Positions 1 through 64,000 of a stretch of 64,000 nucleotides of DNA are shown here, in pieces. Position 1 is the first letter of the stretch. The number at the start of each line of letters is the position of its first letter. This DNA comes from Cyclobacteriaceae bacterium (lineage in GTDB: Bacteria > Bacteroidota > Bacteroidia > Cytophagales > Cyclobacteriaceae): the NCBI GenBank assembly GCA_013141055.1, contig JABFRS010000001.1, positions 1,488,001 to 1,552,000 of the forward strand. Reading direction: 5' to 3'. The notes under the pieces are model-generated. The model searched no databases and was not told the origin of the DNA. It saw nothing but the letters and a program-made list of their open reading frames with translations. The translations under genes and the position numbers were made by a program.

Positions 1-19
1 ACAATTCTTAGTCAACTCC

Positions 20-47
20 GTCCGCCTTCGCCAAGGCTATGGCGGAC
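20..47. repeat. REP-like inverted repeat beside tRNA-Tyr
   Basis: A 7-bp perfect inverted repeat, GTCCGCC at 20-26 and GGCGGAC at 41-47, encloses a 14-base GC-rich loop that itself contains GCC/GGC. It begins 4 bases beyond the 3' end of the tRNA. There is no following T-run on either strand, so it is not a standard terminator. It looks like an intergenic palindromic (REP/BIME-type) unit, but only one copy is visible here. Confidence 0.5.
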
Positions 48-50
48 AAG

Positions 51-133
51 TGGGGAGAACAGGATTCGAACCTGTGAAGACATAAGTCAACAGATTTACA
101 GTCTGTCCTCGTTGGCCGCTTGAGTATCTCCCC
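51..133 (-). tRNA. tRNA-Tyr (anticodon GTA)
   Basis: Read on the minus strand, a 7-bp acceptor stem GGGGAGA pairs with TCTCCCC, followed by discriminator A at position 51. The anticodon arm reads CAGACTGTAAATCTG, giving anticodon GTA. A long variable arm follows, then a T arm with GGTTCGAATCC. The length of 83 nt with a long variable arm is the class II form expected of bacterial tRNA-Tyr. The CCA end is not encoded. Confidence 0.96.
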
Positions 134-264
134 GAATTATTCTTCACACGCTCATTAACTCAGCCAACGAACACAAGTGTGAAACTATACTATCATTTCT
201 TAGAACACCCTGATTGGAAACTCTTTCTGCCCGCTATTCAATCCCCTTTCCAAAAACAGGAGTG

Positions 265-272
265 CAAAATTA
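265..272 (-). promoter_or_regulatory. possible -7 box upstream of tRNA-Tyr
   Basis: Minus-strand TAATTTTG matches the Bacteroidetes -7 consensus TAnnTTTG. A CTTG lies 19 bases upstream at 292-295. It is about 130 bp upstream of the tRNA and no other minus-strand gene lies between. A single short motif in AT-rich DNA is weak evidence. Confidence 0.28.
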
Positions 273-590
273 ATGGCTTTTTCGTGATAGGCAAGCCAGC
301 AAAAGAATTTAGACGACCCCGATCACTTTATTCAAAGGCCTCATAAAATCACTAATTTTTACCCTTCCAATGAACCAGTTTTCTTCTTTTTCGTTCTTAT
401 CACACCAGTTATTAGGCTATCAGGCCCCATCATCAGGACATTTTGACATTTCTAAGGGGTCAGGACAGAGAAAAAGAGCAAATTTGAAAAGTTAAAAACC
501 TAATAATTTGCTCAGTTGCACACTTTTTTGAGCGTGCACCAGCGTTTCCAGCATCAATTCAAAGAAACCCAATGAAAAGAGTGGCCGAGG

Positions 591-623
591 AGTGGTCACC
601 CAGTGGCCACCCAGTGGTCACCC
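591..623. repeat. 11-bp tandem repeat, three copies
   Basis: AGTGGTCACCC (591-601), AGTGGCCACCC (602-612) and AGTGGTCACCC (613-623) lie head to tail with one base difference in the middle copy. Each copy carries a palindromic or near-palindromic core (GTGGCCAC is perfect), so each could bind a dimeric protein or form a small cruciform. Confidence 0.8.
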
Positions 624-893
624 CCCTCTTTTATCCGATAAGACTCTGATAAGAGATCGGGAAGACTCAGATGAAACACCGGAAAAAGTAGGTTTAGCCA
701 TAGAAAAGCGCGGTTTAGAGGCTTGGAAAATGACTTCCCATTTTTGGAGGATTTGATATCAGGAAAAAAGTGACGATGTCAGCATGGCAGAAAAGTCTCC
801 CATTCCAGGAAAGTTATACTTAGGATTAAAACCGCCGAAATGAGCTTGGAATGCCCTTTTAATGGTGAGTTCTAATCGCCAATTCTTGAATTC

Positions 894-1211
894 TTACATG
901 AATACAATCTCACCAACGACTTCTTCTCCAAACTCTTTTTTAAAGAGTTCCAGCATCTGGCTCTTGTGATAGCTAAGCTCGTGTTTCATGGAGGGGGACT
1001 GGAGTTCTACAAAAAGGACTTTATTTCTTACGTAAACCCGCTTTGTTCTTTTTGCAATGGCTTTACCAACAATGCGATCCCAGGAAGCCACAACATTGGC
1101 CTCATCAAATTTGGGCTTCAGATTAGCTGACTTCAGGAGCTCCTGAATTGCCTGGCTGATATGAATTGCATTATGAGGATCTCTGGCCATTGACCAAAGA
1201 TAGGTAGACAT
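894..1211 (-). CDS. DUF721 / DciA-like protein
   Basis: A 105-residue protein of the DUF721 family. The core is recognisable from a helix around residues 15-30 followed by VVASWDRIVGKAIAKRT and the strand pair VRNKVLFVELQSPSMKHEL. In other bacteria DUF721 proteins of this type (DciA) help load the replicative helicase DnaB; that role here is inferred from family. It lies directly after recF: the recF stop and this ATG share a base (TAATG at 1209-1213), so translation is probably coupled. ATG at 1211 is kept as start for this reason, although an internal Met8 exists. Confidence 0.85.
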   Translation of the reverse strand: MSTYLWSMARDPHNAIHISQAIQELLKSANLKPKFDEANVVASWDRIVGKAIAKRTKRVYVRNKVLFVELQSPSMKHELSYHKSQMLELFKKEFGEEVVGEIVFM

Positions 1212-2323
1212 TATTTATTCCGGATTTCACTGATGGATCCTTCCTCCACCCTGAAATTCTGGGATTTAACCCCCGCTTCTTTTAAAACCTCCAGGCTCCT
1301 TCCCGGGCGTGCGTCGGTGATAAAGATCTGACCAAAAGATCCACCTGTCACAAGCTTCATCAACTGATGTATTCTGTCATCATCAAGCTTATCGAAAATA
1401 TCATCCAGTAAAAGAATCGGCTTCGAGTTATTTTTAGCAACGAGGTAATCAAGCTCTGCAAGTTTAAGGGCAATGAGAAATGATTTCTGCTGACCCTGCG
1501 ATCCGAATCGTTTCAATTCATGGCCGGCAAGTGTGAATAAAAAATCATCGCGATGAATTCCAACCGTTGTTCTTCCTGCCGCAACATCACGATCCAGGTT
1601 GGAGGTGAGTTCATTTTCAAAATTAATTTCCTGCAGATCTGATTGGTAAGCGATACCGGATTTTTCAGGAAGCTGTGATAAAAAATCATAACGTGCTGAC
1701 AGAAGCGGGTGATACGATTTTACAAAGTCGGTCCGCTTTTTAAACAAGATGTTGCCGGACACCACCATCTTCTCATCATAAGAAGCTATCAGATCGCGAT
1801 CCACAGCATTTCGCTCTGCAAACATTTTCAGCAGACTGTTTCTTTGACGCAATTGCGCCTGGTAGATAATAAGATTGTCGAGATAAACTCTATCGGTTTG
1901 CGAAAGAAGGGTGTCAAAGAATTTCCTTCTGCTATCTCCACTTTCAGAAATTAAACTGATATCATTTGGAGCGACCAGCACCAGTGGGTATTTACCAATG
2001 TGCTCAGAGAACCTACTGTATTCTTTCCCGTCTTCCGACATGACTTTTTTCTGGTCGGTTGAAAACGCACATGCTACTTCAGGATGCTTCTTGTCTTTCT
2101 CAAAAGTTCCTTTCAAAAAAAAATGATCCTGACCGTGTCGGATGCTGGCGACGTCACTGGAATGAAATTTCCCTTTTGTAAAAGAGAGGTAGTGAACAGC
2201 CTCCAGAAGGTTGGTTTTTCCACTTCCGTTTTTGCCCAAAAAACAATGAACATTGCCTTTAAACTCAACTTTTGCTTCAGTGTAGTTTTTAAAATTTACC
2301 AAATGAAGTTTTTCAAGTCGCAT
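1211..2323 (-). CDS. recF: DNA replication/repair protein RecF
   Basis: An SMC-like ATPase that binds single/double-strand DNA junctions and helps RecO/RecR load RecA at gaps. Visible motifs: Walker A GKNGSGKTN near residue 32, the ABC-type signature GSQGQQKS near 275, and Walker B ILLLDDIFDKLD near 304. Length about 370 residues is typical. The frame also opens one codon earlier with TTG; ATG at 2323 (MRLEKLHLVNFKNY) is the better start. It is the first gene of a two-gene unit with the DUF721 gene, divergent from pdhA. Confidence 0.95.
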   Translation of the reverse strand: MRLEKLHLVNFKNYTEAKVEFKGNVHCFLGKNGSGKTNLLEAVHYLSFTKGKFHSSDVASIRHGQDHFFLKGTFEKDKKHPEVACAFSTDQKKVMSEDGKEYSRFSEHIGKYPLVLVAPNDISLISESGDSRRKFFDTLLSQTDRVYLDNLIIYQAQLRQRNSLLKMFAERNAVDRDLIASYDEKMVVSGNILFKKRTDFVKSYHPLLSARYDFLSQLPEKSGIAYQSDLQEINFENELTSNLDRDVAAGRTTVGIHRDDFLFTLAGHELKRFGSQGQQKSFLIALKLAELDYLVAKNNSKPILLLDDIFDKLDDDRIHQLMKLVTGGSFGQIFITDARPGRSLEVLKEAGVKSQNFRVEEGSISEIRNK

Positions 2324-2357
2324 CAAACGCGTTTACGTGGTTGTGTATAATTCCCTG

Positions 2358-2388
2358 TTGGGAATTGATGTTTTCAGGGCTATTTTCG
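2358..2388 (+). promoter_or_regulatory. promoter candidate for pdhA
   Basis: TTG at 2358-2360, a 20-base spacer, then TATTTTCG at 2381-2388, close to the Bacteroidetes TTTG / TAnnTTTG pattern. The start codon is 25 bases downstream. Confidence 0.42.
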
Positions 2389-2398
2389 CAGTCCGATT

Positions 2399-2406
2399 CA
2401 AAAGTA
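2399..2406 (-). promoter_or_regulatory. possible -7 box for recF
   Basis: Minus-strand TACTTTTG fits TAnnTTTG, with CTTG 21 bases further upstream at 2428-2431. It would place the recF promoter across the pdhA start region, giving overlapping divergent promoters. Confidence 0.28.
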
Positions 2407-2412
2407 ACTGAT

Positions 2413-3444
2413 ATGCCGACGACTGCACAAGCAAAGCCAAAAAGCTCAAAAGATAAACCTGAATTTTCGAAGGAGACTTACCTGCGCTGGTACGAGATGA
2501 TGTATCTCATGCGCAAGTTTGAGGATAAAGCGGGCCAGTTGTATGGTATGCAGAAAATCAGAGGATTCTGTCATTTATATATTGGACAGGAAGCTTGTGC
2601 TGCTGGTGCTATTACTGCTTTGACAGCAGATGACAAATGGATTACCGCCTATCGTGATCACGCACATCCACTGGGATTGGGTACCAGTCCGAACGCGGTG
2701 ATGGCAGAATTATATGGCAAGGAAACAGGAACAACAAAAGGCAAAGGCGGATCGATGCACATCTTTGACAAGTCGAAGAATTTTGTTGGAGGTCATGGAA
2801 TTGTTGGAGGACAGGTTCCGCTGGGAGCTGGAATTGCCTTTGCGGAAAAGTATAACAAGACAAAAAATCTTTGCATCTGCTACATGGGTGATGGCGCGGT
2901 TCGTCAGGGTGCTTTTCATGAAGCGCTTAACCTTGCGATGCTCTGGAAGCTTCCCGTAATTTTTGTGATTGAGAACAACGGCTATGCGATGGGAACTTCC
3001 GTAAAAAGAACTTCCAACGTAACCGATCTGTATACATTGGGTGAAGCATATGATATGCCTTCAGAGCCAGTAGATGGAATGAGTGTAGAAGCTGTTCATA
3101 CTTCTGTTGCACGCGCAGCAGACCGAGCAAGAGATGGCGAAGGTCCAACGCTATTGGAATTCAGAACATACCGATACAAGGGACACTCAATGTCTGATCC
3201 TCAAAAGTATCGTACGAAAGAAGAGGTTGATGAATACAAGGGTCGTGATCCTGTTGAGAATTGCAGACAAACGATTCTTGAAAAGAAGTATGCTACAGAA
3301 CAGGAGCTTGAAGTAATTGATAACAAAGTACATGCTCAGGTAGAGGAGAGTGTCAAGTTTGCCGAGGAGTCTAATTACCCGGATCCAAAGGAAGCCCTGA
3401 CTGATATTTACGTGCAGACAGATTATCCGTTTGTGCTGGATTAG
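2413..3444 (+). CDS. pdhA: pyruvate dehydrogenase E1 component, alpha subunit
   Basis: The thiamine-diphosphate subunit of the E1 heterotetramer that decarboxylates pyruvate for acetyl-CoA formation. The ThDP motif runs from GDGAVRQGAFHEALN to the closing VIENN; YIGQEAC and the loop RYKGHSMSDP are characteristic of E1-alpha. I start it at ATG 2413 (MPTTAQAK, 343 residues); the frame is open for 24 more codons upstream, but that stretch overlaps the promoter motifs and does not look like protein. The E1-beta and E2 genes are not adjacent, so the complex is encoded at more than one locus. Confidence 0.93.
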   Translation: MPTTAQAKPKSSKDKPEFSKETYLRWYEMMYLMRKFEDKAGQLYGMQKIRGFCHLYIGQEACAAGAITALTADDKWITAYRDHAHPLGLGTSPNAVMAELYGKETGTTKGKGGSMHIFDKSKNFVGGHGIVGGQVPLGAGIAFAEKYNKTKNLCICYMGDGAVRQGAFHEALNLAMLWKLPVIFVIENNGYAMGTSVKRTSNVTDLYTLGEAYDMPSEPVDGMSVEAVHTSVARAADRARDGEGPTLLEFRTYRYKGHSMSDPQKYRTKEEVDEYKGRDPVENCRQTILEKKYATEQELEVIDNKVHAQVEESVKFAEESNYPDPKEALTDIYVQTDYPFVLD

Positions 3445-3514
3445 CATCACTGCCATACCCTTCAAATTACGGGCAGGGTTACGTTTTAAGCCAAAAGACA
3501 CCGGCTTTTTAGTA

Positions 3515-3545
3515 TTTGTTTAATGGCCCCTAATATTTAGTTTTG
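3515..3545 (+). promoter_or_regulatory. promoter of the TPR membrane protein
   Basis: TTTG at 3515-3518, exactly 19 bases, then TAGTTTTG at 3538-3545. This is an almost ideal Bacteroidetes primary-sigma promoter, 40 bases before the ATG at 3586. Confidence 0.65.
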
Positions 3546-3585
3546 CAGCCCTGACTTAAGGTCGGGGTTTATTTTTTAAAGAATC

Positions 3586-4272
3586 ATGGCAAAAAACGAA
3601 GAAAAGAAGGACATACTTGAGAATTCAGAGGTAATCGCCGCAAAGGTTGAAGGTGCTGAACATTGGATTGAAGAGAATCCAAAAATTGTTTTCGGCATCC
3701 TTGGAGTGATTGTTCTGATCGTCGGAGGCTATTTCGGTTACCGTTACTGGAACCAAAGCCAGGATACTCTTGCACAAAGTGAAATGTACCAGGCGGTTCG
3801 TTATTTCGAAGCAGACAGTCTTAATCTTGCAATGGACGGAGATGGAAACAACCTCGGATTCAAGCAGGTCATTGATGATTATCCTATGACTTCCGCTGGT
3901 AATCTTGCAAATTTTTATGCCGGAGCCATCTGCCTGAAGCAAGGTAAATTTCAATTAGCAATTTTCTATCTGGAAGATTTCAAATCAGATGATGAACTGG
4001 TTCAGGCACGTGCCTACAGCCTTGCGGGTGATGCAAACATGGAATTGAAAAACTATGAAGATGCTGCAACCTCTTACATGAAGGCATCCGATTACAAGCC
4101 TAACAAATCTTTTACTCCTACCTATTTGATGAAGGCGGCACTTGCATTTGAAAAATCAAGTCAGAACGATAAAGCAATCAAGGCATATCAGCGTGTGATC
4201 GATGAGTATTGGGAAAGCGGTGAGATTCAGAATGCCAAGAAGTACAAGGCAAGACTGGATGGGAATAGCTAA
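3586..4272 (+). CDS. membrane-anchored TPR protein
   Basis: A 228-residue protein with a charged N-terminus, one transmembrane helix at about residues 34-52 (IVFGILGVIVLIVGGYFGY), and a C-terminal region of tetratricopeptide-like helical pairs from about residue 90 to 220. This layout resembles YfgM-like ancillary proteins of the Sec translocon, which face the periplasm. The resemblance is structural; I cannot assign a partner. It has its own strong promoter and terminator and so is probably monocistronic. Confidence 0.7.
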   Translation: MAKNEEKKDILENSEVIAAKVEGAEHWIEENPKIVFGILGVIVLIVGGYFGYRYWNQSQDTLAQSEMYQAVRYFEADSLNLAMDGDGNNLGFKQVIDDYPMTSAGNLANFYAGAICLKQGKFQLAIFYLEDFKSDDELVQARAYSLAGDANMELKNYEDAATSYMKASDYKPNKSFTPTYLMKAALAFEKSSQNDKAIKAYQRVIDEYWESGEIQNAKKYKARLDGNS

Positions 4273-4298
4273 TCGATCGAAGATTAAAAAATTAGAAG

Positions 4299-4325
4299 GG
4301 ATGGAAGCAATTCCATCCTTTTTTT
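4299..4325 (+). terminator. rho-independent terminator
   Basis: An 8-bp stem GGATGGAA/TTCCATCC with a GCAA tetraloop (4307-4310) is followed by seven T. It ends the TPR gene just before ribH. Confidence 0.85.
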
Positions 4326-4354
4326 GTTAAGTCCAATCACAAACAAAAATCATT

Positions 4355-4837
4355 ATGGCAGGGATTCTTAAATCAGGATCAGGAAAAAGCAAGATCGATT
4401 TATCAAATAAGAGATTTGCAATTGTTGTTGCTGAATGGAATGAAGATATAACTGAAGCTCTCTACGAAGGCGCGGTCTCAGCATTGACAGAAGCTGGTGC
4501 AAAGAAGAAGCACGTCGTCCGTCACAATGTTCCGGGCAGCTTTGAGCTTACACTCGGCGCCCAATGGATGACGAATGTAAAGAACATTGACGCAGTGATC
4601 TGTCTTGGATGCGTCATTCAGGGAGACACTCCGCATTTCGATTACATCTGTCAGGCGGTTGCCAACGGAATTACCTCTGTAAATCTTTCATCCAATAAGC
4701 CGGTGATCTTTGGTGTGCTTACAACACTGAATAAAACTCAGGCATTGGAACGTGCCGGCGGCAAACTAGGGAACAAAGGAGAAGAAGCAGCAGTGACAGC
4801 AATTAAAATGCTGGAACTGAAAGACAATATAAAGTAA
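4355..4837 (+). CDS. ribH: 6,7-dimethyl-8-ribityllumazine synthase
   Basis: It joins 3,4-dihydroxy-2-butanone 4-phosphate with the ribitylamino-pyrimidine in the penultimate step of riboflavin synthesis. Recognisable motifs are AIVVAEWNEDI (substrate site), NVPGSFELT, CLGCVIQGDTPHFDYI with the catalytic His of this loop, and FGVLTTLN. At 160 residues it is normal length for the icosahedral enzyme. No other rib genes are nearby, and I see no FMN riboswitch in the 30 bases left between the preceding terminator and the ATG. Confidence 0.96.
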   Translation: MAGILKSGSGKSKIDLSNKRFAIVVAEWNEDITEALYEGAVSALTEAGAKKKHVVRHNVPGSFELTLGAQWMTNVKNIDAVICLGCVIQGDTPHFDYICQAVANGITSVNLSSNKPVIFGVLTTLNKTQALERAGGKLGNKGEEAAVTAIKMLELKDNIK

Positions 4838-4858
4838 TCCCGATTGCTTAAAATAAAA

Positions 4859-4894
4859 ATCCCCGATCAACGAAAGTCGATCGGGGATTTTTTT
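4859..4894. terminator. bidirectional terminator between ribH and the T9SS nuclease
   Basis: A perfect 10-bp stem ATCCCCGATC (4859-4868) / GATCGGGGAT (4879-4888), with T-runs on both strands (4888-4894 on plus; the A-run 4850-4859 read on minus). It serves two converging genes. Confidence 0.93.
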
Positions 4895-4905
4895 ATTGGA
4901 ATAGT

Positions 4906-7900
4906 CTAGTACTTCTTTATAAACTTGATCTGATGAAGATTGCGTCCTTCCCGGATCGTCAGTACATACATTCCTTCTGATAGATGTCTTACATCCGCCT
5001 GAAGGTTGCCGGATTCTTTTTCAACATTCAGTACGTGGGTCTTACCTAAAAGATCAGTAAGTGACGTCGCTATGCTGGCATCTTCATCAAAACCATTGAT
5101 GAACAAGATATCACGAACCGGATTTGGATAAGTTCTGATCAATGATCCTGAAGTTGTGAACAGATCACCTGTGACCACTACAGCAAGGTCTGTTGAGAAT
5201 GCACTCAGACAGTCATCCGCTTTCACCTGAACTTTATACGTTCCTGCTTGTGTAACGGTAAGGGTAGCATTGGTTGCTCCTGCTATTAACGTTCCATTCA
5301 AATACCATTGATTACCAGCAGCCGCATTGGATGTGAGGACTGGATTTAATCCGGTGTTGGAAAGAGTTACTGTTGGTTGGGCAGGTTTGATACAGAAACT
5401 ATTCGGAACGGCTGTTGCTGCGGCAAATACCTCATCTCCTGTTTGTGAAGCTGTGATGCTTACGCGACCTGCTTTAACGATCGTCACCTGTCCTGCTGCA
5501 ATGGTGATCTTATCAGTAGCTGTCGTCAGAGCAAAACCTACCGGCAGATTCGAAGTTGACGTTGCTGTCAAGCCAAATACCGGATCGCCAACTTTCTTAT
5601 CTGCAAGTGCTGCGAACGTAATTGTTTGCGGAGCTTTCACCAGGAAGAATCTTGCTGTAACCGGCAAGTGATCTGACGTGGTGGTGGTATAACTGCTGAT
5701 ATAATTCCGTGGCTCCTCCACTGCTATTGAGTTTGCAACGTACGAGGCTGTTAGTTCATTTGAAATGATGATGTGATCAAGGAAGCTGCTGGAGCTTGGG
5801 AAGCTGAAGCCACCCGCCTGACTTAGTGCATAGGTAAGCGTGCTGAAGTTGTTAACATCATCAACAAATACTTTATAGGTAGATTCTGAACTAACCTTGA
5901 TAGAATTGTCTACATCATCATTAAAATCTCCCAACAGAATCACATTATCATTGGCATAATGGGCATTGAGAGAATCACGCAACACTTTCACATCGTATGC
6001 ACGGCGGTCATAGTCATCAGCAGCAGATCCTGACTTAGCGTGAATATCAATGACGTGGATAATCTTCTTTACACCGTTGAACTTTACTTCAAAAGTTGCC
6101 ATGAACGGAAGCCGGCCGGAAGACCAGAAGCTTGAGCTTGTGGTGGGATAACCTGGCAGTGTAAGGCCATTCAAACGAATATCATCGTGCATCTTCGAGA
6201 ACATTACCCTTGATCTTATCAACTTAACATTTAGTGTATCATAGATAAATCCAATCTTCTGCGGAGGGAAGGTTGCTTCAGGAGGATCAAAAGAATACGA
6301 CCACTTTGGTGAAATGATCTTTTTATAACGCGGCAAGTCTGTCATCAGTTGATTGAGAGCATTATCATCGGACATTTCCTCAATCGCATAGATATCGGCT
6401 CCGATGGTCTGCATTACTGTTCTCACATTAGTGATCTGAAGTGCATCATCTATTGGACCGAATTCAACATTACTGGCATCTCTGACGTCTGTTCCAAAGA
6501 ACTCAAGATTATAAGTAGCGATATCAAGTGTTTGCGTACGGTCGGTTGCAGACAATATTATATTCCTTGTAGCCACTCCTGCTGATGCATTCGTGATGAG
6601 TCCTGAAAAAGTTTCAGGAGTAACACCCGGTGCTATGAACTTAACATATACTACCTGCTGAGCATTGGCCTCCAAAGCTGTAAAAGATATTGAGGAGCTG
6701 AATGCAGTATTGTCTTTTGAAACCTGAAAGTTTGCAGGCGCCACAATGTTAATTCCACTGGCAAGATTGTAACCTTTGGTTGTGTAGGATTTAACCATTC
6801 CACTGGCAGAGAATGTTATTCCGGAAGGTGAAGCCTGCAAATACGTTGAAGTGGTGTTGGTGATATTGATCTCATCCAATGACCACCGTGCAGCAGCGGC
6901 GGCGGTAGAGGTATAAACAAATGCGATATAAACATTCTGGCCGGCATACGCTGACAGATCTACATTGCTTAGCGTCCAGTCTGCCAAAGCTGTGCTGGTA
7001 GATCCCACGGCAACAGTTGGAAAACTTCCATTAATATCAGTCCAGGTTGCTGACTGAGGAATTCCTTGTCCTGAATAATTGGTAGATATCTTCAGTTGAA
7101 GACCATTTCCAACAAATGAAAATTGTGAATAAAATGAAAGCGCTGCATTGGTGCCCAGGGTTGCCTTTGGAGATATGAGCCAATCTTCGTTTGCAACTGC
7201 AACTCCTGAGAAACCATTCATCCGCATACCTTTTGAGCCTCTTCCAAAATCAGAGCAAGCCCATGTCTGGTCACCGGTTGAACTATATTGGGTGAATGAT
7301 GCTGTTCCATCGCATGTATTAAAATTTTCAGTGAACAGAGCGCCAGTGGTAGCGTCTATTTTTGTTGGATTAGCCTGAATATTCGGAACATTATCTTCAG
7401 CAACGATGTAAACAGAATATGCTGTACCTGGTAAAAGACTTGTCAGAACTGTTGAATACTCAGTGCCGGTAGCAGGGACGCTTATCATACCGAAGAAGCC
7501 TGTTGAAAGAGTGCCGCCGGCAGCATTTAATCCTGCCTTAATTTGTGCAGAAGATGGTGCAGCATCGGCTGAACCCACCACTGCAAAATATGTTTTACCC
7601 TGTTCGGTCTGACTGGTACGAATTGTAAAACCAAATGGAGTGATGGTATTGATGACAGGATAATTCGCTGAGAAATCCGGAGGTGTTAGATCACCCGCCG
7701 TGTTGGTTCTTACATCCAATCGTACTGCGACGGCCTGAATATTAGGAGTAACATCTTCAGCTATGACATAAACATCATAATCTGTTCCGTCAGCGAGACT
7801 TGAAACTGTTGTAGTGTAATCCGTGGACCCTGCTGCAACATTGATCATACCACTGAAGCCGGCTGCAACCGCGACTCCGGTGCCATCTTCTCCTGCTTTT

Positions 7901-8763
7901 ACATTTCCTGGTGTGGGTTCGCTTGCTCCGTCCGCTACAACAACAAAATATGTTTTGCCTGCTTCATTAAGATTGGTCACAAGATCAAAACCGGAAGCTG
8001 TAGGGTTTATTGCCTTTGGATAATTGGCCGTGAAAGCGGGTGCCGAAAGATCACCGGCGGTGAATGTTAAATTAACATCGTCGATACCCGTCAACGGACG
8101 AGAATTAGATCCGGTGGTACCATTTATTGCTACTAATCTTATCCATATCACATCAGAAATATTATCCAGTGCTGTTCCAAAGTTTACAGTGACATCTGTA
8201 CTTCCCCAGGTCGCTGCTGATAACGTAGTGGAAACAACAGCAGGTGTTGTCGTTACTGCGGTGAAGGTTGATGGAGAGGCACCCGTTCCATAATCAACTC
8301 TCCACGTTGTCGTACGTCCCAGCGCTCCCGGATCCAGTGACATGATCTTAAACGATAATGAGAGATTGGTAATACCTGTTGTATTGCTCAGCTGAAGAAC
8401 AAATGCAGCTCCCGGATCACCAAAAGATCCGGTTTGACGCACTGCCAAAGCACGATTAGTTGAATTATTCTGATCCGTTGCTGTGCTGGTTGTAGTAAGG
8501 CCTGTGGCAGAAGCAACATTCTTAAAGTTTCCACCCGTATTGCTCCAATTCAAAACTCCAGCTGAAAATGCCGGGGATGTTCCCAAAGCAGATGCTGTTG
8601 CTCCCGATCTGATCGACCAGCCTGCTGGCAAACCGTCTGCGGTCAGTGCATTAAAGTTTTGTTGATAGGGTGAAGCAACTAACGTAACCTGTGCAGAAGC
8701 TGTGGTTGCGTAAAGTAAAATGAAACAACATACGGTCGTGATGGATAGTAAAATTCTTTTCAT
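4906..8763 (-). CDS. T9SS-secreted multidomain protein with endonuclease/exonuclease/phosphatase domain
   Basis: A 1285-residue secreted protein. In order: signal peptide (1-24); a beta-sandwich region (25-235); two homologous modules of about 115 residues (about 240-475), each with GKTYF near the start and YxVYxxAED...PNIQA at the end; a choice-of-anchor-J-like sandwich (about 477-640); another sandwich; an endonuclease/exonuclease/phosphatase fold (about 745-1040, from DIATYNLEFFG to TSDHLPVTARF, with LLGDFNDD and the catalytic SDH motif); MBG/Ig-like repeats; and a C-terminal T9SS sorting domain (about 1210-1285) beginning YPNPVRD. The likely role is extracellular nucleic-acid or phosphodiester hydrolysis at the cell surface; the substrate is not determined by sequence. 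A perfect 21-bp palindrome lies 48 bases upstream of the start. Confidence 0.88.
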   Translation of the reverse strand: MKRILLSITTVCCFILLYATTASAQVTLVASPYQQNFNALTADGLPAGWSIRSGATASALGTSPAFSAGVLNWSNTGGNFKNVASATGLTTTSTATDQNNSTNRALAVRQTGSFGDPGAAFVLQLSNTTGITNLSLSFKIMSLDPGALGRTTTWRVDYGTGASPSTFTAVTTTPAVVSTTLSAATWGSTDVTVNFGTALDNISDVIWIRLVAINGTTGSNSRPLTGIDDVNLTFTAGDLSAPAFTANYPKAINPTASGFDLVTNLNEAGKTYFVVVADGASEPTPGNVKAGEDGTGVAVAAGFSGMINVAAGSTDYTTTVSSLADGTDYDVYVIAEDVTPNIQAVAVRLDVRTNTAGDLTPPDFSANYPVINTITPFGFTIRTSQTEQGKTYFAVVGSADAAPSSAQIKAGLNAAGGTLSTGFFGMISVPATGTEYSTVLTSLLPGTAYSVYIVAEDNVPNIQANPTKIDATTGALFTENFNTCDGTASFTQYSSTGDQTWACSDFGRGSKGMRMNGFSGVAVANEDWLISPKATLGTNAALSFYSQFSFVGNGLQLKISTNYSGQGIPQSATWTDINGSFPTVAVGSTSTALADWTLSNVDLSAYAGQNVYIAFVYTSTAAAAARWSLDEINITNTTSTYLQASPSGITFSASGMVKSYTTKGYNLASGINIVAPANFQVSKDNTAFSSSISFTALEANAQQVVYVKFIAPGVTPETFSGLITNASAGVATRNIILSATDRTQTLDIATYNLEFFGTDVRDASNVEFGPIDDALQITNVRTVMQTIGADIYAIEEMSDDNALNQLMTDLPRYKKIISPKWSYSFDPPEATFPPQKIGFIYDTLNVKLIRSRVMFSKMHDDIRLNGLTLPGYPTTSSSFWSSGRLPFMATFEVKFNGVKKIIHVIDIHAKSGSAADDYDRRAYDVKVLRDSLNAHYANDNVILLGDFNDDVDNSIKVSSESTYKVFVDDVNNFSTLTYALSQAGGFSFPSSSSFLDHIIISNELTASYVANSIAVEEPRNYISSYTTTTSDHLPVTARFFLVKAPQTITFAALADKKVGDPVFGLTATSTSNLPVGFALTTATDKITIAAGQVTIVKAGRVSITASQTGDEVFAAATAVPNSFCIKPAQPTVTLSNTGLNPVLTSNAAAGNQWYLNGTLIAGATNATLTVTQAGTYKVQVKADDCLSAFSTDLAVVVTGDLFTTSGSLIRTYPNPVRDILFINGFDEDASIATSLTDLLGKTHVLNVEKESGNLQADVRHLSEGMYVLTIREGRNLHQIKFIKKY

Positions 8764-8810
8764 AGGCGGTGTTAATAATCAGCGAAAATCTCACAATAGA
8801 TCCCGGAATT

Positions 8811-8831
8811 AAATATAATGACATTATATTT
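8811..8831. promoter_or_regulatory. perfect 21-bp palindrome, candidate operator
   Basis: AAATATAATG (8811-8820), one A, then CATTATATTT (8822-8831). The 10-1-10 symmetry is perfect. It is 48 bases upstream of the T9SS nuclease ATG. The AT-rich form with a single central base resembles sites of Fur-superfamily regulators (Fur/PerR/Zur), but no such gene is adjacent. Confidence 0.55.
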
Positions 8832-8890
8832 TCATTACTAATTATAGAACAATGAGAATCGGGAAGTTGGGAATCAAGAACCCATAAAAT

Positions 8891-8922
8891 AAAAAACCCT
8901 GCCATTGGAGATAGCAGGGCTT
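8891..8922 (-). terminator. terminator of icd
   Basis: On the minus strand GCAGGG/CCCTGC-type stems (8897-8902 with 8914-8919) are followed by six T (the A-run 8891-8896). It lies 20 bases beyond the icd stop. Confidence 0.85.
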
Positions 8923-8942
8923 AAAGTAAAAATTTAAATGGA

Positions 8943-10169
8943 TTACATATTCTTCACAACTTCTTTTGCGAATTCGGAGCACTTCAACAAAGTAGCACCT
9001 TCCATCTGACGGTGGAAATCGTATGTGACGCGCTTGGAAGCAATTGCTCCATCAAGACCCTTATATATAAGCCCGGCAACTTCAAGCCAGCCCATATATT
9101 CAAACATCATGGCGCCGGAAAGAATTACTGATCCCGGATTTACCTTATCCTGGCCTGCATACTTAGGGGCAGTTCCGTGAGTTGCTTCAAAAATAGCATA
9201 GCCCGTTTGATAATTGATATTACCGCCTGGTGCGATTCCAATACCACCAACGATCGCTGCCAATGCATCAGAAATATAATCTCCATTAAGATTCAATGTT
9301 GCCACAACAGAATATTCATCAGGACGTAACAATATCTGCTGAAGGAAAGCATCAGCAATAGAATCCTTGATGATCAATTTATGTCCGTCTCTTTCGATGA
9401 CCTGCCATGGGCCGCCATCAAGATCTACTGCACCATACTCACGTTTTGCAAGTTCATATCCCCAATCACGGAAGCCACCCTCGGTGAACTTCATGATGTT
9501 TCCTTTATGAACCAATGTAAGATTTGGCTTCTTGTGCTTCAATGCAAAATCAAGCGCTGATCTTACAAGACGCTCTGTTCCTTCTTTAGAAACTGGTTTG
9601 ATACCGATACCCGAAGTTTCCGGGAAACGGATTTTCTTGTATTGCTTAGGGAATGATTCCTTGAACCAGGTCATGAACTTCTTGTTGTCTTCAGAGCCTT
9701 GTTGGAATTCAATTCCTGCATAAATATCTTCAGTGTTCTCTCGGAAAATCGTCATGTCAGTCTTGTGCGGTTCTTTCACAGGAGAAGGAACACCTTTGAA
9801 CCAACGAACAGGACGCAAGCAGGCATACAGATCAAGATCCTGACGCAGTGCAACATTCAATGAGCGAATACCACCACCAACAGGAGTTGTCAACGGTCCT
9901 TTGATACCAACAAGATATTCCTTGAATGCAGTGAGTGTTGCCTCAGGCATCCAGTTTCCTGTTTTGTTAAATGCTTTTTCTCCTGCCAGAACTTCCTTCC
10001 ATTCTATTTTGCGTTTGCCTTTGTAGGCTTTTTCTACCGCAGAGTCAAATACTAATTTGGAAGCAGGCCAGATATCGACACCGGTACCATCACCTTCAAT
10101 AAAAGGAATGACTGGGGAGTCTGGAACTGTTAGCTTTCCGTTGCTGATGCTGATTTTTTGCTCACTCAT
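8943..10169 (-). CDS. icd: NADP-dependent isocitrate dehydrogenase
   Basis: It oxidises isocitrate to 2-oxoglutarate in the TCA cycle. At 408 residues this is the homodimeric Escherichia coli-like type: [15 protein letters not shown] at the N-terminus, the phosphorylatable/substrate loop [13 protein letters not shown] with the isocitrate-binding Ser and Arg residues, [37 protein letters not shown] for metal binding, and [12 protein letters not shown] for the cofactor site. It is monocistronic, with its own terminator. Confidence 0.96.
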
Positions 10170-10213
10170 GGTTATACGTGTTGAAGTGGTTATGTTGCGT
10201 TGAATTGCAGGGC

Positions 10214-10221
10214 CGAAGATA
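10214..10221 (-). promoter_or_regulatory. possible -7 box of icd
   Basis: Minus-strand TATCTTCG, 44 bases before the icd ATG, resembles TAnnTTTG. A TTTG lies at 10238-10241, but the spacer is only 16 bases. Confidence 0.33.
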
Positions 10222-10286
10222 GAAAATTAAGGCCATCCAAAAAGATTTTTTACATAGCATCGTTAGTATCAGAAAGTCAGTTTTTT

Positions 10287-10862
10287 ATGAAAATACTTGC
10301 GTTTTTGGCCTTAGGGCTCATATTCTCTTTCTCATCAGAACAGCCTTTTCTGAAAGATGATGAGGTTTGTCTTACCGTTGAAGAAAAGAAACTGTACGAC
10401 CTTATCATGCAGTACCGGAAGAGTAAAAATCTCAAGCCAATCCCCTATTCTGCCCGGCTCAGTAAAGTAGCTCAGGCGCATGTAAGAGATCTCAATAAAA
10501 ATTACGACTACGAGAATCGCGGTGAATGCAATCCACACAGCTGGTCCGACAAGGGAAACTGGAGTGCATGCTGTTATACCGCGGATCACTCAAAGGCATC
10601 CTGCATGTGGGATAAGCCAAAAGAGATCGCGGAGTACCCGGGAGCTGGTTATGAAATTGCATACTATAGTTCAGCAGGCGCAACAGCCTCAGAAGGATTA
10701 GAGGGCTGGAAAAAAAGTCAGGGACATAATCCATTACTTATCAACTCCGGAAGCTGGAGCAAGCTTGAATGGAAAGCCGTTGGAATCGGAATCTATGGAG
10801 AGTATGGAGTGGTGTGGTTTGGTGAGACCGAAGACAAATCGAAAATGAAAGTATGTGACTGA
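10287..10862 (+). CDS. secreted CAP-domain protein
   Basis: A 191-residue protein with a signal peptide (MKILAFLALGLIFSFSS) and a CAP/SCP (PR-1-like) domain. The helix with LYDLIMQYRKSKNLKPI, then LSKVAQAHVRDL with the conserved His, and the closing strand YGVVWFGE fit the fold; four cysteines (in SACCYTADHSKASC and ECNPHSW) may form disulphides. The function of bacterial CAP proteins of this type is unknown. ATG at 10287 is chosen because the signal peptide begins there; the frame is open 29 codons further upstream without protein-like content. It converges on panB. Confidence 0.8.
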   Translation: MKILAFLALGLIFSFSSEQPFLKDDEVCLTVEEKKLYDLIMQYRKSKNLKPIPYSARLSKVAQAHVRDLNKNYDYENRGECNPHSWSDKGNWSACCYTADHSKASCMWDKPKEIAEYPGAGYEIAYYSSAGATASEGLEGWKKSQGHNPLLINSGSWSKLEWKAVGIGIYGEYGVVWFGETEDKSKMKVCD

Positions 10863-10879
10863 GTTGAATTACATCATTG

Positions 10880-11701
10880 TCAATACTTCTCTTCCTGATT
10901 TGGGAATGATTTCGTCTTCACATCATCAACATACTTATTCAGCGCACCGGTAATGACTGTATCGAGGTCGGCATAGCGACGAAGAAAACGCGGCTTGAAT
11001 TCTTTTGTGATTCCGAGTATATCCTGTAAAACCAATACCTGTCCATCCACTTCGGGACCAGCGCCAATTCCAATTACCGGAATCTTTACAGATGACGCTA
11101 CCCTGCCTGCAAGATCAGCGGGAATCTTTTCTACGACCAAAGCAAAACATCCGCACTCTTCAAGAAGCTTTGCGTCTTCGAGAAGTTTATCGGCCTCATC
11201 TTTTTCTTTTGCACGAACAGTATACGTTCCGAATTTATAAATTGACTGTGGAGTTAATCCAAGGTGGCCCATTACAGGAACACCGGCGCTGAGAATTCTC
11301 AGAACAGAATCTTTTATCTCACTTCCACCTTCCATTTTCACTGCATGTGCTCCGGACTCCTTCATGATGCGGATGGAGGATCGTAATGCCTCACCTGAAC
11401 TCCCCTGATAGTGACCGAAAGGAATGTCCACCACGACTAATGCCCGCTTCACTCCTCTCACCACCGAAGTTGCGTGATAGATCATCTGATCCAGAGTGAT
11501 GGGCAAAGTGGTTTCATTTCCAGCCATCACGTTGGATGCTGAATCGCCAACCAGAATTACGTCCATGCCTGCATTGTCGACGATCTTTGCCATGCTGAAA
11601 TCGTATGCCGTAAGCATGGCAATCTTTTCACCACGGATCTTCATCTCGCGAAGTTGATGCGTTGTTATTCGCTTAACCTCTGCTTTCTTGTGCACTGACA
11701 T
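10880..11701 (-). CDS. panB: 3-methyl-2-oxobutanoate hydroxymethyltransferase
   Basis: It transfers a hydroxymethyl group from methylene-tetrahydrofolate to 2-oxoisovalerate, the first committed step to pantothenate. Motifs: [25 protein letters not shown] (metal-binding Asp), [26 protein letters not shown] and [18 protein letters not shown] at 11701 ([11 protein letters not shown], 273 residues) is preferred over an in-frame extension into the preceding gene. It is the third gene of the Lrp-like regulator - phosphoribosyltransferase - panB unit, 13 bases after the previous stop. No panC or panD is in the window. Confidence 0.95.
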
Positions 11702-11714
11702 GTTCGATTTTTTT

Positions 11715-12218
11715 TTAATGGAGATAAACCGCAGACTTCTTTCCCAAAACCACTTCAACATGTTCTGCAAGCGTGGTGGATAATTCGTATCCTGTATAAT
11801 TTGGTTGAACTGGGAACCTCGGATGACTTCTGTTTACCAGAACTGCTACTTCAATTTTCTTTACTTCAATCGCAAGAAAGGGTTTCATCCCATAGGCAAG
11901 CACGCGACCAGTATTCAAAACATCGTCAATCAAAATGACTGTCTTTTTCTTTAATTCATCCAGGCTGATATCGAGTGTGACCTCACTCTTCTGAGGAGAT
12001 TCTTTATCCACCGTGACCTTGCAAGTGATCACATTCAACTTTGAAATGCTGAGAAGTTCTTTTTCAAGCAATTGAGCCAGTGCATAACCCTGTCCATCAA
12101 TTCCTGCAAGTGCTATTACTTTCTCTGAAAAATTGTTTTCATAGATCTCATATGCCATTCGTCTTATCTTCTGACGAACCTGCGCATCTTCCAGCACTAA
12201 ATTCTTTTCAGATGTCAT
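11715..12218 (-). CDS. phosphoribosyltransferase-fold protein (PyrR-like)
   Basis: A 167-residue type I phosphoribosyltransferase. The PRPP-binding loop [14 protein letters not shown] (about residues 94-107) is intact, and the earlier [14 protein letters not shown] is the PPi loop region. Overall similarity is to PyrR-like proteins, which may act as uracil phosphoribosyltransferases or pyrimidine regulators; a purine base is not excluded. It overlaps the Lrp-like gene by ATGA at 12215-12218, so translation is coupled. Confidence 0.75.
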
Positions 12219-12688
12219 GGCTCTGGAATAGGAACGATTTTAGTATCCTTAAAAGTTGACAAAATTATCATTGACTGCAGATTGTCTACCACTTCAATAT
12301 TGGCAACTTTCTCAAGCATTAATTTCTGATAAGCGGGGATATCAGTGCAGACGATCTTCAAAAGAAAATCTGCCTGACCAGTGAGATGATGGCACTCCAC
12401 AATCTCTGCAATGGCGGAAATGGCATCCAAAAATTTAAGAATGTTTTCACGATGCTGGGCCTTCAGCGAAACCATTACAAATGTGCTGACTCCAAGACCA
12501 ACGCTTGCCGTATCAATCAGGGCATGGTAGCTTTTGATAACACCGGCAGTTTCAAGTTTTTTGACCCGCTCTAACGTTGGCGCTGGAGAAAGTCCTATTT
12601 CCTGAGCAAGTTGAGCATTGGTGATATTGGAATTAACCTGAAGCAATTCCAATATTTTCCTGTCAATAGCATCGAGCTTAATTTTCAT
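12215..12688 (-). CDS. Lrp/AsnC-family transcriptional regulator
   Basis: A 157-residue protein with an N-terminal winged helix-turn-helix (DAIDRKILELLQ ... TNAQLAQEIGLSPAPTLERVKKLE, residues 6-50) and a C-terminal RAM/AsnC ligand-binding domain (VMVSLKAQ ... TGQADFLLKIVC). Members bind amino acids or related metabolites as dimers to hexadecamers. As first gene of the operon with panB, it may sense a branched-chain intermediate; that is inference. A perfect 18-bp palindrome lies 12-29 bases upstream and is the natural candidate for autoregulation. Confidence 0.92.
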   Translation of the reverse strand: MKIKLDAIDRKILELLQVNSNITNAQLAQEIGLSPAPTLERVKKLETAGVIKSYHALIDTASVGLGVSTFVMVSLKAQHRENILKFLDAISAIAEIVECHHLTGQADFLLKIVCTDIPAYQKLMLEKVANIEVVDNLQSMIILSTFKDTKIVPIPEP

Positions 12689-12699
12689 CCGGGTGAATT

Positions 12700-12717
12700 T
12701 TTGCTAAAGTTAGCAAA
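12700..12717. promoter_or_regulatory. perfect palindrome, candidate Lrp-like operator
   Basis: TTTGCTAA (12700-12707), AG, TTAGCAAA (12710-12717): 8-bp perfect arms with a 2-base spacer, the size and form of AsnC/Lrp dimer sites. On the minus strand it contains TAACTTTA, close to a -7 box, so binding there could repress the operon. Confidence 0.6.
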
Positions 12718-12783
12718 GTGATTGATTCCAACGGCAGAAGATTTCATGTGTTGGCAAACAATAATATATGAGAAAGACACGGC

Positions 12784-15700
12784 TTACCGCCTTATAAAAC
12801 GCATTGTTTTTTTGGACCCTGAAGTCTCCACCCTGACATAATACAATCCACCTGACACAACACTAAGATCAAGAACTGCCTGATTAAGACCCACCGTAGA
12901 TAAAGTCTCACTGGCATAAATTGTTTTTCCCATGCTGTCAAAGACTGTAATGAGTGCTTTGCCCGCAGTGACAGAAACCCAGTCTACCTGAATGATCCCG
13001 TCAGATGGATTTGGATATGGATTAAAGAAATAGTCATTGCTGTTAAGATTGAGGCAACGTCTGTTGTTTTCCTGACTCACATCTTTTTCAGAAATGATGC
13101 TTGCACATAGAAAAGAGAAATCAAATTGATTGGGGGAAATCGTGAATGAAAGAGTTCGTGTTGCTGATTGTCCCGGCACAAGATTTACAACCAATGTTTC
13201 ATTTACAACTGCCTTCTCTGCCAATATCAATGACACCTCAGCAGTCGTAACCGGGATATTGCTGTTGTTGACAATCGTCACGATCGCCTTTAATTTTCCA
13301 GTGGTTGGATCAGGGGTGAGTGTAAAGTCACTCATGGAAAGGTCAATGGATGGAACCAACACTTTTATTGGGATCGTTTTTACATCCGAACATCCGAGCG
13401 TGTTGGTGGCCGTAAGCTCTGCAGAATAGTCTCCTAATGAAATGAAAGTGTAAGCCGGAGAAACCTGGGTGCTGGTTGCTGTCACCTTATCATAGAACTT
13501 CCACACATAGCTTGTTGCCTGCTGTGATGTGTTGGCAAACTGCACAATCAACGGAGCCGATCCACGATCAGCGGAAGCGGTAAAATTTGCAACAGGACTT
13601 ACATTGATCAATACGTTTCTTGACAAGGTGTATTTACAACCTGAAAGATGAGTGGTTGTCAACTTAACATTGTTTGATCCCGAATTGACAAAATTGTAGG
13701 AAGCCGGATTTCCCGCAATTGAGTTGCCTTCAAAATTCCAGTTCGTTCCGACAACAACATCCTGGGGAGACGTAGTAATATCTGTAAAGACTGCATTGTG
13801 ATTAGCGCAAGCATTCGAGACTAAGAAATCAACATTAGGTATTGGAGCAATGGAAATCTGTTTTGTCTTAAAGCTGCTGCAGGCATTTGCACTGGTAACT
13901 GTCAATGTCGCGGAATAATTTCCAGTCGCATTAAAAGTATATGTTGGGTTGGGTGTCGTAAAGATTGAAGAGGCAATCTGCCATGATCTTGTCTGAATGC
14001 CTCCACTGGATATGTCCGTAAATTTTGTAGACTGATTGAGACAGGCAGGGCCAACCGTAAAATCTGCCACCGGACTTGCGGCAATGTTGATTCCTTTCGT
14101 CAAAGTGCCCACACAGCCCTTATCAGAAGTTGCTGTGAGACTGGCGTTATAATTTCCGGCAAGCAAATAAGTGTGATTTGGATTTTGCTGGTTGGAGATG
14201 TTCATGTCTCCAAACTGCCATGCCCATGTGGTTATGTTACTGTCAGTCAATGCCGGGGTGGTGTTTTGAAAAGGAGTTGAAGTTCCATTACATGAAAATG
14301 GAGGAAGTCCAATTGAAAAATCAGGAACAGGTTTGGTGTAGATCTTAAGAGGTTTCGTAATAACGTTCTGACAACCTGCTGCATTGCTTCCGGTAAGGGA
14401 TGCCTGAAATGTCGCCGCCGTTGCGTAGGTGTGAGATGGACTTGCCGCAGTAGAGGTAGAAGCATCACCAAAATTCCATTGATATCCTGCGTCGACCCCT
14501 GAACTTAGATTCACAAAAGATACAGATGTACCCTGGCAATTATCAACCGCAGAGAAATTCACAACAGGGCCTACCAAAACAGTGGAGATATTCTTCGTAA
14601 CCTCATTTTCACATCCGGGAATCAACACCTTTAATTTTATCTGTTGTGCCGATGCTGAAGCAAAGGTTGCATTGAAGTTTAACTGAGACGATAGTAGCGT
14701 CCCATTAAGTCTCCACTCCCACTGAGGATTGGATGCCGCATCAAATGTTGAAGTGTTGTTGAAAACATAATCCTGGTTAGTGCAAACCGGAGAAGCAGAC
14801 GGAAGTTGAAAGTTTGCAACAGGTGGGTTGAATACTGATAAAGTCTGACTCTTAAAATTCTGGCAGCTATTGGTGCCTGTTATGGTGAGATCGACAACAT
14901 AATTTCCTGCGACAGAATAGCTATGAGATGTATTGGGTTGAGTATCCGTTTGTGCATCGCCAAACTTCCATAAATAAGACGCAATAGCTCCTGATGAATT
15001 AATGGATGTAAAGTTGATGGGGTTTAATGCACAGCTGTTGGTCGAAGTGAAATTAATATCCGGAGATACCAAAGACGAAACTACTGTGCTGATCGCTTTA
15101 ACAGAGTAGGCAGCAGAAGCAACATCAATTGCTTTTAATTCAATTACTTTACTTCCACTTTGGGAGTATGACGCATCCGGAGGGGTATCAGTTGTTGCAA
15201 ACAGAACACTTGCGCCACAATCCTGTTCAAAGACTACACGATTAACTTTCTGATCATAAAAACTCACACCATTCAGAATTGTCTTTCCGCTCCAGCGGAT
15301 AACATCAATCCCAATCATGATGGGAATTGTTGGATGACTTATCTGTACGGGTGTGTTAACAGGATTCATATCTTTCAAGTCAACCACTGTCACCAGCGCA
15401 CCATTGCTTGCTACCATTGCACGATAGGAATTTCCTTCTCTGACCAGACGTATGCGGAAGGGATTTGAAAAACTTGGAAATGTATAATTTCCCTCAACGG
15501 TAGATGTCGTGCTGCTTAGTGATGATCCGAGATTAAGTTGAGTAATCTTGTTTCCGCTATAGTCAGCTAAAACTGCTTTCCAAACAGATCCGATCTGTAT
15601 CACATCAAGCCCAAGTAAAAGATTCGCTGCTGGTATAGTCGATTCAAAAACATTGCCTGCTGAAACAGAATTCAAAAAAGAACTTCCAAAACTTATTCTT

Positions 15701-16335
15701 ACAAAAGAATTGTTATCACGATTTACTGTTGTGAGGTAATATCCTGAACTATTAGAGACAAGCTTGACATCCCACATTCTTCCTGTGAGGCCGAACATTC
15801 CAACATTCGTAGCGGTAGGCGTGTTGGTGAGTGACGTTCCAAAATCCAATCTGACAAAGCCTGCATCATTATTACTAAATCCTACAAACCCAACCCAGTT
15901 GGTTCCGGCTTTAATAATATCAATGCCCTGTGGCAACTGAAGAACACTTCCGGGATTTCCAAGATTGGTAACCGATGGTAGTCCAATGGGAGAATTTCCA
16001 TAATCAAGACGGATGATGGAGTGGTTGGCCTGGGAGATTGCGAAGCCATACCATGCGCCATTGTCCTGAAGTAATTTAAAACCGTATCCTCCCTGCATAC
16101 TTCCAAGGGTAACGGTAACATCCTGAGATTTTATAGTAAGTGCATCATCGGCACAAAAATCCCACTCATAGCTATTGGCTCCGGTGGAGAGATTTTTAAG
16201 GCGGATATTTTGTTGCTGGCAGGCTGCTGCATCAGAAGAAAAATCAGCATTGGGCTGAGAATATGCGGATTTGCAGACCGAAATGCCAACCAACCACACC
16301 ATCAATGCTACGAATCCGAATTTCCTTCTTTTCAT
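12784..16335 (-). CDS. T9SS-sorted PKD-repeat surface protein
   Basis: An 1183-residue secreted protein. In order: signal peptide (1-26); a region of about 330 residues with repeated motifs of the form RLDYGNSP / RLDFGTSL / RISFGSSF, suggesting a beta-propeller; six or seven PKD-type repeats from about 420 to 985 (WKFGDA, WNFGDA, WQFGDM, with HTY/HSY strands and C-terminal Cys); a CARDB-like domain (about 993-1090); and a T9SS type A sorting domain (from about 1105, NPYPNPSDG to RFIRR). It is probably an adhesin or extracellular matrix protein. It starts 30 bases after the last glycosyltransferase of the polysaccharide locus on the same strand, so it may be co-transcribed with that locus, although a weak -7 box (TATCTTTA, 16343-16350) precedes it. 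Confidence 0.88.
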   Translation of the reverse strand: MKRRKFGFVALMVWLVGISVCKSAYSQPNADFSSDAAACQQQNIRLKNLSTGANSYEWDFCADDALTIKSQDVTVTLGSMQGGYGFKLLQDNGAWYGFAISQANHSIIRLDYGNSPIGLPSVTNLGNPGSVLQLPQGIDIIKAGTNWVGFVGFSNNDAGFVRLDFGTSLTNTPTATNVGMFGLTGRMWDVKLVSNSSGYYLTTVNRDNNSFVRISFGSSFLNSVSAGNVFESTIPAANLLLGLDVIQIGSVWKAVLADYSGNKITQLNLGSSLSSTTSTVEGNYTFPSFSNPFRIRLVREGNSYRAMVASNGALVTVVDLKDMNPVNTPVQISHPTIPIMIGIDVIRWSGKTILNGVSFYDQKVNRVVFEQDCGASVLFATTDTPPDASYSQSGSKVIELKAIDVASAAYSVKAISTVVSSLVSPDINFTSTNSCALNPINFTSINSSGAIASYLWKFGDAQTDTQPNTSHSYSVAGNYVVDLTITGTNSCQNFKSQTLSVFNPPVANFQLPSASPVCTNQDYVFNNTSTFDAASNPQWEWRLNGTLLSSQLNFNATFASASAQQIKLKVLIPGCENEVTKNISTVLVGPVVNFSAVDNCQGTSVSFVNLSSGVDAGYQWNFGDASTSTAASPSHTYATAATFQASLTGSNAAGCQNVITKPLKIYTKPVPDFSIGLPPFSCNGTSTPFQNTTPALTDSNITTWAWQFGDMNISNQQNPNHTYLLAGNYNASLTATSDKGCVGTLTKGINIAASPVADFTVGPACLNQSTKFTDISSGGIQTRSWQIASSIFTTPNPTYTFNATGNYSATLTVTSANACSSFKTKQISIAPIPNVDFLVSNACANHNAVFTDITTSPQDVVVGTNWNFEGNSIAGNPASYNFVNSGSNNVKLTTTHLSGCKYTLSRNVLINVSPVANFTASADRGSAPLIVQFANTSQQATSYVWKFYDKVTATSTQVSPAYTFISLGDYSAELTATNTLGCSDVKTIPIKVLVPSIDLSMSDFTLTPDPTTGKLKAIVTIVNNSNIPVTTAEVSLILAEKAVVNETLVVNLVPGQSATRTLSFTISPNQFDFSFLCASIISEKDVSQENNRRCLNLNSNDYFFNPYPNPSDGIIQVDWVSVTAGKALITVFDSMGKTIYASETLSTVGLNQAVLDLSVVSGGLYYVRVETSGSKKTMRFIRR

Positions 16336-16365
16336 GAAAGCGTAAAGATAGCAGTTGACGTTCGA

Positions 16366-17556
16366 TCAGAAATTCTTCTTTTCCAGACTCGCATACAACT
16401 GACCATAGAGCTGAATACCGTAACTGAGAGAAAAGTAATTTGTTACAAGGCTTCGGGAAGGAGGCAATGAGCGTTGGGTCAGGGTTTGAATCGCCTCTTC
16501 ATAATCAACTTTATTAAGTTGAGATACCAAAAGACCACCGCTGCCTTTTGACAATATCTCCCTTACATCACCCCATCCATCGTTGGTAACAAATGGAACA
16601 TTCATCGCCATTAACTCTGCCATTTTTGTTGCTGAAGATCCTTTCTTGGAAAAAGATGGCTTTATAAAAAATACAGAAGCATTGGAAAGACTTAAATAAA
16701 GCGGCATCTCTTCCCTTCTGACTGAACGTGTGATAATCTCTTTTTTCCACTCCAACATGGAAAAGTCCGGAGCCTCAGAAGTCAGGATCAAAAATTTTGA
16801 TGAAGCAAATTTTTCGCGGAGTGAAGAATAGAACTCCATCATTTCATCCATCAGATACCATGTGCCCAGTGAGCCCACATAACATAAAACGAAATCGGAT
16901 TGCTCAATACCAAGGCTGGCTTGCAATTTCTGTTTGCTTTGAAGATCAATCTTATCCGGATTGAACAAATCTTCATCAACACAACATGGAATAATATGAA
17001 TGTTCCTGTTAAGATTCCAGGAGAGAATTTCCTTTTGGGCAGCATGAGTCAACGTGATGACTGCGTCGGCATGCTTTATAAATTCCTTTTCCCACGCTTT
17101 GAACTTGTTATAAATAATTCTGTAAAGAGGATTCCTCAGGTTCCACAATCCTCCCTCTACTCTTTCATCAGCCCAGAAGCCACGCATGTCAAAGAGAAAT
17201 GGAACGCCGAATTTCCTTTTAAGTCTGAGACCTACCAAGGCAGTAACATAGCTTCTGCAATGTACGAGTTGAAAGGGATTGGTCTTATGAAGTAATAACA
17301 CTTTTCTCCAAAGTGTATAAACATCCTTAAGGGTAGAGAATACCGGCGGCTTCCTGTGATATTCCAGGGGTAGCCATTTGATATTGGATTCTTTTACTTG
17401 TTGGAGAACTGCATCCAGATTTTGTGAACGCTCCTTTTTCTCAAAGGATATCAAGGTTATGGAATGTCGCTTTGCAAGTCCTTTCAAATATGGCAAAACC
17501 TGAGATTGCCCAAGGGGATCTGTCATGCCGTCATACGAAAGATAAAGGACGTTCAT
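16366..17556 (-). CDS. glycosyltransferase family 4 (GT-B)
   Basis: A 396-residue GT-B enzyme: N-terminal acceptor half starting MNVLYLSYDGMTDPLGQSQ, C-terminal GT1-type nucleotide-sugar domain (LCYVGSLGTWYLMDEM, then FFIKPSFSKKGSSATKMAELMAMNVPFVT). The donor sugar cannot be read from sequence. It is the last of the packed glycan genes, 19 bases after asnB. Confidence 0.85.
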   Translation of the reverse strand: MNVLYLSYDGMTDPLGQSQVLPYLKGLAKRHSITLISFEKKERSQNLDAVLQQVKESNIKWLPLEYHRKPPVFSTLKDVYTLWRKVLLLHKTNPFQLVHCRSYVTALVGLRLKRKFGVPFLFDMRGFWADERVEGGLWNLRNPLYRIIYNKFKAWEKEFIKHADAVITLTHAAQKEILSWNLNRNIHIIPCCVDEDLFNPDKIDLQSKQKLQASLGIEQSDFVLCYVGSLGTWYLMDEMMEFYSSLREKFASSKFLILTSEAPDFSMLEWKKEIITRSVRREEMPLYLSLSNASVFFIKPSFSKKGSSATKMAELMAMNVPFVTNDGWGDVREILSKGSGGLLVSQLNKVDYEEAIQTLTQRSLPPSRSLVTNYFSLSYGIQLYGQLYASLEKKNF

Positions 17557-17575
17557 TATTATGCCGAATGAAGAG

Positions 17576-19441
17576 TCAGGTATTCAATTTAAACCAACGC
17601 TGCAGAACGATCATTACCCACAGACGTTGGTAAAGATAATCCTTACCCTGATCAAATTGTCTGACTAATGATAGCACTTCATCAGCGTCGAACAAACCAG
17701 TCCCTTCAAGCACAGCCTTGTTTAAATAATCATCTATCAGATAACGAAGGTCACCCCTCAACCAGGATGTCATCGGTACACTGAAACCCCATTTGGGACG
17801 ATGAATTAAATCCTGGGGTAAATAATCTGCCAGCAATTCTTTGAGAAGCCATTTCGAAACGCCCTCAGTTCTTTTCATTGATTCCGGAAGAGCAAGAGCA
17901 AATTCGATCAGCATTTTATCAAGCAGAGGGCTTCTGCATTCAAGGCCATGGTACATGGAAGCACGATCAACCTTCACCAGCAAATCATCTTTAAGGTAAT
18001 ATTGAAGATCAAAGCGTGCCTGTTTCTCTGCAGTTGAGATTGTTCCGCTCAAAGCGCTATCAGAATAAACAAATGGATCAAACTCATTCTTATTTTTCAG
18101 CACCTTATCGCGTATCTCATGTTGAGAAAAAAAGTACTGCTCTTGTGAGAAGATGTGACTGCGGATCGAACCAATCTCAACAGGCTCCAGAATATGGGAA
18201 ATACGTTGAAGACGACTATTGGAGGTAGCGAATAAAAGCCTTGAAAGAACACTTCCAAAATTCTTAAAGAAAGGAAGCTCAAGTCTGTGCGCCCATTGAT
18301 ACGCTCCATATCCCTGAAACAATTCGTCGCCGCCATCACCTGTAAGCACCACCTTCACTTGCTTGCGGGCCATTTCGGATACCATCATCATAGGAATTGC
18401 TGAAGGATCGGCAAAGGGCTCGTCAAAATAGTTAAGGTAAGCAGGCAAGATCTCCATGGCTCGACGTTCTTCCATGATATACTCATGGTGATCCGTGCCA
18501 AGATGGTTTGCTACACGTCTGGCATATTCAGCCTCATCAAACTTTCGATCTTTAAAACCAATTGAAAAGGTTTTCATCTTCTGCGAACTTTGACGCGATG
18601 CCAGGGCGGTGATCAGAGATGAGTCGGTCCCACCGCTGAGAAATGATCCAATAGGAACATCCCCCACTAATCTTTTCTTTACTGCCTGATCCAGTATTTT
18701 CCTGAGGGATGCCTTTGCATTTACTGTGTCGATGTCAAGAAGGGGAATTTCCTCTCCCGTAATATTCCAGTATTTATTTACTTGAAAAGAATTATCAGCC
18801 TTTAGCCATCCAAAGTTAGCCGCGGGAAATTTATTTATGGACTTGAATATTGTGTCAGGCTCAGGAATGTAACCGAGATGGAGGAAGTGAGAAATAGAAG
18901 AGCGATTAATTGTTCCTGACCTCTCTATCAGGGGAATCTTTAGTAATGCTTTAATTTCCGAAGCAAAGGCAAAAAAGGAATCTGACTTAAAATAGAAGAG
19001 TGGCTTCTTTCCCATCCTATCACGAAGCAAGAATAGCTGGTGATCCTGATGATCATAGATAGCAAATGAAAACATGCCATCCAGATACTTTGCAATTCCG
19101 GCTCCGTAAATTTCAAATGCTTCGACTATAACCTCTGTATCAGAATTTGTTTTGAAAATCAGGCCATGATCCTGTATTAACTTATCACGGAGCTGCTTAT
19201 AGTTATAGATCTCTCCATTATAAACAATCACATACCTACCGGAGCTTGAATAAAATGGTTGATTTGCCTGTTCAGTTAAATCAATAATACTCAGTCGTGT
19301 ATGACCTAGTAGAACATTGGCTGAAGGATTGATGAATGTACCTTCCGCGTCAGGGCCACGTTGACGAAGAGTGCTCACCATGCCCTCAATAGAAGAAGCA
19401 TCAATAGCCGTATTGGAAAATATTCCTGCGATTCCGCACAT
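17576..19441 (-). CDS. asnB: asparagine synthase (glutamine-hydrolysing) family
   Basis: A 621-residue two-domain amidotransferase. The N-terminal Ntn domain begins MCGIAGIFS, so Cys2 is available after Met removal, with RGPDAEG, LGHTRLSIIDL and YNGEIYNY following. The C-terminal synthetase domain has the PP-loop FLSGGTDSSLITAL and VLTGDGGDELFQGYGAY. Both active sites look intact. The chemistry is ATP-dependent transfer of glutamine ammonia to a carboxylate. Embedded 3-20 bases from its neighbours in the polysaccharide series, it may amidate a uronic acid or other carboxylate rather than serve only asparagine supply. Confidence 0.9.
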   Translation of the reverse strand: MCGIAGIFSNTAIDASSIEGMVSTLRQRGPDAEGTFINPSANVLLGHTRLSIIDLTEQANQPFYSSSGRYVIVYNGEIYNYKQLRDKLIQDHGLIFKTNSDTEVIVEAFEIYGAGIAKYLDGMFSFAIYDHQDHQLFLLRDRMGKKPLFYFKSDSFFAFASEIKALLKIPLIERSGTINRSSISHFLHLGYIPEPDTIFKSINKFPAANFGWLKADNSFQVNKYWNITGEEIPLLDIDTVNAKASLRKILDQAVKKRLVGDVPIGSFLSGGTDSSLITALASRQSSQKMKTFSIGFKDRKFDEAEYARRVANHLGTDHHEYIMEERRAMEILPAYLNYFDEPFADPSAIPMMMVSEMARKQVKVVLTGDGGDELFQGYGAYQWAHRLELPFFKNFGSVLSRLLFATSNSRLQRISHILEPVEIGSIRSHIFSQEQYFFSQHEIRDKVLKNKNEFDPFVYSDSALSGTISTAEKQARFDLQYYLKDDLLVKVDRASMYHGLECRSPLLDKMLIEFALALPESMKRTEGVSKWLLKELLADYLPQDLIHRPKWGFSVPMTSWLRGDLRYLIDDYLNKAVLEGTGLFDADEVLSLVRQFDQGKDYLYQRLWVMIVLQRWFKLNT

Positions 19442-19444
19442 GTG

Positions 19445-20395
19445 TTAACGTGTTCCTTTTACAACGGCTACCTGATTCACTCCATCATAGGTTACCATCT
19501 GACCTGAAACATTGACCAATCCAAATTCTTTAAACCACTTTACAACCTCTTCCAGTTGCTGCGGCTGGTCAAAAGCTGGTGAAAACATATCAAAGGTATC
19601 GAGTACAACCCATTCATGCAGTTGTTCCGGACTTAAATTCTTCGGTAGCGTCCGATTAATATCACAAACGGGAAGAAATCTGGTTAGAAATCCGAGTCCA
19701 ATTCGATTCAAACCACGATACAGACGTATCAGACGATCAGCATTGGATTCAATGGTGTTCAGCAATTTTGTATGATCCCACTTTCGTGTAATGGGCCTCA
19801 GTAAATATTTAGCATGAATCTTAGTGTACCAGCCTTTGATCTGATAAAAATCCACTATGAGTGTTCCACCAGGTTTAACCATTTGAGTGAGACACTCAAC
19901 TGAGTGCTTTACATCTGGCGTATGCTGCAAAACTCCAAAGCAGAAAACTTTATCAAATTGAGCCGGCTCAAACGGAAGATCATAGATGCTAGCCTGAAAT
20001 AATCTTAATCGTGGATGCGGTCCATTGTTTCTGAAGTTTGCTTCTACCGCGTGAGAATAGTCAACACTGACCAGGTTCGCATTCGTATTATTCAAAACAA
20101 TACTTGAAAAACGACCCGCACCTGAACCTACTTCCAGAACATTCTGATGAGTCAAGTCTTCCTCATTCCATTTTGTCACTGCAAAAAAACGATCATGACT
20201 TTGCTTCTGACCGCTTTGAAATCTATCAAGCTGTGTTGTCTGAAATTTATTCCATTGAAACCCAAAGCTCTCTGAATAATTGGGTGTCTGATCACAATAG
20301 ATCACTTCGTTGAAAGAATTCAGGATCGTTCCTTTGCTTCCAACCAGTTCTTTCGATGTTATCCTGAATTTTTCGGTCTTATCTGCTAACAACAT
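19445..20395 (-). CDS. class I SAM-dependent methyltransferase
   Basis: A 316-residue protein with a Rossmann methyltransferase core: motif I VLEVGSGAGRFS near residue 87, acidic strand LVSVDYSHAV, then FDKVFCFGVLQHTPDV and MVKPGGTLIVDF. The C-terminal part (about 200-316) is less conserved. It lies in the glycan series, 3 bases before asnB, and probably methylates a sugar or lipid-linked intermediate; substrate unknown. Confidence 0.82.
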   Translation of the reverse strand: MLLADKTEKFRITSKELVGSKGTILNSFNEVIYCDQTPNYSESFGFQWNKFQTTQLDRFQSGQKQSHDRFFAVTKWNEEDLTHQNVLEVGSGAGRFSSIVLNNTNANLVSVDYSHAVEANFRNNGPHPRLRLFQASIYDLPFEPAQFDKVFCFGVLQHTPDVKHSVECLTQMVKPGGTLIVDFYQIKGWYTKIHAKYLLRPITRKWDHTKLLNTIESNADRLIRLYRGLNRIGLGFLTRFLPVCDINRTLPKNLSPEQLHEWVVLDTFDMFSPAFDQPQQLEEVVKWFKEFGLVNVSGQMVTYDGVNQVAVVKGTR

Positions 20396-20405
20396 TTTGA
20401 GCGGA

Positions 20406-21086
20406 TTAAGCCAGATCTGTGCTTTTATTCAGTTGATCCAATTGCTCAGGGGTATCAACTGTGAACCAATTCTTTGGATACACATTAGAGCAATAGAGTT
20501 GAGAGGAAAGAATAAGCTGCTGCCACACTTCATAAAAATCCTGAACGGGCCTGGTAAGTTTATTTATTTTCTTAAGATCAACAATCTGGATGCCGGAACA
20601 ATACATGTCAGAAGGTTTGTTGCGATTAAGTTCGATCACTTTATTCTTATCATGATGAATGTAGTCACCCTCGAGACCTGGCACCGGTAATACAGGAATA
20701 ACCATGCATGCGGGAGCATTGAATTTCTCATATTCCTTTTCAAGAAGATCAAAATCAAGATCTGTAACATTGTCTGCCGTAAGAACTACGACGGGTCCTT
20801 CAAGCTGACTCATCAATGAATTATAGATCCACCATGCATTTCCTTTGCCTTCCGTATTAATGACCGTGTCTACACCCAGGCCGATTACATGTTCAGCGAG
20901 TAAAGCGCCTTTATATCCTACCGTAATATGAATGTGATCCACATGCTGGATCAGTTTTCTGATACCATTTTCGATAAGAGTATATTCTCCATACCGGATC
21001 ATAGGCTTAGGAATATGGTCGGTCATGGTACGCATTCTTGTACCGCGACCAGCCGCCATGATCAAAGCATGTTTTAATTTACGCAT
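20406..21086 (-). CDS. sugar-nucleotide (NTP) transferase
   Basis: A 226-residue nucleotidyltransferase with the signature ALIMAAGRGTRMRTMTDHIPKPMI at the N-terminus (GxGTR-type loop and Lys of the KP motif) and VVLTADNVTD for metal binding. It activates a sugar 1-phosphate to an NDP-sugar; the base and sugar are not determined. It is 4 bases after the CapD-like gene, which suggests that the two act on the same nucleotide sugar. Confidence 0.82.
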   Translation of the reverse strand: MRKLKHALIMAAGRGTRMRTMTDHIPKPMIRYGEYTLIENGIRKLIQHVDHIHITVGYKGALLAEHVIGLGVDTVINTEGKGNAWWIYNSLMSQLEGPVVVLTADNVTDLDFDLLEKEYEKFNAPACMVIPVLPVPGLEGDYIHHDKNKVIELNRNKPSDMYCSGIQIVDLKKINKLTRPVQDFYEVWQQLILSSQLYCSNVYPKNWFTVDTPEQLDQLNKSTDLA

Positions 21087-21090
21087 ACTC

Positions 21091-22047
21091 TTATAAAAAC
21101 TCCTGCGAGGGGGGATTTGAAATCAATTGCTCAATCTCTTTTTCCGTAAGGCGGTTTGCATTTTCAGAAGACAATGCCACAGTTACCGGTGAAGCTACTT
21201 TCTCATTGAACGAAAGCAGAAAATGCCTGACTCCAGAAAAATTTAACTCTTGAGTAAATGGAATCTCCTGATCCCCAATCAGAAATTCATCAAGTCTTTC
21301 TCCCGGGCGGCCATCAATTTTTTCATAACGGCCTCCATATTTCTTTATCCATACCTCGAGGACATCCATGATCTGCGCTGACTTCATTTCACGTGAAAGG
21401 ACTTTTCCTTTGACAATTGAAATATTTTCAATGGCTGTTTTTACAAGTTCAACAGCTTCATGAACGGTAAAGAAAAATCTTCGCATTTCAGGTCCGGTCG
21501 TTCCAATTACTTTGGTATCATCGTGCATCCTTTTCCACAACGGCAGAACTGAACCCGTTGACCATGCAACGTTGCCATATCGAACACATGTAAACTGTGT
21601 GCTGGTCTTACTATTCATTGAACAGAACAATCGTTCCATCAACGCTTTTGTAAGTCCATACGTATTACGGACGGGTGGAGAAGCTTTATCTGTTGACACT
21701 CCCACTACGGTTTCCACGCCGCAGTCAATTGCAATACGGGCAACATTTTGAGAGCCTGTTACATTCACATCGATACACTCCATTGGGAATTTCTCTGAGA
21801 GGTCGACAAATTTGGTTGCTGCGGCATGCACAACGATTGACGGCTTGAATTCAACCATTACATCTTTCACCGAACCCGCATTCGTTACATCCAGCGGTAC
21901 CACTTCACATCCGGTGTATCCTTTAGCTTTGAAATTCTGTTTGTTATTCCTGGCACCCAGTATTACGTTGTAATTGTTCTTTAATGAAAGAGCAAGCTCA
22001 CGGCCTAAAAATCCTGTGCCTCCTGTGACCAAAAGTATTTTCTTCAT
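21091..22047 (-). CDS. CapD/PseB-like nucleotide-sugar dehydratase or epimerase
   Basis: A 318-residue extended short-chain dehydrogenase: NAD-binding TGGTGFLG at residues 8-15, VVHAAATKFVDLSE, the family motif GVSTDKASPP, and the catalytic pair in YGLTK. These are hallmarks of the soluble UDP-GlcNAc 4,6-dehydratase/5-epimerase class. It would make a 4-keto-6-deoxy sugar. It starts inside the preceding GT2 stop (overlap 22044-22047) and lacks the membrane N-terminus of long CapD proteins. Confidence 0.85.
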   Translation of the reverse strand: MKKILLVTGGTGFLGRELALSLKNNYNVILGARNNKQNFKAKGYTGCEVVPLDVTNAGSVKDVMVEFKPSIVVHAAATKFVDLSEKFPMECIDVNVTGSQNVARIAIDCGVETVVGVSTDKASPPVRNTYGLTKALMERLFCSMNSKTSTQFTCVRYGNVAWSTGSVLPLWKRMHDDTKVIGTTGPEMRRFFFTVHEAVELVKTAIENISIVKGKVLSREMKSAQIMDVLEVWIKKYGGRYEKIDGRPGERLDEFLIGDQEIPFTQELNFSGVRHFLLSFNEKVASPVTVALSSENANRLTEKEIEQLISNPPSQEFL

Positions 22048-22970
22048 TGCTTTGAAGTTCTATTAAACCCTGCAAGTAACTGAAAAAAATTCGAGTAGAA
22101 ACTTCTGGATTTTAGCACCATCCAATTTGAGGCAAAAGCCATTCTTAAATATTGGAAAGAAAGCTTCTTGTCAGTCTTCCCGGCAAGTCCAGCGAGAAAG
22201 ATGAACAACCCTGATTTCAGTTCTCCTAAGAATGGTTTATATACCGAATTCATTGATGGATCTGTTTCAACTTTTCTGATCAGAAACTCAACTCTGCTTT
22301 CAGCAGCCCGGAGATCAAGTTGATTCATTGTACGCTGGGCATGATGAAGAATTCCATTGTTTACTTTATTGATACGGCCCACGTTTTTAACGCTTGCCAG
22401 AACCCGCAGCCAATACTCATAATCCTCAGAACCGACCAGAACAGGAGTTTCATCCCATGATATGTTCCGATAAATCTCACGATCCATAAATACTCCTATG
22501 CAGGAAAGGAAGTTTCCTTTTGCTATTGCACGTATTGGATTATCCAATGAATTGAACTGATACTTATAAATGACTTCCCTCTTTGAATCAACGAGCTCAT
22601 ATAAATTATGAAAAAGCCTGACGTCGGGATGACTCATGGCATACTGATATGCATCCTTCAAATTATCCGGGTACATGAAATCATCGGAGTCGAGGAAGGT
22701 GACATATTTGCCATTTGCATTTTGCTGACCGGTATTTCTTGATTTGGCGCGCTCATAGTTTTTATCATGAACAATGAGTTTAAGTTTTCCGTCGCGGATG
22801 TATGGTTCAAGAAGTTTGGCTGTGTTATCCTGTGATGCGTTGTCGACAACAATGATTTCAAAATCCTGAAAAGACTGATCAAAAACTGTTTGAAGTGTGT
22901 TTAAAATAAAATCAGCCCTGTTATAAGTTGGGATGATAATAGAAAAGAAAACTTCTTTATGATGACTCAT
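22044..22970 (-). CDS. glycosyltransferase family 2 (GT-A)
   Basis: A 308-residue inverting GT-A enzyme: FSIIIPTYNRADFILNTLQT, IIVVDNASQDNT, and DXD-type TFLDSDDFMYPDNL. Start set at ATG 22970, two codons inside an alternative TTG start. Its stop overlaps the next gene by 4 bases. Confidence 0.88.
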   Translation of the reverse strand: MSHHKEVFFSIIIPTYNRADFILNTLQTVFDQSFQDFEIIVVDNASQDNTAKLLEPYIRDGKLKLIVHDKNYERAKSRNTGQQNANGKYVTFLDSDDFMYPDNLKDAYQYAMSHPDVRLFHNLYELVDSKREVIYKYQFNSLDNPIRAIAKGNFLSCIGVFMDREIYRNISWDETPVLVGSEDYEYWLRVLASVKNVGRINKVNNGILHHAQRTMNQLDLRAAESRVEFLIRKVETDPSMNSVYKPFLGELKSGLFIFLAGLAGKTDKKLSFQYLRMAFASNWMVLKSRSFYSNFFQLLAGFNRTSKQ

Positions 22971-22976
22971 TGCCAA

Positions 22977-24098
22977 CTATTCACCAGTTAAATAAAGTTT
23001 TTCAAGCCGGGTAGTCATTTGATCAATTGAAAATCTCTTTTCAACATAAACTCTGCCTTGTTCAATTAATCGCTTTGAAAGAGGGGGATCGTTTAACAAT
23101 CTACGAATATTAAAAGCAATCATTTCACTCTGCTTATAATCTACCACCAGCGCATTCACACCATTAACAATAAATTCATTGGCAATTCCTGATAATGTGA
23201 AAATTGAGGGGATACCTGCAGCAAGAGCTTCCACATAGGTTTGTCCAAATGCTTCACACTTTGAATCAATAGGTGCATGAATAAAGATATCAAAGCAGTG
23301 ATAAAGTGGCGCTACATCATTTTCAAATGGAATGATGGTTTGATTTGCATCAGGGATGGCAAGCATCATGGCAGCAATTTCTTTTTCAAAATCACCACCA
23401 GCGTTGGCGAGCACAAGGTGTGCATTTGGATATTCTTTTAAAATTTCCCGAAAGGCAGGTATGATAAATTGTATTCCCTTCCACTCGGTATGGCGCGCGA
23501 TGACACCCACTACCGGATGACTACCCTTGAGTTTATATTTTGATTTGAATTTCTCAATTGTTGTGTCTCTGGTTGAGAAATAGGCAAGATCAAATCCATG
23601 AGGAATGGATCTTATCTTATCCGAATGAACACCCTCAAGGTTTACTAACGTTTCATAGAGAGAATTAGAAGGTATAATAATATGTGTTGCAAGCTTATTA
23701 ATAAACCGATCTATATAAACTGCCTTAGGATAATACTGATGATGAAGGGTGGCGTGATGCCTGGTGTAAATTCTTCTTTTTATTCCGAGGAGTCGTGCTG
23801 CAAAAAGTCCGATCAGATTAGCATGATAAAGATGTGTGTGTACAACCTGAGGTTTTTCCCTTCTTAAAATTGAAAATACCTTGAAGAAAGCAAGGATCAT
23901 GGAAACCTTTCCCGCCAACGGAATATGAAATACCTTCAGATTCTTATCATGAAGAAATTGACTTAACTCCGTCTTCGATTGTCCTAATAAGATAAATGAA
24001 AGTTGTATGTTTTTTCTCACTAATCCATCAATCATCCATTCAAGCTGAAGCGACTTGTGGACGTGAGAGATAATGAATACAATTTTCAATTGATTCAT
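22977..24098 (-). CDS. glycosyltransferase family 4 (GT-B)
   Basis: A 373-residue GT-B enzyme with a retained EX7E motif (CEAFGQTYVEALAAGIPS) in the C-terminal nucleotide-sugar domain and an N-terminal half with VVHTHLYHANLIGLFAARLLG. It overlaps the FkbM-type gene by ATGA (24095-24098). Donor unknown. Confidence 0.88.
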   Translation of the reverse strand: MNQLKIVFIISHVHKSLQLEWMIDGLVRKNIQLSFILLGQSKTELSQFLHDKNLKVFHIPLAGKVSMILAFFKVFSILRREKPQVVHTHLYHANLIGLFAARLLGIKRRIYTRHHATLHHQYYPKAVYIDRFINKLATHIIIPSNSLYETLVNLEGVHSDKIRSIPHGFDLAYFSTRDTTIEKFKSKYKLKGSHPVVGVIARHTEWKGIQFIIPAFREILKEYPNAHLVLANAGGDFEKEIAAMMLAIPDANQTIIPFENDVAPLYHCFDIFIHAPIDSKCEAFGQTYVEALAAGIPSIFTLSGIANEFIVNGVNALVVDYKQSEMIAFNIRRLLNDPPLSKRLIEQGRVYVEKRFSIDQMTTRLEKLYLTGE

Positions 24099-24982
24099 GC
24101 TTGGGCCAATAGATCGAAATGCAAATTTTTAAAATCCGTTTTGTCAGAAATAACTGCTCCATTTCCTGTGTGAATGAAATCCTTATAACCCAACTCCATT
24201 AGATATTTTATAAGCTCATGAGCAGTGTCTCCCTGATAGCGGAGATTATCATCGTTGATCTCAACAAACAATATCGGATGATCTGCGGAAAGAATTTTTT
24301 TTGCCCCTTTTAAGACCTTTAACTCATAGCCCTCAACATCAATTTTAATCAGATCTATTGCCGTCCTCTCCCTTTGATCGAAAAAAAGATCCAGAGTAGT
24401 AATCGGTACCTTTTCACCGCTTGTTCCTGATTTGCCTATTCTGTTCCCACCAAGGTTCCCGGCGGTTCTTATCTCCATAACCGCTTCACCTTTTTGCTCA
24501 CCAAGCCCAAGATGATGAATAGAAATATTATCAAAGTGATTAAGCGCTAGATTTTCCTTCGCTCTGAAATAGTTTAATGGATCTGGTTCAAATCCAATCA
24601 CTGTAACATCGCGCTGCGCTGATCCCATGCGCATGCTTACATATCCAATATTGGCTCCGACATCAATGCATAAAAAACCAGGCTTTACAAGATTTAATAG
24701 CCGGTCATATGATCTGGACTCTTCATTATCATAACCAAAGTAAAGGCCGTGGCCTAAAAAATCACTGATGTCTGCTTTTAACTTTACACCAAACCTGTTG
24801 AACTTACGAAAGGAAGAGTGAGGATAGGTATAGCTATGAGGAACGATCTTATAAATCAACCTGTCCATCGAAACACCTTGTGTTTTCGCCACCAACCACT
24901 TTTCAAATAAATAGAATTTGAAAATGCTTCTTAGCTTATGAAGTATTCTTGTTTTGAGAGGTTGAGATTTATGATCCGTCAA
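24095..24982 (-). CDS. FkbM-family methyltransferase
   Basis: A 295-residue protein with the FkbM core: FLCIDVGANIGYVSMRMGS, IGFEPDPLNYFRAKENL and LIKIDVEGYELKVLKGAKKIL. Such enzymes O-methylate hydroxyl groups of sugars or polyketides. The start is uncertain: TTG at 24982 gives the full-length protein just after the preceding stop, while the first in-frame ATG (Met39) would shorten it by 38 residues of basic, helix-like sequence. Confidence 0.82.
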   Translation of the reverse strand: MTDHKSQPLKTRILHKLRSIFKFYLFEKWLVAKTQGVSMDRLIYKIVPHSYTYPHSSFRKFNRFGVKLKADISDFLGHGLYFGYDNEESRSYDRLLNLVKPGFLCIDVGANIGYVSMRMGSAQRDVTVIGFEPDPLNYFRAKENLALNHFDNISIHHLGLGEQKGEAVMEIRTAGNLGGNRIGKSGTSGEKVPITTLDLFFDQRERTAIDLIKIDVEGYELKVLKGAKKILSADHPILFVEINDDNLRYQGDTAHELIKYLMELGYKDFIHTGNGAVISDKTDFKNLHFDLLAQA

Positions 24983-25000
24983 TTCTATTACCGTTTGCTA

Positions 25001-25810
25001 CTAATTGTCAATGGATACCATTTTCAAAGAACTCCTGAGTTTAGAAATGCGTTCGGAGTTTATTTCCTTTCCAAAGTTCTTAAAGTTTTTCACAAGCCTC
25101 ATCTTTTCCTTGAGATTCCATTGCCTTGAATAGAAAGTTCTCCCGGAACCAATCTCCGACTGTGGATGATTTGAGTTTCCTCCAGCTTCCAAATGCGAGA
25201 CTGCCTTCATACATAAATGATGTGCATGCTCCATTACTTTGATATGTACGGCCGAAAGATCCTCAGAGCCGTCAAACCTGGAGGTTTCTGTAGCGATAAT
25301 ATTACCTGAATCAATTCCTGCATCGATCCACAAAACAGTATTTCCTATCAGATGAAATTCATTATTGGCAATACACCAATTCGTACAGTTTGGCCCGCCA
25401 TTCAGATACGGAGAGAGTCCGGTATGAAGATTGATGATCCCGATTTTTGCTTTTAATGACAATAGTTCATTTTTTATCAAAGATGTTCCTGAGACAATAA
25501 TCAGATCAGGATCCAAAGCACGTGTAAAGGCAAGCACCTGGCCATTGTTTATATCGGAGACCTTTAACTTGGTAACATCCGGAAATTGAGAAAAACTATG
25601 TTCATAAAAATCAAGCATTTCAACCCATGCCTTTGAGATACTACCCAACATGAGTTTCTCTATTACTTTTTCAAATACCCGGGATACTGTGATCTTTCGT
25701 TTTGGTAGCCTGTTCTCAATCACGATGCCAGTCAGCGGAAATAAAGCATGAATCTTATTGGAAAGGGCTTTTTGATTCGCTTCCCCATTGATCCACATAA
25801 CAATTTTCAT
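25001..25810 (-). CDS. formyltransferase-family protein
   Basis: A 269-residue protein with a formyl-transferase fold. The catalytic triad region is visible: Asn127 and His129 in IINLHTGLSPYLNGG, and Asp167 in WIDAGIDSG. It lacks the C-terminal tRNA-binding domain of methionyl-tRNA formyltransferase, so it probably formylates an amino sugar using 10-formyl-tetrahydrofolate. No sugar aminotransferase is in the window to make such a substrate. It overlaps the deacetylase gene by ATGA (25807-25810). Confidence 0.75.
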   Translation of the reverse strand: MKIVMWINGEANQKALSNKIHALFPLTGIVIENRLPKRKITVSRVFEKVIEKLMLGSISKAWVEMLDFYEHSFSQFPDVTKLKVSDINNGQVLAFTRALDPDLIIVSGTSLIKNELLSLKAKIGIINLHTGLSPYLNGGPNCTNWCIANNEFHLIGNTVLWIDAGIDSGNIIATETSRFDGSEDLSAVHIKVMEHAHHLCMKAVSHLEAGGNSNHPQSEIGSGRTFYSRQWNLKEKMRLVKNFKNFGKEINSERISKLRSSLKMVSIDN

Positions 25811-26727
25811 TTGTAGCCTGTGACGGTTTTGATATTCCCCAGCAAATTAGTGATCCTTAATTTCATTTTCCACCATGGCTCATTGTAGAGTTCAATTCGG
25901 GGAATTTCGAATTGTGAATCCTTTTCGGGATTGAAGATGGTCTGCTTTACCGCGAGCCCTGTTTTATAGCCAACCTCCTTACTGATATCAATCACTTTCT
26001 GATTATAGCTTCCCACAGGATAAGAAATAGTAGTAGGAAAATAGCCCAAATTCTTTTCAATAGCTTCCGCTGAGGTTAGAAGTTCGGAACGTATTTCGTT
26101 CACATGATCCATGGTGCCTAACATTCCATGAGCAGCGGTGTGCGAACCTATATAATGGCCCGCCTGACTAAGCTGCTTCAAGTCATTCCATGACATCATG
26201 TTCTTTGGAAACTCGACATCATTATAAGTTTGAAAGACTACTTCCAGCAACTGATTACGTTGCACATGTGACAGTTTCTTGATAACACCTTTGAACTTTT
26301 TAACGTAATTAATTCTGTCATCTGCAGAGAACAAATCTTCTACCCTCAATTCCTGTGGAAGAAAATTAAATCCTAAATGAATTTTAGAAATCCGTGTATG
26401 CCCAAAAGCATAGTCAAGCATAAAAGTCCACGTCGGAATATTCTTATCGATACAATCAGTTACTACATAAAAAGAAGCCTTGCAATTATACTTTGATAAT
26501 ATTTCCGCACCATACTCAATGTTGTCTTTATAGCCATCATCAAAAACAATTGTCGCAAACCTTCTTTTGCTATGAATTTCATCTGATTGAATTAAATCTT
26601 CAAGTCTGCGAACTTCATAATTCTTTGAAATGTATTGAATAGCTTTTTCGAAACGCGATACATCCATAGGATCCCAAAGGGGGTCACGAACAGGGCTTAC
26701 ACGATGAAACAAGAAATTACTTACCAT
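25807..26727 (-). CDS. polysaccharide deacetylase (NodB/CE4 domain)
   Basis: A 306-residue CE4-type enzyme without signal peptide. Motif 1 IVFDDGYKDN supplies the catalytic and metal-binding Asp; motif 2 SHTAAHG supplies the two metal His; ISYPVGSYN resembles motif 3. It removes an N- or O-acetyl group from a sugar, probably on the cytoplasmic side because no export signal is seen. Overlap with the formyltransferase suggests a deacetylate-then-formylate order, which is inference. Confidence 0.85.
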   Translation of the reverse strand: MVSNFLFHRVSPVRDPLWDPMDVSRFEKAIQYISKNYEVRRLEDLIQSDEIHSKRRFATIVFDDGYKDNIEYGAEILSKYNCKASFYVVTDCIDKNIPTWTFMLDYAFGHTRISKIHLGFNFLPQELRVEDLFSADDRINYVKKFKGVIKKLSHVQRNQLLEVVFQTYNDVEFPKNMMSWNDLKQLSQAGHYIGSHTAAHGMLGTMDHVNEIRSELLTSAEAIEKNLGYFPTTISYPVGSYNQKVIDISKEVGYKTGLAVKQTIFNPEKDSQFEIPRIELYNEPWWKMKLRITNLLGNIKTVTGYK

Positions 26728-26733
26728 AATACT

Positions 26734-27645
26734 TTAAGCAGCAGGTCGCGTCATCATGACAGAATGTACGTAGATATAAGCACTGTAAAGTTTATAACGC
26801 AAGGATTGAGGAAGACTTAGGAAAACTTTGGATTCGAACAATGGTTCCCACCGGTTTTCATTCCCGAAGAAGAATTTCTTAATGCCATCACCGGAGAGTG
26901 AGGCACTCCATTTAAAATGGTTCGGAAGTATTTTCTTGTATTCAGGATGTTTTTTCAATAGAACATACTTAGACATCATGTACTCCTTCTGACGACGAAC
27001 GTAAGGCAGTAACGTTGAAAAATCATCATGATATCCATTGATCTTAGGAATATAACGAATGGGAATCCCTTGCTGAAGAGCGCGAATCCCAAAATCAAAA
27101 TCTTCCGAATCTCTAAGTGTGGAATCAAATTCACCCACCTTCCAGAACGTCTTTTTTGTTAGAGAAAGATTGGCCGAAGTAATTCCATAATTGGCATATG
27201 AGATGGTGGTACTCTGCAACTCCCTCCATCCTGATTCAATAGTTCTTCTGTAATTCCAAAAGTCATTAAGTCTGGCCTTTTCAGGATCCATCTCCAGGTG
27301 ACCAAACATGATCTCGTTTTGATTTTCCAAATGAAAGTTCCTGTGAAGCTCTACGGCATCTTTAAAAAGCCTGATGTCATCATCAATAAAAATCAGAATT
27401 TCGCCTTTGGAAGCATTTACGCCTTCATTCTTTGCATGCGCCCTTCCCCTGTTTTCAATAAAATGAACACTCATGCGCGGAAGAATACCATCAAATCTCT
27501 TAATTACATCTTGTGTGTTGTCAGTGGATCCATCTATGATAATGACAACTTCAAAATCAGGAAATGTTTGCTGTGAAAGCGCAGTCAGTGCCGCTTCAAT
27601 TTTGTGAGCTCCGTTAAAGGTTGGAATGATGACACTGATATTCAT
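26734..27645 (-). CDS. glycosyltransferase family 2 (GT-A)
   Basis: A 303-residue GT-A enzyme: ISVIIPTFNGAHKIEAAL, VVIIIDGSTDNTQ, and the metal-binding IFIDDDIRLF. An acidic DSEDFDFGIR catalytic region follows. It is 6 bases after the Wzt stop and before the deacetylase. Confidence 0.88.
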   Translation of the reverse strand: MNISVIIPTFNGAHKIEAALTALSQQTFPDFEVVIIIDGSTDNTQDVIKRFDGILPRMSVHFIENRGRAHAKNEGVNASKGEILIFIDDDIRLFKDAVELHRNFHLENQNEIMFGHLEMDPEKARLNDFWNYRRTIESGWRELQSTTISYANYGITSANLSLTKKTFWKVGEFDSTLRDSEDFDFGIRALQQGIPIRYIPKINGYHDDFSTLLPYVRRQKEYMMSKYVLLKKHPEYKKILPNHFKWSASLSGDGIKKFFFGNENRWEPLFESKVFLSLPQSLRYKLYSAYIYVHSVMMTRPAA

Positions 27646-27650
27646 CCAGG

Positions 27651-28835
27651 CTATGATTGTATTCTCCCCTCATGCAGAAATGAAATATATCCTCTGTGCT
27701 GCTTGTCGTATGGAACAATGTCTCCTTCAGGAAGAGAAATATGGAAAGAGTTGAGATCATAAAAGTCACCCTGAACGGCATTCGATGAAATATAAATTCC
27801 CATGTGATAAATTCCATCCACCAGTTGAAGGCCATTTAATGTTCCTGAAAATATCAGATCATTCTTCTCCCGTGATTTTGACAACAACTCTTCACTTCGA
27901 AGATCAACGATGCCAATACGTTCATTCAATTCATTGTAGAGCAAAAGGGCAAGACCCGAAATCGTGTTAGGAGCGCTAGACGAAATACGAAACGAATAAT
28001 GAAGAGAGTCTCCAGAACTCAATTCACTCTTCTGAAAAACGAAATCATGCAATGATATTCCCTCTGCAAGCTTTATAACGGATCGATCTGTCTTTTTCTC
28101 TTCACGATTTTTAAGATACGTATGCATGACCTGATCCGGTGTGCCCATTGCTGTGATCTCCCCCTGATCAAGCAATAACGATCGGTTACATAATCGTGAA
28201 ACAGCAGCCATATTATGACTTACAAAAAGAATGGTTCTTCCGCTCTTTCTAACGTCGTCCATCTTTCCGAGACACTTCTTTTGAAATTCAGCATCACCCA
28301 CAGCTAATACTTCATCAATAATCAATATCTCAGGCTCAAGAAATGCGGCGACTGAGAATGCCAGGCGCAACTGCATTCCACTGGAATAATGCTTTAAGGG
28401 AGTATCAAGAAATTTCTCTGTTCCACTGAAGTCAATGATCTCATCAAATCTTGAAACAATTTCTTTTTTCTTCATGCCCATCAGTGAGCCGTTGAAAAAG
28501 ACATTCTCACGTCCGGTTAATTCAGGATGAAAACCCGTTCCAACTTCAAGCAAGCTGGCCATCCTTCCTCTTCCTTTTATTTTTCCTTCGGTGGGTGGAG
28601 TGATCTTCGAAAGGATTTTAAGCAGAGTGGATTTTCCTGCACCATTCTTTCCAATGATTCCAAGTGAATCTCCTGGATTGACATCGAAGGTGACATCTTT
28701 CAAAGCCCAGAAATCTTCTTCCCTGGGAGAAGATCTAAGAACGTTTGACATTCGGTCACGAAGACTCAGATACGATTCCTGGTGATGGATCGTAAATTTC
28801 TTTGAAACGCTATGCAATTCAAGAACTGGCTTCAT
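27651..28835 (-). CDS. wzt: polysaccharide ABC exporter, ATP-binding subunit (Wzt type)
   Basis: A 394-residue ATPase. Walker A GKNGAGKST at residues 62-70, signature YSSGMQLRLAF, Walker B ILIIDEVLAVGD, and switch His in FVSHNM. After about residue 240 there is a beta-rich extension of some 150 residues like the Wzt carbohydrate-binding domain that recognises the finished O-antigen end. With Wzm it exports undecaprenyl-linked polysaccharide. The extension suggests that chain termination or a terminal modification is read before export. Confidence 0.88.
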   Translation of the reverse strand: MKPVLELHSVSKKFTIHHQESYLSLRDRMSNVLRSSPREEDFWALKDVTFDVNPGDSLGIIGKNGAGKSTLLKILSKITPPTEGKIKGRGRMASLLEVGTGFHPELTGRENVFFNGSLMGMKKKEIVSRFDEIIDFSGTEKFLDTPLKHYSSGMQLRLAFSVAAFLEPEILIIDEVLAVGDAEFQKKCLGKMDDVRKSGRTILFVSHNMAAVSRLCNRSLLLDQGEITAMGTPDQVMHTYLKNREEKKTDRSVIKLAEGISLHDFVFQKSELSSGDSLHYSFRISSSAPNTISGLALLLYNELNERIGIVDLRSEELLSKSREKNDLIFSGTLNGLQLVDGIYHMGIYISSNAVQGDFYDLNSFHISLPEGDIVPYDKQHRGYISFLHEGRIQS

Positions 28836-29662
28836 GATAAATCGGCGAAGTACATTTCAGTTCTTTTAAAGTATAAAATCCCGGTCAGCAACATGATGAC
28901 TCCGGAAACAATACTGATAGTAACCATCTCAGTATTCATCATGCCGCCATTGAAAGGTGCACGGAAAATCTCAATAGCAGCGTACATGGGATTTAGCGCC
29001 AGAAGAATTTCTATCCACTTCTGTTTGACCATCATCTGAGGATAGATCACAGGAGAAAGAAAAAGTAAAGCCTGTACGAGAAATGGGATAACGTATCGAA
29101 AGTCGCGATACTTAATATTCAATGCAGCCAGCCAGCAGCCAGGGCCAAATGTAGCGATGCAGGAAAAAAGTATTCCCAGAGGCCAGAATAATATTGCTGA
29201 TGATATATCAATGGAGGGCGAATACCAGAACAGCATGCCAATAAATACAATGAAAGCAAAGCACAGATCAACTAATGATGAGAGAATGGAGCTGATGGGA
29301 ATGATCAGTCGGGGAAAATAAATTTTCTTGATAATGTTTGAATTGGTCACCATGCTATTTCCAGCATTGGTGATGCCATTGGAGAATAGATTCCAGAGGA
29401 TCAATCCTGAGAAAACAAATAAGGGATAGGGAAGACCAGTACTTTGAATGCCCATTCCACGACTAAAGAACAGGGTAAAGATCAGCATCATGAAGAGTGG
29501 CTGGAGAACGGCCCAAAAAATTCCCAATACCGTCTGCTTGTATTTTACTTTAACATCTCTCCAGGTAAAAAAATAAAAGAGCTCACGGTATTGCCAGATT
29601 TCACTCAGGCCAAGCGATAACTTTCCGGGTGGGTTTATAACAAATTCATCATTGTCCTTCAT
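28832..29662 (-). CDS. wzm: polysaccharide ABC exporter, permease subunit (Wzm type)
   Basis: A 276-residue ABC-2 permease with six predicted membrane helices, preceded by WRDVKVKYKQTVLGIFWAVLQPL, typical of O-antigen/teichoic-acid exporters. ATG 29662 is preferred to a TTG eight codons upstream. It overlaps wzt by ATGA (28832-28835) and is the first gene of the 13-gene minus-strand series. Confidence 0.9.
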   Translation of the reverse strand: MKDNDEFVINPPGKLSLGLSEIWQYRELFYFFTWRDVKVKYKQTVLGIFWAVLQPLFMMLIFTLFFSRGMGIQSTGLPYPLFVFSGLILWNLFSNGITNAGNSMVTNSNIIKKIYFPRLIIPISSILSSLVDLCFAFIVFIGMLFWYSPSIDISSAILFWPLGILFSCIATFGPGCWLAALNIKYRDFRYVIPFLVQALLFLSPVIYPQMMVKQKWIEILLALNPMYAAIEIFRAPFNGGMMNTEMVTISIVSGVIMLLTGILYFKRTEMYFADLS

Positions 29663-29693
29663 TGAAGACTGGGCAATTTCTCTCAAAAGTGCG

Positions 29694-29701
29694 CAAAATT
29701 A
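29694..29701 (-). promoter_or_regulatory. possible -7 box of the polysaccharide operon
   Basis: Minus-strand TAATTTTG fits TAnnTTTG, 31 bases upstream of the Wzm ATG. No clear -33 TTTG is found at the expected distance. If real it drives the whole series down to 16366 or 12784. Confidence 0.38.
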
Positions 29702-29791
29702 TGGAGAGATCATTATTTTGGTTTCACCATCTCTTTTTCATTAGCGACACACCTTTCCGAATCATTATGTTTTTATACTATCTTTCTTTTT

Positions 29792-30877
29792 GTGACTAAA
29801 AAATGCATTGCATTCATCTGCCCCTATCCCGTTGGACAATCTCCATCGCAACGATTCAGGTTTGAGCAGTACTTTGAACTCTTAAGCAGCAATAACTTTG
29901 AATATCATGTTTATCCCTTCCTGGGAGTTTCCTCTTGGAAAATTCTTTACAAAAAAGGTAATTCTGTTAGGAAGATCTTTGGGATCTTAAGTGGCTTTAC
30001 AAAAAGGTTTGGCCTGCTGTTTAATATTGGAAAATTCGATTTCATCTTCATTCACCGTGAAGCAACTCCGATCGGGCCGCCTTTTTTTGAATGGATGATT
30101 GCAAATTTCTTTCGGAAGAAGATCATTTACGACTTTGATGATGCAATCTGGCTGGCCAATACTTCTGATGAAAATAAGATTATTTCTGGGTTAAAATGGC
30201 ATCACAAGTTCAATGTCATCTGCAATGCCAGCTACCGTCTAAGCTGTGGAAATCAATTTCTGGCCGACTACGCTCTGCAATTCAACAATGCTTTAATCGT
30301 AAATCCTACAACAATTGATACAATTCATCATCATAATCCGGACAAACATCCAATAGCACAAAATAAAAATAAAATCATCATTGGCTGGACAGGCTCCCAT
30401 TCAACATTGCCATACTTAACTCCACTCCTTCCAGTTATTGAAACTCTATGGAAAAAATATCCTGAAATTGAATTGCTCATCATAGCTGATAAAAATCCTG
30501 AATGGCAACAACCCTTTATAAATTTTGTTCAATGGTCAAAAGACACGGAAATAGATGACCTGATGAAAATTGATATTGGGATTATGCCTATGCCAAATGA
30601 AACATGGACTAAGGGAAAGTGCGGCTTCAAGGCCTTACAATATATGAGTCTTAAGAAACCGGCACTCGTTTCACCCGTTGGAGTCAACTCTGAAATCGTT
30701 GATCAAGTCGTGAACGGATTTCTTTGTTCAACGGAAGAAGACTGGATTCAGCATCTTGAGTATTTACTTCATCATCCTGAAGCGCGTAAAACAATGGGAG
30801 AAAAAGGAAGAGAAAAAGTAGAGAAATATTATTCCGTTTCTTCCAACTCTTCAACATTCCTGTCGCTGTTTGAATAG
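29792..30877 (+). CDS. glycosyltransferase-like protein (GT-B)
   Basis: A 361-residue protein with a GT-B layout: FICPYPVGQSPSQRFRFEQYF at the N-terminus, IYDFDDAIW in the middle, and a C-terminal half with IIIGWTGSHSTLPYL, KCGFKALQYMSLKKPALVSPVG. The start is GTG at 29792; no in-frame ATG lies near. It is divergent from wzm, and its last 49 bases overlap the 3' end of the convergent Wzy-like gene. Confidence 0.78.
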   Translation: MTKKCIAFICPYPVGQSPSQRFRFEQYFELLSSNNFEYHVYPFLGVSSWKILYKKGNSVRKIFGILSGFTKRFGLLFNIGKFDFIFIHREATPIGPPFFEWMIANFFRKKIIYDFDDAIWLANTSDENKIISGLKWHHKFNVICNASYRLSCGNQFLADYALQFNNALIVNPTTIDTIHHHNPDKHPIAQNKNKIIIGWTGSHSTLPYLTPLLPVIETLWKKYPEIELLIIADKNPEWQQPFINFVQWSKDTEIDDLMKIDIGIMPMPNETWTKGKCGFKALQYMSLKKPALVSPVGVNSEIVDQVVNGFLCSTEEDWIQHLEYLLHHPEARKTMGEKGREKVEKYYSVSSNSSTFLSLFE

Positions 30878-32160
30878 TTCATCAGGATGACAAGTGCCAG
30901 CATGTAGAATGGCAGCAAAGGAATCTTATACCGTGTGAGCGTTCCAAAATTAAATGTTGAAATACCAACAGCAAATGCAAAGCTGATGGAGAATGCAAGG
31001 CAGAACAGAACGTTGTAATTTGTTAGCCCAAGAAATATCTGCCTGAAGTTCCTGACAATAATGTAAAGCGTAAATATCAACAGGAAACTACTTTCGATCG
31101 CAGACACCAACATGAGAGGATTTCTCACTTCCCAGAGATAAGGTCTGAAAAGAGAAACATTTATAGCAGCCGGGGCCGCCAGTATCATTCCAGCGGGTGT
31201 CCAGTCTTCAATATCCAAAGTATACCCTGATCCGGCATCTCGTCCCGTCCAATACCTGATATCATATGCGGTGATACGGGCCGTCTTGGCAAGATTACCG
31301 ACCGAATACTTCGCGTCGTCTTCACCAATCTTAACGATTGAATAAATACTGGAAACCAAAACCAACGTTACTACGAGCGGAACCAGCAGCATTTTAAGAA
31401 CAGTTGATCGGATTCTTCCAAAGTTGTAAGCAACAATCCAGACAATGATAGCAGGAAGGTAAACCTGAAGGATAAAGATCTTAACACTGAAAATAACATA
31501 GAGAGAAATGAGCAATGCTACCACAGACCAGAATGAGCCTTTCCTTTCAATGAACAGCAAATGAAAGTGATATGTGGCTACACCCAGGCAACTAATGATC
31601 ACCGTATCCTTTAAAACCCCACTACCCCAAAAAAACACTGAGGGAATAAAGAGAGTGGCAACTGCTATCCCGCGATGGAACCTGGGAAATTCTTTATAGA
31701 ATGTTAAGTAAAGCATCCACATAGCAGCAAAACTTCCCGCTCCAAATAAAACAGCTGTTGCAGAGTATGAAGAGAAAGTCAGCAAATCAAACAACGCAGC
31801 AATTCTGATAACAAAATATGAACTATGATCCCTATAGAAATAGATTCGTGAAGAGTACTCGTAAATACCCGTACTATTGCTTCCGTCATTTAACAAAAGC
31901 TTGAGACCAATGTCTGGAGAATCTGTAAATGCCTCCCAGACAACCCGACTGCCATTGGTATGATAGTTAAAGGTATCGCCTCCACTATAATAAAACTGAT
32001 AGATGAACCCGAGCGCAATTGCTCCGAGTATTCGAACTGTAAGGGCTGGGAAAAAATATCCTCTGTTAATTTGATCGGTTACATGAGGCCGAATCACATA
32101 CGCACCTGCATAGATGAGCAGAATAATGATTGGCGTAACAAGTAAGTCGCGTAATTCCAA
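30829..32160 (-). CDS. polytopic membrane protein, possible Wzy-like polysaccharide polymerase
   Basis: A 443-residue protein with about ten hydrophobic helices and a large loop (about residues 55-115, YSGGDTFNYHTNGSRV ... YFYRDHSSYF). Size, helix number and position beside sugar-nucleotide genes suggest a polymerase or a membrane glycosyltransferase; no motif proves it. The start is TTG at 32160, 6 bases after the fcl stop; an overlapping ATG at 32167 is in another frame. The C-terminus overlaps the convergent glycosyltransferase. Confidence 0.6.
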   Translation of the reverse strand: MELRDLLVTPIIILLIYAGAYVIRPHVTDQINRGYFFPALTVRILGAIALGFIYQFYYSGGDTFNYHTNGSRVVWEAFTDSPDIGLKLLLNDGSNSTGIYEYSSRIYFYRDHSSYFVIRIAALFDLLTFSSYSATAVLFGAGSFAAMWMLYLTFYKEFPRFHRGIAVATLFIPSVFFWGSGVLKDTVIISCLGVATYHFHLLFIERKGSFWSVVALLISLYVIFSVKIFILQVYLPAIIVWIVAYNFGRIRSTVLKMLLVPLVVTLVLVSSIYSIVKIGEDDAKYSVGNLAKTARITAYDIRYWTGRDAGSGYTLDIEDWTPAGMILAAPAAINVSLFRPYLWEVRNPLMLVSAIESSFLLIFTLYIIVRNFRQIFLGLTNYNVLFCLAFSISFAFAVGISTFNFGTLTRYKIPLLPFYMLALVILMNYSNSDRNVEELEETE

Positions 32161-32166
32161 TAGGCA

Positions 32167-33096
32167 TTACTTTAAAGAAAGATCGAGGTCCTTATAAACC
32201 ATGCGAAGACCTTCTTCGAGTTCAATTTTATGTTTCCATCCGAGTTGATGGATTTTTGAAACATCCATCAACTTGCGTGGTGTACCATCTGGTTTCGTGG
32301 TGTCATATTCGATAGTGCCAGAATATCCAGCCACTTTCGCTATTAATTTTGCAAGAGAATCGATAGTGAGATCAGAGCCTGTGCCAATGTTAAGAAAACC
32401 AGGTTCATTAAAATTGTTCATCAGAAAAAGAGATGCCTCAGCAAGATCATCGACATGAAGAAACTCGCGCATCGGAGTTCCTGTTCCCCATACGCTGACG
32501 GTGGTTTCCTTTTGCTTTGCAGCATCATGAAACTTCTTCAGCAATGCTGGTATCACATGCGATGTCTGAAGATTGTAGTTATCATTTGGCCCGTAGAGAT
32601 TTGTGGGCATCGCTGAAATAAAATTACAGCCATACTGAGAACGGTAAGCATCACACATTTTTATCCCTGCGATTTTCGCGATAGCATAAGGTTCATTGGT
32701 AGGCTCCAGAAGACCGGTCAGCAATGATTCTTCTTTCAATGGCTGAGGAGCCATCTTGGGATAAATACAGGAACTTCCAAGAAAAAGAAGTTTCCTGACC
32801 TGATTTTTGTACGATTGATGGATCACATTATTTTGGATCATCATGTTATCATAAAGGAATTCAGCCCTGTAAGTATTATTGGCTACTATACCTCCAACTT
32901 TTGCAGCAGCGAGAAAAACATATTCAGGCTTCTCCGACTCAAAGAATTTTTCTACAGCCACATGATCACGAAGATCAAGTTCCTTCGATGTCTTTAGAAC
33001 AAAATTGGTAAATCCGTCTTTTTTTAACTTTCGCAGGATGGCAGAGCCAACCATTCCTCTATGACCTGCTACAAATATCCTCGATTGACTGTTCAT
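32167..33096 (-). CDS. fcl: GDP-L-fucose synthase
   Basis: A 309-residue bifunctional epimerase/reductase converting GDP-4-keto-6-deoxymannose to GDP-L-fucose. Motifs: NADP-binding [34 protein letters not shown], and catalytic YAIAKIAG (YxxxK). It overlaps gmd by ATGA (33093-33096), which matches the pathway order. Confidence 0.95.
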
Positions 33097-34211
33097 GATT
33101 CGGTACGCCTAACAACCTTAAAGCCACCCTTTTTAAGAACGATATCTTTTTTGAATAACTCAAGGTCTGCTGCGACCATTTCATTCACCAGTTCAGGCAA
33201 TGTAGTGCGTGGCACCCATCCCAGCTTTTCCTTAGCCTTCGTAGCATCACCTATCAGCAATTCTACTTCGGTAGGTCTGTAATATCGCGGGTCAATCTCA
33301 ATTACAGTTTGGCCAATATTCAGTTTGATCTCAGAATTTTTAATGGATTCAACAATCCCAATTTCCTTTTCACCTTTTCCTTTAAAGGAGACGATGATTC
33401 CTGCTGCTTCGAAAGCCATCTTACAAAAATCCCTGACGGAAGTTTTCTTACCGGTCGCCACCACAAAATCTTCCGCTACAGGTGCCTGAAGCATGCGCCA
33501 CATCACCTCCACATAATCCTTGGCATGACCCCAATCGCGTTCAGCGTCCAGATTCCCAAGAAATATTTTATCATCAAGTCCCAATGCTATCTGCGCAACG
33601 CCTCTTGTGATCTTTCTGGTAACAAAAGTTTCTCCCCTTAATGGGCTTTCGTGATTGAAAAGAATTCCATTAACAGCAAACATATTGTATGCTTCACGAT
33701 AATTTACCGTGATCCAGTAAGCGTAAAGTTTTGCAACTCCATAAGGAGATCTTGGATAAAACGGAGTGGTTTCCCTTTGAGGAATTTCCTGAACCAGTCC
33801 ATAAAGCTCAGAAGTACTTGCCTGATAGAATCTTGTTTTCTCAGTAAGTCGCAACAAACGAATTGCCTCCAGAATTCTTAGCGTTCCAATTCCATCAGCA
33901 TTAGCAACGTACTCAGGTTCTTCGAAAGATACTTTTACATGGCTCATTGCGCCCAGATTATAAATTTCATCTGGCTCAACATCCTTGACAATACGGGTGA
34001 TATTCAAGGCATCTGTCAGATCTCCATAATGAAGATGGAAACTGGAATTCTTCTCATGGGGATCAAGATATAAATGATCGATCCGTGAAGTGTTGATCAT
34101 CGAGGATCTCCTTTTAATACCATGAACTTCATAACCTTTTGAGAGCAGTAGTTCACTCAAATAGGCTCCATCCTGGCCGGTAACTCCTGTAATCAATGCA
34201 CGTTTTTTCAT
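33093..34211 (-). CDS. gmd: GDP-mannose 4,6-dehydratase
   Basis: A 372-residue enzyme forming GDP-4-keto-6-deoxymannose. Motifs: [56 protein letters not shown] (catalytic Thr/Ser/Glu region), and [10 protein letters not shown] (YxxxK). Normal length. With manC (about 42-43 kb) and fcl it completes GDP-mannose to GDP-fucose. Confidence 0.96.
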
Positions 34212-34220
34212 TATTTTATT

Positions 34221-35414
34221 TTAATCTTCTTTCTCCAAATTTTTCAGCCTTCGCTTTGCATCCTTGAAGGCTTCATCCTTGCGACCTGCCTTATCCTTCA
34301 CTTCTTTAAAGTATTTCCTGGCTTCTGCCGTGTTTCCCTCTTTGCTGGCAATTTCCCCGAGGGCTATCAAAGAGTAAAGATAATACCCTGAATCAGTTGC
34401 ACCACTCTGTAACGAGAATTGTACCGCCTGCAAATAGTACTTTTTAGCCATATCCTGCTGTCTCCGCCCCTCTCCCAACTGCCCTAAAAAGAATGCTGCA
34501 TACCTTCCGCTGGTAGCTTCATAGCCAGCCTTAGAGCTATCGATTCTATTTAATATTTCTTTAGACTCACGCTCCATGTCGGTGTATAGTCCCCGCGCAT
34601 ACAACATTCTTGCATAGTACCGATGAAAATATGGATTATCGGGATACGTCTGGTGAAGGTATTCGGAAAGTTGAAGAGCTTGTTCATTTTTGTTTTCATA
34701 GCTATTCCAGATACGCATTAACCAAACCATGGCTTCTGTCCGGGTGTAGAAAGCATTGTATGAAACCTCCTTAAGCTGTTTAAGACCAAGCTCTTTATCT
34801 CCTTTCGGAAAAAACCAAAGAATAGGTTTTAAAGCTGGATAGTTTTCAGGCACCCAAACAGAAAAATAATTATAGAGCGCATCACCAAATAATAGTTCAG
34901 GGCTTAGATAATTCTTCTTCTTACACTCTTCAAGATAACCGAGAGCTTTTTTTCCTGCGACCGCAGCTTTTCTCCATTCTTTACGCTCTTCATCTGAATA
35001 TAGTCTTCCTTTAAAACCGTATGCTGCCGCCAGAAAAAATGCAGACTCGGTTGCATACTCCGGATTTTTATCATGAAGGTGTTCAGCAACCATAATTGTG
35101 CTGTCCATGTATGCCAGGAATCTTTCATCATGAGACCGGTCATTCGTGCTGGGCATAATCTTCCACCACTCACTCAGACCCAACAGGAAATATGGTAATG
35201 GATGCCACGCATACTTTTGCTTGAACCATCTGAATTGCTGTTCCGCTTTTGCAAACTTAAAATTGTAAAGATCGTTCAAAGCCTCTGTGGTTTCGATCTG
35301 AACGTTCAGGCTGGAAATCAATATAATAGTTGTGTCTTTTTTTGCCTGAGCAGAGGCAGAAAAGGAAATAAACCCCGTTAAAAGGGCAACTAAAATTTTA
35401 AACCTATATTTCAC
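34221..35414 (-). CDS. secreted tetratricopeptide-repeat protein
   Basis: A 397-residue protein with a signal peptide (MKYRFKILVALLTGFISFSASAQ) and TPR-like helix pairs across most of its length, ending in a Lys/Glu-rich tail. It probably acts in the periplasm as a scaffold. The start is GTG at 35414, supported by the signal peptide; no in-frame ATG precedes it. It is 9 bases before gmd and is likely the first gene of the TPR-gmd-fcl-polymerase unit. Confidence 0.75.
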   Translation of the reverse strand: MKYRFKILVALLTGFISFSASAQAKKDTTIILISSLNVQIETTEALNDLYNFKFAKAEQQFRWFKQKYAWHPLPYFLLGLSEWWKIMPSTNDRSHDERFLAYMDSTIMVAEHLHDKNPEYATESAFFLAAAYGFKGRLYSDEERKEWRKAAVAGKKALGYLEECKKKNYLSPELLFGDALYNYFSVWVPENYPALKPILWFFPKGDKELGLKQLKEVSYNAFYTRTEAMVWLMRIWNSYENKNEQALQLSEYLHQTYPDNPYFHRYYARMLYARGLYTDMERESKEILNRIDSSKAGYEATSGRYAAFFLGQLGEGRRQQDMAKKYYLQAVQFSLQSGATDSGYYLYSLIALGEIASKEGNTAEARKYFKEVKDKAGRKDEAFKDAKRRLKNLEKED

Positions 35415-35419
35415 GGTCG

Positions 35420-35427
35420 CAAAAGTA
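35420..35427 (-). promoter_or_regulatory. possible -7 box of the TPR-gmd-fcl unit
   Basis: Minus-strand TACTTTTG ends 5 bases before the GTG start at 35414. If used, transcription would begin almost at the start codon. Confidence 0.28.
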
Positions 35428-35450
35428 ACACCCAGATTTCAGTAATCAGT

Positions 35451-36080
35451 ATGGAAGTTTCCAACGAGCAAAAATCCATTTTTAATACGCCTAAGAGGCA
35501 AACATTTATTCTTCTGTGTCTGGCCACATTGACACTCCTTTATATCAAGAAGTCAATGATTGAAAACGAAACAGCGGCGTTTGAGTTCCTTGCTGACCAG
35601 CCTGCCGGTTCTTTTCTCTATATACGAAGCGCATTGCAGTATTTTTCTATACCTCTGATCTACGCTTGGAAGTTTACGGTGCTGGGCCTTGTGATCTGGA
35701 TGGGCTGTTTCCTTTTCGGCTATAGAGTTACCTATTCCCAATGTTGGGGAATTGTGTTAGTCGCTGAATATGTTTTTCTGATCCCTGAATTAATAAAAAT
35801 CGTTTGGTTTCTGGTTATCTATGGTGATCCAAACTATTACGATATCCAGGCTTTCTACCCTTTCTCTTTGATGAATTTTGTAAACTATATGGAGTTACCC
35901 AAGCATTTAGCTTATCCCTTCAAAGCCCTGAACTTGTTTGAAATACTTTATTGGTATGTACTGGCGGTAGGCATTCAGCATTTCTCCAAAAGAGGAATGA
36001 AGCCAGCATGGACCATTGTGTTGAGTTTCTATTTGCCGATCTTTTTGCTGTGGATCCTGTTTTACATAATCGTCTACTAA
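35451..36080 (+). CDS. integral membrane protein of unknown function
   Basis: A 209-residue protein with about five hydrophobic helices (around residues 20-31, 66-90, 100-120, 155-170, 185-208). I do not recognise a family with confidence; the layout resembles YIP1-type membrane proteins. It is divergent from the TPR-gmd unit with only 36 bases between starts. Confidence 0.65.
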   Translation: MEVSNEQKSIFNTPKRQTFILLCLATLTLLYIKKSMIENETAAFEFLADQPAGSFLYIRSALQYFSIPLIYAWKFTVLGLVIWMGCFLFGYRVTYSQCWGIVLVAEYVFLIPELIKIVWFLVIYGDPNYYDIQAFYPFSLMNFVNYMELPKHLAYPFKALNLFEILYWYVLAVGIQHFSKRGMKPAWTIVLSFYLPIFLLWILFYIIVY

Positions 36081-36208
36081 TGACAACGGTTACACCGATC
36101 TGATCTTTATTTGACGACCTGAAACAACACCTGAAATTTGCAAGCGTTAAAATAATGGTCTTTTTGAGCGCTGGTCATAAAAACTGACAGCGATTATCGA
36201 CTATTCCT

Positions 36209-36216
36209 TATTTTCG
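36209..36216 (+). promoter_or_regulatory. possible -7 box of the DUF2723 gene
   Basis: TATTTTCG, 20 bases before the ATG at 36237, is the same octamer as in front of pdhA. No good -33 is visible. Confidence 0.38.
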
Positions 36217-36236
36217 CCCAGATTTTCTAAAAACTC

Positions 36237-39197
36237 ATGAATTTTCAAAAAACCAATAATTACACCGGCTGGCTGGCTTTTGCCATTTCTCTGATCGCTT
36301 ACTGGCTCACCTTTGAAGAGACTGCCAGCTATTGGGATTGCGGGGAGTTCATTGCTGTTGCTTATAAGCTCGAGGTGTCCCACCCACCAGGCGCTCCTTT
36401 ATTCATGCTGTTGGGAAGAATGTTCTCCTTTCTTGCAATGGGCGACCTGACTAAAGTGGCTTATTGGATCAACTTCATGAGTGTCTTAGCGAGTGCATTC
36501 ACCATTCTTTTCCTCTTCTGGTCTATTACTTTATTTGGAAGGAAGATAATGGGTGTTGCAAAAGATACCGATTTAACTGCCGGTCAGATCTGGACTCTCA
36601 TGGGAGCTGGATTAGTAGGATCATTGGCTTATACCTTTTCAGAATCATTCTGGTTTTCCGCAGTGGAAGCAGAAGTATATGCAATGTCTGCTTTCTTCAC
36701 TGCCTTCGTCGTGTGGGGAATTTTGAAATGGGATGTTATTGAAGATGACAGCGCGGCAAACCGGTGGTTGATTTTTATCGCATACGTGGTAGGACTATCT
36801 ATCGGTATTCACATGTTAAATCTTGTGACTATCCCTGCGTTGGGACTGATCTATTATTTTAAAAAATATAAGCCTACCACCTGGGGAATCATTGCTGCTC
36901 TTGGCGTGAGTGGTTTCCTTGTACTATTCATCAATGATATTATTGTTCCAGGCTTACCTGGTTTTGCTGCAGGCTTTGAAATTTTCTTTGTCAACAATCT
37001 GAGCTTACCATTCGGATCCGGTGTGATCGTATTCTGTCTGATACTCATCGGAGGACTTGCTTTTGGAATTCGATATTCACATGTTAATAATAAACCTGTA
37101 TTAAACACATTCTTACTTTCTACTGCATTCATCCTGATAGGATATGGATCTTATGCAACAATCGTAATACGTTCCAACTTTGACACCCCTATCAATGAAA
37201 ATGCTCCTAAAGACATCATGTCATTTGTTCGTTATCTGAAACGTGAGCAATATGGTAGTCGTCCATTATTATATGGACCGTATTTCACCTCCAGAATCAT
37301 AGACTACAAGGAAGGCGCAGCAGTTTATACCAAAGGAAAAGACAAATACGAGATCACCGATCACAAATTCTCATACGTCTATGAGCCAAATTCAGAAACT
37401 TTTTTACCACGCGCCTGGAATCCTGAGTACAAGCAATCTTATCGTGATATCATTGGTTTAAAGGATGGAGAGAAACCAACCTGGGGACAAAACATTGCCT
37501 ATATGTTCCGTCAGCAAATTGGACACATGTACATGCGCTACTTCATGTGGAACTTTGCGGGACGCGAAAGTGACATCCAGGGAGCGGATTGGTTAAGTCC
37601 CATGGATGCATTTAAAAAAGTGCCGGACCTCATTGCTAATAATAAGGCACGGAATAACTTCTTCATGATCCCGTTCATTCTGGGCTTTATTGGAATGTTC
37701 TATCAATTCATTAAGGACACTAAAAACTTTGCCGTGGTAGGGCTTCTGTTTGTCATGACAGGGGTTGCTATTGTTGTGTATCTGAATTCTCCGCCAGAAG
37801 AACCACGCGAACGAGACTACATCTACGCGGGCTCAACATATGCTTTCACATTCTGGATTGGCTTTGCGGTAATAGGCATCGCTGAATTCTTCAATGGGTT
37901 TTTGAAAAATCTCAAGACCAGTGCTATTGCCGCAACTGCCATCTGCCTTTCCGCTCCAATACTGATGGGCGCTGTAGGTTGGGATGATCATAATCGCTCT
38001 GATCGCTTCTTCTCTGTCGATTCAGGAAAGAATTATCTCGCCTCCTGTGATCAGGATGGAATCATCTTTACCGGTGGTGACAATGATACCTTCATGCTAT
38101 GGTATGCTCAGGAAGTTGAAGAGTATCGCAATGATCTTCGTGTGGTAGTTTTCAGTTATTACAATACTGACTGGTACATAGATCAGTCGATGAAGAAGGT
38201 GAATAATTCTCCTCCTTTCAAGTATACTTTGACACTTGATCATTATCGCCAGGGTGGCTTTAACGACGTGTTATACTTCCAGGACCTTAAAATCCCAAGC
38301 ATTGACCTGCTCCAGTTCCTTGATTTACTGAAGAAGAATTATCCTCAGCTCCGTGTTGAACGCAATAACATCGTACCAAGTAAGGTATTTACTCTTCAGG
38401 TGAATAAAGCAGATGTAATTGCTAAAGGAATTATTCCTAAAGGCATGGACAGTCTGGTAGTGGATCAAATGAAACTTAGACTTCGTGGCAACGTGCTTGA
38501 GAAAAAAGACCTGGCATTTCTTGACATCCTTGCTACTAATAACTGGGAGCGCCCCATCTACCTTAACAACACATCGCTTTCTCAATTAAATATTGAAATC
38601 CGGGATTATGTTGTTCAGGAGGGAAATGCGTACAGGGTATTGCCGATTAAAAACAATCGCAAGGATCGTGAGAATCTTGTGAACACTACCTCTTCATATA
38701 AAAAGATGATCCAGGATTTTGGCTACAGAGGTCTTGATAACCCAAAATTGTATTTCAATGAAGATTACAGGGGCTTTGTTCAAAATCATCGTGGTTCACT
38801 GAACTCACTTGCAGAAGGCTTCCTTGACGAAGGAAATATTGAAAAAGGCAAAGAAGTGCTTTTGTTCTCACTCAATAAGATTCAGGATAAGGCAGTACCA
38901 TACGATCTTACAACCGTAACTACCGTTGAGCTTCTTTTCAGGGCTGGCGAAAAGAGTAAAGCAATTGAAGTTGCAAATGTTCTAGGTCCGCGCGCAGAGG
39001 AGATGACAGATTATGAGATGGCTCAGTTTTCAGGAATATCGCTTGATATCAGAAGAAATCTTTATGTACTCTCTGAGCTTCAGCGCATCTTATATGAAAA
39101 TGGAGAACTTGAACTGGCCAAGAAATATGAAGATGCTTATCAAAGAATCGTTGAAACTCTTCAGGTGACCGCAGGAACAAGACAGCAGGATATGTAA
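36237..39197 (+). CDS. DUF2723 polytopic membrane protein (glycosyltransferase-like)
   Basis: A 986-residue protein: an N-terminal DUF2723 domain with many membrane helices (to about residue 600) and a C-terminal soluble part with TPR-like helices (about 850-986). The N-terminal motif ASYWDCGEFIAVAYKLEVSH is typical of the family; EEPRERDYIYAGSTYAF follows the last loop. DUF2723 is related to GT-C glycosyltransferases such as protein O-mannosyltransferases; acidic residues in the first periplasmic loop (WDCGEF) would be catalytic. It may glycosylate exported proteins; this is inference from fold. Monocistronic, with a strong terminator. Confidence 0.82.
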   Translation: MNFQKTNNYTGWLAFAISLIAYWLTFEETASYWDCGEFIAVAYKLEVSHPPGAPLFMLLGRMFSFLAMGDLTKVAYWINFMSVLASAFTILFLFWSITLFGRKIMGVAKDTDLTAGQIWTLMGAGLVGSLAYTFSESFWFSAVEAEVYAMSAFFTAFVVWGILKWDVIEDDSAANRWLIFIAYVVGLSIGIHMLNLVTIPALGLIYYFKKYKPTTWGIIAALGVSGFLVLFINDIIVPGLPGFAAGFEIFFVNNLSLPFGSGVIVFCLILIGGLAFGIRYSHVNNKPVLNTFLLSTAFILIGYGSYATIVIRSNFDTPINENAPKDIMSFVRYLKREQYGSRPLLYGPYFTSRIIDYKEGAAVYTKGKDKYEITDHKFSYVYEPNSETFLPRAWNPEYKQSYRDIIGLKDGEKPTWGQNIAYMFRQQIGHMYMRYFMWNFAGRESDIQGADWLSPMDAFKKVPDLIANNKARNNFFMIPFILGFIGMFYQFIKDTKNFAVVGLLFVMTGVAIVVYLNSPPEEPRERDYIYAGSTYAFTFWIGFAVIGIAEFFNGFLKNLKTSAIAATAICLSAPILMGAVGWDDHNRSDRFFSVDSGKNYLASCDQDGIIFTGGDNDTFMLWYAQEVEEYRNDLRVVVFSYYNTDWYIDQSMKKVNNSPPFKYTLTLDHYRQGGFNDVLYFQDLKIPSIDLLQFLDLLKKNYPQLRVERNNIVPSKVFTLQVNKADVIAKGIIPKGMDSLVVDQMKLRLRGNVLEKKDLAFLDILATNNWERPIYLNNTSLSQLNIEIRDYVVQEGNAYRVLPIKNNRKDRENLVNTTSSYKKMIQDFGYRGLDNPKLYFNEDYRGFVQNHRGSLNSLAEGFLDEGNIEKGKEVLLFSLNKIQDKAVPYDLTTVTTVELLFRAGEKSKAIEVANVLGPRAEEMTDYEMAQFSGISLDIRRNLYVLSELQRILYENGELELAKKYEDAYQRIVETLQVTAGTRQQDM

Positions 39198-39213
39198 CAC
39201 CAATTTAATTTAT

Positions 39214-39249
39214 AAAAAATCCTGCTCCGGAATCGAAGCAGGATTTTTT
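39214..39249. terminator. bidirectional terminator
   Basis: A perfect 13-bp stem: AAAAAATCCTGCT (39214-39226) with AGCAGGATTTTTT (39237-39249). The A/T ends give a T-run on both strands, serving the converging DUF2723 and methyltransferase genes. Confidence 0.92.
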
Positions 39250-39267
39250 GTTTATAAGCTTTTATGA

Positions 39268-40044
39268 TTATTTCTGAACGATCAGGAAAAGATCCAGTGC
39301 ATCTGGCTTATCCTCACTAATAAGATAATCGTCTTTGGAAATACCCGATACCAATCCATCTGAACTTGTCTGCTGAAGGTTATTCCGATTCATTCTGTTC
39401 AACAGGTCATAGGGAATTCTCAATACAGCAGCAGGGAGTTTATGCTGAAGATCGAAAATGTCCCACCTCATAATTTTATTCACGGATTTCCGGTTATTTT
39501 CATGATAAGTCATGACCTTTTCATTTCCAGCCACACCTTTCATTTCTACAGTAGGAAAGATAGTCCGTGCAAGTTTGGTCAACTCCGGTGCCGTGTATTC
39601 ACGAATGTGCCATGGATTACGGGAAAGAGATTGAAGGCGATTGGGTGTAGTGATCAGTGCAATGCCTCCAGGTCTTAAAACTCTAAAGATCTCTTTTAAG
39701 AACAGTACATCGTCTTCAATATGTTCAATGACCTGAAAACTCACCACAGAATCGAAAGAGTTATCATCGAAGGGAAGAGGCGGCAAGTGACCACTTATAA
39801 ATTTTGAGGCCGGATACTTTTCTCTCAAGCCAATTACAGCAGATTCAATCTTGTCAATGGCACTATAGGATTTAACCGATGGAAGAAGCCAGTCAATGCC
39901 TCTACCTTCTCCGCACCCCACCTCCAGCAGATCACCCTTTATCCATTCAGGAGATACTACATACGGTTTCAGAAGCCTTTGATGCAGGGGATTATCAGAA
40001 GCGATCTGGTCTGACGTTATTTCAGTTGTGTAAATCTTTGACAT
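39268..40044 (-). CDS. class I SAM-dependent methyltransferase
   Basis: A 258-residue protein with motif I LLEVGCGEGRGIDWL, FDSVVSFQVIEHIEDD and VLRPGGIALITTPN, of the Methyltransf_11 type. The substrate is unknown; quinone, lipid and sugar enzymes share this core. It is divergent from the GWxTD gene. Confidence 0.8.
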   Translation of the reverse strand: MSKIYTTEITSDQIASDNPLHQRLLKPYVVSPEWIKGDLLEVGCGEGRGIDWLLPSVKSYSAIDKIESAVIGLREKYPASKFISGHLPPLPFDDNSFDSVVSFQVIEHIEDDVLFLKEIFRVLRPGGIALITTPNRLQSLSRNPWHIREYTAPELTKLARTIFPTVEMKGVAGNEKVMTYHENNRKSVNKIMRWDIFDLQHKLPAAVLRIPYDLLNRMNRNNLQQTSSDGLVSGISKDDYLISEDKPDALDLFLIVQK

Positions 40045-40049
40045 GGCGG

Positions 40050-40057
40050 CAAAAATA
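40050..40057 (-). promoter_or_regulatory. possible -7 box of the methyltransferase gene
   Basis: Minus-strand TATTTTTG fits TAnnTTTG and ends 5 bases before the ATG at 40044. Confidence 0.32.
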
Positions 40058-40193
40058 CTGTTTTTGGTGCTGTATCGTTTCTATTCGTTTCTTCGTTATT
40101 TTACAACCTGTGAGTGACAATTTGGTGGGTCTGATCCTCTCAATGGCACAAGGATTGATAACCATAATCTGTCCCGTGAGTAAACTGTTCAAA

Positions 40194-41354
40194 ATGAGAT
40201 TTTTCACTGTTGTTTTTTTGTTCGTATCCAGCCTGAGTGTGGCGCAACCCGTAAGCAGCGTCAATTTCAATTACCTGTACAATCTTCAGGGAGAACCGGA
40301 TTTGCAATTTAATCCCGTCATCAAAAATGACTCTATCAATCTGATCTATACTCTTAAGACCAATAATCCTTCGGTCACTTTCTATGTTGTGCAATGGGAA
40401 AAAAGAGAATCATATTCACAACGTCAGGGTGGTATCATCAACACGAGTGATACGTTGAGATTGATCAACGGAAAAGCCGAAGGGGTATTCAGATTTGCAA
40501 AACCGGAAAAGCCCTGGCTATTTGTTGCCAGAGTTACCAACACAGCATCCTCCAAGAGTTGGATTTTTTTTAAACAGATAGAAGCACATTATCCTGTTAA
40601 TGGCTACCTGGAAAAAGATGGCGAGAAACAGTGGTCATCTTATAAATCTGCAACCGTTCGATATACTTTAAGAGGAAGTGCTCCTGGTAAACCCGTTCAT
40701 TTTTCCTTTTATAAAGATGGATTTCCAACTCCATCTCCTCCTTTTGCTGATAAAGAATTAAAAATGGATCGCTTCTTTTTTCCTGATTCTACTTTTACCG
40801 TTATGTCTGGTGACGGTGTTGGACCTTTTGCCCAGGAGGGTTTATATCTCGCACAGGAAGATACCACATCAACGCAGGGTTTTGCATTTCTTATCAGAAG
40901 AGATCCATATCCAAAATATAATAAGCTCGCTGATCTCAAAGGACCTTTGTTGTTCGTGACCACTCGTGAGGAGAATGATAAAATTGGAGAAGCCGGTGAG
41001 GACAAAGTAAAATTTGATAAAGTCATACTGGATATTACCAGTGATAAAGAGCGCGCAAGAGATTTTATGCGCAGCTACTTCAAGCGCGTTGAAATTGCGA
41101 ACTCTTTTTTCACATCATTTAAGGATGGATGGGAAACTGATCGGGGGATGATCTTTATCGTTTTCGGAGCTCCAGATGAAGTCACAAAGAGTGGTCAGCA
41201 GGAAATATGGAATTATCGTAATCCAAGACAACGCTTTGTATTTACCAAATCAGGGAGTGTATACGCGCCAGATCATTATGTACTCGTTCGCGACAAACAA
41301 TACACAGAGAACTGGTATCTGACGATAGATCTTTGGAGAAAAAGTAGATTTTAA
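40194..41354 (+). CDS. GWxTD-domain secreted protein
   Basis: A 386-residue protein with a signal peptide (MRFFTVVFLFVSSLSVAQ) and a C-terminal GWxTD domain: DGWETDRGMIFIVFGAPDEV followed by EIWNYRNPRQRFVF and a Trp-rich end. The domain is widespread in Bacteroidetes, of unknown function. ATG at 40194 is chosen for the signal peptide; the frame is open over 100 codons upstream, but there it is antisense to the methyltransferase gene and not protein-like. Confidence 0.85.
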   Translation: MRFFTVVFLFVSSLSVAQPVSSVNFNYLYNLQGEPDLQFNPVIKNDSINLIYTLKTNNPSVTFYVVQWEKRESYSQRQGGIINTSDTLRLINGKAEGVFRFAKPEKPWLFVARVTNTASSKSWIFFKQIEAHYPVNGYLEKDGEKQWSSYKSATVRYTLRGSAPGKPVHFSFYKDGFPTPSPPFADKELKMDRFFFPDSTFTVMSGDGVGPFAQEGLYLAQEDTTSTQGFAFLIRRDPYPKYNKLADLKGPLLFVTTREENDKIGEAGEDKVKFDKVILDITSDKERARDFMRSYFKRVEIANSFFTSFKDGWETDRGMIFIVFGAPDEVTKSGQQEIWNYRNPRQRFVFTKSGSVYAPDHYVLVRDKQYTENWYLTIDLWRKSRF

Positions 41355-41438
41355 GAATTAAAATTACTTCCACTAAGATTCCTTACTAATCAGTTACATA
41401 CTGATTATATGACCTGAGGGAAATGCACGGCATTACCG

Positions 41439-41446
41439 TAACTTCG
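41439..41446 (+). promoter_or_regulatory. possible -7 box of rlmB
   Basis: TAACTTCG, 16 bases before the rlmB ATG. Spacing to the ATG matches the other plus-strand boxes; -33 is not clear. Confidence 0.32.
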
Positions 41447-41462
41447 CCCCTTCAAAATACTC

Positions 41463-42203
41463 ATGGACAAACTAGATCTTATTTACGGAACCCGGGCAGT
41501 CATGGAGGCTGTGCGCGCAGGAAGACAGATTGACAAGATCTATCTCCAGACTGGTCTGAACAATGACCTTATGAAGGAACTGGTCAACGCATTGAAAGAG
41601 CATGACGTTCCCTACAGTTGGGTCCCTCTGGAAAAGATCAACAAACTGACGACCAAAAACCATCAAGGCGTTGTCGGATTTTTATCGGCTGCTCTTTATG
41701 CCCCGCTTCAGGGTCTAATTGACAAAGCCTATGATGAAGGAAGAACTCCATTTTTTCTCTTACTCGACCGGATTACCGATGTACGCAATTTTGGTGCTGT
41801 AGCGAGAACATGCGAGTGTGCCGGATTGGATGCAATTATCATTGAAGACAAGGGTAATGCGCCTATTACCAGTGATGCCGTCAAAACATCTGCTGGTGCC
41901 CTTCACCATCTTCCGGTTTGTCGTGTAAAATCTTTGAAAGACGCTATTAAAGATTTGCAGGAAAATGGAATTCAGGTAATAGCGTGTACGGAAAAAGCAT
42001 CGAAAAATATTTATGAACTTGACCTGGCTTTACCAACAGCTCTCATGATGGGCTCAGAAGAAGATGGTATTGCGCCGACGTTGTTGAAGGAATCGGATGA
42101 GATTGCAAAAATCCCTATGAAGGGAAAAATAGAATCTCTGAATGTGTCAGTGGCTGCAGGGGTAGCAATCTATGAAGTGATGCGACAGAAGTTTTATAAG
42201 TAA
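41463..42203 (+). CDS. rlmB: 23S rRNA (guanosine-2'-O-)-methyltransferase RlmB
   Basis: A 246-residue SpoU-family (SPOUT) enzyme that methylates the 2'-OH of G2251 (E. coli numbering) in the peptidyl-transferase loop. Domains: N-terminal substrate-binding domain (LDLIYGTRAVMEAV, residues 3-75) and the knotted SAM domain with LLDRITDVRNFGAVARTCECAG, LMMGSEEDGI, and IPMKGKIESLNVSVAAGVAIYE. It overlaps manC by 10 bases at the 3' ends. Confidence 0.93.
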   Translation: MDKLDLIYGTRAVMEAVRAGRQIDKIYLQTGLNNDLMKELVNALKEHDVPYSWVPLEKINKLTTKNHQGVVGFLSAALYAPLQGLIDKAYDEGRTPFFLLLDRITDVRNFGAVARTCECAGLDAIIIEDKGNAPITSDAVKTSAGALHHLPVCRVKSLKDAIKDLQENGIQVIACTEKASKNIYELDLALPTALMMGSEEDGIAPTLLKESDEIAKIPMKGKIESLNVSVAAGVAIYEVMRQKFYK

Positions 42204-43270
42204 TCTGTTCCGTTCGACTTTGCCTTCAAATCATTGACATAGCGACGAAATAATTCTTCCTTATCTTTTTCACACACGATCACAACGTTGTCAAATACAC
42301 CAACGAGATAACCGTTGAGTCCCTGTACAACAATCAACTTACCATCTTCGCCTTTTATAACTGAATTGCGAGTGTCGTATACAAGGGCTTCCGCATTCAC
42401 TACATTGTTATGATCATCTCGAACTGAAGCTTCATGAAGAGATGCCCATGATCCCAGATCTGACCAGGAAAATTCTCCGAGTGAAACATAGACATTGTCA
42501 GCTTTTTCCATCACACCATAGTCGATGGAGATATTTTTAGTTTGTGCGTATACCTTCGTTACTACAATCTTTTCATCGGCTGTAAACAATTGAGGTCTTA
42601 TCTCTTCAAATGCTTCTGACAATTCGGGGAGGTATTTCTGGAAAGCATTCAGAATTGCTTTTACACCCCAGATAAACACTCCGGAATTCCAGACAAAATC
42701 GCCGCTCTCCAAAAAAGTTTTAGCTAATGCGATAGCGGGCTTCTCTGTGAATGTTTTGACTTTCTTGAGATTGGATTTGCCTTCAAGAAACTGAATGTAT
42801 CCGTAACCGGTTTCAGGTCGTGTTGGTCGAATGCCTAAGGTTATAAGTTTATCCTGCGACTTTGCCTGATCAACAGCCTTCTGAACATTTTGAAGGAAAT
42901 CTTTTTCACTTAGGATTAAATGATCTGAAGGACTTACGATCATGACAGCTTCAGGATCCTTTAAGAATATCTTATTTGCGGCATACGCAATGCATGGAGC
43001 CGTATTTTTCCTCATTGGCTCCGTTAGAATCTGATCAGAGTTTTTTATTGCCAGTTGTTGTTCTGCGAGAATTGCATGCTCTTCGTGAGTAACGATCCAG
43101 ATATTCTCAGGAGGACAGATTGGCAAATAACGATCGTACGTTGACTGTAAAAGGGTTTTTCCCGTGCCTAATACGTCCAGAAATTGTTTAGGTTTTCCGT
43201 TTCTGCTGTAGGGCCAGAAGCGAGTTCCAATCCCGCCAGCCATTAACACTACGTGTAAATGTTTATCCAT
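42194..43270 (-). CDS. manC: mannose-1-phosphate guanylyltransferase
   Basis: A 358-residue GT-A nucleotidyltransferase making GDP-mannose. Motifs: LMAGGIGTRFWPYSRNGKPK, ILTEPMRKNTAPCIAYAA, VSPSDHLI (metal Asp), FTEKPA and WNSGVFIW. It has only the transferase domain, with no fused isomerase. Its product is the substrate of gmd 8 kb away. Confidence 0.94.
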   Translation of the reverse strand: MDKHLHVVLMAGGIGTRFWPYSRNGKPKQFLDVLGTGKTLLQSTYDRYLPICPPENIWIVTHEEHAILAEQQLAIKNSDQILTEPMRKNTAPCIAYAANKIFLKDPEAVMIVSPSDHLILSEKDFLQNVQKAVDQAKSQDKLITLGIRPTRPETGYGYIQFLEGKSNLKKVKTFTEKPAIALAKTFLESGDFVWNSGVFIWGVKAILNAFQKYLPELSEAFEEIRPQLFTADEKIVVTKVYAQTKNISIDYGVMEKADNVYVSLGEFSWSDLGSWASLHEASVRDDHNNVVNAEALVYDTRNSVIKGEDGKLIVVQGLNGYLVGVFDNVVIVCEKDKEELFRRYVNDLKAKSNGTDYL

Positions 43271-43439
43271 TTTATCGCTTCAGAATAACATTTTTTGATT
43301 CTCTCCGTTCACCATTCGCATACCTGCTATTCGCCAAATTGTTGGGGCTATTATAACTATTTTTTAGTATATTCAATGCTCCTTCTCACTTTATCGATTG
43401 CGGAAGGCAAATGTAAGGATTTAATCGACTCAAGGAATC

Positions 43440-45632
43440 ATGATAGTGGCTGAAGAAACGGACTCATTAAAAGCTCAACTGAAAGAATTTTTCGGATACA
43501 CCTCCTTTCGGGGAAACCAGGAAATAGTAATTAAAAATATATTAACAGGCCGGAACACTTTTGTGATCATGCCTACTGGCGCTGGTAAATCACTTTGTTA
43601 TCAGTTACCTGCCATGGTAAAAGACGGTCTTGCCATCGTCATCTCTCCACTGATAGCGTTAATGAAGAATCAGGTGGATCAACTTAATGCCTATGGAATT
43701 CATGCAAGATTCATGAATTCAACTTTAAGTAAGGGAGAGATTACTCGACTTAAAAAAGATTGTATCAGCGGGAGCGTTAAGCTTTTATATGTAGCTCCGG
43801 AATCACTTAACAAAGAAGAAAATATTGCATTTCTTCAAAAAGTGAATGTTTCATTCGTGGCTATTGATGAAGCCCATTGTATCTCTGAATGGGGGCATGA
43901 CTTTCGTCCTGAATATCGCAAGATCAAAACCATGATCGCTCAGCTTGGTGACATGCCTGTGATAGCATTGACAGCCACTGCTACTCCAAAAGTTCAGCTT
44001 GATATTCAAAAAAATCTTCAAATGGAAGAAGCTGATGTATTCATCTCTTCTTTCAATCGTAAGAATCTCTATTATGAAGTTCGCCCAAAAAAGGAAACAA
44101 AAAAGCAACTCATTAGATTCTTAAAAGATCACAAAGGAAAATCAGGCATCATTTATTGCCTTAGTAGAAAGAAGGTTGAAGAGATTGCCCAGTTGCTGAA
44201 TGTCAATGGATTTAAGGCAGCTCCCTATCATGCAGGGCTTGATCCTGATGTACGTGTTAAAAATCAGGATGACTTTCTGAATGAGGAAACAGATATTATC
44301 GTAGCCACGATTGCCTTTGGGATGGGGATTGACAAACCAGATGTTCGGTTCGTTGTTCACTACGATGTACCCAAATCATTGGAAGGTTATTATCAGGAAA
44401 CAGGACGATCAGGTCGTGACGGATTGGAAGGCATTTGCCTTATGTTCTATAGTCACAATGATCTTAACAAACTTGAAAAATTCAATAAGGATAAAACTGT
44501 TCAGGAGCGTGAGAACGCACGTGTACTTCTGCAGGAAATGGAGTTCTATGCTGAGTCACCTATTTGCAGACGTCGTCAACTACTTCATTACTTCGGAGAA
44601 GAGTTCATGGAGGGAAATTGCGGTTCCTGTGACAACTGTGTTCATCCAAGAGAGCGGTTTGATGGAACAGAGTCCGTTAAGATTGTTCTTGAAGCCGTAA
44701 AACAAACCAACGAACGTTTTGGCCTTAATCACCTGGTTAATGTTATCAGGGGTATTGAAGATGAATACGTAAAAAGTTACAGCCATTTCGATCTTAAAAT
44801 TTATGGCGTCGGTGGAAATGAAGAAGCGGATTTTTGGAAATCAGTTGTTCGTCAGACACTGATCTATCAATACCTTGAAAAAGATATTGATAACATTGGC
44901 GTTCTGAGATTATCAGAAAAAGGAAAGAAATTTCTCGCGAAGTCTCACGCTGTTGAACTTGCACGTGATCACGACTTTACTACAGCAATTGAAAATGAAG
45001 AGGTTTCTACTGATCGTGTGCCCGCAAATTCCAAGGCATATGATGAGAAACTATTTGAAATGCTTAAGGTCCTGCGCAAGCAGGTTGCTAAACAGAAGAA
45101 CCTCCCTCCTTATGTGATCTTCCAGGATCCGTCACTGGAAGAAATGGCGACAACTTATCCTACCAACAAGGAAGACCTTGCTGCCGTCAATGGTGTGGGA
45201 ATGGGGAAAGTCAATAAATTCGGAAAAGACTTTCTTGAAGTCATCCAGAAATATGTTGATGAAAATGATATTGAGACAGCCTCTGATGTGATCGTAAAGT
45301 CATCGGTCAACAAATCAAAGATCAAGATCTTTATCATTCAGCAGATTGATCGCAAGATTGATCTTGAAGAGATCGCACAGTCAAAGAGCATTCCATTTGA
45401 AGAGCTGCTTACCGAAATTGAAAACATCTGTTATTCAGGAACAAAGCTTAATCTCGATTATTACATCGATGATGTTCTTGACGAAAATAAACAGGATCAG
45501 ATTTTTGATTATTTCCTCAATTCCGAAACGGATAGTTTAGAAGAAGCCATGAACGACAACAACAATTCAGATTTCAGTGAAGAAGAAATGCGGTTGATGA
45601 GGATCAAGTTCCTGAGCGAATACGCCAATTAA
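43440..45632 (+). CDS. recQ: ATP-dependent DNA helicase RecQ
   Basis: A 730-residue 3'-5' helicase of recombination repair. Domains: helicase (about 10-340) with FRGNQ, Walker A MPTGAGKSLC, DEAHC, TATATPKVQ and QETGRSGRDG; the zinc-binding RQC domain with CRRRQLLHYF and NCGSCDNC; winged helix; an HRDC domain near 530-600; and a C-terminal extension ending in an acidic, Asn-rich tail. The start ATG is at 43440. It is the typical long Bacteroidetes form. Confidence 0.95.
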   Translation: MIVAEETDSLKAQLKEFFGYTSFRGNQEIVIKNILTGRNTFVIMPTGAGKSLCYQLPAMVKDGLAIVISPLIALMKNQVDQLNAYGIHARFMNSTLSKGEITRLKKDCISGSVKLLYVAPESLNKEENIAFLQKVNVSFVAIDEAHCISEWGHDFRPEYRKIKTMIAQLGDMPVIALTATATPKVQLDIQKNLQMEEADVFISSFNRKNLYYEVRPKKETKKQLIRFLKDHKGKSGIIYCLSRKKVEEIAQLLNVNGFKAAPYHAGLDPDVRVKNQDDFLNEETDIIVATIAFGMGIDKPDVRFVVHYDVPKSLEGYYQETGRSGRDGLEGICLMFYSHNDLNKLEKFNKDKTVQERENARVLLQEMEFYAESPICRRRQLLHYFGEEFMEGNCGSCDNCVHPRERFDGTESVKIVLEAVKQTNERFGLNHLVNVIRGIEDEYVKSYSHFDLKIYGVGGNEEADFWKSVVRQTLIYQYLEKDIDNIGVLRLSEKGKKFLAKSHAVELARDHDFTTAIENEEVSTDRVPANSKAYDEKLFEMLKVLRKQVAKQKNLPPYVIFQDPSLEEMATTYPTNKEDLAAVNGVGMGKVNKFGKDFLEVIQKYVDENDIETASDVIVKSSVNKSKIKIFIIQQIDRKIDLEEIAQSKSIPFEELLTEIENICYSGTKLNLDYYIDDVLDENKQDQIFDYFLNSETDSLEEAMNDNNNSDFSEEEMRLMRIKFLSEYAN

Positions 45633-45692
45633 GAATTAGCATTTTTCCTGAACCTTCTGTGGCCAGCGCGAAAGGTGTCCAATGATTATCAT

Positions 45693-45700
45693 TATCTTTG
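45693..45700 (+). promoter_or_regulatory. -7 box of the purD-ricT-gldH unit
   Basis: TATCTTTG, 15 bases before the purD ATG, is a full match to TAnnTTTG. It also argues against a more upstream purD start, which would lie inside this box. Confidence 0.45.
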
Positions 45701-45715
45701 ACGTTTGTCTACAGC

Positions 45716-47011
45716 ATGAACATCCTTCTTATTGGTAATGGCGGTCGCGAACACGCGCTGGCATGGAAAATAAAACAAAGTCCTCTTTCCGATCATCTTT
45801 ACATTGCCCCTGGAAATGCAGGAACTTCATTAGTCGGTGAGAATCTTCCGATATCCGTTACCGACTTCCCATCCCTTGCAAAAGCCTGCCTTGACAAAAA
45901 GATAGGACTAGTAGTAGTTGGTCCTGAAGTACCTTTAGTGAAAGGAATTCGCGATTACTTTGAAAAAGATCCTGCATTAAAAAATATTCTGATTGTTGGT
46001 CCAGGAGCAAACGGTGCTCAACTGGAAGGCAGCAAAGATTTCTCAAAGCAATTCATGGTGCGAAACAACGTACCAACTGCAAAAGCAAAAACCTTTACCG
46101 CTTCCGGAATTAAGGAAGGGCTTCAATACCTGGCTGATGGCAAACTTCCTATCGTCCTAAAAGCAGATGGATTAGCCGCCGGAAAAGGTGTGATCATCTC
46201 CAATGATCTTAAAGAGGCTCAGGCTTCCTTATCGGAAATGCTGGTAGATAAATTATTCGGAGAGGCAAGCTCACAAGTATTGGTAGAAGAATTTCTCGAT
46301 GGTATTGAGTTATCTGTTTTCGTCCTTACCGATGGAGAAGATTATGTCATTCTTCCGGAAGCAAAAGATTATAAGCGCATTGGAGACAATGATACCGGTC
46401 CTAATACCGGGGGCATGGGTGCAGTCTCCCCTGTCGCCTTTGCGGATGCAGCTTTCATGAAGAAAGTTGAAGAGAAGGTTATCAAGCCCACCATACATGG
46501 CCTGAAAAAAGAAAAGATCCCTTACAGAGGATTTATATTCTTTGGTTTAATAAATGTCAAAGGAGAGCCGTTGGTTATTGAATACAATGCACGAATGGGA
46601 GATCCTGAAACTGAAGCTGTCATGACTCGAATTGATTCTGATTTTTTAGAGGTTCTGATCGCATGCGCAGAAGGAAAATTAAAAAATAAGAACATTGTAA
46701 CTCATCCTGATTACGCCGTGACTGTAATGATGGTTTCCGGTGGATATCCTGGAGATTACAAAAAAGGAAATACTATTTCAGGTTTAGATACAAAGCACAA
46801 TGCACTCGTCTTTCACGCCGGAACAAAAAACGCGGACGGGGGAGTTGTCAATGATGGCGGAAGAGTATTGGCGGTAACAGGGCGTGGAAAGGGATTGGAA
46901 GAGGCAAGAAATAATGCTTATGAGGCCATTTCCGGCATTTCCTGGAGAGATGTATCTTTCAGAAAGGATATTGGAGTAGATTTGTTAAAGATCGTGAAGA
47001 GTGGTGGTTGA
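45716..47011 (+). CDS. purD: phosphoribosylamine-glycine ligase
   Basis: An ATP-grasp enzyme forming GAR, the second step of purine synthesis. Motifs: LLIGNGGREHALAWK, VVGPEVPLVKG, LKADGLAAGKGVI (ATP-binding), DTGPNTGGMGAVSP and NARMGDPETEAVM. At 431 residues it is normal. ATG at 45716 (MNILLIGNGG) is the standard N-terminus; a TTG six codons earlier is rejected. Confidence 0.96.
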   Translation: MNILLIGNGGREHALAWKIKQSPLSDHLYIAPGNAGTSLVGENLPISVTDFPSLAKACLDKKIGLVVVGPEVPLVKGIRDYFEKDPALKNILIVGPGANGAQLEGSKDFSKQFMVRNNVPTAKAKTFTASGIKEGLQYLADGKLPIVLKADGLAAGKGVIISNDLKEAQASLSEMLVDKLFGEASSQVLVEEFLDGIELSVFVLTDGEDYVILPEAKDYKRIGDNDTGPNTGGMGAVSPVAFADAAFMKKVEEKVIKPTIHGLKKEKIPYRGFIFFGLINVKGEPLVIEYNARMGDPETEAVMTRIDSDFLEVLIACAEGKLKNKNIVTHPDYAVTVMMVSGGYPGDYKKGNTISGLDTKHNALVFHAGTKNADGGVVNDGGRVLAVTGRGKGLEEARNNAYEAISGISWRDVSFRKDIGVDLLKIVKSGG

Positions 47012-47050
47012 GTTGATGGGCAGTTAAGTTAGAACTTAAGAATCATTTAA

Positions 47051-47158
47051 ATGGGTCCGATTGCATTACTGATATTAGTTATAATTTTTTTCATCCTGCC
47101 CCTTATCTCTGCTATTAGGTCTTTAGCCAATAGGAATTGGGGATTTTTTAAAGATTAA
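47051..47158 (+). CDS. 35-residue single-helix membrane peptide
   Basis: An open frame from ATG 47051 to TAA 47156-47158 encodes MGPIALLILVIIFFILPLIS followed by AIRSLANRNWGFFKD. One hydrophobic helix (residues 4-19) is followed by a basic/aromatic tail, a form seen in real small membrane proteins. It begins 39 bases after purD and ends 3 bases before ricT, filling the gap of an operon. Reality is supported by position and by the coherent hydrophobic design, not by homology. Confidence 0.6.
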   Translation: MGPIALLILVIIFFILPLISAIRSLANRNWGFFKD

Positions 47159-47161
47159 TTT

Positions 47162-48370
47162 ATGGGATGCTCGTGCGGAACTAAGAAAGACGGAAAAGTT
47201 TCCGGCTGTAAAAATAATGGAGCTTGTGGAACAGGTGGCTGCAACAAGATGAACGTGTTCGATTGGTTGTCGAACATGGAGATGCCAATGGCAGATCGTT
47301 TTGATGTGGTCGAAGTTCGGTTTAAAAATGGCCAGAAAGATTTTTACAGGAATACAGAAAAACTTGATCTTACTTCAGGCGATGCCATCATTGTGGAAGT
47401 TCAGAATGGCCATCATCTAGGTCATGTTTCATTGCAGGGTGAGTTGGTACGCCTTCAGATGAAAAAGAAGAATGTCGCCAACGATGGAGAGATCAGAAAG
47501 ATCTATCGCCTGGCGCATACAAAGGATCTTGAGAAATACGAAGAAGTACAAAAACGCGAACTTCCTTCATTGCATCGCGGTCGCGAAATCATACGTCAGA
47601 TGAAACTTCATATGAAGCTTTCCGATGTAGAGTTTCAGGCAGATAATATGAAGGCAAGCTTTTATTATTCCGCTGATGAACGTGTTGATTTTCGTGAATT
47701 GATAAAAGTACTGGCAGGTGAATTCAGAGTACGCGTTGAAATGAGACAGATCAGTCTTCGTCAGGAAGCAGGTCGTCTTGGAGGCATTGGAGTTTGCGGT
47801 CGTGAGCTTTGCTGCTCTACGTGGCTGACAGACTTTAAGAACGTCGCTACGAGTGCGGCACGTTACCAGAATCTTTCTCTTAACCCAAGCAAACTCAGCG
47901 GCCAGTGCGGACGTCTGAAGTGCTGCCTCAATTATGAATTGGAAACTTACATGGAGGCTTTAAAGCACATTCCTGATGTAGGTCGTCCATTGCTGACCGA
48001 CAAAGGAGAAGCCACACTGCAGAAGACTGATATATTCAGAAAGATCATGTGGTTTGGCTACAAAGAAGAGGCAGCATGGTATCCATTAAATGTCGATCGT
48101 GTAAATGAAATTCTTTCTCTTAATAAAGAAGGTCGTAAACCAGCGACACTTGAATTGAATGAATTGGTTGAAAGGGCACCTGTGTCTGTACTGAATAGCG
48201 ATCTTGACAGACTTGACAAGAAATTCAGCACCCGTGGAGGAAGCGGAAAAAATAAAAAGAAATCACGCAACCGTGGACGCGGTGGAGAAAATCGTAAAGG
48301 ACCTGGTCCTGGCAATAACGCCAAACCTTCCGGTCCAAGAAATAATCCTCCGGCACCAAAGAAACCATAG
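47162..48370 (+). CDS. ricT: PSP1-domain protein, RicT (YaaT) family
   Basis: A 402-residue protein with a PSP1 domain. The Cys motifs GVCGRELCCSTWL and CGRLKCCLNYE match the iron-sulphur ligands of RicT, which in Bacillus forms a complex acting on RNA processing and signalling. Here the N-terminus adds a further Cys-rich segment (Cys3, 5, 16, 22, 27), and the last 55 residues are a low-complexity Lys/Arg/Gly/Asn/Pro tail that may bind RNA. It is followed 10 bases later by gldH. Confidence 0.87.
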   Translation: MGCSCGTKKDGKVSGCKNNGACGTGGCNKMNVFDWLSNMEMPMADRFDVVEVRFKNGQKDFYRNTEKLDLTSGDAIIVEVQNGHHLGHVSLQGELVRLQMKKKNVANDGEIRKIYRLAHTKDLEKYEEVQKRELPSLHRGREIIRQMKLHMKLSDVEFQADNMKASFYYSADERVDFRELIKVLAGEFRVRVEMRQISLRQEAGRLGGIGVCGRELCCSTWLTDFKNVATSAARYQNLSLNPSKLSGQCGRLKCCLNYELETYMEALKHIPDVGRPLLTDKGEATLQKTDIFRKIMWFGYKEEAAWYPLNVDRVNEILSLNKEGRKPATLELNELVERAPVSVLNSDLDRLDKKFSTRGGSGKNKKKSRNRGRGGENRKGPGPGNNAKPSGPRNNPPAPKKP

Positions 48371-48380
48371 TTATTTCCGG

Positions 48381-48860
48381 ATGAAAAAGAGTTTCTTATT
48401 CTCATTGCTCTTATTACTTGTTCTTGGCTCATGCGACAGTAATCGTCTGTATGAAGATAATGTTGAATTTTCTGATCGAAGCTGGAAGGTTATTGAAGAG
48501 CCACGATTTGAATTTATCATTCCGGACACCACTTCTCAATACAACATTTATTACAATGTGCGTAACTCACTTGAATATCCTTACGCGCGGATCTTTGTGA
48601 CATATCATCTGTACGATTCTACCGGTAAGGAGCTTTCAAGGAAGTTAATCAACAATGACCTTTTTGATCAGAAGACAGGAAAGCCTTTTGGAGATAGCGG
48701 ACTTGGGGATCTTTTCGATCATCAGTTTCCAATTCTTCAAAAAAATAAATTCAACTACAAAGGAAAATTCTCAATCAAACTTGATCAGTTGATGCGCCAG
48801 GATACACTAAAAGGTGTGATCGCCATAGGTGTACGTGTTGAAAAGGTGTCTAAAGATTAA
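48381..48860 (+). CDS. gldH: gliding motility lipoprotein GldH
   Basis: A 159-residue lipoprotein: signal sequence with lipobox LGSC (Cys18), then the GldH domain, with NRLYEDNVEFSDRSWK, YNVRNSLEYPYARIFV and GDLFDHQFPILQKNKF. GldH is needed for gliding and chitin use in Flavobacterium and stabilises the envelope complex linked to the T9SS. ATG 48381 is chosen for the signal peptide; the longer frame overlaps ricT. Confidence 0.9.
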   Translation: MKKSFLFSLLLLLVLGSCDSNRLYEDNVEFSDRSWKVIEEPRFEFIIPDTTSQYNIYYNVRNSLEYPYARIFVTYHLYDSTGKELSRKLINNDLFDQKTGKPFGDSGLGDLFDHQFPILQKNKFNYKGKFSIKLDQLMRQDTLKGVIAIGVRVEKVSKD

Positions 48861-48880
48861 TACACAATCGCTGCATAAAA

Positions 48881-48903
48881 AAAGCCCCAACAATGTCGGG
48901 GCC
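48881..48903 (-). terminator. terminator of the two-component operon
   Basis: GCCCC (48884-48888) pairs with GGGGC (48898-48902). On the minus strand seven T follow (A-run 48877-48883). The plus-strand T-run has only three T, so termination of gldH here would be weaker. Confidence 0.75.
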
Positions 48904-48908
48904 TTTCC

Positions 48909-48942
48909 CAGGGAAATAATAACAACAACTTTATTTCCCCTG
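48909..48942. other. second hairpin downstream of gldH
   Basis: CAGGGAAATAA (48909-48919) pairs with TTATTTCCCCTG (48931-48942), an 11-bp stem with one bulged C and an 11-base loop. It lies next to the terminator and has no T-run. It may be an RNA structure at the ends of the converging transcripts. Confidence 0.5.
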
Positions 48943-49004
48943 CATAACTCAAACCAGTATTATTAACTATGAAATTGTTTCAAAGAAAATAAAACAATTT
49001 CAAC

Positions 49005-50405
49005 TCATTCCTTCTTTGCCATTAGAAACATATTAGAATGAGAATCTGCTCGGAAACTCACCAATACGGTGGTTCCAGCTCCGGTCTGTGACAATACGCA
49101 TATAGTTCCATTGTGAAGGGTTATAATCCGATGGCTCAGTGATAGTCCTATTCCGTAGCCCTTGATCTTGGAGGTGCGATCAGCGCGGTAAAAGGGTTGA
49201 AATATATTCTCAAGATCGTTTTGATCAATACCGGGTCCATTGTCAGAAATACGGATTTCAAACTGTTCTCCTGAATAATTAAACGAGATGTTGGCCTTAT
49301 GGTCCGGTGAGAATTTACAGGCATTCTCAATAACATTCTGGAAAGCTACTTTGAGGAGATATAAATTTCCGGACATGTATAGTTTTTCTTCATCTTCCGG
49401 AAGATTCAGTGTTGTGATCTCTGTCTGATAATCTGAATTAAGGGAGGTGACATTCTCAAGTACTTCCCAGAGCACTTCATCAATGCGCAGATCTGTCATC
49501 GCCACGGTTTCATTTTCATGCAGGAATGCCAGATCGAGTAAACTACCAGAAAGCATATTGAGATCCTTAATGTCTTCCAATACGGATTCTGTGGTCTTTT
49601 TATACTCCTCCAATGATCTCTCTTTTAATAAGGTCACCTCAAGTTGGGAGGTGATCTTTGTAAGAGGATTTTTCAGCTCATGAGAGACATTGCTAACAAA
49701 AGCTTTTTGAAGGGAGAAGGCTTTTTCAATGCGGGTTAACAGTTTATTAAATATAATGATGAGCTTTCCAATTTCGTCATTATACTTTCGCTCACTGATG
49801 CGATAACGTAAATCATCAATTGATATCGCCTGTATTTCTCCGATTAGATTATTGACAGGCTTCAGGGCACGGCCGGCATAAATCCATCCCACTATTGAAA
49901 CAATCGCCAACATTGCACCGAACAATATTATCAGAAGGACACGAAGATTGGCAAGTTGCTGAGTCCCATTGATATCGATTGCTCCGGCAACCACAACATA
50001 GTGCTGGCCTTCATTTCTGAAGTCAAGCCCTATGATTTCAAATCCCCTTTGATTGAAGTACTTCTTACCGGAAGAACGGATGCTTTTCAGCAGTACTGGT
50101 GTGATTTCAAAATATACAGTGTCATTGTTCGTGTATATCTCTTTATTTTCCTGATCATAAACCGTGATGTTCTCACCAAACAATGCATCTCTTCTTGCAC
50201 GGTCAATAGTTTTAAGGAGCGCAGAATCCACTTCATCAACCCGCAAAAGCAATGTGGCTGAAGTCACAGCCTTATCATTCAGACGATCATGAAACTGCTG
50301 ACGGTTGAAGCGATCTGCAAAAAAATAGATTAACAGAAAAGAAAGGAAGAGAAGAGCACAGACAGAAACTGAAAACAACAGTGTAAGTCTGGATCTGATT
50401 TGCAT
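49005..50405 (-). CDS. sensor histidine kinase
   Basis: A 466-residue membrane kinase: helix 1 (about 8-30), a periplasmic sensing domain of about 125 residues, helix 2 (about 155-175), HAMP (about 176-230), dimerisation/phosphoacceptor box FVSNVSHELKNPLTKI, N box QNVIENACKFS, and ATP lid SDNGPGID ... GYGIGLSLSHRII. It is downstream of and 3 bases from its response-regulator gene. The signal is unknown. Confidence 0.93.
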   Translation of the reverse strand: MQIRSRLTLLFSVSVCALLFLSFLLIYFFADRFNRQQFHDRLNDKAVTSATLLLRVDEVDSALLKTIDRARRDALFGENITVYDQENKEIYTNNDTVYFEITPVLLKSIRSSGKKYFNQRGFEIIGLDFRNEGQHYVVVAGAIDINGTQQLANLRVLLIILFGAMLAIVSIVGWIYAGRALKPVNNLIGEIQAISIDDLRYRISERKYNDEIGKLIIIFNKLLTRIEKAFSLQKAFVSNVSHELKNPLTKITSQLEVTLLKERSLEEYKKTTESVLEDIKDLNMLSGSLLDLAFLHENETVAMTDLRIDEVLWEVLENVTSLNSDYQTEITTLNLPEDEEKLYMSGNLYLLKVAFQNVIENACKFSPDHKANISFNYSGEQFEIRISDNGPGIDQNDLENIFQPFYRADRTSKIKGYGIGLSLSHRIITLHNGTICVLSQTGAGTTVLVSFRADSHSNMFLMAKKE

Positions 50406-50408
50406 ACG

Positions 50409-51086
50409 TTATTCTTCTTTTAGGATATATCCCATGCCAAACTGAGTATGAATTAGTTTCTTATCAAAATCCCTATCAACTTTTTTTCTAAGATAATTAA
50501 CATATACCTCCACCATGTTGGTTCTGGTGTCAAAATCCAGATTCCATACCTTCTTGGCGATTTCCGCCCGGGGCAGAACCTTTCCTTGATTTCTGAGAAA
50601 AAACTCAAGAAGCGCAAACTCCTTTGCGGTCAATGTGATCTCCTGGTCACCTCTTTTTACACGCTTCGATTCAAGGTCCATTTCAATATTTGAGAATGAT
50701 AAAACACCTTGATTTTCAGCTCCTCTTGTGAAACGCTTAGAAAGTGTTCGGATTCTTGCTAATAGTTCTTTGAACTCAAAAGGCTTTGAAAGGTAATCAT
50801 CTGCTCCACTATCGAGACCTTCAACAACATGATCGGCACCACCCAGAGCTGTTAACATCAATAGTGGCGTTTGAATTTTTGCTTTTCGTAATTCCTTACA
50901 TAGTGACAGGCCATCGAGACCAGGGAGAATAATATCACTGATGATAAGGTCGTACGATTGACTTAATGCAAGATCACGTCCCGAAACTCCATCCACCGCA
51001 GTGTCTACCTCATAAGCATTCTCTTCAAGGCCGCGCTTGATAAATGTCACCGTCTTCAATTCGTCTTCAATCAGCAAGATCTTCAT
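50409..51086 (-). CDS. OmpR/PhoB-family response regulator
   Basis: A 225-residue protein: receiver domain with acidic pocket IEDE, phosphoacceptor Asp51 in SDIILPGLDG, TALGG, and Lys in YLSKPF; then a winged-helix DNA-binding domain (about 127-225) ending in VNYLRKKVDRDF ... GMGYILKEE. It is the first gene of the two-gene operon and probably autoregulated, though no repeated operator is obvious upstream. Confidence 0.94.
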   Translation of the reverse strand: MKILLIEDELKTVTFIKRGLEENAYEVDTAVDGVSGRDLALSQSYDLIISDIILPGLDGLSLCKELRKAKIQTPLLMLTALGGADHVVEGLDSGADDYLSKPFEFKELLARIRTLSKRFTRGAENQGVLSFSNIEMDLESKRVKRGDQEITLTAKEFALLEFFLRNQGKVLPRAEIAKKVWNLDFDTRTNMVEVYVNYLRKKVDRDFDKKLIHTQFGMGYILKEE

Positions 51087-51090
51087 CTAT

Positions 51091-51098
51091 CAAAGTTA
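51091..51098 (-). promoter_or_regulatory. -7 box of the two-component operon
   Basis: Minus-strand TAACTTTG is a full TAnnTTTG match ending 4 bases before the ATG at 51086, so the transcript may have almost no leader. Confidence 0.4.
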
Positions 51099-51200
51099 CC
51101 GCCGTTACTCCGATTAAATGCTTCTACATATAATTAGAAATTCATTAAAGACCCTCATTACAGCAATTTTAAAGCCCATAGTCCAAAGATTTTCTAAAAT

Positions 51201-51230
51201 AAAAAGCCCGGTGATAAAATCACCGGGCTT
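51201..51230 (-). terminator. terminator of secDF
   Basis: A perfect 12-bp stem AAGCCCGGTGAT (51204-51215) / ATCACCGGGCTT (51219-51230) with a 3-base loop, followed on the minus strand by TTTTTATTTT. Confidence 0.93.
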
Positions 51231-51251
51231 TCATTTTAAATTAAAAACCAA

Positions 51252-54251
51252 TTAAGCAGCTGTTGGCTCATTCAGCTTCTTGCTATCAAAGTCAACCACA
51301 ATTGGTGCTGCAATGAAGATCGAAGAGTACGTTCCTATCATAATACCTACGAAAAGAGCGAAAGAGAAACCTCTCAATACTTCACCTCCAAAGAACAATA
51401 ACACCACCACCACGATCAACGTAGTTCCAGACGTAATCAATGTACGACTCAATGTGCTATTGATCGCATTGTTGAATATTTTGATCTCATCGTGACTTGA
51501 TCCAAAGCTCAGATACTCACGAATACGGTCAAAGATGATCACAGTGTCATTGATTGAGTAACCAATGATCGTCAGGATCGCTGCAACAAAGATCTGATCG
51601 ATCTCAAAAGAAAATCCGAGAGCTCCAGCGATAGCGAATGCAGATAACACGAAAAGTGAATCATGGATCAAAGCGATGATTGCACCCGTGCTGTACTGCC
51701 ATTTTCTAAATCTCACCAGGATGTAAAGGAAAATTCCGATAATGGAGAATAGTCCAGCTTCCAATGCGGAGCCCTTAATGTCATCTGCAATGGTAGGACC
51801 TACTTTAGTCGAAGAAGAGATAGTGAAGTGCTGTGCGTCAACCTTGGAGTCATCCACTGCATACTGCAACCCTGTGAATCCCTGGACTCCTTTGATGAGA
51901 GCTCCCTTCACCTGATCATCGGCAGCATCAGACTCATCATCGATCAAGTATGAGGTTGTTACCTTCATGACATTGTTTCCGCCATAGTTCTTAACCTCTG
52001 TACTCGAGTTCTCGAAGCTTGACACCAGTGCGTTTCTTACGTTGGTCGACTCTACCGGACTATTGAACGTCACGATATAAGAACGACCACCTTTAAAGTC
52101 AACACCAAGGTTCAAACCTTGAATGAAGATGAGAATAATTCCAAGTGTGATAAATGAAGCCGAGAATAAATAAGCTTTCTTCCTGTTACCGATAAAGTCA
52201 TACGAAAGATGACGGTTCATCATTCCCGAAAGTGGGGTTTCAAATGAAACTTTCGCTTCATCTCCCTTACGCACTAAAAATTCAATCACAACGCGTGAGA
52301 TATAAACCGCCGAGAAGAATGAAGTAGCAATACCAATCATTAATACGATCGCAAAACCTCTTAGTGGTCCTTGTCCGAAAATAAACAGGAACATACCTGT
52401 AAGGAATGTTGTAAGATTCGAGTCAAAGATGGAAGAGAAGGCTCTTTCATAACCTTTTGCAATAGCCTCTCTTAATTTTCTTCCGGCTCTTAACTCTTCC
52501 TTAATACGTTCATAAATCAATACGTTCGCATCAACCGCCATACCCATCGTCAGAACTATACCCGCGATACCCGGTAATGTTAGTGCCGCATTAAGCTGCG
52601 CCAGAATTCCAAGAATAAAGAAGATGTTAAATAACAAAGCAAAATTTGCAACCCAACCACCTCTTGAATAATACGCAACCATGAACAGCATTGTGATGAT
52701 CAAACCACAACCCATGGAGATAATACCCTGATTCCAGGCCACCTTACCCAATGTTGGTCCAATAATAGCCTCCTCAACAATTCTGGTAGGTGCTGGCAAA
52801 GAGCCCGCTTTTAAGACCAGAGCAAGATCTTTCGCTTCCTCAAGCTCAAATGATCCTGTGATCTGAGAGTTTCCATTTGGAATTTCTCCCTGAACGGTTG
52901 GTGCTGTATAAACATAATTATCAAGTACGATTGCAATTCTTCCTTGCGGTGTTTTAGTAGAAGCTGCAGCAGTAACCTTCGCCCATGTCTTTGAACCGGC
53001 AGCGCTCATGGTCATACTTACAGCAGGACGTGCAAACTGGTCATAATCAAGGCGCGCATCATTGATCACCTCTCCTGTCAGTAATGGCTTTCCATTACGA
53101 CCAAGATTTACAAAATTCAATCGAAGGTCTTCAACACCCGGTGTAGTTTCCGGTTCTGATTTTACATCCCAGAACCAACCAATCGTGCGTGGAATAAATG
53201 CTCTTACATCTTCTCTTTTCAATAGTTTATTAATAGCAGAAGTGTCTTTAACATTATAAAGGAAAGGAACTCCCTGGTTGCTCAACGCAAACAAAGGCGA
53301 CATGCTAAGGCTCGCCAGCGAGTCAAGTGAATTTCCTGTTGTATCAGTTGCAACTTTATTCAATTGCTTCTCAAGAGCTGACGCACTGCTATCAGCTTTT
53401 GCGTCGCCTTGTGTCGTTGTGGTAGTTGCTGATGTGAGGCTGGCTTTCCTGGAATTCTGTTCCTTAAGAAGCATTTGATTCACTCCCATCAAAGCCTGGC
53501 TCAGTTGGGGATCACTGTACTCCACGATCTCCCAGAATTCAAGACGGGCAACACCCTGCAATAATTTTCTTACACGCTGAGGATTATCAGCACCTGGAAT
53601 TTCGATCTGAATGCGACCCGTTCCCTGAAGTCTTTGAATGTTTGGTGCAGATGTTCCGAACTGGTCAATACGCGTTTTTAAGATCGTGAATGAACGATCA
53701 ATTGCACTTTCAATTTCTTCCTTTAAGAATTTTAAAACTGTGTTATCAGAATCAGAAAGGCTTACACGCCCCTTGTTAGCTGAAGAGACGAACAAAGAGG
53801 CAAGGGACTTATCAGGATTTGCTTCCTTGAAAGCTGCGTAAAAAAGATCTGCGAAATTAGCCTCGCTTTTCTTTTGCTGATCACGTGCTTTTTGAAGTGC
53901 TGCAGTAAAAGAAGGATCCTGATTGTTACCGCTTAATCCGCGGATAATCTCCACCGGAGAAATCTCCAACACAACGTGCATTCCACCTTGCAAGTCGAGA
54001 CCAAGACTCAATTCATTTTCCTTTACTTCCTTATATGTGTATTCAACTCCAAAAAGGTTGTACACGGGTTGATTCCAGAGAGAATCAAGATACTTCTGTT
54101 TTTTAGTGAGGCTTAAAGCCCCCGACTTGTCAGTGGCAAAGTTGATCGCATCCTGATTTACCCTGCGTGACACAAATGTGAACGAGAGATAATACAGGCA
54201 TAGAAGGGTTATTAGAATCCCCAGAATAATGACTACTCCTTTATTACGCAT
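51252..54251 (-). CDS. secDF: protein translocase SecDF (fused SecD-SecF)
   Basis: A 999-residue RND-type Sec subunit that uses the proton gradient to pull proteins across the inner membrane. The SecD half has the first helix (about 5-25), a large periplasmic domain with an extra segment rich in Ser/Thr/Ala/Lys (about 260-310), and helices with VDANVLIYERIKEELRAG. The SecF half (from about 690) repeats the fold with DLGVDFKGG-like LNLGVDFKGGR and the matching NDTVIIFDRIREY. The fusion is usual in Bacteroidetes. No yajC adjacent. Confidence 0.96.
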   Translation of the reverse strand: MRNKGVVIILGILITLLCLYYLSFTFVSRRVNQDAINFATDKSGALSLTKKQKYLDSLWNQPVYNLFGVEYTYKEVKENELSLGLDLQGGMHVVLEISPVEIIRGLSGNNQDPSFTAALQKARDQQKKSEANFADLFYAAFKEANPDKSLASLFVSSANKGRVSLSDSDNTVLKFLKEEIESAIDRSFTILKTRIDQFGTSAPNIQRLQGTGRIQIEIPGADNPQRVRKLLQGVARLEFWEIVEYSDPQLSQALMGVNQMLLKEQNSRKASLTSATTTTTQGDAKADSSASALEKQLNKVATDTTGNSLDSLASLSMSPLFALSNQGVPFLYNVKDTSAINKLLKREDVRAFIPRTIGWFWDVKSEPETTPGVEDLRLNFVNLGRNGKPLLTGEVINDARLDYDQFARPAVSMTMSAAGSKTWAKVTAAASTKTPQGRIAIVLDNYVYTAPTVQGEIPNGNSQITGSFELEEAKDLALVLKAGSLPAPTRIVEEAIIGPTLGKVAWNQGIISMGCGLIITMLFMVAYYSRGGWVANFALLFNIFFILGILAQLNAALTLPGIAGIVLTMGMAVDANVLIYERIKEELRAGRKLREAIAKGYERAFSSIFDSNLTTFLTGMFLFIFGQGPLRGFAIVLMIGIATSFFSAVYISRVVIEFLVRKGDEAKVSFETPLSGMMNRHLSYDFIGNRKKAYLFSASFITLGIILIFIQGLNLGVDFKGGRSYIVTFNSPVESTNVRNALVSSFENSSTEVKNYGGNNVMKVTTSYLIDDESDAADDQVKGALIKGVQGFTGLQYAVDDSKVDAQHFTISSSTKVGPTIADDIKGSALEAGLFSIIGIFLYILVRFRKWQYSTGAIIALIHDSLFVLSAFAIAGALGFSFEIDQIFVAAILTIIGYSINDTVIIFDRIREYLSFGSSHDEIKIFNNAINSTLSRTLITSGTTLIVVVVLLFFGGEVLRGFSFALFVGIMIGTYSSIFIAAPIVVDFDSKKLNEPTAA

Positions 54252-54346
54252 AAAATATAAAATTTAAAATTTGATTCAGTTAAGAGATAATACACTCATG
54301 AAACCTGGGGTTCCTATGATGTTGAGAGAAGAATTAATTGAAAGAA

Positions 54347-54712
54347 TTAAGGTGCCTGTGGCGAAATGACAACCCGGAAGAGCGTCTTAAAGAAATCTGT
54401 AACAAGTTTCTTACTGACAGTTGACAGTTTTAACTCGCCATTGTCAGAATAAAATATTTCGCGGATCAGTGAAGGATTGTTGTCCTCCATTTCAGCTGCA
54501 ACGCCTGGTGTTACTGCGTCTGCAGGAGCGGCAATAACCACCTTCTTTTCACCTTCTCTGGATTTTTCCGCATTCTTCTTGGCATGTGAAGCCTCGATCC
54601 TCGACATAAACTGGCGAGTCTCGGCCTGAAAGGTTTGGGAAAAAAGAATGATGACAGCGGCAAGAATACCACCAGTAAGCATCAAATTCCTCAAAAAAGC
54701 CTTTCTTTTCAT
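54347..54712 (-). CDS. small membrane-anchored protein of unknown function
   Basis: A 121-residue protein: basic N-terminus, one hydrophobic helix (about residues 9-25), a charged coiled-coil-like segment (30-57, KKNAEKSREGEKK), an Ala/Pro linker, and a conserved-looking C-terminus IFYSDNGELKLSTVSKKLV. I do not recognise the family. It sits upstream of secDF with 95 bases between and has its own promoter. Confidence 0.7.
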   Translation of the reverse strand: MKRKAFLRNLMLTGGILAAVIILFSQTFQAETRQFMSRIEASHAKKNAEKSREGEKKVVIAAPADAVTPGVAAEMEDNNPSLIREIFYSDNGELKLSTVSKKLVTDFFKTLFRVVISPQAP

Positions 54713-54732
54713 AATTTCCCCTCAGGGGAATG

Positions 54733-54762
54733 CAAAGGTAAAAATTGAAGGTTGAATTGCAA
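54733..54762 (-). promoter_or_regulatory. promoter of the 121-residue protein gene
   Basis: On the minus strand GTTG (-33 region, 54760-54763), a 19-base spacer, then TACCTTTG (54733-54740), 20 bases before the ATG. It is a good Bacteroidetes promoter and may also serve secDF. Confidence 0.52.
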
Positions 54763-54786
54763 CTGACGAAAACGAGGGGGAAATCT

Positions 54787-55401
54787 CTACAGAAGGGTCT
54801 TTAAATATCCTACCAAAACGAGAAGTGCCTGATCGAAGTGGCGGTTGTTTGGAATCACAAGATCACAGTTGTATTTCAATGGCTCAATCAGTGATTCGTA
54901 AACGGGCATCACATGATGCTGATAACGATACAAAACATCGTCAAGATCATACCCACGCTCTACCTGATCACGACGTATCCTTCTTCCAAGCTTTACATGA
55001 TCCTTTGCTTCCACAAAAATTTTCAAATCAAGCTCCTGAGATATCTCTTCGAAATACTGAACAAACAATCCTTCCACCACAAGGATAGGTGCAGCTTTGA
55101 AGGTGAGCATTCTGGGTTCTGCGGCAGGATTATTAAAAGTATATTCTTTCTTTATAACATCACGACCAGCTTTCAATTGAATAAGGTCCTGACGAAAAGT
55201 TTCTCTGTCGATCGATTCAGGAAGGTCAAAATTTTTGACGCCATTCTCATCGATGGGTTGCTCACTGCGAAGCTTGTAATAATTATCCTGAGAAATAAGA
55301 CAAAGTTCATTGGAAGTAAAAGAGGATGAAAGTCCTTGCAGGAAGAAAGTCTTTCCTGATCCGCTTCCGCCGGTAATGCCAATGGTGAAGGGTTTCTTCA
55401 T
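54787..55401 (-). CDS. udk: uridine kinase
   Basis: A 204-residue kinase of pyrimidine salvage (uridine/cytidine to UMP/CMP). P-loop GGSGSGKT at residues 11-18, SQDNYYK and NFDLPESID (uridine-binding Asp), ILVVEGLFVQYF, and RRIRRDQVERG (lid Arg). Normal length. Phosphoribulokinase is excluded by length and motif order. Confidence 0.93.
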   Translation of the reverse strand: MKKPFTIGITGGSGSGKTFFLQGLSSSFTSNELCLISQDNYYKLRSEQPIDENGVKNFDLPESIDRETFRQDLIQLKAGRDVIKKEYTFNNPAAEPRMLTFKAAPILVVEGLFVQYFEEISQELDLKIFVEAKDHVKLGRRIRRDQVERGYDLDDVLYRYQHHVMPVYESLIEPLKYNCDLVIPNNRHFDQALLVLVGYLKTLL

Positions 55402-55477
55402 TTTGAATTCAATATTACAAATTCAAACCGATTTCCAGCAGACTTTGACTCATCAGAAGAGAGAAACAATTGAATTT

Positions 55478-56065
55478 CTAATCCTTTAATTCCAATAGAA
55501 ACTTGGCAAGCTTCTGAACGGCAATTGCCCGGTGGCTAATCTGATTTTTTTCCTGCATCGTCATTTCCGCAAGAGTTTTGGAATATCCATCAGGAAGAAA
55601 AACAGGATCGTACCCAAAACCTCCCTTTCCCTTTCTTTCATGGGTGATGATGCCTTTCACAATCCCTTCAAAGAGAACCTCTTCATTTGAAAGTCTGAGT
55701 GAGATCACAGTTTTAAACTGCGCATTGCGGTGGATTGACTCACCAAGATTTTTTAGGAGAAGCGAAATGTTTTCTTCACTGTTTCTTTCTGGCCCGGCAT
55801 AACGGGCTGAATAAACGCCGGGAGCTCCATTAAGAATCGTTACTTCCAATCCTGTGTCATCAGCAAAACAAGGAGTGTGATAGTTATCCCAGACGTATTT
55901 GGATTTCTGACTCGCATTGCCTTCAATCGTGCTTTGCGTTTCGGGAAGATCTTCCCTGCATCCGATGTTTTCTAATGTTACTAATTCAATTGCATCACCA
56001 AGAACAGCCATCACTTCTTCTAATTTGTGATGGTTGTTCGTGGCGAAACAAATCCTATATGGCAT
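55478..56065 (-). CDS. rdgB: XTP/dITP pyrophosphatase (RdgB/HAM1)
   Basis: A 195-residue house-cleaning enzyme that removes deaminated purine nucleotides. The signature FATNNHHKLEEV (T/SxNxxKxxE) is at the N-terminus; ADDTGLEV, GVYSARYAG and GKGGFGYDPVFLP follow, ending in ISHRAIA (substrate-binding His/Arg). 10 bases before it ends the FKBP gene. Confidence 0.95.
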   Translation of the reverse strand: MPYRICFATNNHHKLEEVMAVLGDAIELVTLENIGCREDLPETQSTIEGNASQKSKYVWDNYHTPCFADDTGLEVTILNGAPGVYSARYAGPERNSEENISLLLKNLGESIHRNAQFKTVISLRLSNEEVLFEGIVKGIITHERKGKGGFGYDPVFLPDGYSKTLAEMTMQEKNQISHRAIAVQKLAKFLLELKD

Positions 56066-56074
56066 TCAGCATTC

Positions 56075-56596
56075 TCAGTTTTGGAACGCCAGTAATTCTA
56101 CGTCGAATACAAGAACGGAATTGGCAGGAATCGATGTGCCTTGGGCAACTGATCCATAGGCCAATCCTGATGGAACATACAATTTCGCAGTAGTTCCGTT
56201 TGGCAATTTGGGGAATGCGATCTGCCAGCCGAGAATCAATCCCGATAAGGTAAACGTCGCACCCGTGCTTGAGTCAAAGGTTGTTCCGGCAAGAACCCCC
56301 GTATTAAGAAGAACCCTTCCGGAATAGGCCACCGCGATCTTACTATTCACGCATGGAGATTGACCTGTACCCTGGGAGATGATCTGATATCTGAGACCAG
56401 TAGGATCCTGAATAGCAACAATATTATTGGCGGTCAGATAATTATCAATTCTTTGAATATCTGTCGCCAATTGAGTTTTTGGCACTGCATCCAATCTTGC
56501 TTGCGCAACATCCTTGATACAAACAAAGGCATCTGTGCTGCAATTGAATAACCCTGCAAAAAGTCCTATGAAAGCGAACTGAATAATCCTTCTCAT
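56075..56596 (-). CDS. FKBP-type peptidyl-prolyl isomerase, probable lipoprotein
   Basis: A 173-residue exported protein: N-terminal hydrophobic segment ending in LFNCS (possible lipobox, Cys19), a linker helix, and one FKBP domain (about 80-173) with LILGWQIAFPKLPNGT, KLYVPSGLAYGS and ANSVLVFDVELL. The C-terminal half closely resembles the next gene upstream, so the pair likely arose by duplication. Confidence 0.85.
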   Translation of the reverse strand: MRRIIQFAFIGLFAGLFNCSTDAFVCIKDVAQARLDAVPKTQLATDIQRIDNYLTANNIVAIQDPTGLRYQIISQGTGQSPCVNSKIAVAYSGRVLLNTGVLAGTTFDSSTGATFTLSGLILGWQIAFPKLPNGTTAKLYVPSGLAYGSVAQGTSIPANSVLVFDVELLAFQN

Positions 56597-56605
56597 GACA
56601 ATCGT

Positions 56606-57463
56606 CTATTTAAAATCTATTAACTCAATTTCAAAAACAAGATTAGCATTCGCTGGAATATTTGGAGGTGCACCTGTTGCTCCGTAACCAAGGCTGGATG
56701 GAATGTAAATAGTTGCCTTAGTTCCTTTCGCTAATAAAGGAAAAGCAATCTGCCATCCCTTAACAAGACCAGCCAAAGGATATTCAAGAGGTCCCGCATC
56801 AAACTCGGTACCATCGCTCAAAAGTGTTCCTCTGTATTTTGCAATCACCGTACTAGACAGAGAAGGTTTCTCTCCAGTGCCCTGCACATGAATAACATAG
56901 CGTACGCCACTGGTTGCCTTCAGAGCAACAATTTTCTTTTCAGCGAGATAGTTATCGATCGCAACTGAATCAATAGCCAGCTGAGCATTGGCCAATTGCT
57001 TGCTCTTCTCCATTTCCTTAGCCTGAAACTCAGATTGCAATTTATTAACACCATCGCGATCTGTTATTTCGATAATACCAAAAAGGAATGTCAGTTTTTC
57101 GTCAGGCTTAATGGTTGGCGGCATCGGCTGACCATCAAACAATGTCTTTGCATCCATCTTGAACAAAAGACTATCTCCTTTTTTCATTACACGGAAAGTG
57201 CTTTCAATTCCCTTTTCAGATTTGATAAGAGAAGTGTCTCCTACTGGAATAATAAGAGGTATTCCACGCTTGCGTGTGTCAGCCCATACAGAATCCTTGG
57301 AATCCTTGTATAGCATGTTCATCACGATGAATTGACCAGGTTCAGCAAATTTGCCATCCCCATCCTTCACAACTTCCATCTCAAGCCCGTTTGGAGCTTT
57401 GCGCGTCTTTGAACAGGCACTGCACAGGATAACAGCAGCTATTAATAAATAAGAAAATTTCAT
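56606..57463 (-). CDS. FKBP-type peptidyl-prolyl isomerase lipoprotein, GldI-like
   Basis: A 285-residue lipoprotein with lipobox CSAC (Cys17). The C-terminal FKBP domain (about 185-285) is complete: GLVKGWQIAFPLLAKGTKAT, IYIPSSLGYGATG and NANLVFEIELIDF. Residues 25-140 look like a second, degenerate FKBP fold (DGDGKFAEPGQFIVMNMLYK ... RVMKKGDSLLFKM). GldI of Flavobacterium is an FKBP lipoprotein needed for gliding; the equivalence here is inference. It is 40 bases after the DHH gene and 10 before the second FKBP. Confidence 0.85.
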   Translation of the reverse strand: MKFSYLLIAAVILCSACSKTRKAPNGLEMEVVKDGDGKFAEPGQFIVMNMLYKDSKDSVWADTRKRGIPLIIPVGDTSLIKSEKGIESTFRVMKKGDSLLFKMDAKTLFDGQPMPPTIKPDEKLTFLFGIIEITDRDGVNKLQSEFQAKEMEKSKQLANAQLAIDSVAIDNYLAEKKIVALKATSGVRYVIHVQGTGEKPSLSSTVIAKYRGTLLSDGTEFDAGPLEYPLAGLVKGWQIAFPLLAKGTKATIYIPSSLGYGATGAPPNIPANANLVFEIELIDFK

Positions 57464-57502
57464 GGTGCTTAAATTGTATTTGGTTTTAAATGATAACTAG
57501 TT

Positions 57503-58522
57503 CTACGATTTTAATTTTGATTCATATTCCGGGAGAATGGATAAAAATTTCTGCAGGGTTGCCTCCAGTGAAAGTCTGGACATCCCACCTGATGCATTTT
57601 TGTGTCCTCCTCCTTCGAAATGTTTTCGCGCCATTTCGTTCACAGAGAAATCTCCAAGCGAACGGAATGATAATTTAATTTCTTCCTTGCGATCGTACAT
57701 AAGAACAGAAAGTTTAATGCCTTTGATCGATAAGCCCCAGTTCACCAAACCTTCTGTATCTCCCGTCTGTGAACCAAATTGCTTTAGCTCCTGTGACGTC
57801 AGCATGATGTAGGCTGTATTGTACTGTGGTAAAACCTGAAGTTTCTGACTTAATACAAATCCGGTAAGTTTCAAACGCTCAAAAGAGTTCGTGTCGTATA
57901 CCTGTTTGGCAACATCACTTGGATTTGCTCCACGTCCTGTGAGTTCTGAAGCAATCAAAAATTCCGTTTGAGTTGTATTGGAATGACGAAATCCACCCGT
58001 ATCTGTCATGATTCCTGCATATAGACAGTTGGCAATATCAGAGTCGACAAGATTTTTCTCTCCTAATTGTTCGATCAGCTGAAATACCAGGCCTGCGGTG
58101 GAGGCCGCTGTTGGATCCCACTGCTCAAAATCCGCGAATTTCTCTGGCTCAAGGTGGTGGTCGATCAGAACCTTTGTCCCTTTTGCATTTCTTATACTTT
58201 CCGACAGTGAGTTGATCCTTGAAAGGCTTGAAAAATCAAGGCAAAAAAGAACTTCAGCTTTGGAAATAGCTTCCTTCGCCTTTTTGAAAGGCTCCTCAGA
58301 CTCATTAGAAAGGGCAATTACATCTTCATTTCCAGGCATCCACAATAAAAACGCTGGATAGTCGCTTGGGGAAATGACTGTCACTTTATGACCTTTCTTT
58401 TTAAGAAATCCTGACAATCCAAGCGAAGAACCCAATGCATCAGCATCTGGCTTGAAATGCGTGATGATGATCACGTTTTTGGGAGCGCTAATAAGGGCTT
58501 TGAAAGCCTGGATATTTTCCAT
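57503..58522 (-). CDS. DHH-family phosphoesterase (NrnA-like)
   Basis: A 339-residue protein with DHH motifs: ITHFKPDADALGSSLGL, FCLDFSSLSRI, LIDHHLEPE and AGIMTDTGGFRHSNT, plus a C-terminal DHHA1 domain with GGGHKNASGG. NrnA-type enzymes degrade nano-RNA and pAp; others cleave cyclic dinucleotides. It starts a minus-strand group with the two FKBPs and is divergent from ndk. Confidence 0.9.
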   Translation of the reverse strand: MENIQAFKALISAPKNVIIITHFKPDADALGSSLGLSGFLKKKGHKVTVISPSDYPAFLLWMPGNEDVIALSNESEEPFKKAKEAISKAEVLFCLDFSSLSRINSLSESIRNAKGTKVLIDHHLEPEKFADFEQWDPTAASTAGLVFQLIEQLGEKNLVDSDIANCLYAGIMTDTGGFRHSNTTQTEFLIASELTGRGANPSDVAKQVYDTNSFERLKLTGFVLSQKLQVLPQYNTAYIMLTSQELKQFGSQTGDTEGLVNWGLSIKGIKLSVLMYDRKEEIKLSFRSLGDFSVNEMARKHFEGGGHKNASGGMSRLSLEATLQKFLSILPEYESKLKS

Positions 58523-58611
58523 CAGGGGGGCAAAAATGAAAATAAATGAGGGCTATTGCAATGAAGGAATCTATTATGGAGACCAATGACTGATTTCTTG
58601 CCTTCTTTTGA

Positions 58612-58619
58612 TAGTTTTG
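58612..58619 (+). promoter_or_regulatory. -7 box of ndk
   Basis: TAGTTTTG, identical to the box of the TPR membrane gene at 3538, lies 33 bases before the ndk ATG. The -33 is not evident. Confidence 0.42.
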
Positions 58620-58652
58620 CGCCCGAAAATCAACCATTCAAACTCAATAAAA

Positions 58653-59072
58653 ATGTCAGGAAACAGAACCTTTACCATGATTAAGCCCGATGCGGTGATT
58701 GCCGGAAATACCGGAGGCATTACCAAAATGATCGAGGCTGCTGGTTTTAAAATTATTGCCATGAAAAAAACACGCCTTTCAGCAGAGCTGGCAGGTAAGT
58801 TTTATGAAATTCACAAGGCGCGCCCATTCTATGGGGAACTTGTTTCTTACATGTCGTCCGGATCAATTGTTCCCATGATCCTTGAAAAAGATAACGCTGT
58901 GGAAGATTTTCGTAAGCTCATCGGTGCAACCGATCCTAAAAAAGCTGAGGCAGGAACTATTCGTGCTGTGTTTGCAAAATCAATTGATGCAAATGCCATT
59001 CACGGATCTGATTCTGATGCCAATGCTGAGATAGAATCTAATTTCTTCTTCTCTCAGTTCGAGCGCTTTTAA
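58653..59072 (+). CDS. ndk: nucleoside-diphosphate kinase
   Basis: It equalises NTP/NDP pools. [10 protein letters not shown], the loop with [21 protein letters not shown] and the catalytic His117 in NAIHGSDS are present; 139 residues is the standard size. ATG 58653 is chosen; the upstream open frame runs through the promoter box. Confidence 0.96.
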
Positions 59073-59124
59073 TATTGCTTTCTGATCGTTCTTTGATTGG
59101 GCATAGCCCATTTTCCTGTTATTT

Positions 59125-59164
59125 ATTTGCCACGCATCCCGAACGGATCGTGGCAAATTTTGTT
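59125..59164 (+). terminator. terminator of ndk
   Basis: A 10-bp stem ATTTGCCACG (59125-59134) / CGTGGCAAAT (59149-59158), with a further 4-bp inner stem (ATCC/GGAT), followed by TTTTGTTT. Confidence 0.85.
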
Positions 59165-59196
59165 TACTGAACCAGTATCAATCTTCTTCTCTATAT

Positions 59197-62070
59197 ATGA
59201 ACATCAATCCTCACTATTCAGAAAAATTCGAATCCCGCCATATCGGACCGGACGCAAAGCAGATCGCAGAGATGCTGAAGGTTGTTAAAGCTCCATCAGT
59301 CGATGCTTTGATTGACCAAACCGTTCCGGCCAATATCAGGTTGAAGAATCCACTAAACCTTCCACCAGCAAAATCTGAATTTGAGTTCCTGAAAGAGTTT
59401 AAAAAAATCGCGTCCAAGAATAAGATTTTCAAATCATTCCTGGGAACAGGATACTATAACACCATCACTCCGGGAGTGATTCTGAGAAACATTCTCGAAA
59501 ACCCGGGATGGTACACAGCCTACACTCCTTATCAGGCTGAAATTGCCCAGGGTCGATTGGAGGCTTTGATCAATTTTCAAACAATGGTAATCGATCTTAC
59601 CGGTATGCAAATCGCTAATGCTTCCTTACTTGACGAGGCAACTGCTGCTGCTGAAGCTATGCACTTGTTGTATGCTTCCCGCAAGAACAACAAGAAGAAT
59701 GCTCTCAAATTTTTTGTAGATAAAAATGTATTTCCTCAGACGATCGATCTATTAAAGACACGTTCTGGTCCATTAGGTATTGAACTGATCATCGGTGATA
59801 TTGAAAAACTTGATGTTACGGATGCCGATTTGTTTGCAGTATACATTCAAAATCCAAACAATAACGGTGCAATAAAAGATTTTACAAACTTCATTGCTTC
59901 TGCTCATGAGAAAGAAGTCTTTGTAGTGATGGGTACAGATCTTATGAGTCTGATATTAATGAAGTCTCCAGGAGAAATGGGCGCTGACATTGCTGTGGGA
60001 TCTTCACAACGCTTTGGAGTGCCTATGGGTTTTGGCGGACCTCACGCCGCATTCTTTGCTACCCGTGACGAGTTTAAAAGGTTAATCCCTGGTCGTCTGA
60101 TCGGAGCTTCGATCGATGCAAAGGGAAATCATGGATATCGCATGGCACTTCAAACACGCGAACAACACATTCGTCGCGAGAAGGCTACATCAAACATTTG
60201 TACTGCACAGGTTCTATTGTCAGTGATGGCAGGAATGTATGCAGTATATCATGGACCAGAAGGCATGAAGAAGATTGCCGGAAGAATTCATGGTCTTGCC
60301 ATTATGCTTGATAATGGATTAAAAGAAATGGGATTAAAACAAGTGAACGAGTATTTCTTCGACACTTTAAAAATTTCAGTTGAAGATGTTCACGCTATTG
60401 AACGTGAAGCCGTAAATCATGAACTCAATTTCCGTTATTTTCAGGATGGACATGTCGGCATCTCCCTGGATGAAACCACTTCGGTAGATGATGTCAATAA
60501 GGTTCTGTCAGTAATTGCTTCTGCTGCACATAAAACCTCTGTCTCTGCAGAATCCTGGTCAAAGAGCAAAGGAGTTTCATGGCCCTCACCATTGATCAGA
60601 AGTTCTTCATTTTTAACTCATCCTGTTTTCAATTCTCATCATAGCGAACATGAAATGCTTCGTTACATTAAGAAGCTTGAGAACAAAGATCTTTCTATGG
60701 TTCATTCGATGATCTCATTAGGATCATGTACAATGAAGCTGAATGCAACCGCTGAGATGATTCCCGTTACATGGCCTGAGCTTGGTCAGATACATCCCTT
60801 TGCACCTGCTAATCAGGCAAAAGGTTACAGTGAAATGATTCTGCACCTGGAAGAATGGTTAAAAGAGATCACAGGATTTACAGGAGTTTCTCTCCAACCT
60901 AATAGTGGAGCTCAGGGTGAATACGCTGGCTTACTGGTGATCCGCGCTTATCATCAGAATCGCGGTGACATGCATCGCAATATTTCATTGATACCTGCTT
61001 CTGCTCATGGAACGAATCCTGCGAGCGCGGTAATGGCAGGAATGGATGTTGTTGTCGTAAAATCAGATGAAGAAGGAAAAATTGATGTTGCTGATCTGAA
61101 AGCTAAAGCGGAACAATATAAAGACAAGCTTTCCTGTTTGATGGTGACTTATCCCTCCACTCACGGTGTGTTTGAAGAATCTATTGTTGAAATCTGTGAG
61201 ACAATCCATTCTCATGGCGGTCTTGTGTATATGGATGGTGCAAATATGAATGCACAGGTCGGACTTACATCTCCCGCTAACATTGGAGCTGATGTGTGTC
61301 ACCTTAATCTTCACAAAACTTTCTGTATTCCACACGGTGGAGGTGGCCCAGGAATGGGACCTATCTGCGTGAATGATAAATTGAAACCATTTCTTCCAGG
61401 ACATGCTGTTGTAAAAACAGGCGGCCAACAGGCAATCACAGCAGTATCTGCAGCACCATGGGGAAGCGCAAGTATTCTTGCAATCTCTTATGCATACATC
61501 GCAATGATGGGCGGAGAAGGATTAACAAATGCAACAAAGCTTGCTATTCTTAACGCAAACTATATTAAGGAAAAGCTGAATGGTCATTATAAGATTCTCT
61601 ATACAGGATCTCAGGGACGTTGTGCTCATGAGATGATCGTTGACTGTCGTGACTTTAAAAAGTCCGGAGTGGAAGTTGAAGACATTGCAAAACGATTGAT
61701 GGATTATGGATTCCATGCACCAACAGTTTCATTCCCTGTAGCTGGTACATTGATGATCGAGCCGACAGAAAGCGAACCAAAGGAGGAGCTTGATAAATTC
61801 TGCAACGCATTGATTGAGATCAGAAATGAAATCCGTGAGATTGAAGAAGGTAAGGCTGATAAAGAAGTCAACGTATTAAAAAATGCTCCTCACACAGCAG
61901 CAGTCATTACCGCCGATGAGTGGACGCTTCCATACTCAAGACAGAAGGCAGCATATCCACTTCCTTTCGTAAAGGATGCTAAATTCTGGCCAAGCGTTGC
62001 CCGCATTGATAATGCTTACGGAGATAGAAATCTTGTTTGCAGCTGTCTTCCGATTGAAGAATATCAGTAA
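59197..62070 (+). CDS. gcvP: glycine dehydrogenase (decarboxylating), P-protein
   Basis: A 957-residue PLP enzyme of the glycine cleavage system; the long single-chain form. N-terminal half with [32 protein letters not shown] and [15 protein letters not shown]-terminal half with [29 protein letters not shown] and the PLP lysine in [16 protein letters not shown]. The H and T proteins are not adjacent. Length and motifs are complete. Confidence 0.96.
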
Positions 62071-62092
62071 ACTTTGAAAATGCCAAAAAATG

Positions 62093-62131
62093 AAAATATC
62101 CCTGCAGAGCAATTTGCAGGGATATTTTTTT
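62093..62131 (+). terminator. terminator of gcvP
   Basis: A perfect 14-bp stem AAAATATCCCTGCA (62093-62106) / TGCAGGGATATTTT (62115-62128) ending in a T-run. Confidence 0.93.
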
Positions 62132-62197
62132 ATAAATCACGTCATTCGGGTAAGTGTCCTTAAAACCCGAAGTTGTTCCTTTCGTTAAAGATCCATT

Positions 62198-63073
62198 ATG
62201 AAAACACTCCTCATTGCTCTTCTCCTATTAAGCGTTTCCATCTGCCAGGGGCAGGGGAATCCTGATCTTCAGTCCATGATAAATACTGAACGTGCTTTCG
62301 CTAAGATGGCAAAGGATCAAAATCAGCGAGATGCTTTTCTTTTTTATCTCACAGAAGATGCAGTGACTTCGGGCCCACAAGGACCTGTCATCGGTAAGGA
62401 AAAAATCAGACAACAAAAAATTGGAAATGGTTGGCTGAAGTGGGATGTGGCATTTTCTGATATCGCTACATCCGGAGATTTTGGTTACAATACAGGACCG
62501 TGGGAATTTCGCGCGAATAAAACGGATGAGAAGCCAGTTGCTTTTGGTGAATTCAATTCCATCTGGAAAAAACAAAAGGATGGTAGCTGGAAAAATGTTT
62601 TAGATATTGGAATTGCTCATAAAAAAGGACCTTCTGTTGATTCGATCAAGCTTTCAACCTCAAAAATAATTACTGGTTTTCCCAGAGCGATAATAAGCGG
62701 TAATCCTATGATGGTGGAAGAAAATAAATTTCTGACCGCTCAGTCAACTGGTGTCAAATCAGCGTATGAAAAATATCTTTCGAAAGAAGCACGTCTGAAC
62801 CATTCGGGTCGACTTGCCCTTGTCAACACTGAGGAAAAGCAGAAATTTTTATCTGAAACGGAATTATTATCAAAGGTTGAACCTATGGGAAGTGATTTAT
62901 CATCTTCAGGGGATCTTGGCTACGTTTATGGAAAGGCCGTCATTGAAATAAATTCCAATGGAAAAACTGAAAATAAAATCGCAACCTACTTCCGTGTCTG
63001 GAAGAGAGAAGGTGATTCAAATGTCAGACATTCCGGAGATTGGAAAATTGTGCTGGATGTACTGACGTACTAA
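62198..63073 (+). CDS. secreted protein with two NTF2-like (DUF4440/SnoaL) domains
   Basis: A 291-residue protein with a signal peptide (to SICQG) and two similar cone-fold domains, about 24-145 and 160-291. Both carry the pattern SGDFGYNTGPWEF / SGDLGYVYGKAVIE, then WKK-DGSWKNVLDIG / WKREGD...DWKIVLDV. Function unknown; the first domain has the form of a ligand- or enzyme-type pocket. Confidence 0.78.
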   Translation: MKTLLIALLLLSVSICQGQGNPDLQSMINTERAFAKMAKDQNQRDAFLFYLTEDAVTSGPQGPVIGKEKIRQQKIGNGWLKWDVAFSDIATSGDFGYNTGPWEFRANKTDEKPVAFGEFNSIWKKQKDGSWKNVLDIGIAHKKGPSVDSIKLSTSKIITGFPRAIISGNPMMVEENKFLTAQSTGVKSAYEKYLSKEARLNHSGRLALVNTEEKQKFLSETELLSKVEPMGSDLSSSGDLGYVYGKAVIEINSNGKTENKIATYFRVWKREGDSNVRHSGDWKIVLDVLTY

Positions 63074-63076
63074 AGA

Positions 63077-64000
63077 CTATTTTAATCCGTAGACATCAAT
63101 CAGATATACCATCGCCGCCATTGACGCTGCGCCAAGCTCCAGCTCGCGCTTATCAATCTTATCAAACGTATCTTCCTTAGTGTGATGATAGCTGAAGTAG
63201 CGTTGTGAGTCAGGAAGTAATTCCATTACTGGCACTCCCTGTTTCGACAACGGGCCAATATCTGCGCCACCCCCTTCTTTGCCAAAATCGTAAAGTCCGT
63301 ATGGTTCGAGTAGAGGCCTCCAGCTTTGAATCTTTTTCCTTACAGCATCAGGAGCGGTCATCGTGAAACCTCTCGGTGTGAATCCGCCGCGATCTGATTC
63401 AATTGCAGCAATGTGCTTCTCATTATTCTTTTCTGCAAGCTCCGCATACTTCAATCCACCACGCAAACCGTTTTCCTCATTCATAAACATGACTGCACGA
63501 ATGGTCCGCTTGGGTTTATAGCCCATCGTCTTGAATATTCGCAACACCTCGATGGATTGAACTACACCACTTCCGTCATCGTGTGCTCCCTGGGCAAGAT
63601 CCCATGAATCAAGATGACCACCCACAACAATGATCTCATCTTTATATTCACCACCTCTGATCTCCCCTACCACATTAAAAGAAGGAGCATCCGGAAGAAT
63701 TTCACAATGTGATTCTATATAAAACTGAAGTGTCTTATCATCTTTTAAAGCTTTGCTCAAAAGATCTGCATGCTTTGTTGCCACAGCAATAGCAGGAATT
63801 TTTGCAACGGCAGGATTGTAACGCACACCACCTGTATGAGGATAATCTTCACTGTTGATACCCATGGAGCGAACAATAACAGCAATTGCACCATACTTCG
63901 ATGCTTCCGAGGCACCTCCTCCACGTTGATTCACCGCACCACTGTAAGCATCAAATGCATCTACCTGTTTTGGATCCATTGGCCTGTTGAAAAAAACTAT
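63077..64000 (-). CDS. M28-family zinc peptidase, N-terminus beyond window
   Basis: At least 307 residues are visible; the frame runs on past base 64000 (IVFFNRP precedes the first Met in the window, part of a PA domain), so the start is outside. Zinc ligands: GGHLDSWD (His, Asp), AHDDGSG (Asp), NEENG (catalytic Glu pair), ESDRGG, and the His in FSYHHTKED. It is probably a secreted aminopeptidase or carboxypeptidase Q-like enzyme. Confidence 0.9.
   Translation of the reverse strand: MVFFNRPMDPKQVDAFDAYSGAVNQRGGGASEASKYGAIAVIVRSMGINSEDYPHTGGVRYNPAVAKIPAIAVATKHADLLSKALKDDKTLQFYIESHCEILPDAPSFNVVGEIRGGEYKDEIIVVGGHLDSWDLAQGAHDDGSGVVQSIEVLRIFKTMGYKPKRTIRAVMFMNEENGLRGGLKYAELAEKNNEKHIAAIESDRGGFTPRGFTMTAPDAVRKKIQSWRPLLEPYGLYDFGKEGGGADIGPLSKQGVPVMELLPDSQRYFSYHHTKEDTFDKIDKRELELGAASMAAMVYLIDVYGLK

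Follow-up and report, generated by a model that had tools for sequence, protein, structure and literature searches.

A deacetylase-formyltransferase gene pair as a candidate acetyl-to-formyl exchange module for N-acetylated sugars

N-formyl sugars occur on the surfaces of bacteria and in the glycans of archaea, and the route described for them draws on an amino sugar supplied by an aminotransferase. The window analyzed here (64,000 nucleotides of a Cyclobacteriaceae genome; contig 1, 1488001-1552000) encodes a formyltransferase next to a predicted sugar N-deacetylase in a polysaccharide cluster (Table 1). What, then, supplies the amine for formylation? The original prediction was that the deacetylase could expose an amine on an N-acetyl sugar, and that the formyltransferase could then formylate it. 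We favor this reading, at a probability of about 0.7: the pair would be a two-enzyme acetyl-to-formyl exchange module that acts on an N-acetylated sugar.

Table 1. Genes of the locus, with positions in the window.
Feature	Position	Strand	Remarks
NodB-family (Polysacc_deac_1) predicted sugar N-deacetylase	25807..26727	-	306 aa; gene 1 of pair
Formyltransferase (Formyl_trans_N only)	25001..25810	-	269 aa; gene 2 of pair
FkbM-family methyltransferase, same run, outside conserved pair	24095..24982	-	Pfam Methyltransf_21/FkbM
Glutamine-hydrolysing asparagine-synthase-like amidotransferase, same polysaccharide cluster	17576..19441	-	NCBIfam
GT4 glycosyltransferase	16366..17556	-	weak TIGR04063 match, under its cut-off
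GT2 glycosyltransferase, directly upstream of pair	26734..27645	-	Pfam
ABC exporter, probably for polysaccharide	27651..29686	-	Pfam, NCBIfam
Wzt-like ATPase of ABC exporter	27651-28835	-	Pfam, NCBIfam
Membrane subunit of ABC exporter	28832-29686	-	Pfam
Sugar nucleotidyltransferase	20406-21086	-	Pfam, NCBIfam
PseB-like SDR	21091-22047	-	NCBIfam PseB 162.6 bits, under cut-off 407.75

The three reading frames for the deacetylase, the formyltransferase and an FkbM-family methyltransferase were located where the prediction had placed them, all on the minus strand and adjoining or overlapping. Direct reading of the DNA verified the ATGA at 25807-25810, in which the TGA of the deacetylase and the ATG of the formyltransferase overlap by 4 nt. 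The formyltransferase stop codon (TAG, 25001-25003) and the TTG start of the FkbM gene at 24982 are separated by a gap of 18 nt. Polysacc_deac_1, Formyl_trans_N and Methyltransf_21/FkbM each match above the Pfam cut-off in their respective frames. Genome-wide there are three matches to Formyl_trans_N and three to Polysacc_deac_1, and one of each belongs to the pair. The top NCBIfam matches of the exporter ATPase are polysaccharide and teichoic acid exporters, all below their cut-offs.

The formyltransferase matches Formyl_trans_N (PF00551) with 33.7 bits, against a cut-off of 26.1. It is a single-domain protein of 269 aa without a fused dehydrogenase. Pfam finds no Formyl_trans_C here or in any of the 70 members of alignment A4, in agreement with the predicted lack of a tRNA-binding domain. 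The Asn-His-Asp residues are intact, as had been claimed (N127, H129 and D167, invariant across the 70 aligned sequences). The structure model (pLDDT 96.2) matches known superfamily members at Z 16-20, and its top match, the ArnA transformylase domain (Z 19.7), is effectively tied with Fmt (19.4). Neither Pfam nor NCBIfam holds a specific model for this type of formyltransferase. The enzyme probably adds a formyl group to a sugar amine.

The deacetylase carries the Asp-Asp-His-His set of the NodB/CE4 type (D63, D64, H196 and H200), and these residues, together with H8 and P237, are invariant across 62 aligned sequences (alignment A5). Its structure model (pLDDT 96.5) matches PplD at Z 29.3 and both IcaB and PgaB at Z 26.2. 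ArnD matches the model at Z 10.7 (rank 39, although a low rank is no proof), and the profile built from the paired deacetylases gives it 11.2 bits. A signal-peptide-like segment is absent, as judged by hydropathy alone (peak 15-residue mean hydropathy of 0.10 for segments starting within the first 35 residues). A more hydrophobic N-terminal start occurs in a few relatives (L058 and L072). The enzyme probably deacetylates a sugar.

We compared the best 80 of 191 related loci. In 77 of the 80, the formyltransferase has a NodB deacetylase as its same-strand neighbor, a proportion that may be inflated because the five formyltransferases of the seed alignment (A3) all have a deacetylase neighbor. 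The 77 comprise 75 loci with the two genes within 250 nt, one in which the deacetylase overlaps the formyltransferase via an over-extended start (L111), and one in which it is a fragment cut off where the contig begins (L083). Outside the 77, the contig of L096 begins inside the formyltransferase, one methyltransferase gene sits between the two genes in L123, and L117, whose contig ends ~690 nt upstream, has no deacetylase on either side. The background rate, a deacetylase neighbor beside other genes of the same loci, is 64 of 1021. Labels for deacetylase, DegT, FkbM and glycosyltransferase genes come from self-built profiles, partly made from the same loci; the Pfam check of labels covered only the deacetylases of A5 and the formyltransferases of A4, and found Polysacc_deac_1 in 62/62 and Formyl_trans_N in 70/70, respectively (E<=0.001).

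Gene order among the 75 loci is deacetylase-first in 51 and formyltransferase-first in 24. At least two changes of order are forced by starred branches of the tree (65 rows, with every second core row left out and weak deepest forks); of its starred sets, none spanning half the rows or fewer includes the window protein. The distance matrices of the two proteins correlate at r 0.92 (56 rows) and, for the core, at r 0.85 (40 rows), and none of 2000 permutations reached the observed value in either case. Two loci (L042 and L116) have identical formyltransferases. Of the 563 reading frames longer than 400 aa in the loci collected up to that stage, none fuses a deacetylase to a formyltransferase.

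Relatives of the FkbM methyltransferase were found by blastp in none of the 80 loci (E<=1e-15, 60% coverage) and by profile in two (L072 and L073). The FkbM gene is not conserved, and the predicted unit of three genes was therefore rejected: the conserved unit is two genes, deacetylase and formyltransferase, and FkbM is incidental. The asparagine-synthase-like amidotransferase and the GT4 (16366) have relatives in 20 and 21 of 46 core loci, respectively, which is frequent but too few for obligatory partners. The GT2 has a relative in two of the 46. The PseB-like SDR and the nucleotidyltransferase have none in these core loci, and were rejected as parts of the module. The arrangement is no oddity of this locus: the pair is found in many different bacteria, and by sequence comparison it is widespread and near-obligate among close relatives in several phyla.

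A looser search that used only the window protein gave 40 loci (L013-L052) and reached more distant formyltransferases. A deacetylase adjoins in 25 of them, counting L026, whose deacetylase is split over two frames; 19 are of a second NodB subtype and six of the first. The 15 unpaired loci are 11 Fmt-like frames of 304-337 aa, taken as Fmt by length and start and not each Pfam-checked, as well as L019, L024, L048 and L050. In plasmids of Antarctobacter and Leisingera, again beside more distant formyltransferases, the neighbor is a PIG-L de-N-acetylase, and the two genes overlap by 4 nt in each of the four qualifying records (match covering >=80% of the Antarctobacter formyltransferase query). 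PIG-L was identified by Pfam in three of these plasmids and by annotation and our own profile in the fourth (L173). NodB and PIG-L are unrelated folds and families. The window formyltransferase itself matches 82 plasmid records. Three of these were examined: one has PIG-L, and two, both rhizobial and with the matching gene annotated as methionyl-tRNA formyltransferase, have no annotated deacetylase neighbor.

The formyltransferase of Psychrobacter submarinus has two matches besides itself among 293 genomes of its order, one with a deacetylase beside it (L165) and one with a squalene-hopene-cyclase-like gene in the deacetylase's place (L166). The Antarctobacter formyltransferase has three matches among 289 genomes of Thalassospira's class. 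A NodB deacetylase overlaps the formyltransferase frame in L170, and none of the three deacetylase types is present within the examined flanks of L168 and L169. No deacetylase was found in the examined flanks of L019, L024, L048, L050, L117 and L166 either, and the existence of several more distant formyltransferases without this neighbor, the two rhizobial plasmid genes included, counts against the exchange. A single-protein query, with peptide patterns that reach close relatives only, found no formyltransferase relative in viral_contigs; at that sensitivity, a phage origin of the pair was rejected.

The window has no match to PF01041 (DegT/DnrJ/EryC1) or PF00155 (Aminotran_1_2, class I/II), and the predicted absence of an aminotransferase holds for these two families, the ones searched. 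Seven strong DegT genes are encoded elsewhere in the genome, the nearest ~238 kb from the formyltransferase, so to say that the genome has none would be false. DegT occurs within the examined flanks (up to 10 kb) of nine of the 80 pair loci, and 71 have none there. It lies ~5 kb from the pair in Psychrobacter submarinus (L093), and somewhere in all 25 pair-bearing genomes tested (E<=1e-40; genomes hand-picked from the 80 loci); both observations count against the exchange. A genome-wide lack of aminotransferases is thus ruled out as proof, and a remote aminotransferase has to be reckoned with. As a control, a model of the aminotransferase route (NF005755) was run over 296 genomes, and 1.5 kb was examined on each side of 30 loci. 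Only two exceed the curated cut-off. DegT lies directly beside both, and also in two of the other 28; none of the three deacetylase types occurs in these 30 control flanks. DegT is likewise next to the formyltransferase in L137 and L149, but these loci were noticed for that reason and so are no independent control.

In the proposed exchange, the NodB-type enzyme would take the N-acetyl group off an N-acetylated sugar in the cytoplasm. The simplest target would be the 2-acetamido group on a residue derived from GlcNAc or GalNAc, in the form of a nucleotide sugar, a lipid-linked intermediate or a cytosolic glycan end. The formyltransferase would formylate the freed amine with 10-formyl-tetrahydrofolate, and the product in the window would be part of a surface polysaccharide sent out by the adjoining ABC transporter. 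Reaction order, substrate, sugar position and product are given here as we infer them. The exchange is the best-supported reading because the near-obligate pairing of close relatives extends across several phyla and occurs in both gene orders, a second NodB subtype takes part, PIG-L fills the NodB place on four plasmids, and the deacetylase fold lies closer to GlcNAc de-N-acetylases than to ArnD. The correlated distance matrices, the low count of DegT in the flanks and the control loci free of deacetylases also speak for it. Thus, the route from deacetylase to formyltransferase stands from the original prediction, and the three-gene unit and the peculiarity to this window do not. Recurrence of the pair in many bacteria points to an undescribed, aminotransferase-free route to formylated sugars. 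On balance, we lean slightly towards a general acyl-exchange module, put together on at least three occasions (the deacetylase being either of two NodB subtypes or PIG-L), as a second route to N-formyl sugars.

Formylation could instead be transient, as with ArnA and ArnD: the amino sugar of a remote aminotransferase would be formylated, and the NodB enzyme would later deformylate it to leave a free amine on the glycan. The DegT genes elsewhere in the genome, the ArnA domain among the top folds and the precedent of arnA and arnD fit this scheme. The E. coli genes have the same 4-nt adjacency, yet their NodB-type enzyme, ArnD, is described as removing formyl (PMC10967932), which counts against the exchange. 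We nevertheless consider transient formylation unlikely. ArnD scores poorly against the paired-deacetylase profile and ranks far under the GlcNAc de-N-acetylases in fold, with the reservation on rank given above, and on the four plasmids NodB is replaced by PIG-L (GlcNAc-PI de-N-acetylase in Pfam). The arn operon has its own arnB aminotransferase, whereas DegT is missing from the examined flanks of most pair loci. The tree also places ArnA with Fmt-like rows, L048 and two DegT-linked rows (a starred fork) and not with the pair-linked rows, although its deepest forks are weak.

A more conventional route, which we regard as quite improbable, would start from a 4-keto sugar made by the PseB-like SDR, with amination by a remote DegT enzyme before formylation and with the deacetylase acting independently on another residue. 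The SDR and nucleotidyltransferase are a possible keto-sugar source, and DegT is available in this genome as in the 25 tested. However, relatives of these two genes are missing from the core loci, and the control loci have the opposite neighbors, with DegT beside both that exceed the cut-off and a deacetylase beside none. An independent deacetylase is disfavored because it leaves the adjacency, the gene-order changes and the replacement by PIG-L unexplained. It is very improbable that the target of the pair is not a surface polysaccharide but, for instance, a lipid, cell-wall precursor or small metabolite, with the location of the pair in the cluster being secondary. Neither GT2 nor GT4 is labeled in the flanks of 34 of the 80 loci, but some flanks are short, and the profiles, whose seeds were genes of the window itself, may overlook other glycosyltransferases. 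Neighbors in L054, L061, L076 and L104 look, by eye, unrelated to polysaccharide synthesis. Against this, GT2 or GT4 occurs in the flanks of the other 46, and the window pair shares its run of genes with glycosyltransferases and an ABC exporter. Such a target would alter the substrate only; the exchange chemistry could stay.

If true, the acetyl-to-formyl exchange would be a second route to N-formyl sugars, from common N-acetyl sugars and without an aminotransferase, and would provide a function for formyltransferases that lack a specific Pfam or NCBIfam model. Genomes overlooked by the aminotransferase rule could then be used to predict N-formyl glycans, and two enzymes would suffice to test directly where 2-N-formyl sugars come from. 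The exchange could also explain 2-N-formyl hexosamines and 5-N-formyl nonulosonic acids. The formyl group of GalNFmA sits at C2, and the C5 nitrogen of nonulosonic acids derives from the hexosamine C2 nitrogen. In both GalNFmA and 5-N-formyl-legionaminic acid the formylated nitrogen would stem from a 2-acetamido sugar, although neither is linked here to the gene pair. GalNFmA is reported from the O6 O-antigen of Pseudomonas aeruginosa (PMC4773840). The glycan of Halorubrum sp. PV6 is reported to contain 5-N-formyl-legionaminic acid, and a formyltransferase gene was proposed (PMC6137143; the word stem 'deacetyl' is absent from its main text). A capsule structure is published for Psychrobacter submarinus KMM 225 (cited in PMC8707391). 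No literature on the formyltransferase and deacetylase pair was found among open-licence papers, which is weak evidence of absence.

In the L-Ara4N lipid A pathway, the genes for ArnA and ArnD resemble the pair in that a formyltransferase and a NodB-family gene overlap by 4 nt. ArnD acts after ArnA. Their operon differs in having the ArnB aminotransferase and a UDP-GlcA dehydrogenase fused to ArnA, whereas the window has no DegT gene and its formyltransferase is a single domain. ArnD carries the annotation of a deformylase and matches the paired deacetylases poorly. The NodB-family de-N-acetylases PplD, PgaB, IcaB and BA0330 share the fold (Z 26-29) and the Asp-Asp-His-His set of the window deacetylase. 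PgaB, IcaB and PplD work outside the cytoplasm on GlcNAc-containing polymers, whereas the window deacetylase has no signal-peptide-like segment by hydropathy, a difference that counts against the exchange; its gene also overlaps that of a formyltransferase. PIG-L/LmbE de-N-acetylases (PIG-L, BshB) fill the deacetylase place in the Antarctobacter and Leisingera plasmids and are not the enzyme of the window. The aminotransferase route includes the nucleotide-sugar N-formyltransferases VioF, FdtF, QdtF, WbkC and PseJ. The window formyltransferase is like them in its Formyl_trans_N fold, its Asn-His-Asp residues and its lack of a tRNA-binding domain match, but it does not group with aminotransferase-route control forms on the tree, where the deepest forks are weak. 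Beside a formyltransferase of the VioF/FdtF type a DegT gene is expected; here, the neighbor is a deacetylase instead.

The NodB-type deacetylase and formyltransferase genes form a widespread two-gene module, not a three-gene oddity of this window; the original prediction had coupled them with an FkbM methyltransferase. Five formyltransferases, aligned, were used to search 84,980 species genomes; of the 191 relatives recovered, the 80 best were retained. Their hosts include many Bacteroidota, as well as Psychrobacter, cyanobacteria, other Proteobacteria, Omnitrophota, Delongbacteria and one record named as an archaeon. Among these best 80 of 191, 75 formyltransferase genes have a same-strand deacetylase gene no more than 250 nt away, and 77 have one beside them once L111 and L083 (incomplete at a contig start) are counted, a proportion that may be inflated because all seeds were deacetylase-linked. 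The three exceptions are a contig that begins within the formyltransferase gene (L096), a locus with about 690 nt of upstream sequence in which no deacetylase was found (L117), and one in which a single methyltransferase gene separates the two (L123). As background, 64 of 1021 other genes in the same loci have a deacetylase neighbor. Each of the 62 deacetylases and 70 formyltransferases scanned fell in its expected Pfam family. The deacetylase gene comes first in 51 of the 75 loci and the formyltransferase gene in 24, and the tree, on its starred branches, requires at least two switches of gene order. Deacetylase and formyltransferase distances are correlated (r 0.92, 56 rows; none of 2000 permutations as high). 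A set of 40 loci was obtained by searching 291 and 395 genomes with the window formyltransferase alone. None of the 40 has a DegT gene within 1.5 kb on each side. A deacetylase is adjacent in 25 of them, and 11 of the other 15 resemble Fmt by length. We conclude that the two genes almost certainly act together.

The window is located on contig 1 (1488001-1552000) of a 4.65 Mb genome in two contigs. Direct reading of the DNA bore out the predicted overlap, an ATGA shared by the deacetylase stop and the formyltransferase start; the FkbM gene starts 18 nt downstream of the formyltransferase stop. In line with the original prediction, the window has no match to the aminotransferase families PF01041 and PF00155; the genome has seven strong DegT genes elsewhere, the nearest about 238 kb away. 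There are three Polysacc_deac_1 matches in the genome and three Formyl_trans_N genes, which we read, from length and score, as fmt, purN and the window gene. The four other sampled genomes of the genus contain no formyltransferase relative at E<=1e-10.

Genes of the run that includes the deacetylase and formyltransferase, in order
Feature	Position	Strand	Remark
ABC exporter	29686-27651	minus	
GT2		minus	between ABC exporter and deacetylase
NodB-type deacetylase	26727-25807	minus
Formyltransferase	25810-25001	minus
FkbM methyltransferase	24982-24095	minus
GT4		minus
GT2		minus
PseB-like SDR		minus
Sugar nucleotidyltransferase		minus
Methyltransferase		minus
Asparagine-synthase-like amidotransferase		minus
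Glycosyltransferase		minus

Some neighbors recur. Of the genes at 16366-19441 of the window, the asparagine-synthase-like amidotransferase is found with the pair in 20 of the 46 core loci (L053-L098), one GT4 family in 21, and both, by our own labels, in 18; this may indicate an amidated N-formyl uronic acid, or just a common cluster type. A 443-aa protein of unknown function (30829-32160) resembles, by eye, the members of cluster 8, a family with 16 ORFs that is present in 15 of the 80 pair loci. In L054, L061, L076 and L104 (around 8000-12000) the pair is solitary: no polysaccharide cluster is visible around it, and its neighbors are, by eye, malic enzyme, RND efflux or DedA-like proteins.

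Both proteins look functional, judging from conserved residues and predicted structures. As had been anticipated, the formyltransferase keeps its Asn-His-Asp residues (N127, H129 and D167, invariant across 70 aligned sequences) and lacks a tRNA-binding domain, Formyl_trans_N being its sole Pfam domain. Its model (pLDDT 96.2) matches the transformylase domain of ArnA best (Z 19.7 over 205 residues, rmsd 2.9, 20% identity), with Fmt on a par at Z 19.4 and WbkC at Z 17.2. In the deacetylase, H8, D63, D64, H196, H200 and P237 are kept across 62 aligned sequences, and the model (pLDDT 96.5) has PplD as its nearest match (Z 29.3 over 215 residues, rmsd 2.1), followed by Bacillus polysaccharide deacetylases (Z 27.4-27.9) and by IcaB and E. 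coli PgaB (Z 26.2). No signal-peptide-like segment was identified in the window deacetylase by hydropathy, which would place both enzymes in the cytoplasm together with 10-formyl-THF.

The predicted route, deacetylation followed by formylation, stands as the best-supported reading, with a probability of roughly 70%, although as the work of a two-gene module. The metal-dependent NodB enzyme would remove the N-acetyl group from an N-acetyl sugar, most simply at C2 of a GlcNAc- or GalNAc-type sugar, and the formyltransferase would N-formylate the freed amine using 10-formyl-THF. Translational coupling would match the levels of both enzymes, so that free amine would not accumulate. No GT2 or GT4 gene was labelled in the flanks examined in 34 of the 80 loci, and thus the pair may act on something other than a cluster-specific polysaccharide.

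The formyltransferase has deacetylase partners of different types. In the 40-locus set, 6 neighbors are of the window deacetylase type and 19 belong to a second NodB subtype, whose first motif is DFELFWG-like (Pfam Polysacc_deac_1 in both members scanned). In one locus (L026, 307-1240) the second-subtype deacetylase gene, upstream of the formyltransferase gene, is spread across two reading frames, through either disruption of the gene or an error in the sequence. On an Antarctobacter heliothermus plasmid, PIG-L de-N-acetylase and formyltransferase genes overlap by 4 nt, and plasmids of three Leisingera strains have the same arrangement (PIG-L identified by Pfam for two and by our own profile for the third). 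No other plasmid record has a single place that matches 80% or more of the Antarctobacter query. De-N-acetylation is the feature common to the NodB subtypes and PIG-L partners. A plasmid cluster of the haloarchaeon Halorussus caseinilyticus encodes neuB, neuC, a cytidylyltransferase, PIG-L and two formyltransferases, with PIG-L and formyltransferase not adjacent; this gene set would fit an N-formyl sialic-acid-like sugar.

Against exchange, ArnA and ArnD set a precedent for a formyltransferase and NodB enzyme working the other way, by deformylation. Exchange of acetyl for formyl is preferred mainly because the partner types share de-N-acetylation. ArnD scores 11.2 bits against the profile of paired deacetylases and ranks 39th against the deacetylase model (Z 10.7, 170 residues, rmsd 3.6). 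In the tree, a starred fork unites ArnA with Fmt-like rows, with L048 and with two rows linked to DegT, away from the pair-linked ones; support is weak at the deepest forks, and thus the tree does not establish a single origin of all pair-linked formyltransferases. A remote aminotransferase may also supply the amine, since DegT occurs somewhere in all 25 of the pair-bearing genomes examined. In Psychrobacter submarinus (L093) a DegT gene is about 5 kb from the pair. DegT is near the pair in 9 of the best 80 of 191 loci, with flanks of up to 10 kb on each side. As controls, 30 loci were retrieved using the dTDP-4-amino-4,6-dideoxyglucose formyltransferase model of NCBIfam. Two of 296 genomes exceeded the model cut-off, DegT adjoining both; it adjoins 2 of the remaining 28 loci and not the other 26. 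None of the three deacetylase types occurs within 1.5 kb on each side in the 30.

Also counting against exchange, wider-group formyltransferases L019, L024, L048, L050, L117, L166, L168 and L169 have no deacetylase in the examined flanks, and those of two rhizobial plasmids, L175 (Sinorhizobium) and L176 (Ensifer), have no annotated deacetylase neighbor. L168, L169, the rhizobial genes and the absence of deacetylases from the controls leave the odds of exchange as before. Neighbors in L019 and L024 (two genomes) are, by eye, HSP90 and an ABC-2-like permease. The L048 protein has a Formyl_trans_C domain and adjoins NeuB by eye, and is possibly an N-formyl nonulosonic acid enzyme. In L166, the gene in the expected deacetylase place matches a squalene-hopene cyclase C-terminal model, with GH127 below cut-off. 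L175 and L176 are annotated as methionyl-tRNA formyltransferase, with polysaccharide genes nearby; in L176 an ATP-grasp gene follows.

Two known glycans would fit exchange, and we draw no connection from either to the pair genes: GalNFmA in the Pseudomonas aeruginosa O6 O-antigen (PMC4773840) and 5-N-formyl-legionaminic acid of Halorubrum sp. PV6, for which a formyltransferase gene was proposed in a paper whose main text lacks the word stem "deacetyl" (PMC6137143). No report of the deacetylase and formyltransferase combination was found in searches of open-licence papers; the constituent families are known. The arn operon of E. coli K-12 encodes the aminotransferase arnB, then arnC, arnA and arnD, with arnD overlapping arnA by 4 nt. 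Its design contrasts with that of the pair in carrying an aminotransferase.
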